Assembly (NCBI RefSeq): GCF_000350085.1
Contig: NZ_CAUM01000150.1
Location: 1 to 64,000 of the forward strand
Length of the DNA stretch: 64,000 nucleotides
Reading direction: 5' to 3'
Source: Mesorhizobium metallidurans STM 2683
Lineage (GTDB): Bacteria; Pseudomonadota; Alphaproteobacteria; Rhizobiales; Rhizobiaceae
The position numbers and the translations under genes were made by a program. Below are positions 1 through 64,000 of the stretch, piece by piece. The notes beneath the pieces were generated by a model that was not told the DNA's origin, searched no databases, and saw nothing but the letters and a program-made list of their open reading frames with translations. The number at the start of each line of letters is the position of its first letter. The stretch's first letter is position 1.

Positions 1-33
1 TCGATCGATCATTCTTGGCTGTCAATTGGATTT

Positions 34-48
34 GGAATAATTTATTCC
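34..48. promoter_or_regulatory. Perfect palindrome, likely operator of the RpiR regulator
   Basis: The sequence GGAATAA-T-TTATTCC is a perfect 7+1+7 inverted repeat about 62 bases before the start of the RpiR-family gene. RpiR/MurR regulators commonly bind A/T-centred palindromes with GGAAT half-sites, so autoregulation is a reasonable inference. The region upstream of the window is unseen, so the site could also serve a divergent gene. Confidence 0.5.
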
Positions 49-109
49 TTGAAATCGCATCGCCGATAGCCGGCCATCCGCCGGCATCGTCAACGCCGCG
101 GGGGAATGC

Positions 110-970
110 ATGTCTGTCCTGAAGAAGATCGAGGCCAAGCTCGAAGCGATGGCGCCCGGCGATCGCGAGATCGGGCAATATATCGTCGGCAATCCCGACC
201 AGATGCTGCGCCTGTCGACGGCGGCACTCGCCGCCGAGATCGGCCGCAGCCAGTCGAGCGTCGTCAAATTCAGCCAGAAGCTCGGCTATGCCAGTTACCA
301 GGAACTCAAGCTCGCGGTCTCCGAGGCCAAGGCGCAGGAATGGCAGGTGCCGGCCGGCGTGATCCACGGCTCGATCGAGGTCGGCGACAGCTTCCAGGTC
401 ATCCTGAAGAAGCTGATCGGCAGCAAGCTTCTGTCGATGCAGCAGACCGTCGCCGCCAACAGCGAGCGGGTCATCTCCAGGGCGCTGGAAATGCTGGATG
501 GCGCGCGCCGCATCCATCTGGTCGGCGTCGGCGCCTCCTCGCTGGTGGCGCGCGATTTCTCCTACAAGCTGATGAAGCTCGGCCGCAATGTCCTGCACGA
601 CAGCGACAGCCATGTGCAGATGGCCAATGTCTCGACGCTCGGACCCGGCGACGTGCTGTTCGCGCTCTCCTATTCCGGCGCCAGCATCGAAACCCTGCGC
701 ATCGCCGAACTTGCCCGCAAGCGCGGCACCACGGTAATCGCCGTCACCGGCCTGCATGACAATCCGCTGAGCCGCGTCGCCGACATCCGCCTCTACACCA
801 TCGCCGACGAGGAGCGCGCGCGTTCTTCCTCGATCACCGCGCGCGACGCACAGCTCACGCTGACCGACCTGCTGTTCATCCTGCTGGTGCAGAGGCAGCC
901 GGACGCCAATGACTATGTCCACAACAGCGAGATGGCGGTGTCGGTGCTGAAGGCGGACCGGTCCTCATAA
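110..970 (+). CDS. MurR/RpiR-family transcriptional regulator (HTH + SIS domains)
   Basis: A 286-residue protein with the usual RpiR layout: an N-terminal helix-turn-helix of about 77 residues (RLSTAALAAEIGRSQSSVVK marks the recognition-helix part) and a SIS phosphosugar-binding domain from about residue 110 to 250, with the Ser/Gly-rich turn LSYSGASIETLR. SIS domains sense phosphorylated sugars. The start ATG follows a GGGGGAA purine run. The gene is convergent with the ftsZ-like gene and has no catabolic partner downstream, so its targets probably lie upstream of the window; a palindromic site sits at 34-48. The ligand cannot be named. Confidence 0.9.
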   Translation: MSVLKKIEAKLEAMAPGDREIGQYIVGNPDQMLRLSTAALAAEIGRSQSSVVKFSQKLGYASYQELKLAVSEAKAQEWQVPAGVIHGSIEVGDSFQVILKKLIGSKLLSMQQTVAANSERVISRALEMLDGARRIHLVGVGASSLVARDFSYKLMKLGRNVLHDSDSHVQMANVSTLGPGDVLFALSYSGASIETLRIAELARKRGTTVIAVTGLHDNPLSRVADIRLYTIADEERARSSSITARDAQLTLTDLLFILLVQRQPDANDYVHNSEMAVSVLKADRSS

Positions 971-1004
971 CGCTGTATGAAGGCTGGATTGCCAACTCAA
1001 ACGC

Positions 1005-2003
1005 TCAAGCGGTCATCCGCCCGAGCTGAAACACTTCCGTGCCCTGGCGCAACCCCGTCGCGACTACCGACACCCTGAATTTTCCCGCCAGCGCCTTGTC
1101 GAAAATGGCACCGACGATGATATCGGCGTCGGTGTCGACCTCTTCTCGTATACGGGTAGCCGCTTCATCGACCTCGAACAGCGTCATGTCGGTGCCACCC
1201 GATATCGAGACAAGGACACCCTTGGCCCCAGCCATGGAGGCCTCGTCCAGGAGCGGGTTGGCGATTGCCGCTTCGGCCGCTTTCCTGGCGCGGTCTTCGC
1301 CCGTGGCTTCGCCTGTGCCCATCATTGCGCGGCCCATGTCGCGCATCACGGATTTCACGTCGGCGAAGTCGAGATTGATCAGCCCTTCCTTGACGATGAG
1401 GTCGGTGATGCAGCCGACACCCGCATAGAGGACGCGGTCCGCCATGATGAAGGCGTCCGCGAACGTCGTCTTGGCATCGGCGACCCTGAAGAGATTCTGG
1501 TTCGGGATGACGATCACCGTATCGGCGCTCTCGCGCAGCCGTTCGATGCCTTCGTCGGCCGATTGCATCCGGCGTTTTCCTTCGAAGGTAAAGGGCTTGG
1601 TCACGACCGCCACCGTCAGAATGCCCGCTGCCCGCGCAGCCTGCGCGATGACAGGTGCGGCACCAGTACCGGTTCCGCCGCCCATGCCTGCCGTCACGAA
1701 ACACATATGCGTTCCCGCAAGATGGTCCATGATCTCGTCGATCGTTTCTTCGGCTGCCGCACGGCCGACCTCGGGCAGGGATCCGGCGCCCAGGCCTTCC
1801 GTCACATGGGCTCCCAGCTGGATCAGCCGGGATGCCTTCGACATGGTGAGCGCCTGGGCATCGGTGTTGGCGACGATGAACTCCGCGCCCTGCAGGCCTT
1901 CGGCGATCATGTTGTTGACGGCGTTGCCACCGCCGCCGCCGACCCCGATAACGGTTATCTGCGGTCTCATCTCGGAGATTTCCGGCCTCTTCTTGGCGTT
2001 CAC
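1005..2003 (-). CDS. ftsZ2: FtsZ paralogue lacking the C-terminal linker and tail (FtsZ2-like)
   Basis: A tubulin-like GTPase of 332 residues. The N-terminal glycine-rich nucleotide loop [13 protein letters not shown] is near residue 20 and the tubulin signature [11 protein letters not shown] near residue 110. The protein stops right after the globular C-terminal domain (VFQLGRMTA). It lacks the long linker and the conserved C-terminal peptide by which canonical FtsZ binds FtsA/ZipA. Sinorhizobium meliloti is known to have such a second, shortened FtsZ. The chosen start is a GTG at 2003 with a GGAGGG ribosome site 7 bases upstream; an in-frame ATG at 2084 would add 27 residues without such a site. 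The gene stands alone, away from any mur/fts cluster, so it is unlikely to be the main division protein. Confidence 0.9.
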
Positions 2004-2199
2004 TGCCCGTCCCTCCGTTGAAAATTCTGGGCGCTGCAAGCAATCAGGTGCTTTTGCGAAACCGTCTGGGATCCGATGCAGCAAGCTCGCGAATCAGGCC
2101 ATGCTCCCCACCATCAAGGAATCAGAGCGCGAACGCGCCTGCAAGTGCCGCTGTCGAGATTTGCCCTGCTTAGCGCTGCTCGGGCCAATGCGCGATCGG

Positions 2200-2982
2200 T
2201 CAGAAACGGTGGATGCGCAGCCCCAGGACCTTCTCCGACACGATCACCACCACCAGCGTCAGCGCGATCGACACGGTCGAGACGGCTGCCGCTTCCGGCG
2301 TGAAATTGGTACGCAGATAATCGAAGAGCTGGATCGGCAGCGTCGACGTCCCGATCCCCTTCAGCATGAAAGAGATGGTGAAGGTGTCGAAGGATATGAT
2401 GAAGGCAAACAGCGCGCCGCCGATGACGCCCGGCTTGATCAGCGGCAGCATGATGCGCCGGAACCTTGTCAGGCGGTCGGCGCCCAGCGAGCGCGCCGCC
2501 ATGTCCCAGGACGGATCGAAGCTTTCCAGCGAGGCCGAAACGTTGATGAAGACGAACGGCAGGGTGATCAACACATGGCCGGCGACCATGCCGATCATGG
2601 TCGTGGTGCCGATGCCGATCGCATAGACGAAGAACAGCAGCGCGATCGCCGTCAGCACTTCCGGCAGCAGCAGCGGCGCCAGCATGGCGATGCGCACCGC
2701 TTCCTTCCAGCGGCCGGCATGCTGGACATAATAGAGCGCGGCCATGGTGCCGATGGTTCCGGAAATGACGGTCGCCACCGCCGCCACCCAGAGCGAGGTG
2801 CGGATCGCGCGCATGAACACGTCATTGTGGAAGAAGGTCACATACCAGCGCAGCGACAGGCCCTGCGGCGGGAATGTCAGGAAATTGCCGGCGTTGAAGG
2901 AAGCGCCGACAACCACCAGGATGGGCGCCAGCAGGAATGCATAGACCAGCAGGCAGTAGAGCGTGAGCACCGGTCGCTTCAT
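2200..2982 (-). CDS. ABC transporter permease, PotC type
   Basis: A 260-residue inner-membrane permease of the spermidine/putrescine (PotC/YdcV) class with about six hydrophobic segments. The ATPase-docking EAA loop is visible as DMAARSLGADRLTRFRRIML near residue 170. It is the last gene of the ABC operon. Its ATG overlaps the stop of the upstream permease in an ATGA, so the two are translationally coupled. The same frame stays open upstream inside the neighbouring gene, but only the start at 2982 gives the family's normal N-terminus (an Arg/Pro stretch and then the first membrane span). The substrate is not evident. Confidence 0.9.
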   Translation of the reverse strand: MKRPVLTLYCLLVYAFLLAPILVVVGASFNAGNFLTFPPQGLSLRWYVTFFHNDVFMRAIRTSLWVAAVATVISGTIGTMAALYYVQHAGRWKEAVRIAMLAPLLLPEVLTAIALLFFVYAIGIGTTTMIGMVAGHVLITLPFVFINVSASLESFDPSWDMAARSLGADRLTRFRRIMLPLIKPGVIGGALFAFIISFDTFTISFMLKGIGTSTLPIQLFDYLRTNFTPEAAAVSTVSIALTLVVVIVSEKVLGLRIHRF

Positions 2983-3845
2983 GGTCGCGCCACTTTCCAT
3001 TTCATGCGCGTCAGCCGCGCGAAAATGACGACGCAGAGCGCGCCGGTGGCCGACAGCATCAGCGCCAGCGCCGAGCCCCATGGCCACTGGAACGTGTCGA
3101 TCAGCGCATCGACGACGGTGACGGCCATGGTCTTGACCCTGAGTCCGCCGATCAGCGACGGGGTCACATAGGCGCTGAGCGACAAGACGAAGACGAGGAT
3201 GCAGCCGGCCTGGATACCCGGCGTGCATAGCGGCAGGACGATGCGGCGGAAAGCGGTGAAGCGCGACGCGCCGAGCGAGCGCGCCGCCGATTCCAGCGAC
3301 GGGTCGACGCCCTGGATCGCCGCCATGATCGGCAGGATCATGAAGGGCAGAAAGACGTGCACCAGCGCGATGACGATGCCGAGCGCATTGTACATCAGCG
3401 GCAGCGGTCGATCGATCAGGCCCATGCCGGTCAGCATGCGGTTGATGAGGCCGGCATTGCCCAGAAGGATCGTCCAGCCATAGGAGCGGATAACGATGCC
3501 GACCAGCAGCGGCGACAGCACCAGCCCGTAGGCCAGGGCGCGAAAACGCATGGCGCCGCGCGCCAGTTGCCAGGCGACGGGAAAGCCCACGACGAGGCAG
3601 ATGGCGGTGGTGACGAGGCCGATCCACAGCGTGTTGGCGACCTGGAGCAGATAGAAACTGTCGGCGAAGAACTTCGTGTAATTGCCGATCGTATAGCCCG
3701 GACCGTAAGGCGTGCCTTGCCCCGGCATGCGAAAGCTCATCACCACGATGTTGAGATAGGGCAGGACCAGGAATACGCCGAGCAGCACGGCCGCCGGCGC
3801 GATCAGGATCAGCGGTCCAAGGCCCTTGCGGCGCATCGGCGTCAT
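2979..3845 (-). CDS. ABC transporter permease, PotB type
   Basis: A 288-residue permease of the PotB/YdcU class. The N-terminal membrane span (GPLILIAPAAVLLGVFLVLP) is followed by the periplasmic loop typical of the family, further spans, and the EAA loop SAARSLGASRFTAFRRIVLP around residue 195. The ATG lies in an ATGA overlap with the stop of the ATPase gene, and the gene's own stop overlaps the next permease in the same way, so ATPase-permease-permease form one tightly coupled message. It pairs with the PotC-type permease to form the heterodimeric channel. Confidence 0.9.
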   Translation of the reverse strand: MTPMRRKGLGPLILIAPAAVLLGVFLVLPYLNIVVMSFRMPGQGTPYGPGYTIGNYTKFFADSFYLLQVANTLWIGLVTTAICLVVGFPVAWQLARGAMRFRALAYGLVLSPLLVGIVIRSYGWTILLGNAGLINRMLTGMGLIDRPLPLMYNALGIVIALVHVFLPFMILPIMAAIQGVDPSLESAARSLGASRFTAFRRIVLPLCTPGIQAGCILVFVLSLSAYVTPSLIGGLRVKTMAVTVVDALIDTFQWPWGSALALMLSATGALCVVIFARLTRMKWKVARP

Positions 3846-4903
3846 TTGGCTGCCCCGAGCAGCCAGAATCCATCCGCCGGCGCATGCACGCTGACACGGT
3901 CGCCTTCGGCAATCCTGATGTTTGGAAAGGTCTGGACGTGCAGCGTCTCGCCCGAATCCAGCGCGATGCGGTAGTCGATGATGCTGCCGGAATAGTAGCG
4001 CGCCGTGACCTTGCCCTGCGCACCGCCCTGGCCAGCGGGTTTGAGTTCGATCGCCTCCGGACGAAGCGACAACGTGACCGCGGCCCCCGGCGTGTGGTCC
4101 GTGCGGCTGTCGACGGTGACGTCGCCAAATACGCACGCGACACGGCTCTTGCCGGGTCCAGCCGCACCGGCGATCGTGCCCTTGATCAGGTTCACCTGGC
4201 CGACGAACTGCGCCACTTCGAGGTTTTCGGGGCGCTCATAGATGTCGGACGGCGGGCCGATCTGGGCGATGCGGCCGCCGAACATCACCACCACCCGGTC
4301 GGACATGGTCATCGCCTCGGCTTGGTCATGCGTGACATAGACCGTGGTGATGCCGACGCGCCGCTGCAAATCGCGGATGAAGACGCGCATTTCCTCGCGT
4401 AGCTTGGCGTCGAGATTGGCGAGCGGCTCGTCGAGCAGCAGGATCTTCGGCTCGATGACCAGCGCCCGCGCCAGCGCCACGCGCTGCTGCTGGCCGCCCG
4501 AAAGCTGGTTCGGATAGCGGTCGGAATAGCCGCCGAGCTGCACCATGTCGAGCACCTCAGCGATGCGGCTGCGCATTTCGGGCTTGGCGATCTTGCGCAT
4601 CTCCAGCCCGAAGGCGAGGTTCTGGTCCACCGTCATATGCGGAAACAGCGCGTAGTTCTGGAACACCATGCCGATGTCACGCTTTTCGGCCGGCACGTTG
4701 ACAACATCCTTGCCGTCAAAGCGGATCGCGCCTTCGCTCGCCTCCTCGAAGCCGGCGATCATCTTCAGCGTCGTCGTCTTGCCGCAGCCCGACGGGCCGA
4801 GCAGCGAAATGAACTCGCCATCGGCGATGCGGATCGAGATGCCATCGACCGCGCGTGCGCTGCCGAAGGTCTTGGTCAGCCGCTCGATGCTAACCTCGGT
4901 CAT
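3842..4903 (-). CDS. ABC transporter ATP-binding protein, PotA type
   Basis: A 353-residue cytoplasmic ATPase with Walker A GPSGCGKTTTLK near residue 36, Q-loop VFQNYALFPHMTV, signature LSGGQQQRVALARAL, Walker B KILLLDEPLANLDAKLR and the H-loop THDQAEAMT. The last 110 residues form a TOBE regulatory domain (sequence VTLSLRPEAIEL). It energises the two permeases encoded just downstream. About 105 bases separate it from the binding-protein gene upstream; no gene lies there. The family covers polyamines, putrescine, opines, thiamine and iron, so the substrate stays open. Confidence 0.92.
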   Translation of the reverse strand: MTEVSIERLTKTFGSARAVDGISIRIADGEFISLLGPSGCGKTTTLKMIAGFEEASEGAIRFDGKDVVNVPAEKRDIGMVFQNYALFPHMTVDQNLAFGLEMRKIAKPEMRSRIAEVLDMVQLGGYSDRYPNQLSGGQQQRVALARALVIEPKILLLDEPLANLDAKLREEMRVFIRDLQRRVGITTVYVTHDQAEAMTMSDRVVVMFGGRIAQIGPPSDIYERPENLEVAQFVGQVNLIKGTIAGAAGPGKSRVACVFGDVTVDSRTDHTPGAAVTLSLRPEAIELKPAGQGGAQGKVTARYYSGSIIDYRIALDSGETLHVQTFPNIRIAEGDRVSVHAPADGFWLLGAAK

Positions 4904-5008
4904 GAATGCTCCACTTCACAGGCGATCGACCGCCACCGCAGATGCGGCGCGGCTGGCGGGAGGCGCGCCCTGAAAGCGAGACGCGCCAATCCCGGTTCAA
5001 TATCAGCC

Positions 5009-6046
5009 TTAAAGGATCGTCTTGGCCCAGCGCTCGGCCAGCTCGGCCTGCTTCTCGTTGACGAAATCCCAGTCCCAGGTGAGGATCTTGGTCATTGCCT
5101 CGCCGGAGACCGGGACATCGGCCTTGAGGTCGTCGGGAATGATCACCTTCGAGTTCGTCGGCGACACGAAGAATTCCTTCGCCATCAGCATCTGGGTTTC
5201 CGGCGACAGCAGGAAGTCAGCATATTGATAGGCGAGCTCCTTTTCCGGTCCATTGGCCAGGATCGAGACCGTCTGGTCGAACATGAACATGCCTTCCTCG
5301 GGAACGACGCAATCGACCGGCAGGCCCTGCTTGCGCAGCCGCGCGATCTCGCCGAAATCGAACGGCGCGACGACGATTTCGCCCGACGACAGGGCCGTGG
5401 ACAGGTTGAAGTCGACCTGGATCACCTGGCCCAGCTTGGCGAGCGCGTCAAAGCCGGCATCGACATCGTACTGGTCCTTGCCGAAGATCTTCGAGGCCAG
5501 CAGCAGCTCCATCTTGCCGGCGCTGTTGGCGAAATTATAGAGGCCGATCTTGCCCTTGAATTCCTCGTTGTTCCAAAGGTCCTTCCAGGCCTTGGGCGGC
5601 GTCTTGACCAGATCGGTGCGGTAGCCGATGCCGATCGGCGAGATGGCGCCGGTGGCGCCAAAGCCGTCGGCGATCTTGGCCAAAGGATAGAGGTCGTTGT
5701 AATTCGGCAGCTTGGTCAGATCGAGCTTTTCGAAGAAGCCCTCCTTGCGCAGGCCGGAGGCGAAGACCTCATTGGTCATGATGATCGAATAGGGTGGCTT
5801 GTCGACGCCCGCGGCGCGCAGATTGGCGCCGAAGACGCGGCCATTGCCGACATCGAGCGTCACCTTGGCGCCGGAGGCCTTTTCGAAGGCTGGTGCGATG
5901 GTCGAGCGCCAGAACTGCTCCCAGACCCCGCCGAGCGTCGGCACGATCAGCGTCTTTTCCTGCGCGATGGCAGGCATTCCGATCAGTCCGGCCGCACTGA
6001 GCGCGCCCATTCCGGCAAGCGTCTGTCGTCTGGTGAGTTTCGTCAT
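5009..6046 (-). CDS. Periplasmic substrate-binding protein, PotD-like, Tat-type signal
   Basis: A 345-residue extracellular solute-binding protein. The N-terminus carries a twin-arginine signal (TRRQTLAGMGAL, cleavage expected after AIAQ near residue 29). The mature part is of the PotD/ExtSBP family (LIVPTLGGVWEQFWRSTIAP). It is the first gene of the transporter operon, as usual for the most abundant component. The ATG at 6046 is preferred over the GTG one codon earlier because the GGGGA ribosome site is 7 bases ahead of the ATG. The upstream oxygenase gene may be co-transcribed (66 bases apart), so the imported compound could be the oxygenase's substrate or a precursor. Confidence 0.9.
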   Translation of the reverse strand: MTKLTRRQTLAGMGALSAAGLIGMPAIAQEKTLIVPTLGGVWEQFWRSTIAPAFEKASGAKVTLDVGNGRVFGANLRAAGVDKPPYSIIMTNEVFASGLRKEGFFEKLDLTKLPNYNDLYPLAKIADGFGATGAISPIGIGYRTDLVKTPPKAWKDLWNNEEFKGKIGLYNFANSAGKMELLLASKIFGKDQYDVDAGFDALAKLGQVIQVDFNLSTALSSGEIVVAPFDFGEIARLRKQGLPVDCVVPEEGMFMFDQTVSILANGPEKELAYQYADFLLSPETQMLMAKEFFVSPTNSKVIIPDDLKADVPVSGEAMTKILTWDWDFVNEKQAELAERWAKTIL

Positions 6047-6112
6047 CACAATTCCCCTTGTTGATTTCTTTTAATCGATTCGTTCTTTGGGACGGCCGAA
6101 GCCCTCCATCGG

Positions 6113-7078
6113 TCAGCGGCCGAAAGCCTGTCGGGTCTTCATCTCGATATAGTCTCCATAGGTGATCGGCTCGTATTTGGCCTGCTTGCCATTCGCGCAG
6201 AACGGCTCCAGGCAGGAGATCAGCGTCTCCTTGGCAGGATTGACGAAGAACGGGATCGACTGGCGGCGCGAGCTGCCTTTCTTGTTGCGGGGCGGATTGG
6301 CGACGCGATGCGGCGTCGACACCCATTCGTCATTGCTCCAGCGCATGAAGGCGTCGGCGATGTTGACGACATAGGCGCCGTCGATCGATGGCGCATCGAG
6401 CCAGCGGCCGTCGCGCGTCTGCACCTGCAAGCCACCGGACGAGGCTTCCGAACGCAGGATGGTCATGAAGCCGTAGTCGCTGTGGACGCCGGCGCGAAGC
6501 TGGCCGGGCAGGGGATCCACGTCCTGCTCTGGATAGTTGATGACCCGCAGCGCCGACAGATGGTTCTCGAAGGCCGGCTCGAAATGGTCGGGTTCAAGCC
6601 CGATCGCCTGGCAGAAGATGCGGCGCAAATGCCTCGCCAGCGTTTCCATCTCAGAGAAATAATCACGAAAGGCGCTCTCGATGTTTTCGGGCTGGCCAGG
6701 CCATGTGTCGCCCTCGAGGCGCAGGCCGAAATTCAGGCTTTCCTTGTAGTCGCCGGGCGTCTTGATGCCCTTGGTGGCGGCCAGCGCCTCATCGGCGATC
6801 GGCGAGAAGGCCATTCCGCCGGTCAAGCCGGTTCCACGCCCATGGCCGCGCTTGTAGTCCTCGGGCAAATCGAAGAAGGCGCGCGCCAGATTGTAGAGCC
6901 GCATCGTCCTTTCCGGCGATACGCCATGGCCGGTGACCAGGAAGAAACCGGTATCCCGGCAGGCGGTCTCGATAGCCCTGACGACAGCGCCGGCGCCGGC
7001 CTCGCCGCGGATGAAAGGCCCGACATCGACGACGGGGATTCCCTGATCTGTTGCTTCGGCTTGAGGTGCGGGCTGCAT
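6113..7078 (-). CDS. Isopenicillin N synthase-like 2-oxoglutarate/Fe(II) oxygenase
   Basis: A 321-residue non-haem iron dioxygenase. The N-terminal DIOX_N segment (IPVVDVGPFIRG) is followed by the jelly-roll core with the iron triad H-x-D (GVHSDYG) and a distal His (STPHRV), plus the R-x-S motif RQSIPF that binds the 2-oxoglutarate carboxylate. All catalytic residues are present. The start at 7078 (MQPAPQ) is chosen because the family begins just before the IPVVD strand; the frame is open further upstream but would run into the psuK promoter. It is divergent from psuK and upstream of a PotD-type importer. Members hydroxylate or desaturate amino acids, nucleobases and opine-like compounds; the substrate is unknown here. 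Confidence 0.88.
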   Translation of the reverse strand: MQPAPQAEATDQGIPVVDVGPFIRGEAGAGAVVRAIETACRDTGFFLVTGHGVSPERTMRLYNLARAFFDLPEDYKRGHGRGTGLTGGMAFSPIADEALAATKGIKTPGDYKESLNFGLRLEGDTWPGQPENIESAFRDYFSEMETLARHLRRIFCQAIGLEPDHFEPAFENHLSALRVINYPEQDVDPLPGQLRAGVHSDYGFMTILRSEASSGGLQVQTRDGRWLDAPSIDGAYVVNIADAFMRWSNDEWVSTPHRVANPPRNKKGSSRRQSIPFFVNPAKETLISCLEPFCANGKQAKYEPITYGDYIEMKTRQAFGR

Positions 7079-7164
7079 GATCGCGATCACCTTCCTGTTG
7101 TTCCGCCTTCGGGACAGACGATGGAAACGCCGGTTGAACGAAACGTTATAGCTACAAACGAATG

Positions 7165-7193
7165 TTGACAAGATCATCTGTTGTTGTCCATAT
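7165..7193 (+). promoter_or_regulatory. Candidate sigma-70 promoter of psuK
   Basis: A consensus TTGACA (7165-7170) is followed after 17 bases by CCATAT (7188-7193). The ATG of psuK is 34 bases further on. The site lies in the 148-base gap shared with the divergent oxygenase gene. Confidence 0.5.
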
Positions 7194-7226
7194 CGAAAAT
7201 GTTCAGCCACGAATTGGACGGGGACG

Positions 7227-8336
7227 ATGGACGACCTTGGAGCACAGGAGCAGGCGGTTCTGGATCTCATCGCGGCGAACCCGTTCGCCGGCCAGCAGGA
7301 CATAGCCACCGCGCTCGGCATCGCCCGCTCCACCGTTGCGGCCCACATCATGCAGCTTGTCAACAAGGGCTACATTCTCGGCCGCGGCTATGTCTTGCCA
7401 GCCTCCAAGCGCATGATCTGCATCGGCGGCGCGGTTCTGGATCGCAAGTACCACGCCAAGAAGGATCTGATCTTCGAGACGTCGAACCCGGTCGACGGCT
7501 ATCGCAGCTTCGGCGGCGTCGCCCGCAACGTCGCCGAGAACCTTGTCCGCCTCGGCGTCGACGTCAGCTTCGTCTCGATTGTCGGCGATGACGAAACCGG
7601 CCGCTCGCTGGTGCGGCATCTGCGCGACCTAGGTGCCGATGTCAGCCAGGTCATCACCACAACGGAGCGGCCGACGGCCGAATATGCGGCCATCCTCGAT
7701 CTCAACAACGATCTCGTGCTCGGCATTGCCGATATGGAGATCTTCGATCTGTTCTCGCCATCCTATCTCGACCGCTTCTGGCCGCATCTCGCTTCGGCGA
7801 CCTGGGTGTTCATCGACTGCAACCTGCCGGCCGCGACGATCGAGGCGCTGATGTCGCGCAAGCAGGGCGCGCGCTTCAAGCTCGCCGTCGACACCGTATC
7901 GTCGCCGAAATCGGCGCGCCTGCCTAAGGACCTGACCGGCATCGACCTTCTGTTCACCAATCACGACGAGGCCAATTCGATGCTCGGCATCGCCGATGCC
8001 GACAAGCGGCTGAAGCCGAAGGAGGCGGCAGCGGCGCTGCGCGCGGCCGGTGCCGCCGAAGTGATCGTCACGATGGGCGCGCATGGATTTGCGGTGGCGA
8101 CCGAGAGCGGCGTGGCGACGATGCGCTCCGTGCCGGCCCGCGCCGTCGACATCACCGGCGCCGGCGATGCGATGATCGCCGGCACCATGTACAAGGTGCT
8201 TTCCGGGGATCCCGTGCCGCATGCCGCGCGCACCGGCGCGCTGCTCGCCACGCTGACCACCGAGAGCGAATCCAGCGTTCATCCCGATCTGTCGCCGCGC
8301 TTCCTCACCGCCGGCATGTACCGCATTCCCGCCTGA
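7227..8336 (+). CDS. psuK: Pseudouridine kinase, PfkB family with N-terminal winged helix
   Basis: A 369-residue protein. The first 55 residues form a winged helix-turn-helix (AIARSTVAAHIMQLVNKGYI in outline), as in YeiI/PsuK-type kinases. The rest is a ribokinase-fold PfkB kinase with FGGVARNVAENL near residue 95 and the anion-hole/catalytic-base signature DITGAGDAMIAG near residue 310. PsuK phosphorylates pseudouridine at the 5' position. The neighbour psuG, 29 bases downstream, cleaves the product to uracil and ribose 5-phosphate. That pairing is the strongest support for the assignment over other PfkB sugar kinases. Confidence 0.9.
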   Translation: MDDLGAQEQAVLDLIAANPFAGQQDIATALGIARSTVAAHIMQLVNKGYILGRGYVLPASKRMICIGGAVLDRKYHAKKDLIFETSNPVDGYRSFGGVARNVAENLVRLGVDVSFVSIVGDDETGRSLVRHLRDLGADVSQVITTTERPTAEYAAILDLNNDLVLGIADMEIFDLFSPSYLDRFWPHLASATWVFIDCNLPAATIEALMSRKQGARFKLAVDTVSSPKSARLPKDLTGIDLLFTNHDEANSMLGIADADKRLKPKEAAAALRAAGAAEVIVTMGAHGFAVATESGVATMRSVPARAVDITGAGDAMIAGTMYKVLSGDPVPHAARTGALLATLTTESESSVHPDLSPRFLTAGMYRIPA

Positions 8337-8365
8337 AGGCGAGACGACCCGAAAGCGAGACGACC

Positions 8366-9298
8366 ATGAAACCTTCTTCCCTTGTTCACCTGAACGATGA
8401 GGTTGCGGCAGCACTTCGCGAAGGCCGCGCGGTGGTGGCGCTGGAATCGACGATCATCACCCACGGCATGCCTTATCCCGCGAATCTTGAGACCGCCCGC
8501 GGCGTCGAAGCCGTCGTGCGCGAGAACGGCGCCGTGCCCGCCACGATCGCCGTGGTCGCGGGCAAGATCAAGGTCGGGCTGGACGACAATGAGCTGGAGC
8601 GACTGGCAGCGGCGAAGGACGTGGTCAAGGCATCCGGACGCGACCTCGCCGCCATCATGGTGCGCGGCGGCTCGGCCGGAACCACGGTCTCGGCGACGAT
8701 GCGGATCGCCGCGCTCGCCGGCATCGGCATTTTCGCCACCGGCGGCGTCGGTGGCGTGCATCGCGGCGCCGAAGCCACTTTCGACATTTCGGCCGACCTG
8801 ACCGAACTCGGCCAGACCGGCACGACCGTCGTCTGCGCCGGCGTGAAATCGATTCTCGATATCGCCAAGACGCTGGAATATCTGGAGACCCAGCGCGTGC
8901 CGGTGATTGCCTTCCAAAGCGACGACTTCCCGGCTTTCTACACGCGATCGAGCGGACTCAAGGCCGATCATCGCTTCGACACGCCGGAGGAGATTGCGCG
9001 GGCCATGCTGCTGCACGAGCAGATGGGCTCGGGCACCGGCATCCTGATCGCCAATCCAATTCCGCAGGCGGACGCGCTAGATCCAGCCTTCATCGACGGC
9101 ACGATCGCGGCTGCGGTGGCGGAAGCAGAGAAACGCGGCATCGGCCGCAAGGATCTGACGCCGTTCCTGCTCGCCCGCATCAACGAGCTCTCGCAAGGCC
9201 GCAGCCTGAAGGCCAACATCGCGCTGGTCCGCAACAACGCCGCACTCGCCGCCCGCATCGCCGTGGCGCATGCGGGATCGAAGCGCGTGGCGGCGTAG
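8366..9298 (+). CDS. psuG: Pseudouridine-5'-phosphate glycosidase
   Basis: A 310-residue enzyme of the PsuG (indigoidine synthase A-like) family; the E. coli enzyme is of similar length. Diagnostic stretches are ALESTIITHGMPYP near residue 26, RGGSAGTTVSATM near 100, and GIFATGGVGGVHRGAE near 120, which surrounds the Mn2+ and phosphate pocket. It breaks the C-C glycosidic bond of pseudouridine 5'-phosphate reversibly to give uracil and ribose 5-phosphate. It is co-directional with psuK and completes the two-step salvage of pseudouridine from RNA turnover. Confidence 0.95.
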   Translation: MKPSSLVHLNDEVAAALREGRAVVALESTIITHGMPYPANLETARGVEAVVRENGAVPATIAVVAGKIKVGLDDNELERLAAAKDVVKASGRDLAAIMVRGGSAGTTVSATMRIAALAGIGIFATGGVGGVHRGAEATFDISADLTELGQTGTTVVCAGVKSILDIAKTLEYLETQRVPVIAFQSDDFPAFYTRSSGLKADHRFDTPEEIARAMLLHEQMGSGTGILIANPIPQADALDPAFIDGTIAAAVAEAEKRGIGRKDLTPFLLARINELSQGRSLKANIALVRNNAALAARIAVAHAGSKRVAA

Positions 9299-9369
9299 AG
9301 GCGAAGAACCAGTCGGCGCCTTGCCGGCTGTAACGTTCCTCCGATTTTCGACATATCCAGGAGAACCGC

Positions 9370-10191
9370 ATGAGCGCGCAGGCCACCTACGAGACGATCC
9401 TTTACGAGAAGGATGCGACCGACAAGTTCGCGACGATCACCATCAATCGTCCCGACAAGCTCAATGCGATGAACAAGACGGTGATCCGCGAGATCGACAA
9501 GGCGCTCGCCGCCGCCGTGGCCGATCCGGACGTCAATGCGCTGGTGATCACCGGCGCCGGCCGCGCCTTTTCCTCCGGCTACGATCTGCAGGGCGGCGAC
9601 TTCGACGTCGACATCGATTTCTGGCGCGCGGATATGGGCGAGAACGCCGAAGCGCTGCTCAACATCTGGCGCGCGCCGATCCCCGTCATCGCGTCGGTCA
9701 ACGGCTACGCGCTGGCCGGTGCGCTGGAACTGATGATGTGCTGCGACCTGGCGATCGCCGCCGACAATGCGAAATTCGGCGAACCGGAGGTGCGTCACAA
9801 TTCCGGCCCGCCGGCGCTGATGATGCCCTGGCTGCTTGCCACGCGCGACGTGCGCTGGCTGATGTATACGGGCGATCTGGTCGACGCCGAGGAGGCGCTG
9901 CGCATGCATCTGATCAACCGGATCGTGCCGGCCGATCAGTTGAAGGAAAAGACCGAAAACCTCGCCCGCAAGCTGGCGCGCATGCCGGTGCCGGCGTTGA
10001 AATTCACCAAGGCCTCGATCAACAACCAGCAGATGGTGGCCGGGTTGCTGCCGTCCTTCCAGTACAATATCGAGGCGATCGCGGCACTTCATGTCACCAA
10101 ACGGGGCCGCGAATGGATGGCCAACCTCGCCAAGATGAGCCTCAAGGAATACCTCGCCTTCCGCGACGGCCCCTTCAAGGGCCTCGACTGA
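9370..10191 (+). CDS. Enoyl-CoA hydratase/isomerase family protein
   Basis: A 273-residue crotonase-fold enzyme. The oxyanion-hole region GRAFSSGYDLQGGD is near residue 64; the two acidic residues of the hydratase active site are both present, in AGALELM near 117 and in GEPEVR near 138. Hydration of a 2-enoyl-CoA is therefore possible. A good AGGAGA ribosome site precedes the ATG. The next gene, an ADP-forming acyl-CoA synthetase, starts 3 bases after the stop, so the two are one operon and presumably act on the same acyl-CoA. The acyl group cannot be named; retro-aldol cleavage as in feruloyl-CoA hydratase/lyase is an alternative. Confidence 0.88.
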   Translation: MSAQATYETILYEKDATDKFATITINRPDKLNAMNKTVIREIDKALAAAVADPDVNALVITGAGRAFSSGYDLQGGDFDVDIDFWRADMGENAEALLNIWRAPIPVIASVNGYALAGALELMMCCDLAIAADNAKFGEPEVRHNSGPPALMMPWLLATRDVRWLMYTGDLVDAEEALRMHLINRIVPADQLKEKTENLARKLARMPVPALKFTKASINNQQMVAGLLPSFQYNIEAIAALHVTKRGREWMANLAKMSLKEYLAFRDGPFKGLD

Positions 10192-10194
10192 GCC

Positions 10195-12312
10195 GTGACC
10201 GGCTTTGCCGCTTCGCGTGAGGCGATGCGGGCGCTGATGGCGCCGCGTTCGGTCGCCGTCATCGGCGCCACCGAACGCGCCGATGCGTCGTCGAGCTATG
10301 TCATGCGCAATTTGATGGCGTTCGGATTTTCCGGCGCCATCATCCCCGTGCATCCCAAGGCCGAAACGGTGTTTGGCATCGCGGCCATTCCCTCGCTCGA
10401 CCGGCTCGAAGCGCCGGCCGAAATGGCGGTGATCGGCATCGGCGCGGCGCACGTGCTGGACGCGCTTGAAGACGCAGGGAAGGCCGGCGTCAAGGCGGCC
10501 GTGGTGCTGGCCAGCGGCTTTGCCGAGACCGACGGGGACGGCAAGGCGCGCCAGCAGGCGCTGGTTGGGATCGCGCGAAAATACGGCATGGCGGTCTGCG
10601 GGCCGAACTGCCTCGGCCTGTTCAATCTGCAAAGCGGTGCCGCCCTTTACTCCTCGACGCTGTCGCCCAATCTGAGGAAAGGCCAGCTTGCCATCCTGTC
10701 GCATTCCGGCGCCAGCGCCATCGCACTCGCCAATTCCGGACGCTTCGGCCTGAGCCACATTGTCTCCTGCGGCAACAGCGCTGCGACCGATCTTCCCGAT
10801 TATCTCTCCTATCTCGCCGGTGATGAGGCGACGCGCGTCATCGGACTTGTCGTGGAAGCGATCCGCGATCCCGCCGCCTTCACCTCCGCGATGCAGGCGG
10901 TGCATGCCGCCGGAAAGCAGGTGATTGCCTTGCGCGCCGGCAAGTCCAGCAAAGGCGCGGAAGCCGCCGCCGCGCATACCGGTTCGCTCGCCGCCGCCAA
11001 CGAGGCCTATGAAGCCTTTTTCCGGCGCACCGGCGTGATCGAGGTCGCCGACATGGACGAGTTCGTCGAGACCACCACGCTTTGTCTGTCGCTGAAGGCG
11101 AGACCGGCGCGCAGGGGCGTCGCGGTTGTCGGCGTCAGCGGCGGCGGGGTCGCCCATGTCTCCGACATCGCCGACCAGGCCGGCATCGACCTGCCGGAAT
11201 TTTCGCAAGACACCATCGCGCGGCTGAAGGCCTTGCTGCCGCCCTTCGCCACGCCGCGGAATCCGGTCGACACGACGGGCGTGGTTTTCGCCGATGGTTC
11301 GATCTATCGCGGCGTGCTCGACATCCTGGCGCAGGATCCCGCCGTCGGCCTGATCGTCGCCGCGCAGGATGCGCCTGTCGGCCTCGACGCCACGGGCGCT
11401 GCCGAATACACCGGCATTGCCGACGCCGTTGCCGCCTATGCGAAGGACGCGACGGTTCCGGTTGCCTTCATCAGCAACCTGTCCTCAGGGCACCATCCAG
11501 CCGTCAGGGAGCGGCTTGCAGGCGTGCCGGTGCTCAACGGCACGCGCGCCGCGCTCAATGCCGTGCGGCGGCTGCTGGGCGCGACCGGCGCCACGATACC
11601 GAACGCCCCGGCGATCGAACCGGCCGGTGAAAACGATCCCTGGGCAATGCGTCTCGCCACCGGCAAGAGATTGACTGAGCGGGAGGCCAAGCAGTGGCTG
11701 GCCGAGAACGGGCTGAGAGTGACGCGCGAGCGTCTGGCCGTTACCGCGCAGGATGCAGTGGCGGCGGCCGAGGCGATCGGCTTTCCGGTCGTGCTGAAAA
11801 TCGAATCGCCTGACATTCCCCACAAGACCGAAGCCGGCGGCGTGCGGCTCGGCATAGGCAGTGCCGCCGAAGCGGCTGAAGCCTTCACGGCGATCATGCA
11901 AAGTGCTCGCGCTCACGCGCCGGATGCGGATCTGCGTGGCGTCGTCGTGCAGGAAATGGCCGGGCGCGGCGTCGAGGCGCTGGTCGGCTTGGTCCGGCAC
12001 GAGCCGTTCGGCCTCGGAATTGTCGTCGGCATCGGCGGCGTTCTGGTCGAACTGGTCAAGGACGCCGCTTTCGATCTGCTGCCGGTCGACCGCGATGTCG
12101 CCGAAGCGCTGATCGACCGGACGCGGCTGGCCGCTCTGCTCAAGGGGTTTCGCGGTGCGCCGCCAGCCGACCGGGAAGCGCTGGTCGAGACGATTGTGGC
12201 GCTGTCGAATTTCGCCGGCCGCTACGGCCACCTGATCGAGGCCGTCGACCTCAATCCGGTCGTCGTGTTCGAGAGAGGCGTCTGCGTTCTCGATGCGCTG
12301 GTGATCTCCTGA
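10195..12312 (+). CDS. ADP-forming acyl-CoA synthetase (acetate-CoA ligase family)
   Basis: A 705-residue fused alpha/beta NDP-forming acyl-CoA synthetase. Order: CoA-binding Rossmann domain (residues 1-135, VAVIGATERADA), succinyl-CoA-ligase-like domains carrying the phosphorylatable histidine in AAAHTGSLA near residue 263, and a C-terminal ATP-grasp domain from about 490 (GFPVVLKIESPDIPHKTEAG). The enzyme interconverts acyl-CoA + ADP + Pi and acid + ATP + CoA. The start used is a GTG 3 bases after the enoyl-CoA hydratase stop; an ATG at 10225 is a second possibility. It faces the indolepyruvate oxidoreductase gene across a repeat element. Confidence 0.88.
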   Translation: MTGFAASREAMRALMAPRSVAVIGATERADASSSYVMRNLMAFGFSGAIIPVHPKAETVFGIAAIPSLDRLEAPAEMAVIGIGAAHVLDALEDAGKAGVKAAVVLASGFAETDGDGKARQQALVGIARKYGMAVCGPNCLGLFNLQSGAALYSSTLSPNLRKGQLAILSHSGASAIALANSGRFGLSHIVSCGNSAATDLPDYLSYLAGDEATRVIGLVVEAIRDPAAFTSAMQAVHAAGKQVIALRAGKSSKGAEAAAAHTGSLAAANEAYEAFFRRTGVIEVADMDEFVETTTLCLSLKARPARRGVAVVGVSGGGVAHVSDIADQAGIDLPEFSQDTIARLKALLPPFATPRNPVDTTGVVFADGSIYRGVLDILAQDPAVGLIVAAQDAPVGLDATGAAEYTGIADAVAAYAKDATVPVAFISNLSSGHHPAVRERLAGVPVLNGTRAALNAVRRLLGATGATIPNAPAIEPAGENDPWAMRLATGKRLTEREAKQWLAENGLRVTRERLAVTAQDAVAAAEAIGFPVVLKIESPDIPHKTEAGGVRLGIGSAAEAAEAFTAIMQSARAHAPDADLRGVVVQEMAGRGVEALVGLVRHEPFGLGIVVGIGGVLVELVKDAAFDLLPVDRDVAEALIDRTRLAALLKGFRGAPPADREALVETIVALSNFAGRYGHLIEAVDLNPVVVFERGVCVLDALVIS

Positions 12313-12315
12313 GGC

Positions 12316-12620
12316 GCTTAGGGCCTGTTGATATTCAAGTAGTTCCAGCCTGCATGAGGTTCCCTGCGCTTTCGCCAATTGTTGACCTCAGCGCCGCCCC
12401 TCATCGCCCTGCCGGGCACTTCTCCCCGTATAGTGACGGGGAGAAGGGGGCTGGCCGCAACTTCGGCGCCCTCTTGCAACGCTTGTGATTGGCGAAATCG
12501 TCTACGAGAGCGCCCCTCTCCCCGTCACTATACGGGGAGAGGATGCCGGCAGGCAGGTGAGGGGCAGCGCAAACGTTCGAAAAGGTCTGAGTAAGGCCTG
12601 AATATCAACACATCCTAAGC
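12316..12620. mobile_element. MITE-like element with about 22-bp terminal inverted repeats
   Basis: The 302-base gap between two convergent genes is almost wholly occupied by this element. The left end (12316-12337) reads GCTTAGG, three unmatched bases, then TGTTGATATTCA; the right end (12599-12620) is the inverse, TGAATATCAACA, three bases, CCTAAGC. There is no transposase. A second palindrome sits inside: the arm CCCCGTATAGTGACGGGGAG (about 12424-12443) returns inverted near 12518-12541, flanked by CCTCAT and GTGAGGGGC, a pattern common to rhizobial intergenic palindromes. The right terminal repeat supplies the stop codon of the indolepyruvate oxidoreductase gene. The inner palindrome could end transcription from both sides. 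Confidence 0.65.
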
Positions 12621-15600
12621 CGCTGTTTCCAGGCGGCTTTCTTTGCCCAATTTTGCGAGCAGCGCCGCCTTCTTCTTCTCGAAGCGTTCGACCGCCGCCA
12701 GCTTGACGTGGCCGAAGCCGCGCACCTCTTCCGGCAGCCGGGCAAGCTCGGTCGCCACGGCATGATTGCCTTGCGTCAGCCGCGCCGAAAGATCCGAGAT
12801 CAGCCCTTCATAATCGGCAACCAGACGCCGTTCCATCCGCCGCTCTTCTGTGCGCCCGAACGGATCGAAGCGCGTTCCACGCAGGCCCTTCAACCGCGCC
12901 AGCATGGCGAAGACCGGGTTGATCCAGGCGCCGAAGGCGATCTTGCCGGGATGGCCGGTGCGCGGGTCGATGCGTGAGATCATCGGCGGCGCAAGATGAT
13001 GCCTGATCCTGAAATCGCCCTCGAACTGTTCGGCCAGTTTTTTCCTGAAGGATTGGTCGCGATGCAGCCGCGCCACTTCATACTCATCCTTGTAGGCCAT
13101 CAGCTTGAAGGCGCCGATCGCCACGGCCCTGGCGAAGTCCTCGGCGCCAGACGACATTCCGGCTTCGGCGGCGCGGGCGGCGTCGACCAGTTTGCGGTAG
13201 CGGTTCGCATAGGCGGTGTCCTGGTAGCCGGTCAGGAATGCCATCCGGCGCGCGATCATTTCATCGAGCGTCTCTACTTTTGGCGCCTCGGTGCTACCCG
13301 TTTGCGCAGCACCCAGCACCGCCGCAAGGTCGATCGCCGCGCGGCGGCCCCAGCCGAAGGCGGCGCGGTTCATGGCGACGCCGGCGCCGTTCATCTCGAT
13401 CGCTCTCTCGATCGCCTCCAGGCTGATCGGCACCAGTCCGCGCTGCCAGGCATTGCCAAGCAGGAACATGTTGGCGGCGATGGCGTCGCCCATCAGCGCG
13501 AGGCCGAGTCTGGTCGCCGGGATCAACGTGATCGCCTCTTCGCCGGCCGCCCGGCGCAATTGCTTCAGCGTCGCTTCCTGGCGGAAGTCGATCGCGGTGT
13601 TCTGCACGAAGGACGCGGTCGGCGCGAAATGATCGTCGAGCACGGCTCTTGTGCGGCCATGCGCGAAGGTCGCAAGCGAAGCTGCCGCCGCCGACACGAC
13701 GATGTCGAAGCCAAGCACCAGATCGGCCTCGCCGGGGCCGATCCTGACCGCGTTGAGCATATCGGGATCGCGCGCCAGCCTGATATGCGAAACCACCGCG
13801 CCGTTCTTCTGCGCCAGCCCGGTCTGGTCGAGCGTCAGCAGGCCGAGCCCGTCGAGATGGGCTGCCTGGGACAGTATGGCGCTGACCGTGATGACGCCGG
13901 TGCCGCCAATGCCGGCCAGCAGCATGTTGTAGGGGCGATCGAGCGCCGGCAGCGCCGGCATCGGCAACTCGTCGGAACCAGCCGCCACCGCGCGCGCCTT
14001 CGGCTTGCGGATGGCGCCGCCTTCCACCGTCACGAAGCTCGGACAAAAGCCCTTGATGCAGGACAGGTCGGTGTTGCAGCTCGACTGGTTGATCCTGCGC
14101 TTGCGGCCGAACTCGGTTTCCTCGGGCTCGATCGAAATGCAGTTGGAGACGGCCGAGCAATCGCCGCAGCCTTCGCAGACCAGTTCATTGATGAAGGTTC
14201 GTTTTGGCGAGACCGGATAGGCGCCGCGCTTGCGGCGGCGGCGTTTTTCGGCGGCACAGACCTGGTCGAAAACCAGCACCGTCACGCCCTCGATCTCCCT
14301 GAGCTCGCGCTGCACGGCGTCGAGCTCGTCGCGATGGTGGACAGTCACGGATCGCGGCAGGACGCCCGCCCAGGCCTCGGGCTTTTCGGACACCACGACG
14401 ACGCGTTTCGCGCCTTCCGCCAGCGTCTGCTCGACGATGGACGGCACGGAAACCTCGCCGTCATGGCGCTGGCCGCCGGTCATGGCGACGGCATCGTTGT
14501 AGAGGATCTTGTAGGTGGCGCTGACCTTGGCGGCGATCGCAGCTCGGATCGCCAGCAGTCCGGAATGGAAATAGGTGCCGTCGCCCATATTGACGAAAAT
14601 GTGCTTCTCGTCGGTGAACGGCGACAGGCCGATCCACGCGCCGCCTTCGCCGCCCATCTGGGTGAAGGTGGAGGTTTCGCGCTCCATGCCGATGACCATC
14701 ATGTGGCAGCCGATGCCGGTCGAGGCGCGGCTGCCGTCGGGCACCACGGTGGAGATCGAGTGCGGGCAGCCGGAGCAGAAATAGGGCTCGCGCTTCAGCG
14801 CGATCACCTCGCCGGATGCTGACGCCGCAACGGCCTCGATCGTCTTCATATGCAGGCCAAGCTCCGCGTCCGGCGCGCCGAGCCGCGAGACGATGGCGCG
14901 GGCGACCGAAACGGCGCTGATCTCGCCAGTCGAAGGCAGCAGCGGCGCGCCGCGCTCGTCCGTCTTGCCGAAGACGCGCGGGCGATCCGGTGCGTTGAAC
15001 AGCAGCGCCTTGATCTGGTCCTCGATCACCGGCCGCTTCTCCTCGACGACGAGGATTTCCTCCAGCCCCTCAGTGAAAGCCCTGAGTCCTCGCGGCTCGA
15101 GCGGCCAGACCATGCCGACCTTGTACAGCCGGATGCCGAGTTCGGCCGCGCGTTGCTCATCGATGCCGAGTGCCGACAGCGCGCCGAGCAGGTCGAGCCA
15201 GGACTTGCCGGTCGAGACGATGCCGAGCCGCGCCCTGCCGCCGTGCACGATGCGGTCGATGCCGTTGGCGTGGGCAAAGGCATGCACCGCCGCCATCTTG
15301 TGTTCGATGCGGCGCTCCATTGCGTGCGGGCCGTCCGGCCAGCGCAGCGACAGGCCGTCGGCAGGCAGCGCCAGCTCCGGCATGACGATGCCGAGCCGCG
15401 CCGGGTCGACATCGACGGTCGCCGTGCATTCGACGATCTCGGTCTGGCACTTGAAGCCGATCCAGGCGCCGGAGTAACGGCTCATCGCCCAGCCGAGCAG
15501 GCCGTAGTCGATATATTCGCCGACGCCGCCCGGCGACAGCAGCGGCACCATGGCCGAGATCAGATTGTGCTCGCTCTGGTGCAGCAGCGTCGAGGAGACG

Positions 15601-16082
15601 GCGCCGTGATCGTCGCCGACCAGAAGCAGCACGCCGCCATGGCGATTGGTGCCGACGGCATTGGCGTGGCGGATGACATCCATGGTCCGGTCGACGCCGG
15701 GACCCTTGCCGTACCACATGGAAAACACGCCATCGTAGCGGGAACCCGCGAACATGCCGGTCTGCTGCGTACCCCAGACCGCGGTCGCGGCCATGTCCTC
15801 GTTGAGGCCGGGATGGAAGACGACATGGTTCGCCCTGAGATATTTGCCGGCGCGCTGCATCTCGCGGTCGAAGCCGGCCAGTGGCGAGCCGCGATAGCCC
15901 GAAACATAGCCGGCGGTATTGAGGCCGGCGGCAAGATCGCGCTGGCGCTGGACCAGCGGCAGCCGCACCAGCGCCTGCGTGCCCGAGACCAGGATGCGGC
16001 CGCGCTCGAGCGCGTAGCGGTCGTCGAGGCTGGCCGGGACCGCATTCGCCTGTCCGGTTTTCGGGAGAGCGGCAGCCGTCAT
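12615..16082 (-). CDS. Indolepyruvate:ferredoxin oxidoreductase, fused alpha-gamma form
   Basis: A 1155-residue single-chain 2-oxoacid:ferredoxin oxidoreductase. It has a pyrimidine-binding region (residues 20-400), a thiamine-diphosphate domain with the GDGTYFHSGL...YND motif near residue 545, a ferredoxin-like cysteine set (CEGCGDC...NC near 650, plus further cysteines to CIKGFCPSF), and a C-terminal gamma domain starting LLAGIGGTGVITVS near 725. It oxidatively decarboxylates aryl pyruvates to aryl-acetyl-CoA with reduction of ferredoxin. The start at 16082 is in an ATGA overlap with the upstream FAD oxidase, so the two are coupled; extension of the frame to 16223 is not needed. The stop codon lies inside a repeat element. 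Confidence 0.9.
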   Translation of the reverse strand: MTAAALPKTGQANAVPASLDDRYALERGRILVSGTQALVRLPLVQRQRDLAAGLNTAGYVSGYRGSPLAGFDREMQRAGKYLRANHVVFHPGLNEDMAATAVWGTQQTGMFAGSRYDGVFSMWYGKGPGVDRTMDVIRHANAVGTNRHGGVLLLVGDDHGAVSSTLLHQSEHNLISAMVPLLSPGGVGEYIDYGLLGWAMSRYSGAWIGFKCQTEIVECTATVDVDPARLGIVMPELALPADGLSLRWPDGPHAMERRIEHKMAAVHAFAHANGIDRIVHGGRARLGIVSTGKSWLDLLGALSALGIDEQRAAELGIRLYKVGMVWPLEPRGLRAFTEGLEEILVVEEKRPVIEDQIKALLFNAPDRPRVFGKTDERGAPLLPSTGEISAVSVARAIVSRLGAPDAELGLHMKTIEAVAASASGEVIALKREPYFCSGCPHSISTVVPDGSRASTGIGCHMMVIGMERETSTFTQMGGEGGAWIGLSPFTDEKHIFVNMGDGTYFHSGLLAIRAAIAAKVSATYKILYNDAVAMTGGQRHDGEVSVPSIVEQTLAEGAKRVVVVSEKPEAWAGVLPRSVTVHHRDELDAVQRELREIEGVTVLVFDQVCAAEKRRRRKRGAYPVSPKRTFINELVCEGCGDCSAVSNCISIEPEETEFGRKRRINQSSCNTDLSCIKGFCPSFVTVEGGAIRKPKARAVAAGSDELPMPALPALDRPYNMLLAGIGGTGVITVSAILSQAAHLDGLGLLTLDQTGLAQKNGAVVSHIRLARDPDMLNAVRIGPGEADLVLGFDIVVSAAAASLATFAHGRTRAVLDDHFAPTASFVQNTAIDFRQEATLKQLRRAAGEEAITLIPATRLGLALMGDAIAANMFLLGNAWQRGLVPISLEAIERAIEMNGAGVAMNRAAFGWGRRAAIDLAAVLGAAQTGSTEAPKVETLDEMIARRMAFLTGYQDTAYANRYRKLVDAARAAEAGMSSGAEDFARAVAIGAFKLMAYKDEYEVARLHRDQSFRKKLAEQFEGDFRIRHHLAPPMISRIDPRTGHPGKIAFGAWINPVFAMLARLKGLRGTRFDPFGRTEERRMERRLVADYEGLISDLSARLTQGNHAVATELARLPEEVRGFGHVKLAAVERFEKKKAALLAKLGKESRLETAA

Positions 16083-17512
16083 TGGGGCACTCCATCGCGC
16101 ACAACATCTGCCGATACGAGATCGAAGACGCGACCGGCATTGAGGATATTGTTCGGGTCGAAGGCTGCTTTCAAGCGCCGCATGGCGGCGATCTCGGCAT
16201 CGCTGCGCGCCAGGTGCAGCCATTGCTTCTTGTCGAGGCCGATGCCGTGTTCGGCCGAGACGCCGCCGCCGGCAGCGGCGACGCCACGATAAATGATGTC
16301 ATACGCCGCCGCCGGATCCACGGTGCCGACCTGATAATGCAGATTGCCGTCGCCGAGATGGCCGAAGACATAGATCTCGGCGCTGGGGTCGACAGCCCGG
16401 ATCGCCGCTTCCGCCTCCCGCAGGAAGATCCCCATCCTGGCCAGGGGGATGCTGATGTCGACGCCGATCAGGCCCTTCATCGAAAACAGGAAGCGGTTGG
16501 CGTCTTCGCGCACCGCCCAGAGCGCGCGGAATTCGCGCGGCGACTGCGAGACGACCACGTCGTCGACCACGCCGTCCTCGACCGCCTGCATCAGCACCGC
16601 GGCAAAGCGGTCGCCATCGCGATCGGGCTCGTTGCCCTGTATCTCGGCCAGCACATAGACGGGCGAGCCGACCGGCAGCGGCGCCGGCGCGTCCATGCCG
16701 GCGACCATGGCGCCGTAGAGCGGCGCGAAATTCACCTCATAGGCCGACAGCAGCGGCCCGAGCTTCCGCCTGAGCAGCGCAAGCAGCGCGATCGCCGCAT
16801 CGAGCGAGGCCAGCGCGCAGAAGGCATTGACCTCGGTGGCCGGTTTCGGATGCAGCCGCAGGCAGGCGCGCGTGACGACACCGAGCGTGCCTTCGCTGCC
16901 GATGAAGATCTGGTTGAGGTCATAGCCGGAATTGTCCTTGGGCAAGCCCTTGAGCGACGTGAGCACGCTGCCGTCGGCAAGCACCGCTTCCAGCCCGAGC
17001 ACCTGCGCGCGGTACATGCCGTACCGCAGCACGCGGATGCCGCCGGCGTTGGTGGCGATATTGCCGCCGACAGTGGATGTGCCGCGCGCGCCGATGTCGA
17101 CGCCGAACAGCAAGCCTGCGGCGTCGGCCGCATCCTGCACTATCTGCAGCGGCGCGCCGGCCTCGGCGATGATCGTCGCCGTCTCGCGGTCGGGAGCCGC
17201 GACCGCCGTCATGCGCTCCAGCGACAGCACCGCTTCGCCGGGCTGAATGCGCGCCGCACCCGCAAGCCCGGTTCGGCCGCCCTGGACCACAAGCCGCTGC
17301 CCGGCCTCGTTGCATAGTCGCAGAATGTCCGACACCTCGTCGGCCGTGCGCGGACGCAGGACGATCGCCGGCGGCGCGCCGTCCTTGCCGTCGGGGTCTT
17401 CTTGATAGCGCGGTCCGGCCTCTTCTGCCGAGACAATCGCGGACCTGTCCAGCCGCCCTTCAAGGCGCGACAGAAGCGCGACAATTCTCTGGGACATGCG
17501 GTTCAAGGACAT
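16079..17512 (-). CDS. FAD-binding 2-hydroxyacid oxidase (GlcD / D-lactate dehydrogenase family)
   Basis: A 477-residue flavoprotein with an N-terminal FAD_binding_4 domain (VVQGGRTGLAGAA near residue 78; GTSTVGGNIATNAGG near 145) and a C-terminal FAD-oxidase domain holding the conserved FGHLGDGNLHY and SAEHGIG histidine motifs. The family includes glycolate oxidase GlcD, D-lactate and D-2-hydroxyglutarate dehydrogenases. Its stop overlaps the start of the indolepyruvate oxidoreductase. A plausible joint task is therefore oxidation of a 2-hydroxy acid such as an aryl lactate to the 2-oxo acid used by the next enzyme. The start could be the ATG at 17512 or the one five codons in; 17512 is kept provisionally. 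Confidence 0.85.
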   Translation of the reverse strand: MSLNRMSQRIVALLSRLEGRLDRSAIVSAEEAGPRYQEDPDGKDGAPPAIVLRPRTADEVSDILRLCNEAGQRLVVQGGRTGLAGAARIQPGEAVLSLERMTAVAAPDRETATIIAEAGAPLQIVQDAADAAGLLFGVDIGARGTSTVGGNIATNAGGIRVLRYGMYRAQVLGLEAVLADGSVLTSLKGLPKDNSGYDLNQIFIGSEGTLGVVTRACLRLHPKPATEVNAFCALASLDAAIALLALLRRKLGPLLSAYEVNFAPLYGAMVAGMDAPAPLPVGSPVYVLAEIQGNEPDRDGDRFAAVLMQAVEDGVVDDVVVSQSPREFRALWAVREDANRFLFSMKGLIGVDISIPLARMGIFLREAEAAIRAVDPSAEIYVFGHLGDGNLHYQVGTVDPAAAYDIIYRGVAAAGGGVSAEHGIGLDKKQWLHLARSDAEIAAMRRLKAAFDPNNILNAGRVFDLVSADVVRDGVPQ

Positions 17513-17686
17513 GCATGGGCCGGACGCATCGACGCATCCGGAAGAGGGAAGGGCGAAGGCTGAGAAAGCGGCTGCTGCCGATTCTTTCCGTCGGGCGAAC
17601 GTGCGGAAACCCCGTCAAAAATGCAGCCGGTTGTCTTCGCCATGCGTCGCTCCTGTAACAGGCCGACCATAGGCGCGGCCTGCCAT

Positions 17687-17704
17687 TTGTCAAACCTTTG
17701 GCAA
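17687..17704. promoter_or_regulatory. Imperfect 18-bp palindrome, candidate operator
   Basis: TTGTCAAA-CC-TTTGGCAA is an inverted repeat with one mismatched pair around a CC centre. It lies midway between the two divergent genes (FAD oxidase at 17512, SorC regulator at 17893). The symmetry is typical of LacI- or GntR-type operators; the cognate regulator is not known. Confidence 0.45.
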
Positions 17705-17829
17705 CTCGATCGCCATTGCGGCGTCCAGGTGAAACAGCCGCCGGTTTCGCCGATATGTCTTCACTTGCGCCAGGATCGCCTGGCTGCTGCGAGATGGCGC
17801 TGTTTTTGGTCTCCAAGACCACACCGCGC

Positions 17830-17858
17830 TTGACTTCGGCGGCGCCCTGTGAAAAATT
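17830..17858 (+). promoter_or_regulatory. Candidate promoter of the erythritol operon
   Basis: TTGACT (17830-17835), a 17-base spacer and AAAATT (17853-17858) give a weak sigma-70-like pair about 35 bases before the SorC regulator start. The -10 match is poor, so this is tentative. Confidence 0.3.
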
Positions 17859-17868
17859 TCGCATCAAC

Positions 17869-17882
17869 TGATAAAAATATCA
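17869..17882. promoter_or_regulatory. Palindrome TGATA-AAAA-TATCA next to eryD start
   Basis: A perfect 5+4+5 inverted repeat ends 10 bases before the ATG of the SorC-family gene, just downstream of the putative promoter. This is where a repressor would block transcription, so it is a candidate autoregulatory operator for EryD. Confidence 0.4.
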
Positions 17883-17892
17883 TAGGGCGGAA

Positions 17893-18867
17893 ATGGTTGG
17901 TTTTGGCAACGGTCTCCTGCGCGACGATGAATCCAGCATGGCGACACGGGCCGCCTGGCTTCATTATGCCGGCGGGCTGACCCAGTCCGAGGTCGCCAAG
18001 CGGCTCGGCCTGACCAGCCTCAAGGCGCACCGCCTCATCACCAAGGCCAATCAGGAAGGTCTGGTCAAGGTCTATATCGACGGCGAAGTCTCGGAATGCG
18101 TCGCCCTCGAAGACGACCTGTCCGGGCGGTACGGCCTCGATTATTGCGAAGTCGTCCCGGATTTCGATGCGGAAGAATTGCCGCTCAAGGCGCTCGGCAT
18201 CGCCGGCGCGCAGTTTCTCAAGCGTGAGATCGAACGCGGCGAGGGCACGCTGATCGGCGTCGGCCATGGCCGCACGCTGGCCGCCTGCGTGGAGTATCTG
18301 CCGCGCATTGCGGCCGACGGGATCCGCTTTGTGTCGCTGCTGGGCGGCTTGACGCGCAAGTTCTCGGCCAACCCGCACGACGTCATTCATCGCCTGGCCG
18401 AACGCACTGGCGCGGAAGCCTATGTCATGCCGGTGCCGATGTTCGCCAACACGGTCGAGGATCGGGCCGTGCTGCTCGGCCAGAAGGGCATCAGCGAGGT
18501 CTTCGATCTCGCCAGGTCGGCCGACCTTTTGATTGCCGGCATCGGCACCGCCGAGCGCGAGGCCTCGCTTGTCGCCACCGGCATGATCGAGAAGGGCGAG
18601 ATGGAGGAGACCCGTCGCAAGGGAGGCGTTGGCGAACTGCTCGGCCATTTCTTCGATGACACCGGAGGCGCAGTCGAAACGACGCTTTCCAACCGCGCGC
18701 TGGCGCTGGCGCGCGAAGACATCGCCAATCGCAGGATTGTCGCCGTTGCCGGCGGCAAGGTGAAGGTTCGTGCCATCAAATCGGTGTTGGAGGGCCGCTA
18801 TCTCAAGGGCCTGGTCACCGATGAGCGGACGGCGCGAGCGCTCGTGGGAGAAACGCCGGTCGGGTAG
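17893..18867 (+). CDS. eryD: SorC-family sugar-responsive regulator, EryD-like
   Basis: A 324-residue regulator with an N-terminal helix-turn-helix (GLTQSEVAKRLGLTSLKAHR, residues 30-49) and the SorC/DeoR sugar-phosphate-binding domain (IGVGHGRTLAACV near residue 118; DLLIAGIGTAE near 212). In Brucella and rhizobia EryD is a SorC-type regulator that controls erythritol genes. Here it is the first gene of a likely operon that continues 44 bases later with the polyol binding protein and runs to eryC. The eryD name rests on this context; other SorC polyol regulators would look the same. An ATG 15 codons in is a less likely start. Confidence 0.75.
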   Translation: MVGFGNGLLRDDESSMATRAAWLHYAGGLTQSEVAKRLGLTSLKAHRLITKANQEGLVKVYIDGEVSECVALEDDLSGRYGLDYCEVVPDFDAEELPLKALGIAGAQFLKREIERGEGTLIGVGHGRTLAACVEYLPRIAADGIRFVSLLGGLTRKFSANPHDVIHRLAERTGAEAYVMPVPMFANTVEDRAVLLGQKGISEVFDLARSADLLIAGIGTAEREASLVATGMIEKGEMEETRRKGGVGELLGHFFDDTGGAVETTLSNRALALAREDIANRRIVAVAGGKVKVRAIKSVLEGRYLKGLVTDERTARALVGETPVG

Positions 18868-18911
18868 CCGGCAACATCCAAGTTGAAACTACCCTGTGGA
18901 GGAGAAGAAAA

Positions 18912-20357
18912 ATGCACGAGAAAGAAAAAGACCTGATTGATGCGTTCCTGCGCGGACAAGTCGATCGTCGTGGGCTGATCAAGGGCCTTGGCGCAATGGG
19001 CCTTGCTGCCGGCACGGCCGGCACGCTGCTCAATCTGGGGCAGACCCAGGCACTGGCTGCGGATTTCGACTGGAAGGCGCATCAGGGCAAGACCATCAAG
19101 CTCTTGCTCAACAAGCATCCTTACGCCGATGCGATGATCGCCAACCTCGAAAATTTCAAGCAGTTGACCGGCATGAATGTCGTCTATGACGTGTTCCCGG
19201 AAGACGTCTATTTCGACAAGGTCACAGCCGCGCTCTCGGCCAGTTCGCCCGAATACGATGCGTTCATGACCGGCGCCTACATGACCTGGACATACGGCCC
19301 GGCAGGCTGGATCACCGATCTCAACGAGTGGGTCAAGGATCCGGCCAAGACCAATGCGAACTATGCCTGGGACGACTTCCTGCCCGGCGTCTGGAAGTCC
19401 TGTGCCTGGAATGGCCAGCCGGGCGGTGCGCTCGGTTCCGAGGACGCCAAGCAGTGGTGCATTCCGTGGGGCTTCGAACAGAACAACATCACCTACAACA
19501 AGGGCATGTTTGACAAGGCCGGCGTCGCCGTTCCCGGCAATATGGACGAGATGGTCGCCGCGGCGGCCAAGCTCACCAAGGACGTCGGTGGCGGCGTCTA
19601 CGGCATCGGCGTGCGTGGCTCGCGCTCCTGGGCGACGATCCATCCGGGCTTCCTGTCGGCCTACGCCAACTTCGACCAGAAGGACTTGAATCTGTCGGCT
19701 GACGGAAAATTGTCGGCTGCCATGAACACCGCCGAATCCAAGGCCTTCCACAAGCAGTGGGTCCAGATGATCCAGGAGAGCGGCCCGAAGGACTGGTCGA
19801 CCTACACCTGGTATCAGGTCGGCACCGATCTCGGCGCCGGCGCCTCGGCGATGATCTTCGACGCCGACATCCTCGGCTACTTCATGAATGGCGGCGACAA
19901 CAAGATGGCCGGCAAGCTGGCCTTCGCTGGCTTCAAGGCCAATCCCGCGGCCAAGGCGCCGACGCCCAACATCTGGATCTGGGCGCTGTCGATGTCCAAC
20001 TTCTCGAAGGACAAGGACGCCACCTGGTACTTCATGCAATGGGCATCCGGACCCGAGCATGCGCTGTTCGGCGCCACCAAGATGGACTTCGTCAATCCTG
20101 TTCGTCAGTCGGTCTGGAAGGACGAGGTGTTCCGCGAGAAGCTGAACAAGGGCTATCCCGGTTATGTCGAGATGTTCGATGCTTCGGCGCCGGGAGCCAG
20201 CATCAAGTTCACGCCGCAGCCGCTGTTCTTCGATCTCACCACCGAATGGGCGGCGACACTGCAGAAGATGGTGGCCAAGGAAGTGCCGGTCGACGAAGGC
20301 CTGGACAAGCTGGCCGAGAGCATCAACGGCCAGCTCAAGGAGGCCGGGCTCGGCTAG
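18912..20357 (+). CDS. Polyol ABC transporter, periplasmic substrate-binding protein
   Basis: A 481-residue extracellular solute-binding protein of family 1 (UgpB/MalE-like). The N-terminus has a Tat-like signal (DRRGLIKGLGAMGLAAGTAG) with cleavage expected near QALAA, about residue 47. The mature part begins DFDWKAHQGKTIKLLLNKHP. A strong GGAGGAG ribosome site precedes the ATG. It heads a five-gene importer (binding protein, two permeases, two ATPases), the same composition as the rhizobial glycerol (Glp) and multiple-polyol (Mpt) systems. With eryA-eryB-eryC downstream, erythritol is the most likely ligand; related polyols may also be carried. Confidence 0.85.
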   Translation: MHEKEKDLIDAFLRGQVDRRGLIKGLGAMGLAAGTAGTLLNLGQTQALAADFDWKAHQGKTIKLLLNKHPYADAMIANLENFKQLTGMNVVYDVFPEDVYFDKVTAALSASSPEYDAFMTGAYMTWTYGPAGWITDLNEWVKDPAKTNANYAWDDFLPGVWKSCAWNGQPGGALGSEDAKQWCIPWGFEQNNITYNKGMFDKAGVAVPGNMDEMVAAAAKLTKDVGGGVYGIGVRGSRSWATIHPGFLSAYANFDQKDLNLSADGKLSAAMNTAESKAFHKQWVQMIQESGPKDWSTYTWYQVGTDLGAGASAMIFDADILGYFMNGGDNKMAGKLAFAGFKANPAAKAPTPNIWIWALSMSNFSKDKDATWYFMQWASGPEHALFGATKMDFVNPVRQSVWKDEVFREKLNKGYPGYVEMFDASAPGASIKFTPQPLFFDLTTEWAATLQKMVAKEVPVDEGLDKLAESINGQLKEAGLG

Positions 20358-20366
20358 GCCAGCGAC

Positions 20367-20392
20367 GGCTGGCCCGTTCGGGCGGGCCAGCC
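20367..20392 (+). promoter_or_regulatory. Strong hairpin between binding protein and permease genes
   Basis: GGCTGGCCCG (20367-20376) pairs perfectly with CGGGCCAGCC (20383-20392) around a 6-base loop. No T-run follows, so it is not a typical terminator. In importer operons such hairpins often protect the binding-protein mRNA and lower expression of the downstream permeases. It lies in the 153-base gap after the binding-protein stop. Confidence 0.55.
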
Positions 20393-20510
20393 AAGGCACT
20401 TCTACGTTTTGCGATGCGGCGCTCCCGGTGCCGCCTATTCGCCCGACCCGGCCGCCTTGCTCCCTTGGGCGGCCGGCAGGGCGAAGCACAGGAATGACGG
20501 GTGAACCACG

Positions 20511-21434
20511 ATGACTGCTGCGACAATGCAAAGAAACAGGCCCTCCGGCTTCAGGATCAGCAAGCGGGTGCTGCCCTATGTGCTCAGCCTGCCGGCCTTG
20601 CTGGTCTGCATCGGCATCCTGATCCCGTTTCTGACCTCGGTGGTCTATTCGTTCCAGCGCTACCGGCTGAGCCAGCCCTGGGCGCGGCAGTTCAACTGGG
20701 GCGAGAATTACCTCAACTTCTTCACCGATCCGAAATTCTGGAACACGCTCCAGATATCGCTGCTCTATGCAGGCATCACCGTCGTGCTCGAACTGCTTCT
20801 CGGCCTTGCCATCGCCATGCTGCTGCAAAAGCGCTCGACGCTGAACAATTTCATCTCGATCATGCTGTTGATGCCGTTGATGACGGCGCCCGCACTTGCC
20901 GCCTTGATGTGGAAGCTGATGACCAATCCCGGTTTCGGCGTGCTGAGCTACCTGGCCAGCCTCATCGGTCTGCAGGATTTTCGCTGGGCCTCGTCGCCGT
21001 CGACAGCGCTTTTCACCGTCGTGCTGGTCGATATCTGGGTCTACACGCCCTTCATCATGATCCTGCTGCTTGCCGGCCTGCGCAGTCTGCCGACGCAGCC
21101 TTTCGAGGCGGCCGCACTTGACGGCGTGCCGAGGAGCTTCGTCTTCTTCCGCATCACCCTGCCGATGCTGACGCCCTATATCCTGACGGCAACGCTGTTT
21201 CGCCTGCTCGATTCCATCCAGCAGTTCGACATCATCTATGCGATGACTCAAGGAGGGCCTGGCGACACGCTGACCGTCTTCCAGGTCGAGGCCTATCTCA
21301 ACTTCTTCCAGTCGACCAATGTCGGCCGTTCAGCAGCGCTGATGATCATCCTGTGGGCGATCACCTATTTCCTGTCCAACATCTTCATCAAGAACTGGCT
21401 GCGCCTGCGCGAGCGCGCCCGCGGCCAGGCATAG
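20511..21434 (+). CDS. Polyol ABC transporter permease 1 (MalF/UgpA type)
   Basis: A 307-residue inner-membrane permease with about six spans, starting KRVLPYVLSLPALLVCIGIL near residue 17. The EAA loop for ATPase contact is QPFEAAALDGVPRSFVFFRI near residue 205. It forms the channel with the next gene. An ATG five codons further in (MQRNRP) is an alternative start. It is the second gene of the five-component importer in the erythritol operon. Confidence 0.9.
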   Translation: MTAATMQRNRPSGFRISKRVLPYVLSLPALLVCIGILIPFLTSVVYSFQRYRLSQPWARQFNWGENYLNFFTDPKFWNTLQISLLYAGITVVLELLLGLAIAMLLQKRSTLNNFISIMLLMPLMTAPALAALMWKLMTNPGFGVLSYLASLIGLQDFRWASSPSTALFTVVLVDIWVYTPFIMILLLAGLRSLPTQPFEAAALDGVPRSFVFFRITLPMLTPYILTATLFRLLDSIQQFDIIYAMTQGGPGDTLTVFQVEAYLNFFQSTNVGRSAALMIILWAITYFLSNIFIKNWLRLRERARGQA

Positions 21435-21443
21435 GAGGCCGGG

Positions 21444-22301
21444 ATGGAACACACCTCGCTTCTCGAACGCTTCCTGCGCGGCGCGGCACTCACGCTGGTC
21501 GTCATTTTCTTCATGTTCCCGATCGTCTGGATCTTCATGATGTCGTTCCAGACCAACGAGACCATCCTGCGCATTCCGCCGCAGCTTGTCTTCGAACCGA
21601 CGCTCGCCAACTATACCGCTCTGATTACCGGAAAGCTGACGACGGCGGCCGGCACGCTCGATATCGCCTTCATGCGCAACCTCTGGAATTCCGTGTTTCT
21701 GTCGGTCACCTCGGTCGCTGTCGCGCTGCTGCTCGGCGTTCCCGCGGCCTACGCCTTTGCGCGGCACAAGTTCCGTGGCTCTGAGGACATCGCCTTCACG
21801 CTATTGTCGTTCCGCTTCGCGCCGGCGCTTCTGGTGCTGTTGCCGCTCACCCTCTATTTCCAGAAGCTGGGCCTCGCCAACACCTATATCGGACTGATCT
21901 GGGTCTATCAGTTGATCTGCCTGCCGCTGATCCTGTGGATCGTGCGTGGCTATTTCGAGGACATTCCGGCCGACATCGAATACGCCTATCGCATTGCCGG
22001 CCACTCCTGGTTCGCCACCTTCCGCAAGATCGCGCTGCCGCTCGCCGGTCCCGGTATCGCGGCCGCCGGCCTGCTCGCCTTCATCTTCGCCTGGAACAAT
22101 TTCGTCTTCGCCCTCGTGCTCGCCTCGGCCGACAAGCAGCCGGTGACGGTCGGGGCGCTTGCCTTCATCACCTCTTCGGGCATCCAGTATGGCCAGATCT
22201 CGGCGGCCATCGTGCTGTCGATCACGCCGACGCTGGCGCTCGCGCTCTACGCGCAGCGCTATCTCGTCGAAGGCCTGTCGCTCGGCGCTGTGAAAGGATA
22301 G
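21444..22301 (+). CDS. Polyol ABC transporter permease 2 (MalG/UgpE type)
   Basis: A 285-residue permease with six predicted spans. The first is ALTLVVIFFMFPIVWIFMMS near residue 15, and the EAA loop is IEYAYRIAGHSWFATFRKIA near residue 185. A GGAGG ribosome site sits 5 bases before the ATG, and the gene follows permease 1 by 9 bases. It is the second half of the heterodimeric channel; the two ATPase genes follow directly. Confidence 0.9.
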   Translation: MEHTSLLERFLRGAALTLVVIFFMFPIVWIFMMSFQTNETILRIPPQLVFEPTLANYTALITGKLTTAAGTLDIAFMRNLWNSVFLSVTSVAVALLLGVPAAYAFARHKFRGSEDIAFTLLSFRFAPALLVLLPLTLYFQKLGLANTYIGLIWVYQLICLPLILWIVRGYFEDIPADIEYAYRIAGHSWFATFRKIALPLAGPGIAAAGLLAFIFAWNNFVFALVLASADKQPVTVGALAFITSSGIQYGQISAAIVLSITPTLALALYAQRYLVEGLSLGAVKG

Positions 22302-22305
22302 TCCG

Positions 22306-23424
22306 ATGGCAAGCCTTGAACTGAAAAACATCGTCAAGCGCTACAAGAGCCAGACCGTCCTCGACAACCTGTCGCTGACCGTCGCCGATGGCGAGACGCT
22401 GGTCCTGTTCGGGCCTTCAGGAGCCGGCAAGACCGTGCTGCTGCGACTGGTCGCCGGCGTCATCGATCCCGACGAAGGCAATATCCTGATCGGCGGCGAG
22501 GACATGACCGATGTCGATGCCGAGTTCCGTGGCGTCGGCATGGCGTTCCAGAACTTTGCACTGTTTCCGCATATGAGTGCCTTCGACAACATTGCGACGC
22601 CGCTTGAGGCCAGGCACTCCTCTCAATCGACGATCAAGGCAGGTGTCGAGAGCGTCGCCAAGCTGCTCAAGATCGGCCATGTCCTCAGTCACAAGCCGCG
22701 CGCCCTGTCCAACGGTCAGAAACAGCGTACCGCGCTCGCCCGCGCCCTGGTCGGCGCGCCGCCGCTACTGCTGCTCGACGATCCCTTGCGCAACGTCGAT
22801 GCCAAACTGCGCTTCGAGATGAGGCTCGAACTGCCGCGGCTTCTGGCTGATCGTGGCGCGACGGTCGTCTACGTCACCCAGGACTACAAGGAGGCGATGG
22901 CGCTCGGCGATCGCATCGCGGTGATGTCGCAAGGTGTCATCAAGCAACTTGGCACGCCCGAGCAGATCTATCGTGAGCCGGCGAACATCGAGATCGCGCG
23001 GCTGTTCGGTGATCCGACCATCAACCTGCTCGACGTCAAGCCGTCGCGCGATGCCAAGGGCGTCTATGTCGGCCTGTCGAATGTCCAGGTTCATCTGCCA
23101 GCTGCCTACGAGACGGCGGTCGGCCGCGACTGCGTCATCGGGTTGCGCCCGGAAGCGCTGAGCTTCGTCGATGGAGGAGCGCCCGGCGCCATTCCCGTGA
23201 CCGTCGAAGCCGAGACGCCGCTCAACGAAAAGATCGTCACGCTGGTGCGCACCGTGCGCGGTCGCGAAATCCTGGTGTCGCGTCCAGCCGGAACGCCGGG
23301 CCAGACCGAAGGCAAGGCCCATATCGCCGTCGACAGCAAAAGCGCGCTGTTGTTTGATCATGCAAGCGGCGAGCGGATAGGCTCGAAGAACGTCGTCAGC
23401 TTGCGCAATGGAGAAGCGGCATGA
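22306..23424 (+). CDS. Polyol ABC transporter ATPase 1, variant signature
   Basis: A 372-residue ATPase of the MalK/UgpC class: Walker A GPSGAGKTVLLR near residue 38, Q-loop AFQNFALFPHMSA, Walker B LLLLDDPLRNVDAKLR, and a C-terminal TOBE-like region (VIGLRPEALSF). The signature is ALSNGQKQRTALARAL, with Asn in place of the first Gly of LSGGQ. It is paired with a second, different ATPase encoded next (stop/start overlap), so the importer probably has a heterodimeric motor, as in the rhizobial GlpS/GlpT glycerol system. Confidence 0.9.
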   Translation: MASLELKNIVKRYKSQTVLDNLSLTVADGETLVLFGPSGAGKTVLLRLVAGVIDPDEGNILIGGEDMTDVDAEFRGVGMAFQNFALFPHMSAFDNIATPLEARHSSQSTIKAGVESVAKLLKIGHVLSHKPRALSNGQKQRTALARALVGAPPLLLLDDPLRNVDAKLRFEMRLELPRLLADRGATVVYVTQDYKEAMALGDRIAVMSQGVIKQLGTPEQIYREPANIEIARLFGDPTINLLDVKPSRDAKGVYVGLSNVQVHLPAAYETAVGRDCVIGLRPEALSFVDGGAPGAIPVTVEAETPLNEKIVTLVRTVRGREILVSRPAGTPGQTEGKAHIAVDSKSALLFDHASGERIGSKNVVSLRNGEAA

Positions 23425-24545
23425 GCGCCAGCGCACTGACCATTTCCGGCGTCGACAAATTCTACGGCCCGATCGACAGAGGCGTGCACGCCGTCCAGAA
23501 CCTGACGATGGAGATCGGCAAGGGTGAGATCGTCGCGCTGCTCGGCTCGTCCGGCTGCGGCAAGACCTCGACATTGCGCATGATAGCCGGCTTCGAAGAG
23601 GTCTCGCGCGGCACGATCTCGGTCGCCGGCCGCCAGGTACACAGGCTGGCGCCGGTCAAGCGCAATGTGGCGATGGCGTTCGAGGGCTATTCGCTCTATC
23701 CGCCGCTGACCGTGCGCGAGAACATGGCTTTCGCGCTGAAGGCGGCCAGATTGCCGAAGAGCGAGGTCGACGCCAAGGTCGCCAGCATCGCCAAATTGCT
23801 CGAGATCGACGACATCCTTGAGCGCTATCCAAGCTCCATCTCGGGCGGCCAGCAACAGCGCGCCAGCCTTGGCCGGGCGCTGATCCGCGAGGCCGACCTG
23901 CATCTCCTGGACGAGCCGATGGGCCAGCTCGAGCCGCAGCTCCGCGCCGTGCTGCGCGGCCGCATCAAGCATTTCATCAAGGAGCGCGGTCTGACCGCAA
24001 TCCTGGTCACCCACGACCAGACCGAGGCCAATGCGCTCGCCGATCGCATCGCGGTCATGGAAGGCGGCGTGCTGCAGCAGTTCGATACATCAGACAGGAT
24101 CAAGCAGCGGCCGGCGAACCTGTTCACCGGCACTTTCGTCGGCGAACCGCCGATGAATGTCTTCGAAGCCTATGTCGGCACGACTGCAGGCAAGATCAAT
24201 CTGCGGCTCCCCGACGGGCTCTCGCTTGACTATAACAAGGATGCTTTCAGCGCCCCCGTACGTGATGAGCTGCTCAACCGCGAGCGGGTTGTGATCGGCG
24301 TCAGGCCCTATGCGGTCCGCCGCTCGAAGGACGGCGTGCCGGCGACCGTCTCGGCCAATCAATGGCTCGGCGACCAAACGCATATCGCTGCCGATTTCGC
24401 CGGCGGCTCGCTGGTGCTGGTCGAGCATGACCGGACCCGCCTGGAGCTTGGCGCGCCGATCAATGTCAGCATTGATCCGAAGAACCTGCACGTCTTCGAC
24501 CAGGTCAGCGGCAAGGCCATTTCGCACGGTATGGAGCTTGCCTGA
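23421..24545 (+). CDS. Polyol ABC transporter ATPase 2, variant Q-loop
   Basis: A 374-residue ATPase. Walker A is GSSGCGKTSTLR near residue 40, signature SISGGQQQRASLGRAL, Walker B LHLLDEPMGQLEPQLR, and H-loop VTHDQTEANA. Its Q-loop reads MAFEGYSLYPPLTV, with Glu where most relatives have Gln. The C-terminus carries a TOBE region (VIGVRPYAVRR). Its start overlaps the stop of ATPase 1 by 4 bases, and its own stop overlaps the eryA start by one base. It forms the second half of the importer's ATPase pair. Confidence 0.9.
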   Translation: MSASALTISGVDKFYGPIDRGVHAVQNLTMEIGKGEIVALLGSSGCGKTSTLRMIAGFEEVSRGTISVAGRQVHRLAPVKRNVAMAFEGYSLYPPLTVRENMAFALKAARLPKSEVDAKVASIAKLLEIDDILERYPSSISGGQQQRASLGRALIREADLHLLDEPMGQLEPQLRAVLRGRIKHFIKERGLTAILVTHDQTEANALADRIAVMEGGVLQQFDTSDRIKQRPANLFTGTFVGEPPMNVFEAYVGTTAGKINLRLPDGLSLDYNKDAFSAPVRDELLNRERVVIGVRPYAVRRSKDGVPATVSANQWLGDQTHIAADFAGGSLVLVEHDRTRLELGAPINVSIDPKNLHVFDQVSGKAISHGMELA

Positions 24546-26104
24546 TGCGGGATGTGCTGATCGGCATCGACGCCGGCACGTCTGTCATCAAATCCGTCGC
24601 CTTCGATACGGCGGGCCGACAGCTCGCGGCCACCGCGCTGCCGAACAAATATGAGACATTGCCGGGCGGCGGCGCCGAGCAGGATCTCGCGCGCACCTGG
24701 CTCGATACCGCTGCTACCTTGCGCCAGCTCGCCGACAAGGTGCCAAACCTCGCCAGTCGGGTGATCGCGATCGCAGTGACCGGGCAGGGCGACGGCACCT
24801 GGCTGATCGACAGGAAGGGCGAGCCGGTCGCCAAGGGCTGGCTGTGGCTCGACGCGCGCGCCGCGGGGGTCGTCGAGGAAATCCGCGCGCGACCAGAGGA
24901 TCGATTGCGTTTTGAGAAGACCGGCAGCGGTCTCGCCGCCTGCCAGCAGGGATCGCAGTTCGCCCTCATGAAGCGCAACATGCCCGAAATGCTTGCCAAG
25001 GCGGCGACGGCGTTTCACTGCAAGGACTGGCTCTATTTCAAGCTGACCGGCGAGCGGGCCACCGACCCGTCGGAAGGGACTTTCACCTTCGGCGACTTCC
25101 GCACGCGCGGTTACAGCGACGAGGTGCTCGATGTGCTCGGCGTCACCGATCTGAGGCATCTTCTGCCGCCGATCGTCGACGGAACCAGGCAGAGCGCCGG
25201 CCTGTCGCAGGCAGCGGCCGATGCCACCGGCCTCATCGCCGGCACGCCGGTCGTGCTCGCTTATGTCGATGTGGTCTGCACGGCGCTCGGCGCCGGCCTG
25301 CTCGACCGCGAGCGCAAGCCCGGCTGCTCCATCATAGGCTCCACCGGCATGCATATGCGGCTGGCGCGGACGCCGGACGAAGTGCTGCTCAACGAGGCGG
25401 CGACCGGCTACACGATGACGATGCCGGCGCCCGGCGTCTTTGCGCAGATGCAGTCGAACATGGCGGCGACGCTCAACATCGATTGGGTGCTTGGTCTGGC
25501 CTCCGGCATTCTCGCCTCGCAAGGCATCACGCGCAGCAATGGCGAGATGATCGCGCTGGTCGACAAATGGATAGCGTCGGCGGAGCCGGCCTCGCTGCTC
25601 TATCAGCCCTATGTGTCGGAAGCAGGCGAGCGCGGCCCGTTCGTCGATGCCAATGCCAGGGCCGGCTTTGTCGGCATTTCGTCGCGGCATGGCTATGCCG
25701 ACCTGGTCCGCGCCGTTTTCGAGGGGCTGGCCTTCGCGGCCCGCGATTGCTACGCCGCCATGGGTCCGCTGCCCATGGAGGTTCGTTTGACGGGCGGCGC
25801 GGCCAGAAGTCCGGCCTTGCGCAAGATACTGGGCGCTGCGATCGGCTCAGATATTCGCACCAGCGAGCGCGAGGAGGCGGGTGCCGCAGGCGCCGCCATG
25901 ATCGCGGCGGTGTGTGTCGGCCAATACGCATCGATGGATGAATGCGTCGGCGAATGGGTCACCCCGCTGCTTGGCGCGGCCGAGCCGAGCGACCAAAAAC
26001 TTGCCGCCATCTACGAGCGGCTTGTTCCATCCTACACATTGGCGCATGAGGCGCTGCGGCCGGTCTGGCGTTCGATGGCCGCGCCCAGGACAAAACCGAC
26101 GTGA
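24545..26104 (+). CDS. eryA: FGGY-family carbohydrate kinase, probable erythritol kinase
   Basis: A 519-residue kinase, about the length of Brucella EryA. The FGGY fold shows the first phosphate loop IGIDAGTSVIKSVAFD (residue 6 on), the second-domain ATP loop GSTGMH near 265, and the C-terminal adenosine motif LTGGAARSPALRKILG near 418. EryA phosphorylates erythritol to L-erythritol 4-phosphate. The assignment over xylulo-, glycero- or ribitol kinase comes from the order kinase, GlpD-like dehydrogenase, EryC-like isomerase and the EryH/EryI pair nearby. Translation is coupled to the upstream ATPase (TGATG). Confidence 0.8.
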   Translation: MRDVLIGIDAGTSVIKSVAFDTAGRQLAATALPNKYETLPGGGAEQDLARTWLDTAATLRQLADKVPNLASRVIAIAVTGQGDGTWLIDRKGEPVAKGWLWLDARAAGVVEEIRARPEDRLRFEKTGSGLAACQQGSQFALMKRNMPEMLAKAATAFHCKDWLYFKLTGERATDPSEGTFTFGDFRTRGYSDEVLDVLGVTDLRHLLPPIVDGTRQSAGLSQAAADATGLIAGTPVVLAYVDVVCTALGAGLLDRERKPGCSIIGSTGMHMRLARTPDEVLLNEAATGYTMTMPAPGVFAQMQSNMAATLNIDWVLGLASGILASQGITRSNGEMIALVDKWIASAEPASLLYQPYVSEAGERGPFVDANARAGFVGISSRHGYADLVRAVFEGLAFAARDCYAAMGPLPMEVRLTGGAARSPALRKILGAAIGSDIRTSEREEAGAAGAAMIAAVCVGQYASMDECVGEWVTPLLGAAEPSDQKLAAIYERLVPSYTLAHEALRPVWRSMAAPRTKPT

Positions 26105-26122
26105 CGAGTTGAGAAGTCGAGT

Positions 26123-27160
26123 ATGCGCAAGATAGCGATCATTGGCGACCGTTTCATGCTTCCCGAAGTATTCCGCGCGAAAATCGAGGAAGCCTGCGGC
26201 GACCATCTCGACATCCGCACGCTTGAGACCGCCTGGCCCGACGAGCCGATGCAGTTCGGCAATACCGCCCTCGGCCTCGACAAGGTCAAGGAGTACTTTG
26301 GCGATCCGGACGAGGTGGTGGATTTCATCGGCGATGCCGAAATCTTCGTCACTCAGCTCTCGCCGGTCTCCGAGGCCATGATGCGGCGCTTGCCGGCCCT
26401 CAAGCTGGTTGCAGTGTCGCGCGGCGGTCCGATCAACATCGACATGGCCGCCGCCAAAGCGCACGGCATCACTGTCGTCAATGTTCCCGGCCGCAATGCG
26501 AGTGCTGTGGCCGAGTTCACCATCGGCGCCATCCTTGCCGAGACGCGGCTGATCCGGGTCGGGCACGAGGCCTTACGCAAGGGGGAATGGCGCGGCGATC
26601 TCTACCGCGCCGACCGCACCGGCCGCGAGCTCAACGAATTGACCGTCGGCGTCATCGGCTACGGCAATATCGGCACCAGGCTGGTGCGCCTGCTGCGCGC
26701 CTTCGGTTGCCATATCCTGGTCTCCGACCCCTATGTGCAGTTGAGCGCGGACGACCGCAAAGCCGGCGTCGAGCTTGTCGCGCTCGACGATCTTCTCGCT
26801 CGCTCCGACGTGGTGACGCTGCATTCCCGGGTGACCGAAGAGACCCGTGGCCTGATCAACAGGGGCACCATCGCCAGGATGAAGCCGGGGGTGATCTTCA
26901 TCAACACCGCGCGCGGACCCCTGGTCGACTATGACGCGCTCTATGAGGCATTGGTGTCCGGTCATATCGCCAGCGCCATGCTGGAAACCTTCGCGGTCGA
27001 GCCGGTACCTGCCGACTGGCCGCTGCTGCAATTGCCGAACGTGACCCTGACGCCGCACATCGCCGGCGCTTCGGTGCGCACCGTCACCTATGCCGCCGAG
27101 CAGGCCGCCGAGGAGGTGCGCCGCTACCTCGCCGGTCTGCCGCCGGTCAATCCGTGCTGA
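26123..27160 (+). CDS. D-2-hydroxyacid dehydrogenase family protein inside the ery operon
   Basis: A 345-residue NAD-dependent dehydrogenase of the PGDH/formate-dehydrogenase superfamily. The substrate domain flanks a Rossmann domain with VGVIGYGNIGTRLVRLLRAF near residue 175. Active-site residues are visible: the Arg-containing stretch FINTARGPLVDYDAL near 255, an acidic position near LETFAVEP, and the catalytic His in LTPHIAGAS near 310. It sits 18 bases after eryA and 49 bases before eryB in the same orientation. Standard erythritol pathways have no step for such an enzyme. It might reduce or oxidise a four-carbon hydroxy acid (erythronate type) or act on a side product; the substrate is unknown. 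Confidence 0.85.
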   Translation: MRKIAIIGDRFMLPEVFRAKIEEACGDHLDIRTLETAWPDEPMQFGNTALGLDKVKEYFGDPDEVVDFIGDAEIFVTQLSPVSEAMMRRLPALKLVAVSRGGPINIDMAAAKAHGITVVNVPGRNASAVAEFTIGAILAETRLIRVGHEALRKGEWRGDLYRADRTGRELNELTVGVIGYGNIGTRLVRLLRAFGCHILVSDPYVQLSADDRKAGVELVALDDLLARSDVVTLHSRVTEETRGLINRGTIARMKPGVIFINTARGPLVDYDALYEALVSGHIASAMLETFAVEPVPADWPLLQLPNVTLTPHIAGASVRTVTYAAEQAAEEVRRYLAGLPPVNPC

Positions 27161-27209
27161 AAGCCGCAGAAGCCATGAAGGACTTGCTACGCATCGAGGG
27201 CCCAGTGAG

Positions 27210-28727
27210 ATGAGCGGCGATACCGAAATCGTCGACCTCTTCGTCATCGGCGGCGGCGTCAACGGCGCCGGCATCGCGCGCGACGCCGCCGGCCGCGGCC
27301 TCTCCGTCACCCTTTGCGAGAAGGATGATCTCGCCGAAGGCACCAGTTCGCGCTCCGGCAAGCTCGTCCATGGCGGCCTGCGCTATCTCGAATACTACGA
27401 GTTCCGCCTGGTGCGCGAGGCGCTGATCGAGCGTGAGGTGCTGCTGGAATCGGCGCCGCACATCATCTGGCCGATGCGCTTCGTGCTGCCGCACAGCCCC
27501 GACGACCGGCCGGCCTGGCTGGTCCGGCTCGGCCTGTTCCTCTACGACCATCTCGGCGGCCGCAAACGGCTGCCGGCCACCCGCACGCTCAACCTGCGCA
27601 CCGCGCCCGAAGGCGCGCCAATCGAGGACGCCTTCAGGCGCGGCTTCGAGTATTCCGACTGCTGGGTCGACGACGCCCGCCTCGTCCTCCTCAATGCGTT
27701 GGACGCGGCCGAACGGGGAGCGAGGATCCTGACCCGGACCGCTTGCACCGCCGCTCGTCGCGAAAACGGCCTGTGGTCGGTCGAGATGCGCGACGGTAGG
27801 ACCGGTATCAAAACCACGGTGCGGGCAAAGGCGCTGATCAACGCCGCCGGTCCCTGGGTCAACGACGTCATCAACCGCGTCGCCGGCCAGAACTCCAGGC
27901 GCAACGTCCGCCTGGTCAAGGGCAGCCACATCGTCGTGCCGAAATTCTGGGAAGGGCGGCAGGCCTATCTCATCCAGAACAGCGACAAGCGGGTGATCTT
28001 CATCAATCCCTACCAGAACGATCTCGCTTTGATCGGCACGACCGACATTCCCTACGAAGGACGGCCGGAAGACGTCAAGGCCGAGAACAGCGAGATCGAT
28101 TATCTGATCAGGGTCGTCAACCGCTACTTCAAGCGCGGGCTTGCCCGCGAGGATGTCGTCCATTCGTTTTCCGGGGTCAGGCCGCTCTATGACGACAACG
28201 CCGACAATCCGAGCGCGGTGACCCGTGACTACATCTTCGAGCTCGACGCTTCGGCGGGGCAGGCGCCGCTGCTCTCGGTCTTCGGCGGCAAGATCACCAC
28301 TTTCCGCAAGCTGGCCGAACACGCGCTGGACCGTATCGCGCCCTTCTTTCCAGCGATGGGCAAGCCCTGGACATCGAAAGGGCATCTGCCCGGCGGCGAC
28401 ATCGCCAATGCCGATTTCGAACAATTCCTCGGCGATCTCGGTCGCGACTATCCCTGGATGCCGGCATCCCTCACCAAGCACTATGGCCGGCTCTACGGCA
28501 CACGGACGCGCGTTCTGGTCGGTTCGGCGCGCGCGCTCGCCGATCTGGGACGGCGTTTCGGCAAGGATTTCTTCGAACGCGAAGCCAATTACCTGTTCGA
28601 GCACGAATGGGCGCTGACATCGGCCGATATTCTGGAACGGCGCACCAAGCATGGCCTGCATCTGTCGGCCGCGGAAAAAAACGCCTTCGAGAATTGGTGC
28701 GCGAGCCGGCTGGCAAAGGCAGGCTGA
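27210..28727 (+). CDS. eryB: FAD-dependent GlpD-like dehydrogenase, probable L-erythritol 4-phosphate dehydrogenase
   Basis: A 505-residue flavoprotein of the glycerol-3-phosphate dehydrogenase (GlpD) family. The FAD dinucleotide motif is VIGGGVNGAGIARDAAGRG near residue 12. Other marks are SGKLVHGGLRYLEYYEF near 50, GTTDIPYEG near 277 and the C-terminal FGGKITTFRKLAEHAL near 355. In erythritol catabolism EryB oxidises L-erythritol 4-phosphate to a 3-tetrulose 4-phosphate. A plain GlpD cannot be excluded from sequence, but the position between eryA and eryC (its stop and the eryC start overlap in TGATG) favours EryB. The start at 27210 matches the family; the frame's longer upstream extension overlaps the previous gene. 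Confidence 0.82.
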   Translation: MSGDTEIVDLFVIGGGVNGAGIARDAAGRGLSVTLCEKDDLAEGTSSRSGKLVHGGLRYLEYYEFRLVREALIEREVLLESAPHIIWPMRFVLPHSPDDRPAWLVRLGLFLYDHLGGRKRLPATRTLNLRTAPEGAPIEDAFRRGFEYSDCWVDDARLVLLNALDAAERGARILTRTACTAARRENGLWSVEMRDGRTGIKTTVRAKALINAAGPWVNDVINRVAGQNSRRNVRLVKGSHIVVPKFWEGRQAYLIQNSDKRVIFINPYQNDLALIGTTDIPYEGRPEDVKAENSEIDYLIRVVNRYFKRGLAREDVVHSFSGVRPLYDDNADNPSAVTRDYIFELDASAGQAPLLSVFGGKITTFRKLAEHALDRIAPFFPAMGKPWTSKGHLPGGDIANADFEQFLGDLGRDYPWMPASLTKHYGRLYGTRTRVLVGSARALADLGRRFGKDFFEREANYLFEHEWALTSADILERRTKHGLHLSAAEKNAFENWCASRLAKAG

Positions 28728-29668
28728 TGACCTTCACGCTGTCCCTCAACACCAATCCGCTGGTCAACCGTTTTGCCGACCCGGACGATCTGATCGACAC
28801 GATCGCTTACGACATCGGCATCAGGGACGTTCAGCTCACGCATGAATTCGTCAATCCCGGCTGGCCGGCGGCGACGATCATAAAATTCATCCGGCTGTTC
28901 CGCACCGCGCTCGGCCGCACCGGCGTGCGCGTGACATCGGGGATGACCGGCCCCTATGGCCGGCTCAATCATTTCGGCCATCCCGACGCCGATGTGCGCC
29001 GCTACTATGTCGACTGGTTCAAGACCTTCGCCGACATTTCGGCGGAGCTCGGCGCCAGCGGCATGGGCACGCAGTTCGCGATCTTCACCCACCGCGACTA
29101 TGACGATGCCGGGCGCCGCGCCCGGCTTTTCGACATCGCCATGGAATGCTGGCGCGAGGTCGCCGAACATGCGAAGGCGGCCGGACTGACCTATCTGTTC
29201 TGGGAGCCGATGTCGGTCGGCCGCGAATTCGGCCACACGATCGAGAACTGCCGGACGCTGCATCGGGAGATCGAAGCCGCCGGCATGGCCATTCCGCTGA
29301 AGATGATGGTCGACATCGATCATGGCGACGTCACCTCGAGCAACCCCGCCGACATCGATCCCTATGCCTGGGCCGAGGCGTTTCCTCTGGTGTCGCCGAT
29401 CATCCACATCAAGCAGTCATCGATGAACAAGGGCGGCCACTGGCCCTTCACCGCCGCCTACAACAGGGATGGCCGCATCACGCCGGAGAAATTCCTGGAG
29501 ACGATGCGGCGCGGTGGCGGCACCGACAATGAGATCTGCCTCGAATTGTCGTTCCGCGAGCGTGAGCCGGTCGATCACCAGGTCGTCGCCATGATCCGTG
29601 AATCGGTCGACTACTGGGCGCCTTTCATCGACGCTGGCAGGGCGGCAATTCTGCCGCAAGCCGAGTAG
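28727..29668 (+). CDS. eryC: EryC-type tetrulose phosphate epimerase (TIM-barrel, xylose isomerase-like)
   Basis: A 313-residue sugar-phosphate isomerase/epimerase of the AP-endonuclease-2 TIM-barrel class. Likely metal ligands are in FWEPMSVGREFGHT near residue 162, MVDIDHGD near 195, IIHIKQ near 226 and LELSF near 267. In erythritol catabolism EryC acts on L-3-tetrulose 4-phosphate, inverting C3 to give the D-isomer. It is the last gene of the operon and is convergent with the aldolase gene across a palindromic repeat. Confidence 0.8.
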   Translation: MTFTLSLNTNPLVNRFADPDDLIDTIAYDIGIRDVQLTHEFVNPGWPAATIIKFIRLFRTALGRTGVRVTSGMTGPYGRLNHFGHPDADVRRYYVDWFKTFADISAELGASGMGTQFAIFTHRDYDDAGRRARLFDIAMECWREVAEHAKAAGLTYLFWEPMSVGREFGHTIENCRTLHREIEAAGMAIPLKMMVDIDHGDVTSSNPADIDPYAWAEAFPLVSPIIHIKQSSMNKGGHWPFTAAYNRDGRITPEKFLETMRRGGGTDNEICLELSFREREPVDHQVVAMIRESVDYWAPFIDAGRAAILPQAE

Positions 29669-29684
29669 AACGACAGGGCAAGTG

Positions 29685-29833
29685 CCCCCTCACCCGGATT
29701 GCCAACCGAATTGCGAAGGGCAATTCGGGGCAATCCGACCTCTCCCCGAGGCGAGAGGAGATCGCCGGCGTTGGCGCTAAGCCTCTTCTCCCCAGCGGGG
29801 AGAAGGTGGACGCGAAGCGGCCGGATGAGGGGG
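29685..29833. repeat. Rhizobial palindromic intergenic element (RIME-like)
   Basis: A 149-base mosaic palindrome between convergent genes. The ends are CCCCCTCACCCGG (29685-29697) and the near-perfect inverse CCGGATGAGGGGG (29821-29833). Inside are two hairpins: GGATTGCC / CCGAATTGC pairing with GCAATTCGG / GGCAATCC (29696-29735), and CTTCTCCCC pairing with GGGGAGAAG (about 29783-29807). The layout fits the rhizobial intergenic mosaic elements. It probably also terminates transcription from both sides. Confidence 0.65.
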
Positions 29834-29850
29834 AACCTCACATACGAGAC

Positions 29851-30915
29851 TCAGCCGAATTTCGGATCGAGGCTGCCCGACTTGTAGCGCTTGGCCATTT
29901 CCGAGACCGGCAGCGGCTTGATCTTCGGCGCGTTGCCGGCGGTGCCGAACTGCTCGAAGCGCTCCTTGCACAGCTTCCGCATCGCCGCCATCGCCGGCGT
30001 CAGATATTTGCGCGGATCGAACTCGCTCGGGTTCTCGGTCAGCACCTTGCGGATCGCGCCGGTCAGCGCCATGCGGTTGTCGGTGTCGATGTTGATCTTG
30101 CGCACGCCGTGCTTGATGCCGCGCTGGATTTCCTCGACCGGCACGCCCCAGGTCGGCTTCATCTGGCCGCCATATTTGTTGATGATCTCCTGCAGCTCTT
30201 CCGGCACCGAGGACGAGCCGTGCATGACCAGGTGCATATTCGGCAGGCGACGGTGGATCTCCTCGATCACGTTCATGGCCAGAACCGCGCCGTCCGGCTT
30301 GCGCGAGAATTTATAAGCGCCGTGGCTGGTACCCATGGCGACGGCCAGCGCATCGACATTCGTGTCCTTGACGAATTCCACCGCCTGTTCCGGATCGGTC
30401 AAGAGCTGGTCGTGGCTGACGGCGCCTTCGACGCCATGGCCGTCCTCCTGCTCGCCGCCGCCCATCTCCAGCGAACCGAGAACGCCGATCTCGCCTTCCA
30501 CCGACACGCCGCCCCAATGCGCCATGTCGACGACGCGGCGCGTGATGCCGGAATTATAGCCGTAGTCGGCCGGCGTCTTGCCGTCTTCCTTGAGCGAGCC
30601 GTCCATCATCACCGAGGTGAAACCGTACTGGATCGCGGTTACGCAGGTGGCTTCGTTGTTGCCATGGTCGAGATGCATGCAGACCGGGATGTCGGGGTGG
30701 ATCTCGACCAGCGCATCGATCAGCTTGGCCAGCACCACGTCGTTGGCATAGGCCCGCGCCCCGCGGCTCGCCTGCAGGATCACCGGCGACTTGGTCTCCT
30801 CGGCGGCCTCCATGATGGCGAGGCCCTGTTCCATGTTGTTCATGTTGAAGGCCGGCACGCCATAGCCGTGTTCGGCGGCATGGTCGAGCAATTGTCTCAG
30901 TGTGATGCGAGCCAC
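29851..30915 (-). CDS. fba: Class II fructose-bisphosphate aldolase
   Basis: A 354-residue zinc aldolase of the CbbA/Fba subgroup. Zinc ligands and active-site parts: [10 protein letters not shown] near residue 80 (metal His and catalytic Asp), [11 protein letters not shown] near 138, [10 protein letters not shown] near 195, and [11 protein letters not shown] near 232 (second metal His). It cleaves fructose 1,6-bisphosphate to DHAP and glyceraldehyde 3-phosphate, or a related ketose bisphosphate. It lies between eryC and the eryR-eryH-eryI operon on the opposite strand. Erythrose 4-phosphate made by the pathway enters pentose/hexose interconversion, where an aldolase would help. It could also make or split sedoheptulose 1,7-bisphosphate. 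Confidence 0.92.
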
Positions 30916-31088
30916 CCAATAGTCTCCCGTGTCTGGTTTCGAACCCGTGTTTGCTGGCTGTCCGGTCGTCGTTCAGCCCGCTGATGCTTCTGGCCGGATT
31001 TCCACCGAACCGCAACCTTTGGACACGCCGCCCGCAGCAATTCTTGTTACAGGACAGTGATCAAAGGCAGAAAAATATCCCAAAGAAA

Positions 31089-31138
31089 TATAACATTATC
31101 ACAACAATTTTGGTGTAGGTGCGACTTTTTCTGTTATA
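31089..31138. promoter_or_regulatory. TATAACA ... TGTTATA inverted pair upstream of eryR
   Basis: The 294-base gap between fba and eryR is unusually AT-rich. It holds TATAACA at 31089-31095 and its exact inverse TGTTATA at 31132-31138, 36 bases apart. DeoR-family regulators often bind such spaced half-sites, so this may be the operator for EryR and possibly for fba. No other gene or RNA is seen in the gap. Confidence 0.4.
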
Positions 31139-31209
31139 ATAATATCGGATCTGGGCATGGCCACGATAAGTTTCAGGGCGAGCCAGGGTTCGCAAAAATA
31201 GGCTCAGCA

Positions 31210-31977
31210 ATGAAAAGCGACAGCCGGCGGCAAGGCATCATGGATTTTCTGATGGACGCGGGAACGGCGAGTGTCGACGACCTTGCCTCGCGTTTCAGCG
31301 TGTCGAAGATGACTGTCCATCGCGACCTCGATGAGCTCGAGGAAAGCGGCTTCCTGCGCAAGGTGCGCGGCGGCGCCTCGATCCAGCCGAGCGGCTTGTT
31401 CGAGAGCGATTTCCGCTACCGTCAGAAACAGGCGGGCGAGGAGAAGCAGCGCCTGGCCGCTGCCGCGGTGGCGATGATCGAACCGGGCCAGACCGTCATC
31501 ATCGACGACGGCTCGACGGCGGGCGGTATTGCCGGACATTTGGCCGATCTGCGCCCGCTGACGGTGATCTCCAACAATCTGGCCGTCATCCAGGAACTGG
31601 CCGGCGTTGGCGGCATCACCCTGATCGCGCTTGGCGGCCAGTACAGCAAGAAGTTTCACGGCTTCTTCGGCCTGCTGGCCGAGGATACGTTGAAATCACT
31701 GCGCGCCGACGTGGCATTCCTGTCGTCGTCGGCCATCCACGGCGCCTCCGCCTTCCATCAGGACCAGGAAGTGGTCCAGACCAAGCGGCTGATGATGGCC
31801 GCCGCGGCGCGCAAATATCTGCTGGTCGATCACGGCAAGTTCGATCGCACCGCGCTGCATTTCCTGACCGATCTCAAGGCGTTCGATACCGTCTTCACCG
31901 GTCGCGAACTGGAGCCGTCGATGCGCGAGGCGCTGGATGGTGCCGGTGTTTCGGTAACGATTGTCGACAAGGACTGA
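31210..31977 (+). CDS. eryR: DeoR-family transcriptional regulator, EryR-like
   Basis: A 255-residue regulator. The N-terminal DeoR winged helix spans residues 1-57 (ASVDDLASRFSVSKMTVHRD). The DeoR sensor domain follows, with the sugar-phosphate motif DDGSTAGGIAGHL near 99 and LLVDHGKFD near 208. It is followed 11 bases later by eryH, matching the known rhizobial order of a DeoR regulator before tpiB-rpiB. The frame is open to 31057, but the segment before 31210 is low-quality and AT-rich, and only the ATG at 31210 gives the family N-terminus. No strong ribosome site is seen. Confidence 0.8.
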   Translation: MKSDSRRQGIMDFLMDAGTASVDDLASRFSVSKMTVHRDLDELEESGFLRKVRGGASIQPSGLFESDFRYRQKQAGEEKQRLAAAAVAMIEPGQTVIIDDGSTAGGIAGHLADLRPLTVISNNLAVIQELAGVGGITLIALGGQYSKKFHGFFGLLAEDTLKSLRADVAFLSSSAIHGASAFHQDQEVVQTKRLMMAAAARKYLLVDHGKFDRTALHFLTDLKAFDTVFTGRELEPSMREALDGAGVSVTIVDKD

Positions 31978-31988
31978 GAGGGATACGC

Positions 31989-32747
31989 GTGGTTTACTGG
32001 GTCGGTACAAGCTGGAAGATGAACAAGACGCTGGCCGAGGCGCTTGCCTTCGCCAAAGCGTTGGCCGGCTTCGTGCCGGGCTTCGACGATCGTATCCAGC
32101 CCTTCGTCATTCCACCCTTCACGGCGGTGCGCGAGGTCAAGCAGGCGCTGTCGCCGACGCGGATCAAGGTCGGTGCCCAGAACATGCATTGGGACGACGC
32201 AGGCGCCTGGACCGGCGAGATCTCGCCGCTGATGCTGACCGATTGCGGGCTCGACCTCGTCGAGCTCGGCCATAGCGAGCGGCGCGAGCATTTCGGCGAA
32301 ACCGATCATGCCGTCGGCCTCAAGACCGCCGCGGCGGTAAAGCATGGTTTGATACCGCTGATCTGCGTCGGCGAGACGCTTGCCGAGCGCGAAGGCGGGC
32401 GGGCCGAAGCCGTGCTGACCGCGCAGGTGCAAGGCGCGTTGCAATTCCTCGAAGGCGAGGCAAGGGGCGAAAAAATCCTGTTTGCCTACGAGCCGGTCTG
32501 GGCAATCGGCGACAAGGGCATTCCAGCCAGCTCCGACTACGCCGACAGGCAGCAGGCGCTGATCAAGCAGGTCGCCGCCGCGCTGATCCCTGCCACACCG
32601 CCGGTGCTTTATGGCGGCAGCGTCAACCCCCAGAATGCCGCCGAACTGATCGGCCAGCCGCATGTCGACGGCCTGTTCATCGGCCGTTCCGCCTGGCAGG
32701 CGGAAGGCTACATCGACATCCTCCAACGCGCCTCGGCGGCGATCTGA
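31989..32747 (+). CDS. eryH: Triosephosphate isomerase paralogue, tetrulose-phosphate isomerase (EryH/TpiB)
   Basis: A 252-residue TIM-barrel protein with the complete TIM active site: WVGTSWKMNK with the catalytic Lys at residue 11, ELGHSERREHFGE with the electrophilic His near 95, and the base Glu in AYEPVWAIG near 167. In erythritol and related pathways this paralogue acts on erythrulose phosphates (L-erythrulose 1-phosphate to D-erythrulose 4-phosphate; also called LerI) rather than triose phosphates. It starts with GTG and is followed by the RpiB paralogue after 39 bases. It may serve both the erythritol and the D-apiose routes in this window. Confidence 0.85.
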   Translation: MVYWVGTSWKMNKTLAEALAFAKALAGFVPGFDDRIQPFVIPPFTAVREVKQALSPTRIKVGAQNMHWDDAGAWTGEISPLMLTDCGLDLVELGHSERREHFGETDHAVGLKTAAAVKHGLIPLICVGETLAEREGGRAEAVLTAQVQGALQFLEGEARGEKILFAYEPVWAIGDKGIPASSDYADRQQALIKQVAAALIPATPPVLYGGSVNPQNAAELIGQPHVDGLFIGRSAWQAEGYIDILQRASAAI

Positions 32748-32786
32748 ACCGATCGAATTCTCATTCAATCAAGGAAGGACACGACC

Positions 32787-33230
32787 ATGAAAATAGCCAT
32801 TGGAGCCGACAGCGCCGGCAAGCCGCTGCTCGACGTGATCGCAGCTCATCTCGCCACCAAGTCTGGCCTCACCGTGAGCGATCTCAGCCAGGCCGGCTAC
32901 TATGCCGACCTGTCGCAGAAACTCGCCCAGACGATCGTCGATGGCGAGAACGATCGCGGCATCCTGTTTTGCGGCACCGGCATCGGTGTTTCGATCTCGG
33001 CCAACAAGGTGCCGGGCATTCGCGCCGCGCTCACCCACGACACCTATTCGGCGGAACGCGCGGCGAAATCCAACAACGCCCAGATCATCACCATGGGCGC
33101 CCGCGTCATCGGTCCGGAACTTGCCAAGGCGATCGTCGATGCCTGGCTGGCCTCGGAGTTCGACGAAAAGGGCCTGTCGGCCGGCAATGTCCAGGCGATC
33201 GACAAGCTTGATGCGGCCAAGGCAGGCTAG
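32787..33230 (+). CDS. eryI: RpiB-family isomerase, D-erythrulose 4-phosphate isomerase (EryI)
   Basis: A 147-residue protein of the RpiB/LacAB family with the catalytic Cys in [14 protein letters not shown] near residue 65 and a basic phosphate-contact region [14 protein letters not shown] near 90. In the erythritol pathway EryI (DerI) isomerises D-erythrulose 4-phosphate to D-erythrose 4-phosphate, the exit into the pentose phosphate pathway. A GGAAGG ribosome site precedes the ATG. It ends the eryR-eryH-eryI operon and is convergent with dhaL. Confidence 0.87.
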
Positions 33231-33267
33231 AGTATCGGACCCAAATTCCGACTCTCAAACAAAGAGC

Positions 33268-33295
33268 TAGAGCGGCAGGCTGATTCGTCGCTCTA
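33268..33295. terminator. Hairpin between convergent eryI and dhaL
   Basis: TAGAGCG (33268-33274) is repeated inverted as CGCTCTA (33289-33295), a 7-bp stem with a 14-base loop that overlaps the dhaL stop codon. No long T-run is present, so the role as terminator is only likely. Confidence 0.35.
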
Positions 33296-33931
33296 AGCCA
33301 GGCCTTTGCGCATCGCGCCGATGACGGTGACAGCCGACGCTGCGCCCGGATCCATGTGCCCGAGCGACCGCTCGCCGAGCCGCGACGAGCGGCCCTTCGC
33401 GGCGATCATGTCCTTGGTCGCCTCGGCGCCGCGCTCAGCGGCGGCGAACGCCGCGTCAAGACTTTCGGCCAGCGTCCTGCCGGCGGCATGCGCGGTGGCC
33501 GCCGCTTCGGCCGCCGGCTGCCAGGCATCGACCATCGTCTTTTCGCCGAGCTCGGCCTTGCCGCGATCCCTGATGCCTTGCGCCATCGCCTGCAACATGG
33601 CGACCACATCCGCGTCCGCCAGCGCCGCCTTGCCCTTGACGGCGGCGGCACCGCGCATGAAAGCCGTGGCATAGAGTGGGCCGGACGACGCGCCAACGGC
33701 ATTCAGGAACGATTTCGCCGCGGTGTTGAGCAATGCCGTAGGCTCGATCGCCGAAAGGTCGAGCGCGGCCAGCACATCGCGCACCGCACCGAAGCCGAGC
33801 GCCATGGCGATGCCATGGTCGGCGTCGCCGATGACGCCGTCGAGCTGACAAAGCCGGTCCTTGTCGGCCTCGATCGCCACCGCGATTTCATCGAACATTG
33901 TCTTCAGGCCGGCCGTATCGATGGCTGTCAT
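33293..33931 (-). CDS. dhaL: Dihydroxyacetone kinase subunit L-like (nucleotide-binding) protein
   Basis: A 212-residue DhaL (Dak2) domain. The Mg-ATP site is visible as DGVIGDADHGIAMALGF near residue 30 and AVGASSGPLYATAFM near 75, with ERSLGHMDPGAAS near the end. It transfers phosphate to the ketose held covalently by DhaK. It follows dhaK by 10 bases. No PTS component DhaM is present, so the pair must use ATP. Given the surroundings, an erythrulose may be the real substrate (see findings). Confidence 0.88.
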   Translation of the reverse strand: MTAIDTAGLKTMFDEIAVAIEADKDRLCQLDGVIGDADHGIAMALGFGAVRDVLAALDLSAIEPTALLNTAAKSFLNAVGASSGPLYATAFMRGAAAVKGKAALADADVVAMLQAMAQGIRDRGKAELGEKTMVDAWQPAAEAAATAHAAGRTLAESLDAAFAAAERGAEATKDMIAAKGRSSRLGERSLGHMDPGAASAVTVIGAMRKGLA

Positions 33932-33941
33932 GGAACTGCTC

Positions 33942-34955
33942 TCAGCCGGCGCGGAACATGGCGCAATCGCAAGGGTGGTCGAGCATGGTCTGCAATTCGC
34001 CGTCGAGATGCATCAGCGTCACCGAGGCGCCGGCCATCTCCAGCGAGGTGCAGTAATTGCCGACCCAGGTCGCGTGCACCGAGACACCGATGTCGTCGAG
34101 CCTCCGCCTGAGCCTGCGGTTCATGATGTAGAGTTCCATCAGCGGCGTCGAGCCGAGCGAATTGACGAGCACGGCGACCTTGTCGCCGCGCACTGGGGCC
34201 ATCTCGGCGAGGATCTTGTCCAGCATCTCGTCGGTGATCTCGTCGGCCGTTTTCAGTTTTCCGCGTGCGATACCCGGCTCGCCATGGATGCCCATGCCGA
34301 TCTCCATCTCGTCCGGCCCGATTTCGAAATTCGGCCGGCGGGTCTGCGGCAGCGAGCAGGGCGACAGCGCCACGCCCATGGTGAAGGTGTGGTCGTTGGC
34401 CTTGCGGGCGATGCGCTCGCATTCGTCGAAGGAGAGCATCCGGTCGCAGGCGGCACCCGCTGCCTTGAAGATGAAGAAATTGCCGGCGACGCCGCGCCGT
34501 TTCTGCCGCTGGTCGCGCGGTGCCGAAGCGACATCGTCGGTGCTCAGCACCGTGCGCACCTCGATGTCGTCCATGGCTGCCATCTCTGCCGCCATGTCGA
34601 AATTCATCACGTCGCCGGCATAGTTGCCATACATGAACAGCACGCCGGCGCCGCCGCTGACCGCCTTGGCGCATTCGAGGATCGGGTCCGGCGGCGGCGA
34701 GGCAAAGACGTTGCCGATTGCCGCCGCATCCGCCAGCCCCTTGCCGACGAAGCCGAGAAAGGTCGGCTCATGGCCCGAACCGCCGCCGATGACGAGGCCG
34801 ACCTTGCCGGCGCGCGGTCCGTCGCGGGCGATGATCGAGCGCGGGCTGCCGGCAGCACTTTTGAGGTGGCGCGGATGCGCGGCGAGGACGCCTTCCAGCA
34901 TCTCGTCGACGGAACGGTTGCCGTCGTTGATGATCTTCTTGGTCTGCACCGGCAT
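33942..34955 (-). CDS. dhaK: Dihydroxyacetone kinase subunit K-like (ketose-binding) protein
   Basis: A 337-residue DhaK (Dak1) domain. Key parts are GLVIGGGSGHEPTFLGFVGKG near residue 53, MYGNYAGDVMNFDMA near 105, and the His that forms the hemiaminal with the ketose, in MGIHGEPGIARGK near 220. The start is uncertain: the ATG at 34955 has its GGGAGG directly adjacent, while the GTG two codons later (34949) has it at the ideal 6-base spacing. With dhaL it makes a two-subunit ATP-dependent kinase for dihydroxyacetone or a four-carbon ketose. Confidence 0.88.
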   Translation of the reverse strand: MPVQTKKIINDGNRSVDEMLEGVLAAHPRHLKSAAGSPRSIIARDGPRAGKVGLVIGGGSGHEPTFLGFVGKGLADAAAIGNVFASPPPDPILECAKAVSGGAGVLFMYGNYAGDVMNFDMAAEMAAMDDIEVRTVLSTDDVASAPRDQRQKRRGVAGNFFIFKAAGAACDRMLSFDECERIARKANDHTFTMGVALSPCSLPQTRRPNFEIGPDEMEIGMGIHGEPGIARGKLKTADEITDEMLDKILAEMAPVRGDKVAVLVNSLGSTPLMELYIMNRRLRRRLDDIGVSVHATWVGNYCTSLEMAGASVTLMHLDGELQTMLDHPCDCAMFRAG

Positions 34956-35022
34956 CCTCCCGCCTTCGGTATTTTCCGGGATACTACCGGGTGCTACCCG
35001 GATTTCCACCCGGCAATGGATC

Positions 35023-35712
<690 letters not shown>

Positions 35713-35749
35713 ATTAACGTCGCTGGTATGGAAGGGCAGGGCGCCGCTG

Positions 35750-37084
35750 TCAACCGCCGAGGCCGTCGCGGATGGCTGAGAAATAGCGATCGGTCCCGAC
35801 CTGCCCGCCCTTGAGCGCGACCTCCAGCCCATCGATCGCCTCGATGCGCGAATGCGCGACGCACAGCGGCGAGCCCGGCGATGCCGGCAGCGGCATCCTG
35901 ACCGTCAGCGCATCGACCCCCATCTGGCCGAGCGCGTGGCTCGACGTGTCGCCGCCGGCGATGACGACGCGCGTGAGCTCTTGCTGGATCGTCAGGTCGC
36001 GCAGCAGCGCGCCGAGGCCGCGGCCGAGCTTGTGGCGCGCGCCCTCCTGCCGGTCGATCTCGGCGCCCCGGTCGGCGGCGGGGCCGAGCGCTGTATAGAG
36101 GACGACGCTGCGTCCGGCTTGCAGGCTGGCACGGCCGCTTGCTGCCGCGCGCTCGATCGCCTGTTCGGAAGTCTCGGAGACCAGTTCGACAGGATCGACC
36201 TCGACGCCGTCGAAGCCGTCGGTCAGGGCATGGCGGATCTGTCTTTCGGTGGTCGGCGAACAACTGCCCGACACGACCGCGATGCGATCGGCGGCCCCCG
36301 GCGGCGCGAAGCTTGATATAGCCCCGACGGTGTCATTCGACGCCCATTCGGCGAGCAGCGTATACTCTATCCCGGACGAGCCGGCGACGAAGGAGCCGCC
36401 GGTCTTGCGAGTGCGCCAGATCTCCTTGCCGGCAAGCGCCTGGGTCTCCCGGCTGTCGACGTCGACAAGCACGATGGCCGCGCCATTTTCCACCAGGCGA
36501 TCGAACGCTTGCGACCGCGAGGCCGACTGCAATGTCGCCAGGTCAAGCAATCCCGAGGCAAGCCCGGTCTGCCGCGACAGATGCACCAAAAGGTCGGATT
36601 CATCCATCGGCGTCGTCGGGTGGCGGCTCATCACCGGATGGCGGTCGATGCGGTAGTACTTGTCGCGATAGGCGGCGAACAGATGGCCGAAGGCGGTGTA
36701 GCGCTTGAGCTGCGGTGCGCCGACCACCAACGGCACGCTGCCCTGCTTGAACACATCGCGGCCGATCTCGATTGCCCGGCCGATGCTGCCGATCGTCGGG
36801 CTGGAATCGAAGGTCGAGCAGACCTTGTAATGGCAGATCTCGGCATTCAGCGTCTTCAGCCAGCCAAAGGCATCACGCAGATGCGTCTCCATCCATTGCG
36901 GCGTCTCGCTGCGGCTGGTGCCGGCGAGACCAATGGCGCGGCAATGCGCGAACCGCGCAAGCTGTGCCGCGTCCGGCTGGCGCATGAACAGCACGGTTGG
37001 CACGCCGCCGAGTTCGAGCGCCTCCATCACATCGGTCGAGCCGGTGAGGTCGTCGCCATAGTAGCTGAGCAGCAGGCTTTGCAT
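35750..37084 (-). CDS. oiaK: Four-carbon acid sugar kinase family protein, probable 3-oxo-isoapionate kinase
   Basis: A 444-residue kinase of the DUF1537 (SBD_N/NBD_C) family. The N-terminal substrate domain begins LLSYYGDDLTGSTDVMEAL (residue 4 on), and the C-terminal nucleotide domain has VVSGSCSPTTERQIRHAL near 270 and RVVIAGGDTSSHALGQMG near 375. The start at 37084 gives the canonical YYGDDLTGSTD N-terminus; the frame also runs upstream into the next gene. It is 4 bases after the RuBisCO-like gene. In the described D-apiose route a DUF1537 kinase (OiaK) phosphorylates 3-oxo-isoapionate for a RuBisCO-like decarboxylase. Other family members act on tetronate derivatives. Confidence 0.78.
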   Translation of the reverse strand: MQSLLLSYYGDDLTGSTDVMEALELGGVPTVLFMRQPDAAQLARFAHCRAIGLAGTSRSETPQWMETHLRDAFGWLKTLNAEICHYKVCSTFDSSPTIGSIGRAIEIGRDVFKQGSVPLVVGAPQLKRYTAFGHLFAAYRDKYYRIDRHPVMSRHPTTPMDESDLLVHLSRQTGLASGLLDLATLQSASRSQAFDRLVENGAAIVLVDVDSRETQALAGKEIWRTRKTGGSFVAGSSGIEYTLLAEWASNDTVGAISSFAPPGAADRIAVVSGSCSPTTERQIRHALTDGFDGVEVDPVELVSETSEQAIERAAASGRASLQAGRSVVLYTALGPAADRGAEIDRQEGARHKLGRGLGALLRDLTIQQELTRVVIAGGDTSSHALGQMGVDALTVRMPLPASPGSPLCVAHSRIEAIDGLEVALKGGQVGTDRYFSAIRDGLGG

Positions 37085-37088
37085 GATT

Positions 37089-38339
37089 TCAGGCCGCCTT
37101 GCCGTCACCGAACTTCTCGATCGAGCGTGCCAACTCGACATGGCTCTTGGCGAAATCCTCAAGCGGAATGCCGTCGACCGCCGCCTGCCAGGCCTGCTGC
37201 ACGGCGCGCACGCCGGCCCCCGGCCCGTCCGGATGGCTGACAATGCCGCCGCCGCAGAGATAGAGCAGATCGACCGTCCGCCCGGTCCGCCGGTAGGTCT
37301 CCGGCGCCTGTCCGCCCCATTGGCCGGACCCCGCCACCGGCAGCGCGCAATCATCGGCCGAAAAGATCGGCGTCGTCACCGCCTTGAAGGATTCGACGAA
37401 GGACCAGTCCGGCTCCCAGTATTTCGAGGCGATGCCGTTGATCTGGAACTGGTCGACGCCGAGCAGCCGCCAGAATTGCTGCCAGACCTTGAAATCCATG
37501 CCAAGGCCGGGGTGGCGGGTCAGGATATCCCAACCATTGCGGTGGGCGTGCAGCACCAGGCTGGAGCGCTTCCTCAGGAACGCCATGCCGCCAAAACCGA
37601 TCGAATTGATGTTGACCACCGCGCAATTGCCGCCGGCCTTCGCCACCAGATCATGATTGCGCATCATCTCGTCGGGATCGGCATGCGAGATGCCGAAGGC
37701 ATACATCACCTTCCTGCCGGTCTTCTGTTCATGGTCGAGGATCAGCGGCATGATCGCCTTCACCCGCTCAGCCAGCGGTGAATAGGCCGGGCTCATCAGC
37801 TTCTCGTCGTCCTTGATGAAATCGACGCCGGCGGCGATCAACTCGCCCACCATCTCGGCCGTCTCGTGCGGCCTCAGCCCCAGTGCCGGCTTGACGATGG
37901 TGCCGATGATCGGACGGTCCGAGACACCGGTCAGCTTGCGGCTGCCGGCGACGCCGAACTGTGGGCCCGGATGCGCGCCGCGATATTCGTCCGGCAGCTT
38001 CATGTCGACGACGCGGATGCCGGACAGACCCCTGATCGAATAGGTGCCGCCAATGGCGATTGTCATCAGCGCTGACAGGTCGGTGCCGATGGCGTCGAAC
38101 GGGAAGGCGATGTCGACGTCGGCGCGCTTGAACGGCCCGTCGCCTGCCTCGGGAATGGATGGCTGCTCCGCCTCGGACAGGTGGCGGCTCGCCAGCACGC
38201 GCGCCGCCACGCGCGCCTTCAACTCCTCGGTCTCGCCCGGCAGCGCAACGAAAGTGCCGGTCGACTGGTCGCTGGCGATCTTGGCCGCCAATGCCTCGAT
38301 GCTGCCCGAGGTCTCGATGCGATAGGTGAGGGTGATCAT
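37089..38339 (-). CDS. oiaX: RuBisCO-like protein, probable 3-oxo-isoapionate-4-phosphate decarboxylase
   Basis: A 416-residue member of the RuBisCO large-chain family but not a true CO2-fixing form. It keeps the first active-site Lys in IIGTIVKPALGL near residue 150, the carbamylated-Lys/metal motif GVDFIKDDEKL near 175, the His/Arg in VLHAHRNGWDI near 265, and a Lys in the loop-6 position (GIASKYWEPD near 302). Residues needed to handle a phosphorylated 3-oxo acid are therefore present. In D-apiose catabolism such proteins (OiaX or OiaT) decarboxylate or split 3-oxo-isoapionate 4-phosphate. OiaX is preferred because EryH/EryI nearby can consume its product, L-erythrulose 1-phosphate. The start at 38339 follows the family; the longer frame overlaps the promoter. 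Confidence 0.78.
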   Translation of the reverse strand: MITLTYRIETSGSIEALAAKIASDQSTGTFVALPGETEELKARVAARVLASRHLSEAEQPSIPEAGDGPFKRADVDIAFPFDAIGTDLSALMTIAIGGTYSIRGLSGIRVVDMKLPDEYRGAHPGPQFGVAGSRKLTGVSDRPIIGTIVKPALGLRPHETAEMVGELIAAGVDFIKDDEKLMSPAYSPLAERVKAIMPLILDHEQKTGRKVMYAFGISHADPDEMMRNHDLVAKAGGNCAVVNINSIGFGGMAFLRKRSSLVLHAHRNGWDILTRHPGLGMDFKVWQQFWRLLGVDQFQINGIASKYWEPDWSFVESFKAVTTPIFSADDCALPVAGSGQWGGQAPETYRRTGRTVDLLYLCGGGIVSHPDGPGAGVRAVQQAWQAAVDGIPLEDFAKSHVELARSIEKFGDGKAA

Positions 38340-38394
38340 GATCCGCTGTCTCAGGTCGTGAGGAGTTCGAAAAAGGTTCCCTGATCTTCGAAAT

Positions 38395-38415
38395 CTGGTA
38401 TAATGAGTACATAAG
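38395..38415. promoter_or_regulatory. GGTATA operator site between oiaX and the GntR regulator
   Basis: CTGGTATAATGAGTACATAA, in the 165-base gap of the divergent oiaX and GntR genes, contains GGTATA, the hexamer bound by E. coli NanR. The same CTGGTAT core recurs at 46609, 47558 and (inverted) 52276. It could repress both divergent genes. Confidence 0.6.
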
Positions 38416-38504
38416 TATTGCAAGCGATATCCCGCCCGGCGGGCATTCCGGGAATCATGGCGGCAATGCTAAATAGATACCGGTCAAGGGAGTGATTCGC
38501 GACG

Positions 38505-39218
38505 ATGAACCGTTCGGAGCCGATCGTCCGGCGCAAGCTTTCCGACGAAGTCTTTGTCAGGCTGAAGCGCCTGATCACCAGCGGCGAATTGCAGCCGGGC
38601 GACGACATGCCGTCCGAGCGCGAGCTGATGGAGCGCTTCGAGGTCGGCAGGCCGGCGATCCGCGAGGCGATGCAGGCGCTGAGCAATATGGGGCTGGTCG
38701 CGATCTCGCACGGCGAGCGTGCCAAGGTGCTGCAATTGACCGCCAAGTCGATCATCAGGCAGGTCGACGGCGCGGCCAAGATCATCCTGTCGTCGTCGAA
38801 GGACACGCTGGAGCACCTCAAGAACGCGCGCATCTTCTTCGAGCGCGGCATGGTCAAGGAAGCCGCCGAAAAGGCCACCGCCGAGGATGTGCTGCGGCTC
38901 AAGGCAACGGTAGCCGAGCAGCGCGGCGCGCGCGGCGATTCCGAGGCCTTCATCGCCGCCGACATGAAGTTCCATACCCAGATCGCTGCCATATCCGGCA
39001 ACCCGATCTATGTCGCCGTCAGCGAAGCGATGCTGGGCTGGCTGAAGGAATACCACACTGAAATGCTGATCTGGACCGGCAAGGAAAAGTTCACGCTGAC
39101 CGAGCACGAAGAGATCATCGACCGCATCGAGAAGCGGGATGCCGATGGCGCCGAGAAGGCGATGATCAAGCATCTCGAACGCTCGCGTTCGCTCTATGTC
39201 ATGAATTCCGGCAGCTGA
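38505..39218 (+). CDS. GntR/FCD-family regulator, NanR-like, probable D-apiose repressor
   Basis: A 237-residue FadR/NanR-type regulator. The N-terminal GntR winged helix (PSERELMERFEVGRPAIREAM, residues 35-55) is followed by an FCD effector domain with the metal-coordinating pattern including MKFHTQIAAISGNP near 148 and the later EHEEIIDRIEKRD near 195. It is divergent from oiaX and convergent with apnL, in the middle of the apiose gene set. Four GGTATA-type sites in the surrounding promoter regions make it the probable regulator of the set. The effector is probably a pathway intermediate. Confidence 0.85.
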   Translation: MNRSEPIVRRKLSDEVFVRLKRLITSGELQPGDDMPSERELMERFEVGRPAIREAMQALSNMGLVAISHGERAKVLQLTAKSIIRQVDGAAKIILSSSKDTLEHLKNARIFFERGMVKEAAEKATAEDVLRLKATVAEQRGARGDSEAFIAADMKFHTQIAAISGNPIYVAVSEAMLGWLKEYHTEMLIWTGKEKFTLTEHEEIIDRIEKRDADGAEKAMIKHLERSRSLYVMNSGS

Positions 39219-39220
39219 TT

Positions 39221-41056
39221 TCACCCGATCCGGGTGATGGCGTAAGGCGCCATCACAAGCTGGCCTTGGCCAAGCACGGAACCATCAACCGTCACGTCGC
39301 CCGCCGTCAGGTTCGCCAGCCACATCACGGTCTCGCCGGACGCAGCGCGCCCGGCCAGCGCGAGCACCTTGGTCTCGTCGCTCGTTTTCGCCGCAACATG
39401 TGCAAGGCCGGCCAGTCCGCATAGCCCCTTGATCGCCCCGAAGATCGGCCGGGGTTTGCCTTCCGCGACGGGTTCGCCCGCCGCCGCCAGCACACCGAAC
39501 GGTCCAGTGAAGGCGGACAGCGTGAGCTGTTCCAGTCCGGCCGGCGCCACACGTGCGGCATAGCCGATCGTCCATGCCGTCGCGAACTGGCCGGCATGGC
39601 GCGGATCGCGGTCGGCCATGGCGATGCGCTGCCCCCCGGGATTGTCCTTGGTCGCGCCGCCATAAGGGTTCTGCCGCATGGCGATCGTTGACGGACCGAT
39701 GCGGTATGGCTTTGCACCGAAGATCGCCCGCGCCGATTTCGTGATGAAGGGCAGCGCTTCCAGCGACTGCATGACGCTGAGATCGTCGGCGGCATGCACG
39801 ATTGGGCAGGTGCAATGGGTGACAAAATCGAGCTGGCCGGCCGGGACGCGCTTGCGGTTCAACTCGGTGAAATAGCTGAACATGCCGCCGCCGAGGCGGA
39901 TGCCGGGAAAGGCGCGCCGCGCCGCGGCATAGACGCCTTCGAGCGGCGGACACTCGGGCCAGGCGCTGCCCGGCGGCGTCGACTGCCGGTCGACCGAAGG
40001 CGAGGCGGCGATGGCCGAAAGCTTCAAGCCGGCCTGGCGCACCATGCCGGCGACATCGGAGAGCTCGGTATCGAGATCGCCTGTGCAGGCAACGACGCAT
40101 TCGAGCGTTGTCCCGGCCGGATAGGCGGCGGCTAGCCGGGCGAAGGATTGCAAGGCGGCGAGCCCGTGACCGCGCGTCGGATCATAGTGGAAGATCAGCT
40201 GCTGCGGGCCGAGTTCGGCCAGCGTTGGCAGGTTGGCAAGCGCTGTCTCGACCTCGTCCGGATAGATGATCACCCCGATATCGGGCAGCCGCGCGCCGGC
40301 CTCGCCAAGCTCGACGCGGACCGGCGGGGCAGCCGCCGAGGCGGGCAGGGCGCTATCGCCGGTGATGCGCAGGCTGACTGTCTGCCTGTTGGATTGTCCG
40401 GCGGGCAGCACATAAGGCCATGGCAGCGCCAGCGGCCGGACATAAGTCTTGTAGGACGCGTCCGACCAGTTGCGCTGGTCCTCCATCTCGAAAGTGTCGC
40501 CTTCCATACGGCATTCGGCGGTGACGCCGGGCCGGACTTCATGGGTGATGGCGCGTAAATCCTTGAAAGGCTGCCAGGGGTCGATCAGTTCGGGAAGCTT
40601 TGTCGCCACCACGCTGCCGTCGGTATGCTCGACCGTCACCGGGCAGCCGGCCAGGCCGGCGATCGGATGCAGGATGCAGAAGCCGCAGCGGTTGGTCTCG
40701 AAATCGCTTTCGGGCAGGGCGCTGACGTCGAACACCAGTGTGCCGTCGGCGGAGCCTTTGATGGTGGCTCTGAAGTCGAGCCGGCTTCCGCCCGACCCCA
40801 CACAGCTTGCCGAATAGCTGACGGAGAAGGCATCAGCGCCCTGGTCGATGACTAGGTCGCTCAGTTCAGGCTCGTAAGTGCCCCAGTCGCGGTCGCGCAC
40901 GATATAGGCGATGGCGCGCAGCACTTCGATGTCGCCATGCCGGATGGTGCGTAGATTGCCGTTGACCAAGTCGGCGCTGAGCGCACCGGCCCTCAGCCTG
41001 ACCGGCTCGGCTTCGACGGCGCGCGTGCCGCAGAGCGGAAAGGCGTCGGCCGTCAT
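39221..41056 (-). CDS. apnL: Large protein matching D-apionate lactonase
   Basis: A 611-residue cytoplasmic protein without signal peptide or membrane spans. The middle and C-terminal parts look like an (alpha/beta) barrel (LIFHYDPTRGHGLAAL near residue 285; GIRLGGGMFSYFTELNRKR near 395; DFVTHCTCPIVHAADD near 420, which carries His/Asp residues suitable for hydrolysis). It resembles the large lactonase ApnL of the D-apiose pathway, which opens D-apionolactone to D-apionate. The identification leans on size and context: its start overlaps the stop of the ApsD-like dehydrogenase in an ATGA. It is the last gene of the importer-apsD-apnL operon. Confidence 0.68.
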   Translation of the reverse strand: MTADAFPLCGTRAVEAEPVRLRAGALSADLVNGNLRTIRHGDIEVLRAIAYIVRDRDWGTYEPELSDLVIDQGADAFSVSYSASCVGSGGSRLDFRATIKGSADGTLVFDVSALPESDFETNRCGFCILHPIAGLAGCPVTVEHTDGSVVATKLPELIDPWQPFKDLRAITHEVRPGVTAECRMEGDTFEMEDQRNWSDASYKTYVRPLALPWPYVLPAGQSNRQTVSLRITGDSALPASAAAPPVRVELGEAGARLPDIGVIIYPDEVETALANLPTLAELGPQQLIFHYDPTRGHGLAALQSFARLAAAYPAGTTLECVVACTGDLDTELSDVAGMVRQAGLKLSAIAASPSVDRQSTPPGSAWPECPPLEGVYAAARRAFPGIRLGGGMFSYFTELNRKRVPAGQLDFVTHCTCPIVHAADDLSVMQSLEALPFITKSARAIFGAKPYRIGPSTIAMRQNPYGGATKDNPGGQRIAMADRDPRHAGQFATAWTIGYAARVAPAGLEQLTLSAFTGPFGVLAAAGEPVAEGKPRPIFGAIKGLCGLAGLAHVAAKTSDETKVLALAGRAASGETVMWLANLTAGDVTVDGSVLGQGQLVMAPYAITRIG

Positions 41057-42087
41057 CTCAGCAAACTCTCGAGTGACACCGGGTCGCGGCTCTCGGCACC
41101 GGCATAGGCGGCCTCGACCAGCGCCAATGTCCTGAGATTATCGGCACCCGAGGTTGCGGGCTCGATCCCCTTCGCCAGGCAGTCGACCCAGTGCTGTTGA
41201 ATGGCGACGACGCTTTCCTGGATGTTGTGCCAGGGACGTGACGCCCAAGGCAGCAATGGCGGCGAGACATTGCTGACCACGGTGCCGCTCTTGCCGGCAA
41301 CGGTGAGCCGATAGCCCTGCGCCAGCCGGATCGTGCCGTCGCTGCCGTCGATCTCGATCAGCGTTTGCGGAAACGGCTCGGTGGCGAGCCTGGTCGCGTA
41401 GCTGCAGTCGACCACCGAGGTCGCGCCGCCGACATGGTCCATCAGCATGGTGGCGACATCCTCGCCGGCAATGGCGGGATTGATGCGCGCGGTCCGCGTG
41501 GTGATGACAGACACGTCGCCCAACAGGAAGCGGGCGATGTCGAGGATGTGGATGCCGAGATCCTCGATGATGAAGCGCTTGCCGGTCGCCAGATAAGGCT
41601 GGCCGGAGAACACGTCATAGGCCGAACGGAAGGAGATGCGGCCGAAGAAGGGCGTGCCGATCTCGCCGCTGTCGACTACGGCGCGCACCGCCTGGATCGG
41701 CGATTGCCAGCGAAAATTCTCGTGCACCATCAGCGGCACGCCGGCCTCAGTGCACGCCTTCACCATTGCCTTGGCGTCGGCGAGCGTCGGCGCGAACGGC
41801 TTTTGGCAGATCACCGGCACGCGATGCCTGGCCGCCATCTCGACCAGCGGCCGATGGCTTGGCGCGGTGGTGGCGATGTCGACGAAGTCGAGCGTCTCGC
41901 CAGCGAACATTTCCGCCGCGTCGGTGTAGCGCTTCGCAATGCCGAACTGGTCGCCGACGATCTTCAGCCGCTCGGGGTCGCGATCGCAGATGGCGACGAT
42001 CGCGACACCCTCGATGTCGCGCCAGCCATGCATCTGGTTGACGGCAAAGAAGCCGCAGCCGATCAGCGCTCCGCGCAGCTCCGCCAT
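41053..42087 (-). CDS. apsD: Gfo/Idh/MocA dehydrogenase, probable D-apiose dehydrogenase
   Basis: A 344-residue NAD(P)-dependent sugar dehydrogenase. The N-terminal Rossmann motif is GALIGCGFFAVNQMHGW (residue 6 on). The catalytic Lys is in VICQKPFAPT near residue 96 (the family's EKP motif here reads QKP), and the active-site Asp/His pair is EDLGIHILD near 180. In the D-apiose pathway ApsD of this family oxidises D-apiose at C1 to the lactone, which ApnL (next gene, ATGA overlap) then opens. It begins 2 bases after the stop of the permease gene, so transport and first oxidation are in one operon. Confidence 0.8.
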   Translation of the reverse strand: MAELRGALIGCGFFAVNQMHGWRDIEGVAIVAICDRDPERLKIVGDQFGIAKRYTDAAEMFAGETLDFVDIATTAPSHRPLVEMAARHRVPVICQKPFAPTLADAKAMVKACTEAGVPLMVHENFRWQSPIQAVRAVVDSGEIGTPFFGRISFRSAYDVFSGQPYLATGKRFIIEDLGIHILDIARFLLGDVSVITTRTARINPAIAGEDVATMLMDHVGGATSVVDCSYATRLATEPFPQTLIEIDGSDGTIRLAQGYRLTVAGKSGTVVSNVSPPLLPWASRPWHNIQESVVAIQQHWVDCLAKGIEPATSGADNLRTLALVEAAYAGAESRDPVSLESLLR

Positions 42088-42089
42088 GC

Positions 42090-43154
42090 TCAGCCTGCCT
42101 TTGCCATCTGCATCAGCGTAACCCGCTGTTGCAGCCGGCGCTGCGCTTGATCGACGACGACGGCGACGATGATGACGAGGCCCTTGATCACCATCTGCCA
42201 GAACGAGCTCACCCCCATCATCACCAGCCCGTCGGACAGAATGCCGATGACGAAGGCGCCGACGATGGTGCCGCCGATCGTGCCGCGGCCGCCCGACATC
42301 GAGGTGCCGCCGAGCACCGCCGCCGCGATGGCGTTGAGCTCAAAACTTTCGCCGGTCGCCGGATGCGAGGCCATCAGTTCGGACGAGATGATCAGGCCGA
42401 CGATGGCCGCGCAGAAGCCCGAAAACATATAGACGAACATCTTCACCATGTTGACGCGCACGCCTGATATCCGCGCCGCCCGTTCGTTGCCGCCGACGGC
42501 GAAGATGTGGCGCCCGAGCGGCGTGTAGCGCGCGAGATAGGCCGCGCCCAGCGCCACCACCACCAGGATCCAGATCGAGACCGGCAGGCCGAGCAGCCGG
42601 CCGGCGCCGAGGAAGCCGAAGCCGGTGGTGCCGAGTTCCGGCTTGCCGACGAGGTTCGGGAAGGTGCGGCCGTCGGATGACAGCAGCGCCAGGCCGCGCG
42701 CCACATAGAGCACGCCAAGCGTGGCGATGAACGGCGCCACATTCAGTCTGGTGATCAGCAATCCGTTGACGGCGCCGATCAATATGCCGACCAGAAGCGT
42801 GATCAGCGCGATCTCGAAGACGTTGAAATAGATCGTATAGCCGATCTGCAGGTCGATGCCGTTGAGCACGAGGTAGCCGGCCACCATGCCGCACAGGCCG
42901 ACGATCGAGCCGACCGACAGGTCGATGCCGCCGGTGACGATGACGAAGGTCATGCCCATCGCCAGGAAGGCGTTCAGCGCCACGTGTTTCGACATCAGGA
43001 TCAGGTTGGCGGCCGACAGGAAATTCGGCGCCGCGATCGAAAAGAAGACCAGCACCGCGATCAGCGCGATGAAGGTCCTCGCCTTCATCAGCGTCAGCAG
43101 CACCGAGCCGCGCGAAGCGGAGGAGACAGCCGCCTTGGCCGGGATGTCAGTCAT
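42090..43154 (-). CDS. Ribose-type ABC permease, importer 1 (apiose operon)
   Basis: A 354-residue RbsC-like permease with eight to ten hydrophobic segments; the first is FIALIAVLVFFSIAAPNFL near residue 28. Family marks are FVIVTGGIDLSVGSIVGL near 75 and AVGGNERAARISGVRV near 225. The start at 43154 overlaps the ATPase stop by 8 bases. It forms the membrane channel for the importer whose binding protein and ATPase are encoded upstream. Because apsD and apnL follow directly, D-apiose is the most likely cargo. Confidence 0.9.
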   Translation of the reverse strand: MTDIPAKAAVSSASRGSVLLTLMKARTFIALIAVLVFFSIAAPNFLSAANLILMSKHVALNAFLAMGMTFVIVTGGIDLSVGSIVGLCGMVAGYLVLNGIDLQIGYTIYFNVFEIALITLLVGILIGAVNGLLITRLNVAPFIATLGVLYVARGLALLSSDGRTFPNLVGKPELGTTGFGFLGAGRLLGLPVSIWILVVVALGAAYLARYTPLGRHIFAVGGNERAARISGVRVNMVKMFVYMFSGFCAAIVGLIISSELMASHPATGESFELNAIAAAVLGGTSMSGGRGTIGGTIVGAFVIGILSDGLVMMGVSSFWQMVIKGLVIIVAVVVDQAQRRLQQRVTLMQMAKAG

Positions 43155-44718
43155 GGGCCTTGTTCTCCGTATGCGGGACCGGTCCGTGGCCAAATGCCGA
43201 GGCGGCGACGATTGCCGCTTCCGTTGCCTCGGCGCGATCGAACATGCCGGTCAGTTTTCCATTGCTCATCACGGCGATCCGGTCGGAGAGCGCCATCACC
43301 TCGTCGAGATCGGAGGTGGCGAAAAGGATGCCAAGTCCGTCTCGCGAAAGCCGGCGCATGGTGCGGAACACATCCGCCTTGGCGCCGACATCGATGCCGC
43401 GGCTGGGCTCGTCCATCAACAGCACCTTCGGCCCGGTGAGCAGCGCCTTGCCGATCACCACCTTCTGCTGGTTGCCACCCGACAGCGAGGAGACCTCCTG
43501 CGCCGGGTCGGCCACCTTGATCGCCAGTTCCCGCACCATCCCGGTCACCGCTTGGCGTTCGTCCGCTCCGCTGATGTGGAACAGCCGCACAAACCGCGAC
43601 AGGCTGGCCAGCGTCAGATTGCTGGCGACGGAGAGGATCGACACCAGTCCTTCGCGCTGGCGGTCTTCGGGGATCAGCGCCAGCCCGCGCCGGATGCGCC
43701 GTGTCGTGTCGCGCTCGCGCACCTTCTTGCCGGCGATGAAGATCTCTCCGGTCGCCTGGCCGTGGCGTCCCATGATGCAGTCGAACAGCTCGCTGCGCCC
43801 GGCGCCCATCAGCCCGTATATGCCGAGGATCTCGCCGGCGCGCAGCGACAGCGAGACATGGTCGACGGCAAGTCCGCCGGTCGCGCGCGGCAGGCAGATC
43901 GCCTCGGCGCGGAAGATTTCTTCGCCCGCAACATGGCCGTCGGCCTTGGCGAAATCCTTGGCGTCCGAGCCGATCATCTGTCGCACGATCCATTGCGTGT
44001 CGACGTTTTTCATCTCTTCCTGGCCTGTGATGCGGCCGTCGCGCAGCACGGTGATGTAGTCGCCGATGCGGATCAGTTCTTCCAGCCGGTGCGAGATGTA
44101 GACGATCGCCACGCCGCGCGCCTTGAGGTCAGCGATCACCTTGAACAGAATCTCGACTTCGGCCGCGCTCAGCGCCGAGGTCGGCTCGTCCATGATCAGG
44201 ATGCGCGCATCGAGCGAAACCGCCTTGGCGATCTCGACCAGTTGCTGCTGGCCGATGCGCAGATCCTCGACCAGCATGTCCGGACGTATGCCGGCTTCCA
44301 GCCGCTCCAGGAATTCCGCCGCGCGGCGCTCCTGTGCCTTGCGGTCGATCTTGCGGAAGCGGTTGGTGATTTCGCGGGTGGCGAAGATGTTCTCGGCGAC
44401 ACTCATGTTGCCGAACAGGTTCAGCTCCTGGAACACCATGCCGATGCCGCGGCTCACTGCGTCGCCGGACGACGAGAACGAGACCTCATCGCCATCGAGC
44501 AGAATGCGGCCTGCTGTTGGCTGCTCGACGCCGGCGATGATCTTCATCAGCGTCGACTTGCCGGCGCCGTTCTCGCCGACCAGCACGTTGACCGCGCCCT
44601 TGCGCACCTCGAAATTGGCGCGCTTGACCGCGACGGTGCCTGAATAAACCTTCGAGACATCTTCCAGCTTCAGGATGACGTCATGACCGGTCGCCCCCAT
44701 CTCTCGCTCAGAAGTCAT
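43147..44718 (-). CDS. Ribose-type ABC ATPase (two ATPase domains), importer 1
   Basis: A 523-residue RbsA-like protein with tandem nucleotide-binding domains. First half: Walker A GENGAGKSTLMK near residue 45, signature LRIGQQQLVEIAKA, Walker B ILIMDEPTSAL. Second half: degenerate Walker A GLMGAGRSELFD near 302, signature SLSGGNQQKVVIGKAL, Walker B VLLMDEPSRGID. This layout is normal for sugar importers of the family. The start at 44718 is in an ATGA overlap with the DUF2291 gene; an ATG at codon 7 (MGATGHD) is also possible. Confidence 0.92.
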   Translation of the reverse strand: MTSEREMGATGHDVILKLEDVSKVYSGTVAVKRANFEVRKGAVNVLVGENGAGKSTLMKIIAGVEQPTAGRILLDGDEVSFSSSGDAVSRGIGMVFQELNLFGNMSVAENIFATREITNRFRKIDRKAQERRAAEFLERLEAGIRPDMLVEDLRIGQQQLVEIAKAVSLDARILIMDEPTSALSAAEVEILFKVIADLKARGVAIVYISHRLEELIRIGDYITVLRDGRITGQEEMKNVDTQWIVRQMIGSDAKDFAKADGHVAGEEIFRAEAICLPRATGGLAVDHVSLSLRAGEILGIYGLMGAGRSELFDCIMGRHGQATGEIFIAGKKVRERDTTRRIRRGLALIPEDRQREGLVSILSVASNLTLASLSRFVRLFHISGADERQAVTGMVRELAIKVADPAQEVSSLSGGNQQKVVIGKALLTGPKVLLMDEPSRGIDVGAKADVFRTMRRLSRDGLGILFATSDLDEVMALSDRIAVMSNGKLTGMFDRAEATEAAIVAASAFGHGPVPHTENKAHD

Positions 44719-45359
44719 GGCTTCGGCCCGATCTCTGCCTCCGCCGGCGTCACCAGGGGCAGGTCCTGGCCGCTGCCCGGCGTATAGGCGCCCAGTATTT
44801 TGGCTGTCCGCCCCTCCAGCGCCTCGCGCGGCAGCTTGGACAGCACCGTCTTGTCGGCATGGGCGTTGAGGGCCTTGCCGAACTGGGCGAAGTCGATCTG
44901 GTTGGTGAAATCGTTGAACTGGATGAAATCCAGGCTGTCGCGTAGCGCGGTGCCGCGCATGGCGGGGCCGATCTGAACCCGCGCATCCGCCTTGCCGTCG
45001 CCGTCGGCATCGACATCGACAGTCGCGGCGCGGGACTGCGTATTTGCCGCAACGATTTTGCCCTCCAGCCGAACCGCGAAGGTCCACGGCGAATTCGCCT
45101 GCTTCTTCGGATTGCCATATTTGGCGCCGGCGGCGGCCGGATCGGTTTTCGCCAGGGCATGGACCTCGGCGAACGGTCCGGCCTTCTGCTGCAAATAGGG
45201 GATGACCTTCGCCGCCCAGATCTCCTCGACCATCTTGTCGGGATTGAAGGCCGGCGCGTTGCCGCCGTTTTCCCCCGATGGTGTCGGCAGGATCTTGCAG
45301 GCAGTCAGGCTGAGGCCGACCATCCCGGCAAGGGTCGGCCAGTTCAGCTTGTTGGACAT
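44715..45359 (-). CDS. DUF2291 family putative lipoprotein
   Basis: A 214-residue protein with an N-terminal hydrophobic stretch ending in a lipobox-like LTAC (Cys21), so probably a periplasm-facing lipoprotein. The body (FVV-less core, TPWTF-like NSPWTFAVRLEGKIVAAN near residue 90; LRDSLDFIQFNDFTNQIDFA near 138) matches DUF2291, a family found almost only beside ribose-type ABC importers. It lies between binding protein and ATPase, as is usual for it. Its function is not established; an accessory role in uptake is inferred from context only. Confidence 0.8.
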   Translation of the reverse strand: MSNKLNWPTLAGMVGLSLTACKILPTPSGENGGNAPAFNPDKMVEEIWAAKVIPYLQQKAGPFAEVHALAKTDPAAAGAKYGNPKKQANSPWTFAVRLEGKIVAANTQSRAATVDVDADGDGKADARVQIGPAMRGTALRDSLDFIQFNDFTNQIDFAQFGKALNAHADKTVLSKLPREALEGRTAKILGAYTPGSGQDLPLVTPAEAEIGPKP

Positions 45360-45455
45360 GTCAGACTGTTCGGCATGGCGGTCGCGGAGCGCCCCTTGAA
45401 AATGGAGGCAAGGGACGAGCCCGAGGCCCGTCCCTTGCGATTGATGTCAGCCGGC

Positions 45456-46511
<1,056 letters not shown>

Positions 46512-46608
46512 TCATCAGCGGATCGTCGCTCCCAGCAATCCTCCATCCGTTCAGGTCTGAATTCGCTGCGAAGCCCGATTGTTCCTAGCCACTAAACAGC
46601 TAAGCCAA

Positions 46609-46629
46609 CTGGTATGATGAGTCAATGAC
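46609..46629. promoter_or_regulatory. GGTAT operator-like site upstream of importer 1 operon
   Basis: CTGGTATGATGAGTCAATGA shares CTGGTATnAT and the following GAGT with the site at 38395. A further block, ATGTACCTGA (46641-46650), recurs in the site near 52276. It is in the 279-base gap between apnO and the binding-protein gene, about 210 bases before that start. Nothing else recognisable is in this gap. Confidence 0.5.
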
Positions 46630-46676
46630 AAATTCAGATGACATGTACCTGATGAGCCGTTCGAGGTCGGTGCGCC

Positions 46677-47504
46677 TCAGGTGATGCGCTGAATGCTCGC
46701 GGCGATCTCTTCCGGCTCGAACACCCGCTTCCAGTCGTCGCGCATCAGCACCGGCTTGCCGAACTCGATGGCCTTGTTGCAGGCGTCGGAGAACACGCCC
46801 TTGGTTTCGCCGAAGATGACGGCGCCGAGCACGTTCATGTGGCCGAGCAGGAAGTCGAGCGCGGCCTGCTTCTCGACGCCGCGCGCCACGACCTCGTCGA
46901 CGGCTTCCTTCATGACGACGAGCAAGGAGGCACAGACGGTTTCTGACAGGCCCGGCTCCAGCAACGCCATCTGTTCGACCGTCACGCGATGCGACCGCAT
47001 CACCGGGGCCCAGATGATCTTGGCGATCGCTTCGCCCTTGGCGTAATCTTCTTCCGGTCCCTGCATCAGCGCGCTGACCATGTGCTGCTTGGCCTTGACA
47101 CCGCCGAAATAGTCCTTCTTGGCCGCCATGTCGGTCTCGTCGTTGAAGATCGGCGGATGGCAGGGATGGGTGACGAAATAGGTCAGGTCCGGCCGCTTCG
47201 GCAGATGGCCGGCGAAAGGAGCGGCGGCGTCGAGCACGACGACCATCGTGCCCGGCGCAAGCTTGGTCTCGATGCTGGTCGCCACCTTGCCGATATGCGT
47301 GTCGGGAACCGCCAGGATCACCACATCGGCGCCCTTGAGCGCCTCGTCGGGGCCGACCGTATCGAAGCCCAGTCCGGCCTTCAGCCGCTCGCGGCCGGCG
47401 TCGCTGACCTCGACATGGCGTATCGTGTAGGCCGAGCCGCGAAAATTGGTCGACAGGCGGTAACCCATTTTGCCGCCGGCACCAAACAGCGCAATCGTTG
47501 TCAT
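46677..47504 (-). CDS. apnO: NAD-dependent oxidoreductase, probable D-apionate oxidoisomerase
   Basis: A 275-residue protein. The N-terminal Rossmann domain starts TTIALFGAGGKMGYRLSTNF; VVILAVPDTHIGKVA is near residue 62, and FVTHPCHPPIFNDE near 112 places histidines at the active site. The C-terminal helical part is like that of 6-phosphogluconate/ketol-acid-type dehydrogenases. ApnO of the D-apiose pathway, which oxidises D-apionate and shifts a carbon group to give 3-oxo-isoapionate, has this architecture. It carries its own operator-like sequence (47558-47577) and lies between the two importers. An ordinary 3-hydroxyacid dehydrogenase is the alternative. Confidence 0.75.
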   Translation of the reverse strand: MTTIALFGAGGKMGYRLSTNFRGSAYTIRHVEVSDAGRERLKAGLGFDTVGPDEALKGADVVILAVPDTHIGKVATSIETKLAPGTMVVVLDAAAPFAGHLPKRPDLTYFVTHPCHPPIFNDETDMAAKKDYFGGVKAKQHMVSALMQGPEEDYAKGEAIAKIIWAPVMRSHRVTVEQMALLEPGLSETVCASLLVVMKEAVDEVVARGVEKQAALDFLLGHMNVLGAVIFGETKGVFSDACNKAIEFGKPVLMRDDWKRVFEPEEIAASIQRIT

Positions 47505-47557
47505 CTAACAGTACTCCTGATCTCGAACGATGGCATCGCCAATCGTCATCTTGTTAA

Positions 47558-47577
47558 CTGGTATAATCACGCTACCA
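47558..47577. promoter_or_regulatory. GGTATA operator site upstream of apnO
   Basis: CTGGTATAAT (47558-47567) is followed by CACGC and TACCA (47573-47577), so TGGTA and TACCA form an inverted repeat. The 10-base core is identical to that of the site at 38395. It lies 54 bases before the apnO start, within the 109-base gap after the permease gene. Confidence 0.6.
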
Positions 47578-47613
47578 TAATTTGGCAATTGGAAAGCTGC
47601 AGGCTTCCGCCTT

Positions 47614-48633
47614 TTAAGGCGACCCATCCTTCGCCAGCGCCGCGGAACTGTTCTGGTCGCTCGCGGGCTCTGCCGAGGAGCGCGGCGCCAGCGCTTGCCT
47701 GCCCGCAAGCGCCAGCACGAAGATAACGACAATACCCTGGACGATATCCTGGGCGCCGGGCGGCAGGCCGACGATCTGCATGGTCGTGACGATCAGGATG
47801 AGAAGGATGCTGGCGAACAAGGTGCCGACAGCCGTAGCCGAGCCGCCGAAGATCAGCGTTCCGCCAAGCACCACCGCGGCGATCGACTGCAGGAGATAGG
47901 GCTGGCCCATTTCGAGGAAGGCGCCGCCAATATAGGCGCCGAGCAGCAAGCCGTTGAGCGACGCCAGCACCGACGAGATGATGAAGGCCGAAGCGATCAC
48001 CGGGCCGTTGCGGATGCCGGCGAGCCGGGCGGCAGCGCGGTTCTGGCCGACCGCCGACAGCAATTGCCCGAACACCGTGTAGCGTAGCACCAGGGAAGTC
48101 GCCGCCACGCCGAGAATGGCGATGATGGCCATGATCGGTACGCCTTCTATGCGACCCGAAGCCAGGTATTTCAGCGCCGGGCTGACGGCGAAGCCGGCTA
48201 TCGCCTTGTTCGACAGCAGCGTCGCGGTCGCCAGCACGTAGCCGGTCGCCAGCGTCGCGATGATGGCCGGTATGCGCAGCCCGACGACGAGCAGCGAATT
48301 GAGCACGCCGACGGCAAGGCCAAGCAGGATTGCGGCAAGGACGCCGACGACGAGGTTGGCATCCTGCCCCTTGATGGTGAGCAGCGCGACAAAGGCACTG
48401 AGTGTGATCACCGAAGCGACCGAGAGGTCGATATTGCCGCGCCCGGTCGTCACCACGAACATCTGGCCGATGCCGACGATCGTCAGGAAGGACGCCGACA
48501 GCACGATGCCCGACAGGCTGGACAGGCTGAAGCGGTTGGTGACGACGGACAGCAAGAGCCATAAAAGCAGCACGCCGATCGCCGACCAGATCCAGCGGTT
48601 CCTCTGAGCCCAGATGCTGAAGGGAGCATTCAT
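47614..48633 (-). CDS. Ribose-type ABC permease, importer 2
   Basis: A 339-residue RbsC-like permease; the first membrane span is WIWSAIGVLLLWLLLSVVTN near residue 13. Family marks are MFVVTTGRGNIDLSVASVIT near 58 and AVGQNRAAARLAGIRN near 190. The start at 48633 overlaps the stop of the ATPase-permease fusion in an ATGA. Since the upstream gene already contains a fused permease domain, this gene supplies the second half of a heterodimeric channel. apnO follows after 109 bases. Confidence 0.88.
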   Translation of the reverse strand: MNAPFSIWAQRNRWIWSAIGVLLLWLLLSVVTNRFSLSSLSGIVLSASFLTIVGIGQMFVVTTGRGNIDLSVASVITLSAFVALLTIKGQDANLVVGVLAAILLGLAVGVLNSLLVVGLRIPAIIATLATGYVLATATLLSNKAIAGFAVSPALKYLASGRIEGVPIMAIIAILGVAATSLVLRYTVFGQLLSAVGQNRAAARLAGIRNGPVIASAFIISSVLASLNGLLLGAYIGGAFLEMGQPYLLQSIAAVVLGGTLIFGGSATAVGTLFASILLILIVTTMQIVGLPPGAQDIVQGIVVIFVLALAGRQALAPRSSAEPASDQNSSAALAKDGSP

Positions 48634-51110
48634 GGTTCGCTCCTGCGGTCGGCGGTCAGGCTGCGCAGCGTCAGCAGCGCGATCAGGATCAGCCCTTGCG
48701 TCGCGGCGTTGAAATCGCTGCTCACATTCAGCGTGCCGAGCAGCGCCCCGATCAGCGACAGCGTCACGGCGCCAACGACGGCGCCGACCGGCGAGATGAT
48801 GCCGCCCAGCAGCGAACAGCCGCCCATCACCACGGCGGCGACGCTGAGCAAGGTGAACGAATTGCCTGAATTGATGTCGCTCGCCGTGTTGATTGCCGTC
48901 AGCGACAGGCCGGCCGCACCCGCAAACAGGCCGGCGATGAGATAGCGCGCCACCGCGTAGCGGGTCGGCGACCATCCGGACCGGATCATCGCCGCCGGAT
49001 TGTTGCCGAAACCGCGCAGGACGACGCCGAGCGGCAGCCGGTCGATGATCAGGACGACCAGCGCGACGGCTGCTATGAGGATGATGGAGGTGGGCACCAT
49101 GCCTACCGACCAGTTGAAGAGCGCCGACAGCCATTCCGGGCTGGCGCCGCCAGGCGTCGGCTGCAGCGCATAGCCCAGCCCCACCCAGATGAACGATGCG
49201 CCGAGCGTGACGACGATTGCCGGGATCTTGCGCGCCTGGATCAGCCCGCCGAGGCCGGCATAGGCAGCCAGCGTCGCAACCAGCGCAACGGCGCCAAGCC
49301 ATGGCTGGTCATAGAGCAGCGTGGCGCTGAGAACGCTGACGAGGCCGGCGAAGGCGCCGACGCCGAGATCGATCTCGCTGCCGCCGACGATGAACATCTG
49401 CGCCGCCGTCACCAGCACCAATGACAGCGCCGGCATCAGCAGCAGGTCGAGGCCGAATACCGAGGCGACGGCCGGATTGGCTGAGATCATGACCGCGAGC
49501 ACCACTGCAAGGCCGATGAACGGCGCCGCATTCACCAGCCTGCGGCCGAGCCTGGCCGCGGGTGTTTCCCGTTGCCCTGCGCCGGCAAGCCTGTCACCCG
49601 GCTGCGCGAAGGACGCCCCGACGATCGCGGCTTCCGTGATCGCCTCGCCCGTCAGTTCCCTGACGATCCGCCCACCGGCGAAGACCAGTACGCGGTCGCA
49701 GGCCACCAGTTCGGCATCCTCGGTCGTAAGCCAGATCAGTGCCCGTCCACCACGCGCGATCTCGTTGCAAAGCCGGTAAAAATCCTGCTTGGTGGCGATA
49801 TCGACGCCGCGCGTCGGATCGTCGAGCAGGACAATCGGCGCATCAGTGACCAGCGCCCTGGCGACCAGCGCCTTTTGCTGATTGCCGCCGCTCAACTCGG
49901 TGATGTCAGAATCGAAGCGCCTGTCGTCGAGCCGCAGCCGGCTGGCGGCGCTCGCAGCCGTAGCGCGGTTGACGCGGTCGGAAACCAGGCTCAGCGCCGG
50001 GCGGCGGGCAAGGCTGCCGATGCTGATGTTCGACAGTACGCTCCACAAGGGAAACACGCCTTCCTTCTGGCGGTCTCCTGCAATGAAACCGGCCTCCGCA
50101 TGCCTTGTGATCGCAGCATCCTGTTTGCGGCCGGGATTGAAGATCGCATGCAGCAACTCTTTCTGGCCGCTGCCCTCCAGCCCTGCCAGCCCGACGATCT
50201 CGCCACGCACGATGTCGATGTCGTGGCCAAGCTCGGCCGTCAGCGGGCCGGACAGCCGCACCAGCACGTCCTGGGTGGAGACGGCGGCGGTATGCTGGTG
50301 CACCGGATTGGCGTCGCCGCCCATCAGCTGCACCAGCCGGCCGATCGAGGCGTCCGCGGCATGGCCCTGCCACGCCGTGCCCCCGTTGCGCAACACCACG
50401 ATTTCGGTGGCGATGTCGATGATCTCTTGCAGCTTGTGGCTGATGAAGATGAAGGCAAGCCCTGCCTTCGCCCGCTCGCGGATAAAGGCCCTCAGCTGTC
50501 GCGAACGGTCGAGATCGAGCGCGGATGTCGGCTCGTCGAGGACGATCAGCTTGACACCGGGCGTTGCCGCCGCACGCGCGATCTCCACCATCTGCCGTTC
50601 GGCGATGGAGAGATGTGCGACCTCGGCGTCGGCATCGATGCCGTTTTCGGGAAACACCGCATCGAGCGCGGCGCGGGCGCGCGCCCGGTAAGGTGACCGC
50701 CAGCCTGGACGGCTTGCCGCCTCCGCCGGTATCTCCAGAAAGAAATTTTCGGCCACCGATAGATTGGCGCAGAGCGAAAGTTCCTGATGCACCATGCGGA
50801 TGCCGCGCCGCTGCGCCTCGCCAGTGCTGTAGTCGGCGAAGCTGATCTGTTCGCCGGCAAATGAAATCGAGCCCAGCGTCGGCCACATCGCGCCACACAG
50901 TATGCGCATCAGGGTTGACTTCCCCGCGCCATTTCCGCCAACCAGCCCGATCACGTCGCCGGCGCGAACGGAAAGGTCGATCCCCGCATTGGCGAGCGTC
51001 GGTCCGAAACTCTTCGTTATCCCAGTGAGCGAGACGACGCCTTGCCGGCCGGGTGCGACAGGCTCCGCCGACGCGGCGTTTTCCTGATCGGCGACGGCAA
51101 GGTGGGACAT
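48630..51110 (-). CDS. ABC ATPase fused to permease, importer 2
   Basis: An 826-residue chain. Residues 1-500 are an RbsA-type double ATPase: Walker A GGNGAGKSTLMR near 57, Walker B LIVLDEPTSALD near 190, second-half GLEGSGQKELLH near 310, signature ELSGGNQQKALVARAL and VLLDDPTRGVD near 440. The first-half signature is degenerate (LSIAERQMVEIARA). Residues from about 530 to the end are an RbsC-like permease (MFIVGGSEIDLGVGAFAGL near 585; VVLRGFGNNPAAMIRSGW near 705). A separate permease gene follows. A GGAGGAC ribosome site precedes the ATG. No break or frameshift is needed to read through both parts. Confidence 0.9.
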   Translation of the reverse strand: MSHLAVADQENAASAEPVAPGRQGVVSLTGITKSFGPTLANAGIDLSVRAGDVIGLVGGNGAGKSTLMRILCGAMWPTLGSISFAGEQISFADYSTGEAQRRGIRMVHQELSLCANLSVAENFFLEIPAEAASRPGWRSPYRARARAALDAVFPENGIDADAEVAHLSIAERQMVEIARAAATPGVKLIVLDEPTSALDLDRSRQLRAFIRERAKAGLAFIFISHKLQEIIDIATEIVVLRNGGTAWQGHAADASIGRLVQLMGGDANPVHQHTAAVSTQDVLVRLSGPLTAELGHDIDIVRGEIVGLAGLEGSGQKELLHAIFNPGRKQDAAITRHAEAGFIAGDRQKEGVFPLWSVLSNISIGSLARRPALSLVSDRVNRATAASAASRLRLDDRRFDSDITELSGGNQQKALVARALVTDAPIVLLDDPTRGVDIATKQDFYRLCNEIARGGRALIWLTTEDAELVACDRVLVFAGGRIVRELTGEAITEAAIVGASFAQPGDRLAGAGQRETPAARLGRRLVNAAPFIGLAVVLAVMISANPAVASVFGLDLLLMPALSLVLVTAAQMFIVGGSEIDLGVGAFAGLVSVLSATLLYDQPWLGAVALVATLAAYAGLGGLIQARKIPAIVVTLGASFIWVGLGYALQPTPGGASPEWLSALFNWSVGMVPTSIILIAAVALVVLIIDRLPLGVVLRGFGNNPAAMIRSGWSPTRYAVARYLIAGLFAGAAGLSLTAINTASDINSGNSFTLLSVAAVVMGGCSLLGGIISPVGAVVGAVTLSLIGALLGTLNVSSDFNAATQGLILIALLTLRSLTADRRSEP

Positions 51111-51188
51111 TTTCGTCCTCCGTTTCCTGGCATGGCGGAGATCGGGCGCGGCCAGCCGGCGGCGCCCGATCGAGGGACGATTGGCGCG

Positions 51189-52205
51189 CTACTTGCTCAG
51201 CAGGTTCTGCTTCACCCAGTCCAGCGAATAGCTGGGGCTGATGATCTGGCCGCCCGGCAGCTTGGCGTATTCCTTGAGATTGCCGGCGTCGACCGTCGCC
51301 ACCGGCATGATCATCAGCTTGGGCGCCTGGGCGCCCTTCAGCAGCGACAGGCCGAGCCAGAACGCGGCGCCGCCGATACCCGGCGTGGTGTTCATCGAGA
51401 CGGTCTGGTAGCCGTTCCTGGCATTTTCATCGGCCCACCATTTGACGAAATCGGTGCCGCCGCCGCCTTCGATGATCGGCATCTTGCCCTGGTATTCGCC
51501 GCCATACTGGACGAAGGCCTGCGCGATGCCGACATCGTCGCTGCCGCCCTGGCCAAGTACGGCATCGACATGCGGCAGCGAAGGCAACACATTGGCGATG
51601 GCCGCCTGAGCCACCGAAGCGGTCGCCTGGCCATAGACGGTGGCGACCACCTTGATATCGGGATATTTCGCCAGCACCGACTGCTGCGCGTTGAACATGT
51701 CGTTGTCGGGCGCCGAGCCTTTCACGCCACGTACCTGGATGACGTTGCCCTTGCCGCCGAGCATCTTGAAGACTGCCTCGGCCTGGGCCGCCTTGTAGCC
51801 CTTGAAATCGAAATTGAGCTGATAGTTGCAAGGGGCCGACGCAACGGAGTCGAAGGTGATGACGATGATGCCGGCCTTGCACGCCTTCTCGATGATGCCG
51901 TTGACCGCGGTCTCCGAGGCGGCATCGACGGCGAGCACGTCGACCTTCTTGAGGATCAGTTCGGCGATCTGGCTGTTTTGCTGAGCCACCGAACCGTCGC
52001 CGTTCATGACGATGTAATCGGCGATCTGTCCGGCAGCCTTCGCCTCCTTGGCCGAGGCTTCGAATGCTTCCACCATCTGATGCCGCCAAGTGTTGCCGTA
52101 ATAGGCATTGGCGAGCGCGATGACCGGCGCGTCGGGCGACGCCATTGCCGGCAACACGAAAACACTCGCGGCGCTGGCAAGCGCCGCCACAATTGCAAAC
52201 CTCAT
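51189..52205 (-). CDS. Ribose-type periplasmic sugar-binding protein, importer 2
   Basis: A 338-residue binding protein with a Sec signal (RFAIVAALASAASVFVLPAM, cleavage after AMA near residue 22). The mature part starts SPDAPVIALANAYYGNTWRH and has VLAVDAASETAVNGIIEKA near 92 and VLGQGGSDDVGIAQAF near 215. It heads importer 2 (binding protein, fusion, permease), about 80 bases before the fusion gene. The upstream gap (52206-52431) contains a double GGTAT site. The ligand is probably an apiose-pathway sugar or acid, since apnO lies at the end of the same stretch. Confidence 0.85.
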   Translation of the reverse strand: MRFAIVAALASAASVFVLPAMASPDAPVIALANAYYGNTWRHQMVEAFEASAKEAKAAGQIADYIVMNGDGSVAQQNSQIAELILKKVDVLAVDAASETAVNGIIEKACKAGIIVITFDSVASAPCNYQLNFDFKGYKAAQAEAVFKMLGGKGNVIQVRGVKGSAPDNDMFNAQQSVLAKYPDIKVVATVYGQATASVAQAAIANVLPSLPHVDAVLGQGGSDDVGIAQAFVQYGGEYQGKMPIIEGGGGTDFVKWWADENARNGYQTVSMNTTPGIGGAAFWLGLSLLKGAQAPKLMIMPVATVDAGNLKEYAKLPGGQIISPSYSLDWVKQNLLSK

Positions 52206-52275
52206 GATTTTCCTCCCAAAACGATCGGCTTGGCCGCTACTCGAGCACAGCGCACCTCCCAGGACACGCTATGTC

Positions 52276-52300
52276 AGGTACATATTATACCAGCATACCA
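52276..52300. promoter_or_regulatory. Double GGTAT operator site upstream of importer 2
   Basis: Read on the minus strand, TTGGTATG is followed directly by CTGGTATAAT and then ATGTACCTGA. The two GGTAT units are direct repeats 8 bases apart, the arrangement known for E. coli NanR, and the GGTA...TACC part is also symmetric. It lies about 70 bases before the binding-protein start. Confidence 0.65.
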
Positions 52301-52431
52301 AATAGGCAAGCGCATGCATGTTGAACGCGTGGACATGATCCCGACGCCGCGGCAGCTTAGAATGCTTGATAGTGGGGTGGGAAGAAACTCGACCTGGCGA
52401 TGCTGACGCGCTTCAAGTTCCGCGCCGTGCA

Positions 52432-53526
52432 CTAACCCCGTTCGGGAAACATCGCCTTGAGGCCGTCGCGCGATGCCTTGGCGACGCCGCGTTCGGTGAT
52501 CAGGCCGGTGACCAGCCGCGCCGGGGTCACGTCGAAGGCGGGGTTTGCCGCCGGCGTCGCCTCCGGGGATACCCGGACCTGGGCAATTTCCCCGGATGCT
52601 GTCTTGCCCCAGACCAGCGAAACCTCGTCGGCCGAGCGCTGCTCGATCGGGATTTCGGCAAGTCCGTCATGCACCGTCCAGTCGATGGTCGGCGAGGGCA
52701 GCGCAACATAGAACGGTACGTCATTGTCGGCGGCGGCCAGCGCCTTGAGATAGGTGCCGATCTTATTGCAGACATCGCCATCGGCTGTCGTGCGGTCGGT
52801 GCCGACAATGACCATGTCGATCTCGCCGCGCTGCATCAGATGGCCGCCGGCATTGTCGACGATCAGCGTGTGCGGCACGCCGTGGCCCGCCATCTCCCAC
52901 GCGGTGAGTTGCGCGCCCTGGTTGCGCGGGCGCGTCTCGTCGACATAGACGTGGACCGGAATGCCGGCCTCGGTCGCCAGATAGATCGGCGCCGTCGCAG
53001 TGCCATAGTCGACGGTGGCCAGCCAGCCCGCATTGCAATGGGTCAGGATGTTGACCGGTTCACCCGTCTGCTTGCGCGCCGCGATCGCCTTGATGATTTC
53101 AAGACCGTTGGCGCCGATGGCGCGGTTGAGGCCGACATCCTCATCGGCGATTTCGCCGGCGCGCCGATAGGCGGCCTCGGCGCGCCGTTCGTGCGGCAGC
53201 GGCTTGAGGAAGCGCCGCATCTCATCCAGCGCCCAGCGCAGATTGATCGCTGTCGGGCGGGTTTCGTGCAACGTCTCCCAGACCACGTCGAGCGCGGCGT
53301 CCGAGGGGTCGTCGGCCACCTGCATGGCGACGCCGTAAGCCGCGGTGACGCCGATCAGCGGCGCGCCACGCACCCACATGTCGCGGATCGCCGTGGCGAT
53401 GCCGGCGACGGTGCCGATCTTTTCGATGCGGAAATCATGCGGCAGCCAGCGCTGGTCGATGATCTCGACCGAGCGCTTGTCGTCACTCAGCCAGATGGTG
53501 CGGTAGTGGCGGTCGCCGACGTTCAA
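52432..53526 (-). CDS. mtnA: S-methyl-5-thioribose-1-phosphate isomerase
   Basis: A 364-residue enzyme of the eIF2B/MtnA family. Diagnostic parts are [17 protein letters not shown] near residue 51, the catalytic Cys in [17 protein letters not shown] near 158, and the catalytic Asp in [20 protein letters not shown] near 240. It converts 5-methylthioribose 1-phosphate to 5-methylthioribulose 1-phosphate. Its start overlaps the mtnK stop (ATGA), so the kinase product passes directly on. No mtnB, mtnC, mtnD or mtnW is present in the window, so the later steps of the classic methionine salvage are not encoded here. Confidence 0.95.
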
Positions 53527-54809
53527 ATCCTGCTCTCCTGCTCGATCAGCGCGGCCAGATTGTTGACCTCGTCGATACTGTGGATCTGGCGCCGGTTGAC
53601 GGCGAGGTGGCGACCGAATTTCAGCGCCTTGGCCTCACATGCGGCGCGCAGGTCCTCGTCGGCAATGGTCTCGAAATCGGCGTTGTGCGCGAGGCCGAGG
53701 ATGCGCCGGTGGATCTCGATCCCGGCAAAGCCCAGCAAATCGTCCCAGATCTGATGCAGCACATGATCGAGCGCCTGTTCGGCGCCGAGCCTGTCGCCCT
53801 GATCCTCGAACAGGCTCTTCTGGTAAAGCATGCCGGTGCGTTCGGTTCGCCACAGATGCGAGAACTCGGCGCGGAAGACGGACCATGTCTCGACGGTCAC
53901 ATCGAGCAGATAGGCGCGCATGGCGTCGCGCTTTTCCTTCTGTTCGTGCCCCGCTTGCTCATGTCCGCGCTGCGAGAAGAAGGCCATCCAGAAATTGGCG
54001 AGCAGCATGCCGACATCGAAGGCCATCGGACCGTAGAAGGCGAATTCGGGATCGATCATCCTGGTTTCGGTGTCGGTGACCATGATCGAGCCGGAATGCA
54101 AATCGCCATGCAGCAGCGTTTCCGCGTTGGCGGCAAAGAGATGCTTCAGCCTTTGCGCCTCGACCTTGAGGTCGCGATCGGCGCGCAATTCGGCGACGAG
54201 GCCGTCAAGCTGCGGGCTCGTATGCCGGTTCATCCTGGCGTCGAAATAGGGATCCGAGAACACCAGATTCTCCGTGATGTCGCAGAGCTCGACATTGTCG
54301 GCGAACAGCGCCAGATCCGCCTTGCGATCCTTTGCCGCCATGCTGAGGTCGGAACCGCGAAACAAAGTGCGGGCCATGAACAGGCCGATATCCCTCGCGA
54401 TGTTCGGCAACTGCCGGCCTTCGATCAGCGCCCGCCGCAGGATGATGTGCGGCGACAGATACTCCATGATGATCAGCGCCTGGCCTTCGTCAAAGTGATG
54501 GATGGCCGGCACCGAGCCGGGCGCGCGCGCCTCTTGCCGTGTCAGCGCATGATATTCGAAGAAGGAGCGCTTCAAGGGCAGCGGCCAGCTGTCGCCGACC
54601 AGGCGGACATAGGGCAGGGCCTGCTTGACCACTGCGGCGCCCTTGTCGCCCTCGACAATGAACACCAGGTTCAGATTGCCGTCGCCGACTTCGCGGACTT
54701 TCCAGTTCGCCGTGTCCTTGCCGATCCGCGCGCACAGCGCATCGTTTGTGCCAAGGCGCATCGAAAGCGTCTCGACCGACAGTGCTTCGAACGGCAATTT
54801 CCCAGTCAT
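53523..54809 (-). CDS. mtnK: S-methyl-5-thioribose kinase
   Basis: A 428-residue kinase with the aminoglycoside-phosphotransferase fold. The N-lobe has [20 protein letters not shown] near residue 40, the catalytic loop is [13 protein letters not shown] near 228, and the metal-binding motif is [15 protein letters not shown] near 248. It phosphorylates 5-methylthioribose at C1. The ATG at 54809 is chosen because GGAGG lies 6 bases ahead; an ATG two codons earlier abuts that site. It is divergent from an ABC importer across a perfect palindrome, which suggests joint control of uptake and phosphorylation. Confidence 0.95.
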
Positions 54810-54863
54810 CGTCATCCTCCCGCATATGCGCTCCTGATATAACGGAGGCATGGCGGCGGGGCC

Positions 54864-54926
54864 AAGCTAGGAAGCCATCTGGCAATTGTCAATCGTGTTG
54901 ACAATTGCCGGTGGAGCCCATAGCGT
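54864..54926. promoter_or_regulatory. Symmetric divergent promoters with 12-bp perfect palindrome
   Basis: GGCAATTGTCAA (54881-54892), 5 bases, then the exact inverse TTGACAATTGCC (54898-54909). Each arm contains an outward-facing consensus TTGACA -35 box. Exactly 17 bases out from each is a weak -10: TAGCGT (54921-54926) toward the ABC genes, and TAGCTT on the minus strand (54869-54864) toward mtnK. One bound repressor would cover both -35 boxes. Confidence 0.7.
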
Positions 54927-54945
54927 CACGGTCAGGGAGGAACGA

Positions 54946-56472
54946 ATGGGCAATCATGCCGTGTTCCGCGTGGACGGCCTGAGGAAATCCTTCGGCCATA
55001 TCGAGGTGCTTGGCGGCGTCTCGCTCGAACTGCATGCCGGCGAAGTCACCGTGCTGATGGGCGCCAACGGCGCCGGCAAATCCACCCTGGTCAAGATCAT
55101 CAGCGGCGTCTATGAGCGCGGCGGCGGCACCATGGGCCTGGCAGGCCCAGATTTTGCCCACAAAGCCTTTGCGCCGAACACGCCGGCGGAAGCGATCCGT
55201 GCCGGCGTCGTCACCGTTCACCAGAACATCAATGACGGCGTCGTCGCCGATCTCGACGTCGCCACCAATCTGACGCTCGACCGGCTGAGCGGCAGCAGTG
55301 CGCCGTTCCTGTTCAATCCGGGCCGGGTGCGCCGCGAGGCGAAGGCCGTTGCCGACCGCATGGGGCTGGTCATCGACCTCAGGGCCCGCATCAGCGATCT
55401 TTCACTGGCCGACCGCCAGATGGTGGCGATTGCGCGCGCCATGGCGCATCAGCCGAAAGTGCTGATCCTCGACGAGCCGACCTCTTCCCTGTCCAGCACT
55501 GAGGCCGACCGGCTGTTCGCGCTGCTCGATCGGCTGCGCGAGCAAGGCGTGGCGATCCTCTATATCTCGCATCGCGTGTCGGACATCAGGCGGCTTGCCG
55601 ACCGCATCGTCTCGATGCGCGACGGCATCATCTCGGGCGTCTTCGACCAGAAGCCGCTCGACTATGAAGGCGCGGTCAACGCCATGCTCGGCCGCAAGAT
55701 CCATCTCGACCGCATCGTCGCGAGGAACTCGGCCAAGGCTGTCCTGACGGCCGACGGCCTGCGCATTGCGGAAGGCGCCCGGCCATTCTCGCTGACGCTC
55801 GGCGACGGCGAGGTCGTAGCCGTCACCGGCCTCGTCGGCGTCGGCAAGACCGCGCTCGCCGAGATGCTGTTTGGCGTGCGCAAGCCGCTCGCCGGCACCA
55901 TGACCATGAACGGCAGGCCCTATGCACCAGGATCGGCCGGTGAGGCGATCGCGGCCGGCGTGTTCCTCGTCGCCAAGGACCGCGCGACAAGCGGCATCGT
56001 CGGCGACTTCAACATCGAGCGGAATGTCAGCCTGCCGTTCCTCAAGCGGACCTCGCGCCTCGGTGTTCTCAGGCGCCGTATCGAACGCGCCACGGCCCGC
56101 CGGCAGATCCAGGAACTGGGCATCGTCTGCCGCTCGGAGAAGGACGAGATGTCGGCCCTTTCCGGCGGCAATCAGCAGAAGGTGATGGTGGCACGCTGGA
56201 TGTCGCAGGCCGCCAGACTGTTCATCCTGGACGAGCCGTTTCAGGGCGTCGACATCTCCGCCCGGCGCGACATCGCGGCCAAGCTCAGGGCAAGCGCCAG
56301 CGGCCGGGCGACACTGCTGTTCGTCACCGAACTCGACGAGGCGCTGGAGACGGCCGACCGCATCCTGGTGATGTCGGAGCAGACGATCGTCGGCGAACAT
56401 CGCAACGCCGACATCGATCTCGAGCGCCTGCTGGCCGAAGTGGCGGGTAGGCCGCTGCACAGCGCGGCATAG
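54946..56472 (+). CDS. Ribose-type ABC ATPase, probable 5-methylthioribose importer
   Basis: A 508-residue RbsA-like tandem ATPase. First half: Walker A GANGAGKSTLVK near residue 40, signature LSLADRQMVAIARA, Walker B VLILDEPTSSLS near 170. Second half: GLVGVGKTALAE near 293 and ALSGGNQQKVMVARWM, Walker B LFILDEPFQGVD near 425. The start at 54946 has GGGAGG 6 bases upstream; an upstream extension of the frame would begin inside the operator. The next gene, a permease, starts 85 bases after the stop. Divergence from mtnK suggests that the cargo is 5-methylthioribose. Confidence 0.88.
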   Translation: MGNHAVFRVDGLRKSFGHIEVLGGVSLELHAGEVTVLMGANGAGKSTLVKIISGVYERGGGTMGLAGPDFAHKAFAPNTPAEAIRAGVVTVHQNINDGVVADLDVATNLTLDRLSGSSAPFLFNPGRVRREAKAVADRMGLVIDLRARISDLSLADRQMVAIARAMAHQPKVLILDEPTSSLSSTEADRLFALLDRLREQGVAILYISHRVSDIRRLADRIVSMRDGIISGVFDQKPLDYEGAVNAMLGRKIHLDRIVARNSAKAVLTADGLRIAEGARPFSLTLGDGEVVAVTGLVGVGKTALAEMLFGVRKPLAGTMTMNGRPYAPGSAGEAIAAGVFLVAKDRATSGIVGDFNIERNVSLPFLKRTSRLGVLRRRIERATARRQIQELGIVCRSEKDEMSALSGGNQQKVMVARWMSQAARLFILDEPFQGVDISARRDIAAKLRASASGRATLLFVTELDEALETADRILVMSEQTIVGEHRNADIDLERLLAEVAGRPLHSAA

Positions 56473-56557
56473 GATCACAAGCCGATAATGGGACGTGGAA
56501 CGGAGACGGCATGAGTTCAGTTTGGCCAGAAACGGCAGCAGCGCGCGGGAGCGCTGA

Positions 56558-57553
56558 ATGACGCTGCGCGACCACGCTATTCGCTACGGCTTCATCCTTC
56601 TGCTGTTCGGGCTGATCGCTTATTTCGCCACCGCCGCCGACGGCTTCGTCTCGCCGCAGAGCGCCGTCTTCATCTTCCAGTCGGTCGCCATCACCGGCGT
56701 GCTGGCGCTCGGCGTCACCGCCACCCTGGTCGTCGGCGGCTTCGATCTGTCGATCGGCTCCGTCGCCACCAGTGCCATGATGGCGGCCGCCTATGTGATG
56801 GTGGTGCTGGAGCAGAATGCCGTCGTCGCTGTCATCGCCTGTCTGCTGATCGGCGCCGTTGTCGGCCTCATCAATGGCTGGTTGATCGTCTATATGCGCG
56901 TGCCCGACCTGCTGGCGACGCTCGGCATGATGTTCCTGCTTGTCGGCTTGCAGCGCATACCAACCGAGGGCCGCTCGATCGCCACCGGCATGACCATGCC
57001 CGACGGTTCGGTCGCCAACGGCAAGTTCTCCGACGCCTTCCTGGCGCTCGGACGCCACCGCTTCGATTTCTTCATCCCGAACCTCATTCCGGTGTCGGTC
57101 GTCGTGCTGCTCGTGCTGGCGGCGCTGATCTGGTTCTTTCTCGAATACACCCGTTTCGGACGCATGATGTATGCGGTCGGCAGCAATGAGCGGGCCGCCG
57201 AACTCGCCGGCGCGCCTGTCAAGGCATACAAAATCTGGGCCTACATTATTTCAGGAGTTTTTGCCTCGATCGGCGGCATTTTGCTGGCTGCCCGGCTTGG
57301 ACGCGGCGACATCGCCTCGGGTAATAATCTCCTGCTCGACGCTGTCGCGGCGGCGCTGATCGGCTACGCGGTGCTCGGGGCCGCCAAGCCGAACGCCTTC
57401 GGCACGGCCGTCGGCGCGCTGTTCGTCGGCATCCTGCTGCAAGGCCTGACCATGATGAACGCGCCTTACTATACGCAGGATTTCGTCAAGGGCGTGGTGC
57501 TCGTGGTCGCCCTTGTCTTCACCTTCGCCCTTTCCGGTAGGGGCAGGAGATAG
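56558..57553 (+). CDS. Ribose-type ABC permease, probable 5-methylthioribose importer
   Basis: A 331-residue RbsC-like permease; the first span is YGFILLLFGLIAYFATAADG (residue 9 on). Family marks are ATLVVGGFDLSIGSVATSAM near residue 55 and AVGSNERAAELAGAPV near 207. A GGGAG ribosome site precedes the ATG. There is only one permease gene, so the channel is probably a homodimer. The 85-base gap before it holds no gene. Confidence 0.88.
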   Translation: MTLRDHAIRYGFILLLFGLIAYFATAADGFVSPQSAVFIFQSVAITGVLALGVTATLVVGGFDLSIGSVATSAMMAAAYVMVVLEQNAVVAVIACLLIGAVVGLINGWLIVYMRVPDLLATLGMMFLLVGLQRIPTEGRSIATGMTMPDGSVANGKFSDAFLALGRHRFDFFIPNLIPVSVVVLLVLAALIWFFLEYTRFGRMMYAVGSNERAAELAGAPVKAYKIWAYIISGVFASIGGILLAARLGRGDIASGNNLLLDAVAAALIGYAVLGAAKPNAFGTAVGALFVGILLQGLTMMNAPYYTQDFVKGVVLVVALVFTFALSGRGRR

Positions 57554-57600
57554 CTTTCGGCCGGATCAGATTTTTGAGTTCAACAAGTGGAGGAAACGAC

Positions 57601-58654
57601 GTGAAGATCACAAGAAGACTTTTGGCCAAGGCAGCCCTCGGGCTGGCCGGTGCAACAATGCTGATGCAGTTCCCGGCTTTTGCCGCTGACAAGCCGGCGC
57701 CCTTCGACAAGCCGGGCGTCAAGATCGCGCTGGTCCGCTATCTCTCGACCGGTGATTTTTTTCCAGGCCTATCTCTCCGGCGTCGAGGCGCAGTCGAAGG
57801 CCCTCGGCGTCGATCTGCGCGTGCTCGACAGCCGCCAGGACGCAGCACTTCAGGCCGACATGGTCGACCAGGCCATCGCGCTCGGCGTGCAGGGCATCAT
57901 CATCCAGCACGGGCTGACGGAATCGATGAAGGAGGCCGCCCAGCGCGCCGTCGACGCCGGCATCAAGGTCGTCGCCTTCGACGTCAATGTCGAGAACCCT
58001 GAGATTCCGCAGGTCGAGCAGTCCGACCGCGACCTTGCGCGGCTGGCGCTCGAACAGGCGGTCAAGGACAATGGCGAGAGCTGGAAAGCCGGCTATGTCT
58101 ATGTCGCCGGCATCGCGCCGCTCGACCGCCGCAACGAGACCTGGGTCGACGTCAAGAAGAAGTTTGCCGGCATCAACGAAGTCGCCATGTTCGGCACGCT
58201 CGACAATCCGATCGCCAATTCGGTCGCCAACCAGGCCCGCTCGGTGCTGTCGGCCCATCCCGACATCAAGGTGATGTTCGCCCCCTATGACGAATTCGCC
58301 AAGGGCGTGAAGATCGCCGTCGACGAGGCCGGTCTGTCCAAGGACATCAAGATTTATTCGGCCGACATCTCGACGTCCGACATCGCCGCGATGCGCGAGC
58401 CCGACAGCGCCTGGGCGGCGACCGCAGCCACCAACCCGGCCGTCGTCGGCCAGGTCTCGGTGCGCGTGCTGGCGCAGCTGCTTGCCGGCGAAGATCCCGG
58501 CCATAACGTCATCGTGCCGCCGACGCTGATCACCCAGAAAGACCTGGTCGACAAGGACATCAAGAACATGGAGGATCTCTCGGCCAAGCTGCCGCAATTC
58601 GCCCATGCCGATGTCGCCATGCCGGCCTGGATGCCGAACCCGAACGCGAAATAG
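57601..58654 (+). pseudogene. Ribose-type binding protein gene with a +1 frameshift in a T-run
   Basis: The GTG at 57601 has GGAGG 9 bases upstream and starts a Sec signal (KITRRLLAKAALGLAGATML, cleavage after AFA near residue 28). The frame reads normally to LVRYLSTGDFF and is then lost. The rest of the protein, from FFQAYLSGVEAQSKALG to the end MPNPNAK, continues in the next frame up to 58654. The break falls in a run of seven T at 57756-57762; six T would restore one open frame of about 350 codons. All downstream family motifs (IIIQHGLTESM, MFAPYDEFAKGVKIAV) are intact. A sequencing error, a recent mutation or transcriptional slippage are all possible. The protein would be the binding component of the methylthioribose importer. 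Confidence 0.85.
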
Positions 58655-58675
58655 CTTTCCATCGCAGGCAGAAAG

Positions 58676-58704
58676 AAAGAGCGGCACGCGAGCCGCTCTT
58701 TTCT
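58676..58704 (+). terminator. Rho-independent terminator after the importer operon
   Basis: AAAGAGCGGC (58676-58685) pairs with GCCGCTCTTT (58692-58701) around a 6-base loop, and the T-run continues TTTTC. It lies 22 bases after the binding-protein stop. It also precedes the parE stop on the other strand, and its flanking A-run could allow it to act in both directions. Confidence 0.8.
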
Positions 58705-58709
58705 TCGGT

Positions 58710-58998
58710 TTACAGCCAGTGCTCCGGATCGCGCATCCCGTGGACGATCGCCACGACCAGGATGCTCTCCAACTGCGGTTCGTAGATGACGATGTAGCGG
58801 CCTTCGATGAGCACGCGGGCCGTCACGCTCAACTCTGGTCTGGCTGTGCCCCATCTTGGGATGTTCCGCCGCCAGCTCCAACTTGTCAAAAATGCGCATA
58901 AGCAGCTTGTCGGCCGCCTTTTCATTGTCGACTGCGATGGTGCGCCAAATATCCCGCAAATCCCGCGAGGCGCGTGGCGTGAGCCGATATCTAGCCAC
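58710..58998 (-). pseudogene. parE: ParE/RelE-family toxin with a frameshift
   Basis: The gene starts at 58998 with ARYRLTPRASRDLRDIW and IFDKLELAAEHPKMG, then changes frame. The proper C-terminal half (TARPELSVTARVLIEGRYIV, later VVAIVHGMRDPEHWL) is in another frame and ends at 58710. The break is in a run of four G on the minus strand (58849-58852); three G would join the two parts into a normal protein of about 95 residues. As written, the toxin would lose its C-terminal half and the frame would run on to 58354 inside the neighbouring gene. Start overlaps the antitoxin stop by 8 bases. Confidence 0.8.
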
Positions 58999-59266
58999 GG
59001 GCGCGGCGTTCTGCCTTCAAACCACGTATAAACTCGGCGGGTTCGACTTCCACCGGTTTGCCGCTGGCCATCCCATCGGCATAGGCCCGTTTCAAGTGTT
59101 CCAGCTCCAAGGCGCGCAATTCCTCGCGCTGTTCCCACAGGCGCAAGGCGTCCCGGACAATCTCGCTGTTGGAGGCATATCCCCCACCTTCGACAGCGCT
59201 TTGCAGGCGGGCCGCCTGCTGCGGGGTGAGGGATATTGTAAGGGTGCGCATCGGTTCGGTTTTCAT
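58991..59266 (-). CDS. parD: ParD-like antitoxin (ribbon-helix-helix)
   Basis: An antitoxin of about 91 residues. The N-terminal ribbon-helix-helix is MRTLTISLTPQQAARL followed by GGYASNSEIVRDALRLWEQR, a ParD/CC2985-type DNA-binding fold. The C-terminal part (FIRGLKAERRARG) is the toxin-binding tail. Starts at 59284, 59266 or 59251 are possible, and none has a strong ribosome site. It precedes parE with an 8-base overlap, the normal order for the family. It would autoregulate the pair from the AT-rich stretch just upstream (TATATATA near 59271-59280). Confidence 0.82.
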   Translation of the reverse strand: MKTEPMRTLTISLTPQQAARLQSAVEGGGYASNSEIVRDALRLWEQREELRALELEHLKRAYADGMASGKPVEVEPAEFIRGLKAERRARG

Positions 59267-59362
59267 GCCGACTATATATATCACGCCTCACAAGAACTAA
59301 CAATATTTGTTAGGTTTCTAGCATCCCTGCCTTGATCCTCGTGCTCATGGCAGGGGATTTGC

Positions 59363-61417
59363 CTAGCGCAGCGCCGCGGCGATGTTGCCGCCGTCCACCG
59401 TCGTCACATCGGCGGTGGTCCGCTCGGCCAGCGCGTGATGCAGGAAGGCCTGCGCCACATCCTGCGCCGTCACTTCCTGGCCGAGCAGATTGCCGGACAT
59501 GTACTCCTTCTCCGACACGCCGCGCGCACCCGAGCGGCTGGCGATCATGGCGTCGGTCAACAGTCCGGAACGGATGCGGTCGGCGTTGACGGCATTCGAG
59601 CGGATGCCGTGAGCGCCGTAGTCCAGCGCATATTGCCTGGACAGGAACAGTGTCGCCGCCTTCGGTATGCCGTAGGCGCCGAACTTCGGACCTGGATTGA
59701 CTGCCTGCTTGGAGGTGTTGAACAGAAGCACGCCGCCGGTGCCCTGTTCGAGCATGATGCGCACGGCGTTCTGTGCCGCCGATTGGTGGGCGAAGAAATT
59801 GAGCTCGAAGCTCTTGCGCAAAGTGGCGTCGTCGAGCTCGCCGATCCGGCCTTCCCAGGCAGCGCCCGCGTTGGAAACCAGGATGTCGACACCGCCGAAG
59901 ACGGCGACGGCCTTGTCGAACGCAGCGCGCATCTCCCCCGGATCGGTGATGTCGGTGCCGATGCCGATCGAGTTGTTGCCCGCCTTCCTTGCGGCCTCGG
60001 CGGCTTTCGTTGCGTCGAGGTCGACAATGACGGCGTGCGCCCCATTGTCGGCGAACAGCTTTGCGGTGGCGGCGCCGATCGCGCCGGCGCCGCCGGTGAC
60101 CAGCACCACCTGGCCGGTCAGCGGTTTCGGCTTGTTGGAGGCGAGCTTGGCCTGTTCCAGCGACCAGTATTCGAGCGGGAACAGGTCGGCTTTCGACAGT
60201 GGCCGGAAGTCGCCGACCGCCTCTGCTCCGCGCACCGCCTCGATCCACATCTCGCCGACATCGGAGGCGATCCTGGCATCCTTCAGCGTGCGGCCATGGC
60301 CGAACATGCCGAGGCCCGGCACCAGCGTCAGGCGCGGCATCGGGTCGAGCATCGTGCGCTTGATGTCGTCGAGCCCGTCATTGCTTTCGAAATAGGCGCG
60401 ATAATCCTTGGCGAATGCCTCGACGTGGCTGCGGATGACGGATTTGTAGTCGCCGATTTTCGCCAAGTCGGGCGCCGGCAGCGCCATCGGTCCGGTCTTG
60501 ATGCGGATCGACAGGTCGGGCGTCGACACGCCGCGCCCGGCATAGTCGGCAATCCTGGCCGAGTTGATGAAATCGACAATCGCGTCCGAGGTGCGGAAAT
60601 CGCTGATCATGCGGTCGAAGCGGCCTTCGCCGCGCGCCACGGCCACAGCGCCGCGCAGCATCGGCGCAAGATCCGCCGCCGTCGCCAGTCTCGCTGGCAG
60701 GACGGCTTTTTCGGTGCGCGGCTTGCCATGCCTGCCGATGAAATCCTCGGCGACGTTCACATAGTGGATCATCCGGTCATAGGCCTGCTTGGCATCGTCG
60801 CCGAACGTGAAGATGCCATGCTTGTCGAGGATCAGGCCTTCGACGGTCGGGTCGGCTTCGAAGACATCGGCAGCTGCTTTCGCCAGATCGAAGCCCGGCA
60901 TGATGTAGGGCACATAACCCATCTTGCTGCCGAAAACCTTCTCGCTCAGCGCCTCGCTGTCGTCCTGGTCGACGATGGCCAGAATGGCGGTCGAATGCGT
61001 GTGGTCGACGAATTTGTGCGGCAGGAAGGCATGCAGCAGCGTTTCGACCGAAGGGTTGGGCGAGGATGGATCGATGAGGTTCGCCCGCTGCAGGGCGACC
61101 ATGTCCTCGTCTGAGAGTTTTTTGAGCGACCGCGCCTTCAGCAGCGCGCCGAGCTTGACCGCCGGCAGCCCCTGAGGCTCGATGACGCCCATGTCCCAGC
61201 CGCTGCCCTTGACGCAGAGCACGTCCCATTCGTCGCCGACGAGGTCGGTCGCTTTCGTCTTGCAAGAGGTGTTGCCGCCGCCATGCAGGACAAGCCGGGG
61301 TTCGCCTCCCAGAAGCCGTGTCGTGTAGACGCGCAGCGCCAGATCCCGGCTGACACCCCTTTCCGCATAGTCGGCAACCAGCTTTTCCGCATCGCCGTCA
61401 TTCCACAGGTTTTTCAT
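59363..61417 (-). CDS. Bifunctional class II aldolase / short-chain dehydrogenase
   Basis: A 684-residue fusion. The N-terminal 400 residues are a class II (fuculose/rhamnulose-phosphate-type) aldolase with VLHGGGNTSCK near residue 40 and the zinc pair in FVDHTHSTAIL near 128. The C-terminal 250 residues are an SDR dehydrogenase with VLVTGGAGAIGAATAKLFAD near 430, SNAG near 510 and the catalytic Y/K in FGAYGIPKAATLF near 575. It is of the RhaD type known in rhizobial rhamnose use (rhamnulose 1-phosphate to DHAP plus lactaldehyde, which is then oxidised). No rhaI, rhaU or rhamnose importer is present, so another ketose 1-phosphate may be the substrate. The start at 61417 fits; the frame is open further upstream without family sequence. 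Confidence 0.88.
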   Translation of the reverse strand: MKNLWNDGDAEKLVADYAERGVSRDLALRVYTTRLLGGEPRLVLHGGGNTSCKTKATDLVGDEWDVLCVKGSGWDMGVIEPQGLPAVKLGALLKARSLKKLSDEDMVALQRANLIDPSSPNPSVETLLHAFLPHKFVDHTHSTAILAIVDQDDSEALSEKVFGSKMGYVPYIMPGFDLAKAAADVFEADPTVEGLILDKHGIFTFGDDAKQAYDRMIHYVNVAEDFIGRHGKPRTEKAVLPARLATAADLAPMLRGAVAVARGEGRFDRMISDFRTSDAIVDFINSARIADYAGRGVSTPDLSIRIKTGPMALPAPDLAKIGDYKSVIRSHVEAFAKDYRAYFESNDGLDDIKRTMLDPMPRLTLVPGLGMFGHGRTLKDARIASDVGEMWIEAVRGAEAVGDFRPLSKADLFPLEYWSLEQAKLASNKPKPLTGQVVLVTGGAGAIGAATAKLFADNGAHAVIVDLDATKAAEAARKAGNNSIGIGTDITDPGEMRAAFDKAVAVFGGVDILVSNAGAAWEGRIGELDDATLRKSFELNFFAHQSAAQNAVRIMLEQGTGGVLLFNTSKQAVNPGPKFGAYGIPKAATLFLSRQYALDYGAHGIRSNAVNADRIRSGLLTDAMIASRSGARGVSEKEYMSGNLLGQEVTAQDVAQAFLHHALAERTTADVTTVDGGNIAAALR

Positions 61418-61509
61418 CTTTAGCTTGGCCCGATTGTTGTCTTTGTCGTTGTGAACAGGAATGCCGCGACGCTTTGATGACAACGCGCTTGCGGCAAGAA
61501 ATGTGGTTG

Positions 61510-62475
61510 CTATGAGGCCTTTTCTGCCGCAGGCCCGGCATGGTCCAGCAGCCGCCGCGCCATTCGCGCGCCGACCACGAGATGTGTGCACAGCCCGCCG
61601 CTGATCGCCGCGATCAGCGGTTCGAACTTGCTGTCCTCCTGCACGACCATGAGCCGTTTCTCGATCTTGCGCAGCGATGACAGCTCCGCCGAAATGACCC
61701 GGCGATTGTAGCTGCAGTCGAGCGCCTTGCCTTCGGCGTCGATGATCTGCCCGGCGATGACGCCGGCCGCCCCCGCCTTTCGCAATGCCCCCATCTCCTC
61801 GGCCGTCAGCGCGCCGCATTTGACGACATGGCTGTCGGCGTCGACGGTGCCGGCCGAATAGAGCGCCAGGTCGCAGTCGCCAATGCCCGACAATTGCTCG
61901 CGAATCACCGGCTCGGCGCGCAGGCCACGCGCCAGTTCTTCCGTCGTCAGCACCAGCGGCGCATAGAAATTGAGCCCCTTGGCGTTGAGCCGGCGCGCGA
62001 TCTCCATGGTGCATTGGTCGGGCCGGTACGAATAGGGGGCTCCGAGATTGCCGCAGAGCTGCACCACCGTGACGTCCTGCAGGTCGGCATAGGACATGAT
62101 GTCGGCGATCATATAGACGGTCCGTCCCCAGGCGACGCCGATGCGGTCGCCCTTCTTGACCAGTTCGAGAAAGACGTTGGCCGCCAGCACCGCGATGTCG
62201 GTCGAGGGATCGGCGGCATGGCCGTTCTCCGGCGCGATCCAGACCGCATCGAGCTTCAGCGCGTCTTCCAGCTTGCGTGCCAGCACGTCGTCGGTGAAGA
62301 GCTGTGTCGAAGTCGAGATGTTGACGATGCCGGTCTCGCGCGCCTTGCGCAGATACATGGCGACCGAGGCACGGGAAATCTTGAGCTGGCTGGCCACCTG
62401 GTCCTGGCGCAGGCCATGGGCATAGTAGAGCCAGGCGGCCTTGTGGATAAGCTGTTCTGCCGGTCGGATCGCCAT
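61510..62475 (-). CDS. SorC-family sugar-responsive transcriptional regulator
   Basis: A 321-residue regulator. The N-terminal helix-turn-helix is GLRQDQVASQLKISRASVAM (residues 21-40). The SorC sensor domain has IGVAWGRTVYMIADIM near residue 118 and CDLALYSAGTVDADS near 205. It precedes the aldolase-dehydrogenase gene by 92 bases on the same strand and probably controls it. SorC regulators respond to phosphorylated sugars, consistent with a ketose-phosphate aldolase target. Confidence 0.85.
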   Translation of the reverse strand: MAIRPAEQLIHKAAWLYYAHGLRQDQVASQLKISRASVAMYLRKARETGIVNISTSTQLFTDDVLARKLEDALKLDAVWIAPENGHAADPSTDIAVLAANVFLELVKKGDRIGVAWGRTVYMIADIMSYADLQDVTVVQLCGNLGAPYSYRPDQCTMEIARRLNAKGLNFYAPLVLTTEELARGLRAEPVIREQLSGIGDCDLALYSAGTVDADSHVVKCGALTAEEMGALRKAGAAGVIAGQIIDAEGKALDCSYNRRVISAELSSLRKIEKRLMVVQEDSKFEPLIAAISGGLCTHLVVGARMARRLLDHAGPAAEKAS

Positions 62476-62533
62476 GCCATCTCCCTATCTGACATTATTC
62501 ACGGCTCTCGACAAAAGTCAAACCGGGGCAGGA

Positions 62534-62549
62534 TATACGCAGGGGTATA
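62534..62549. promoter_or_regulatory. TATAC-GTATA inverted pair upstream of the SorC gene
   Basis: TATAC (62534-62538) and GTATA (62545-62549) form a short inverted repeat with a 6-base spacer, about 60 bases before the SorC start. The 204-base gap is shared with the divergent acyl-CoA ligase. A role as operator is tentative. Confidence 0.3.
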
Positions 62550-62679
62550 CAATGTCCTTTCGCCGGCTGAATCTAGCTTACCGTTGTGCCAAATGCGTCT
62601 TGTCGTAGCATCGTTGGTGGTGACGTCGCGCGAGGCCTGTGATTAGAAGTTCTCGAGAGACAAATGGGGGAGGACGGGG

Positions 62680-64000
62680 ATGGGCAATCCGTATGAACAG
62701 GATCTCGACAGGAATGCCGCCAATTATCAGCCGCTGACGCCGCTGACCTATCTGGAGCGGGCGGCAAGCACCTATCCCGATCATGTCGCCATCATTCATG
62801 GCCGCCAGCAAACCACCTACCGCGATTTCTGGCGCCGCTCCCTCAGGCTCGCCTCGGCGCTTTCAAAACATGGCATCGGCAAGGGCGACACCGTCACCGT
62901 GATGCTCTCCAACACGCCGCCGATGCTGGAAGCGCATTTCGGCGTGCCGATGACCAAGGCAGTGCTTCATTCACTCAACACGCGCCTCGATGCCGCGGTC
63001 ATCGCCTTCCAGCTCGACCACGCCGAGACGAAAGTGCTGATTGTCGACCGCGAATTCGCCGGCGTCGTCAAAGAGGCGCTGGCCATGGCCAAGGTCAAGC
63101 CGCTGGTCATCGACTATGACGATCCCGAATACGCCGCCGATGCGCCCTATCCCAAGGGCGAGCGCATCGGCACGCTCGACTACGAGGCGTTTGTCGCCGG
63201 CGGCGACGAGGATTTCGCCTGGTCGATGCCCGACGACGAATGGAACGCGATCGCGCTCAACTACACCTCCGGCACCACAGGCAATCCCAAGGGCGTTGTC
63301 TCCCACCATCGCGGCGCGGCACTGATGGCCTACGCCAACACCATCCATGCCGGCATGGCCAAGCACGCCGTCTATCTCTGGACACTGCCGATGTTCCACT
63401 GCAACGGCTGGTGCTTTCCCTGGACGCTGGCCGTACAGGCCGGCACCCATGTCTGCCTGCGCTGGGTGCGGCCAAAGCCGATCTACGACGCCATCGCCGA
63501 CCATCGCGTCACCCATCTATGCGGCGCGCCGATCGTCATGTCGGTGCTGATCAACGCCAGGGATGAGGACAAGCGGGAATTCCCGCAAACCGTTACCTTC
63601 AACACGGCCGCGGCGCCCCCGCCGGAAGCCGTTCTGTCGGGCATGGCCGATGCGGGCTTCGCCGTCACCCATCTCTACGGCCTGACCGAGACCTACGGTC
63701 CGGCGGTCGTCAACGAATGGCATGGCGATTGGGACGGGCTGGACAAGGGTCCGAGGGCGGCGAAGAAGGCCAGGCAAGGCGTGCGCTATGCCGCGCTCGA
63801 AGGCCTGACGGTGATGGACCCCACGACGATGGAAAAAACCCCGGCCGATGGCGAGACGGTCGGCGAGGTCATGTTCCGCGGCAACATTGTCATGAAGGGC
63901 TATCTGAAGAACCGCAAGGCCAGCGACGAAGCCTTCGCCGGCGGCTGGTTCCACTCCGGCGACCTCGGCGTCATGCATCCCGATGGCTATATCCAGCTCA
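62680..64000 (+). CDS. AMP-binding acyl-CoA ligase, C-terminus beyond the window
   Basis: The open frame starts at an ATG with GGGGGAGG 5 bases upstream and runs to the window edge, so about 440 codons are seen of an expected 540 or so. The N-terminus is MGNPYEQDLDRNAANYQPLT. The AMP-binding P-loop is LNYTSGTTGNPKGVVSHH near residue 190, and the later motif HLYGLTETYGPAV is near 332. It is an acyl-CoA synthetase of the medium-chain/DmdB-like group, which includes 3-methylthiopropionyl-CoA ligase. The acid used cannot be told from sequence. It is divergent from the SorC regulator. Confidence 0.9.
   Translation, partial: MGNPYEQDLDRNAANYQPLTPLTYLERAASTYPDHVAIIHGRQQTTYRDFWRRSLRLASALSKHGIGKGDTVTVMLSNTPPMLEAHFGVPMTKAVLHSLNTRLDAAVIAFQLDHAETKVLIVDREFAGVVKEALAMAKVKPLVIDYDDPEYAADAPYPKGERIGTLDYEAFVAGGDEDFAWSMPDDEWNAIALNYTSGTTGNPKGVVSHHRGAALMAYANTIHAGMAKHAVYLWTLPMFHCNGWCFPWTLAVQAGTHVCLRWVRPKPIYDAIADHRVTHLCGAPIVMSVLINARDEDKREFPQTVTFNTAAAPPPEAVLSGMADAGFAVTHLYGLTETYGPAVVNEWHGDWDGLDKGPRAAKKARQGVRYAALEGLTVMDPTTMEKTPADGETVGEVMFRGNIVMKGYLKNRKASDEAFAGGWFHSGDLGVMHPDGYIQL

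Follow-up and report, generated by a model that had tools for sequence, protein, structure and literature searches.

Two divergent operons, one for a sugar importer and one beginning with mtnK, are separated by a perfect inverted repeat in the 64-kb stretch of Mesorhizobium metallidurans STM 2683 DNA analysed here (the window). This arrangement raises two questions: How would a regulator read such a repeat, and which regulator of this genome would it be?

Direct reading gives perfect 12-bp arms, GGCAATTGTCAA-N5-TTGACAATTGCC, with a TTGACA facing outward in each arm and 17-bp spacers leading to TAGCTT on the mtnK side and TAGCGT on the importer side, exactly as the original prediction had stated. 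Its further description of the whole regulatory region as nearly a mirror image was overstated, as the symmetry stops at the palindrome, with 7, 7, 5 and 2 matches per 10 bp counted outward from the centre. Both -35 boxes are perfect. TAGCTT and TAGCGT agree with TATAAT at 3 of 6 positions each and were taken as -10 boxes because they are conserved in 68 of 68 distinct Mesorhizobium-type sequences. A strict promoter consensus scan returned 0 promoters at the palindrome region, and a terminator consensus scan found none. The elements of the region are as follows:

54881-54909, no strand: predicted operator, perfect 12-bp inverted repeat with N5 between importer and mtnK (sequence, conservation)
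54880-54891, no strand: proposed left half-operator TGGCAATTGTCA for one SorC dimer (sequence; paired arrangement as at the sorC promoter)
54899-54910, no strand: proposed right half-operator TGACAATTGCCG for a second SorC dimer (sequence)
54898-54903, plus: -35 box TTGACA of the importer promoter, also an inner half-site (sequence)
54921-54926, plus: putative -10 box TAGCGT of the importer promoter (invariance, 17-bp spacing)
54887-54892, minus: -35 box TTGACA of the mtnK promoter, also an inner half-site (sequence)
54864-54869, minus: putative -10 box TAGCTT of the mtnK promoter (invariance, 17-bp spacing)

Genes of the cluster

The genes on both sides of the palindrome, together with the SorC-type regulator, are:

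52432-53526, minus: mtnA, S-methyl-5-thioribose-1-phosphate isomerase (TIGR00512, 424 bits, cut-off 279)
53523-54809, minus: mtnK, S-methyl-5-thioribose kinase (TIGR01767, 506.6 bits, cut-off 275)
54946-56472, plus: ATPase of a ribose/arabinose-type sugar ABC importer (AraG/RbsA-like, below equivalog cut-offs)
56558-57553, plus: importer permease (RbsC-like, below cut-off)
57574-58654, plus: importer substrate-binding protein with an apparent frame change (N-terminal part in frame 57574, rest in frame 57680)
59363-61417, minus: bifunctional aldolase/short-chain dehydrogenase, downstream of sorC (PRK08324.1-6, 1140 bits, cut-off 639)
61510-62475, minus: SorC-family regulator, proposed repressor (PF04198; best solved structure 8r7y)

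The mtnK and mtnA assignments are firm as judged from these scores, and the importer is RbsA/AraG-like in its predicted components, without a specific assignment. The most likely start of mtnK is 54809, after GGGAGG, rather than 54851; it was chosen because of the ribosome-binding site and of the place where the matches of relatives begin. Among the 40 rows listed (of 106 records), 38 have a match starting at residue 18 or 21 of the longer frame, one at residue 3 and one at residue 11. In the substrate-binding protein the signal-peptide part lies in the first frame and the remainder in the second, which most relatives match from residue 27; this split appears to be either a sequencing error or a real frame change. 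The aldolase/dehydrogenase gene is probably cotranscribed with sorC. Judged from its enzymes, the cluster looks like a system for the uptake and cleavage of methylthioribose or 5-deoxyribose by a route similar to the DHAP shunt.

The same gene set is present in five annotated relatives (Pararhizobium, Mariluticola, Shinella, Rhizobium rosettiformans and Ensifer), where two transketolase-like proteins and one that resembles RuBisCO come next. In the window a second sugar importer (47614-52205) follows mtnA on the same strand and replaces these transketolase-like and RuBisCO-like genes. A small toxin-antitoxin-like pair (58710-59303, ParE/ParD-like by reading) lies between the importer and the aldolase gene; this place may be an insertion spot, because Pararhizobium has a VapB-family antitoxin in the equivalent position. 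In Sinorhizobium medicae (positions 5185-7083 of locus L167) sorC adjoins the importer, with no aldolase/dehydrogenase match in between. The original prediction had remarked that no regulator gene is adjacent to the divergent promoter, and this is correct for the window but not for the 10 clusters from other families (L143-L152), in all of which the regulator directly adjoins mtnA.

Conservation of the palindrome and the site at the sorC promoter

Allowing up to 3 mismatches, the palindrome has one match in the window, none in 100 window shuffles, and a single place across the 6.23-Mb genome. A genome scan for the core TGTCAA-N5-TTGACA with at most 1 mismatch gave 4 places, against 5 for the reversed control pattern, and only the mtnK/importer palindrome carries the core with 0 mismatches.

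Conservation was followed in a set of 85 loci. The SorC protein served to collect 80 of them, the best of 252, and four plasmid loci and the window were added. Nine were left out, as the mtnK/importer start pair was unreadable and the contig or flank ended first. The core is present exactly once in each of the 76 readable intergenic regions, so the palindrome is conserved in related genomes; its loss there had been named beforehand as an outcome that would speak against the prediction. Over 10 bp, the two arms mirror each other exactly in 60 of the 76 regions (56 with CAATTGTCAA and 4 with CAAATGTCAA) and are unequal in the other 16 (CAATTGTCAA against CAAATGTCAA); over the full 12 bp, the repeat is perfect in 46. 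Within the distinct Mesorhizobium-type sequences the spacers and flanks average 77-88%, against the invariant -10 boxes. The four plasmid loci, three from Rhizobiaceae and one from Mariluticola, carry CAAATGTCAA-N5-TTGACATTTG, and their arm letters differ from those of the window on both sides.

A search for the same palindrome upstream of sorC homologues had been proposed as a check, and it yielded a related, weaker element in the window:

62490-62520, minus: second, weaker predicted operator TGACTTTTGTCG-AGAGCCG-TGAATAATGTCA over the sorC promoter (matrix scan, conserved island)

This element sits between the -35 box TTGACT (62521-62516) and the -10 box TAATGT (62497-62492), and it deviates from the half-operator consensus at two positions. 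The upstream regions of Mesorhizobium sorC genes are variable except for the ribosome-binding region and the island TTTGACTTTTGTCG-AGAGCCG-TGAMTAATGTCA, which shows small variations. The matrix was built from 16 dissimilar sites upstream of mtnK alone, all of the class with a 7-bp gap, and the gap itself was ignored. The best matrix score of each of the 85 sorC upstream regions was compared with the scores of 200 random sequences of equal first-order composition: for 81 regions no more than 2 of the 200 reached it, and for 63 none did.

The sorC site ranks third in the 64 kb, after the palindrome, which is a member of the training family, and after 38054-38084, which scores slightly above it. 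The latter lies within a frame (37089-38423) that by eye looks RuBisCO-like; its neighbours look like a kinase (35750-37354) and like a GntR-type gene (38505-39218), and the group (35750-39218) possibly belongs to an isoapionate-type pathway. The fourth-best place, 46620-46650, is weak (3.5 bits) and lies upstream of another sugar-binding protein gene. As single matrix matches, 38054-38084 and 46620-46650 are not claimed as operators.

Outside Mesorhizobium the picture varies between clades. Five sorC promoters of a class with an 8-bp gap (L143, L144, L147, L148 and L162) carry TGACAAAAGTCA-N8-TGTCAAATGTTA or similar, and those of L145 and L146 carry weaker versions. None of the eight genomes of the clade in which sorC follows mtnA (e.g. 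L149-L152) showed a site in front of sorC. In families f11 and f27 there are loose matches only, about 147 bp upstream and in 6 of 12 genomes, and family f22 gave one loose match among 4. The proposed check thus succeeded at the sorC promoter of the window and of many relatives but failed in some clades, and autoregulation would hold for part of the family only, because the sites are absent or loose elsewhere.

Two proposed half-operators for one probable repressor

The product of the gene at 61510-62475 has the PF04198 sugar-binding domain at its C-terminal end (7.9e-50, 169.9 bits, cut-off 27). Residues 4-311 match 8r7y (Deoxyribonucleoside regulator) at 6.4e-30, and residues 6-54 match 7bhy, a 57-residue Deoxyribonucleoside regulator chain, at 5.5e-5, which corresponds to a DeoR-subfamily helix-turn-helix; none of the Pfam HTH models matched the protein at its cut-off.

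Both the palindrome and the sorC promoter can be read as two 12-bp sites similar to TGnC-N4-GnCA, 7 bp apart, although the final letter of the right half-operator at the palindrome deviates from this pattern. The half-operators start 19 bp apart (20 in the 8-bp class), and their inner halves are strict and their outer halves loose. We give a probability of about 0.78 to the reading in which the linked SorC repressor has its main operator at the palindrome and, as a tetramer on the two half-operators, would repress both operons. In the scheme that follows, binding, repression, tetramer stoichiometry, effector and transcription starts are all inferred. The tetramer, as two dimers, would bind the half-operators 54880-54891 and 54899-54910, whose inner half-sites GTCAA...TTGAC would double as the -35 boxes of the two divergent promoters. 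One bound tetramer would then exclude RNA polymerase from both, and importer and mtnK-mtnA would be off together; such repression by occlusion would be the simplest outcome because the inner halves coincide with both -35 boxes. Through the weaker operator over the sorC promoter, the repressor would regulate its own gene and the aldolase gene downstream of it. The repressor would come off once its sugar-binding domain is occupied by a phosphorylated sugar of the pathway (probably a derivative of 5-methylthioribose or 5-deoxyribose), and the steps from uptake through phosphorylation and isomerisation to aldol cleavage would then be turned on together.

The original prediction had proposed a dimeric repressor on the palindrome. 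A divergent promoter with a conserved operator between importer and kinase is supported by the comparisons above, but a tetramer on two half-operators is the likelier reader. If a SorC dimer read one long palindrome, then the outer letters would merely tune affinity, and in agreement with this the inner letters are the most conserved and the outermost are degenerate (GTCA and TGAC being fixed by the search core). We nevertheless regard a single dimer as unlikely. A complete TGAC-N4-GTCA half-operator is present in several sorC promoters and in the mtnK sites of L143, L144, L147 and L162, and the SorC-family complexes solved on full operators are, in the accessible parts of PMC11229326, tetramers on two half-operators. 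The tetramer is therefore preferred, because the sorC promoter has the same pair of sites and the solved complexes of the family are tetrameric.

The closest solved relative is DeoR of Bacillus subtilis (8r7y, 7bhy) on the dra-nupC-pdp operator, where one palindrome and one degenerate half overlap the promoter (PMC11229326, accessible parts, also for what follows). The two half-operators, the single tetramer and the promoter overlap of that system resemble what is proposed here, as does its half-site, TTGAA against TTGAC. In contrast, the DeoR operator is asymmetric and serves one promoter instead of being symmetric between two divergent ones, and its half-operator centres are about 23 bp apart, as counted from the printed sequence, against 19-20 here. 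CggR and LsrR of the same family (PMC11229326, PDB 4go1) are also tetramers on DNA, and the CggR operator has two halves, but CggR has another type of DNA-binding domain and both proteins serve other pathways.

The geometry of the palindrome has a further possible consequence. The -35 boxes are only 5 bp apart (6 bp in the 8-bp class), and, from the size of polymerase footprints, two polymerases could hardly occupy boxes 5-6 bp apart. Since this spacing fits one polymerase or one repressor tetramer, a symmetric SorC operator with -35 boxes as its inner half-sites might make the two promoters mutually exclusive as well as co-repressed, with uptake and the first catabolic steps firing alternately in a fixed ratio; we put this forward only tentatively. 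In the survey of the order given below, whose search core was GTCA and TGAC, GTCAA-N5/6-TTGAC is kept in 44 of 44 sites from ten coded families, and both full TTGACA boxes are present in 29 of the 44. This suggests selection on the overlap of -35 box and half-site itself.

Co-occurrence with sorC and the relation to E. coli MtnR

Our survey of Hyphomicrobiales covered 397 genomes, 103 of them with mtnK above the family cut-off, and 109 mtnK copies (all copies listed above the cut-off, minus the second copy of genome G119). Among the SorC matches listed, 46 of these copies, that of the window included, have a SorC homologue within 12 kb. The pattern GTCA-N7/8-TGAC lies at most 500 bp upstream of mtnK in 44 of the 46 linked copies, whereas 0 of the 63 remaining copies, from 58 genomes, carry it, again among the SorC matches listed; "unlinked" copies may include some with weaker SorC relatives nearby, because the comparison used the stronger SorC matches, mostly those on the same contig as mtnK and not far from it. 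The two linked copies without the site (G349 and G388) have SorC proteins on long branches, which may be other SorC proteins. Over gaps of 0-20 the linked set has its maxima at 7 (21 copies) and 8 (23 copies), and the counts at 14 (7 copies) and 15 (14 copies) are due to the outer half-sites of these operators. The matches at gap 19 (10 linked copies) were rejected as half-site pairs: they come from a conserved stretch, presumably coding sequence of the importer, that lies over 300 bp upstream of the operator. With the scrambled control ACTG..CAGT no gap had more than 1 copy, and with the inverted TGAC..GTCA none had more than 4. The counts of 76 regions and 109 copies are not independent because of shared genomes: Mariluticola is in both sets (L004 and apparently G056/L156), and Mesorhizobium genomes may be too.

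Spacer length was then compared with the phylogeny of the regulator. On the tree of the 46 SorC proteins, 21 rows carry the 7-bp spacer, 23 the 8-bp spacer and 2 no site, and the spacer switches only twice among the 44 labelled rows (support is poor for 14 of the 43 inner branches). Families f40 and f44 contain both spacers, each of which goes with its SorC clade and not with the family. Such a pattern would follow if SorC senses how far apart the half-operators are; mtnK would likely show it as well, because the linked genomes are related and the cluster probably travels as a block.

The original prediction had named the SorC gene at 61510 as one candidate regulator, and this candidate gains support from the 44 of 46 against 0 of 63, from the site at the sorC promoter and from the spacer following the SorC tree. 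A different, unlinked regulator on the palindrome, with SorC limited to its own promoter or to another target, would agree with the absence of an adjacent regulator gene in the window and with an almost complete confounding of SorC with the divergent importer, which flanks 43 of the 44 sites. A regulator tied to the importer keeps some room because of this and because just 3 importer-divergent copies lack a linked SorC; all three are without the site (importer detection used an upstream view of 700 bp only for 60 of the 109 copies). In G145 the copy is SorC-linked, no divergent importer was detected in the 700 bp upstream, and the site is present. We consider such a regulator improbable, as the site is absent from all 63 mtnK copies with no linked SorC among the matches listed, recurs at the sorC promoter and has a spacer that tracks the SorC tree.

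It is far less credible that the palindrome consists merely of two back-to-back promoters with consensus -35 boxes and has no regulator: TTGACA is indeed the sigma-70 -35 consensus and the outer arm letters differ between sides in 16 of the 76 regions, but conservation reaches outward beyond the hexamers, with identical 10-bp arms in the other 60, and the site is absent where SorC is not linked (among the SorC matches listed). Least credible of all is binding by a regulator of the FNR/FixK type, whose boxes have a TTGAC-N4-GTCAA-like consensus; the left half of several sorC promoters, TTGACTTTTGTCA, resembles a FixK box, but this was rejected as the main reading since the mtnK/importer arms misfit the box, the paired layout would stay unexplained and the site tracks SorC.

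One of the closest known systems is that of Escherichia coli. MtnR (YjhU), reported in 2025, represses the mtnK-mtnA-ald2 operon of the DHAP shunt in the absence of pathway substrate, and this operon is induced by 5-deoxyribose; in the accessible parts of that report (PMC12632272) the operator was left open, with CAAAT-N9-ATTTG as a proposal. The regulator beside mtnK in an E. coli plasmid record was taken as MtnR because of its position. It is likewise a SorC-family protein (PF04198) next to mtnK and an aldolase gene, with 30% identity to the SorC of the window over 305 columns. For this reason the system described here is, on sequence grounds, an alphaproteobacterial counterpart of E. coli MtnR, with its own predicted operator and an unusually compact double promoter.

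The two systems differ in several respects. The E. coli aldolase is, per annotation, a separate gene of the L-fuculose-phosphate type; its annotation, from an incomplete gene table, shows no divergent importer of the RbsA type in the stretch read; and the proposed CAAAT-N9-ATTTG (PMC12632272, accessible parts) is unlike the mtnK/importer palindrome. Inspection by eye of the stretches upstream of E. coli mtnK and of its regulator gave no GTCA-N7/8-TGAC. Searches of the open-licence literature, judged by title and abstract opening, gave no description of this regulator and operator, and the sole "SorC" match in the accessible part of PMC4239095 is the name of an author. The analysis yields a predicted operator, regulator and regulon by which rhizobia and their relatives would control how they take up and break down 5-deoxy sugars (methylthioribose, 5-deoxyribose); where the E. 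coli work, as far as its accessible parts go (PMC12632272), left the recognition sequence of MtnR open, an alphaproteobacterial operator is predicted here. Upstream of E. coli mtnK (positions 4900-5000 of locus L170) a palindrome TTGTCA-CA-TGACAA lies beside CAAAT-N9-ATTTG and may be an alternative site for MtnR.
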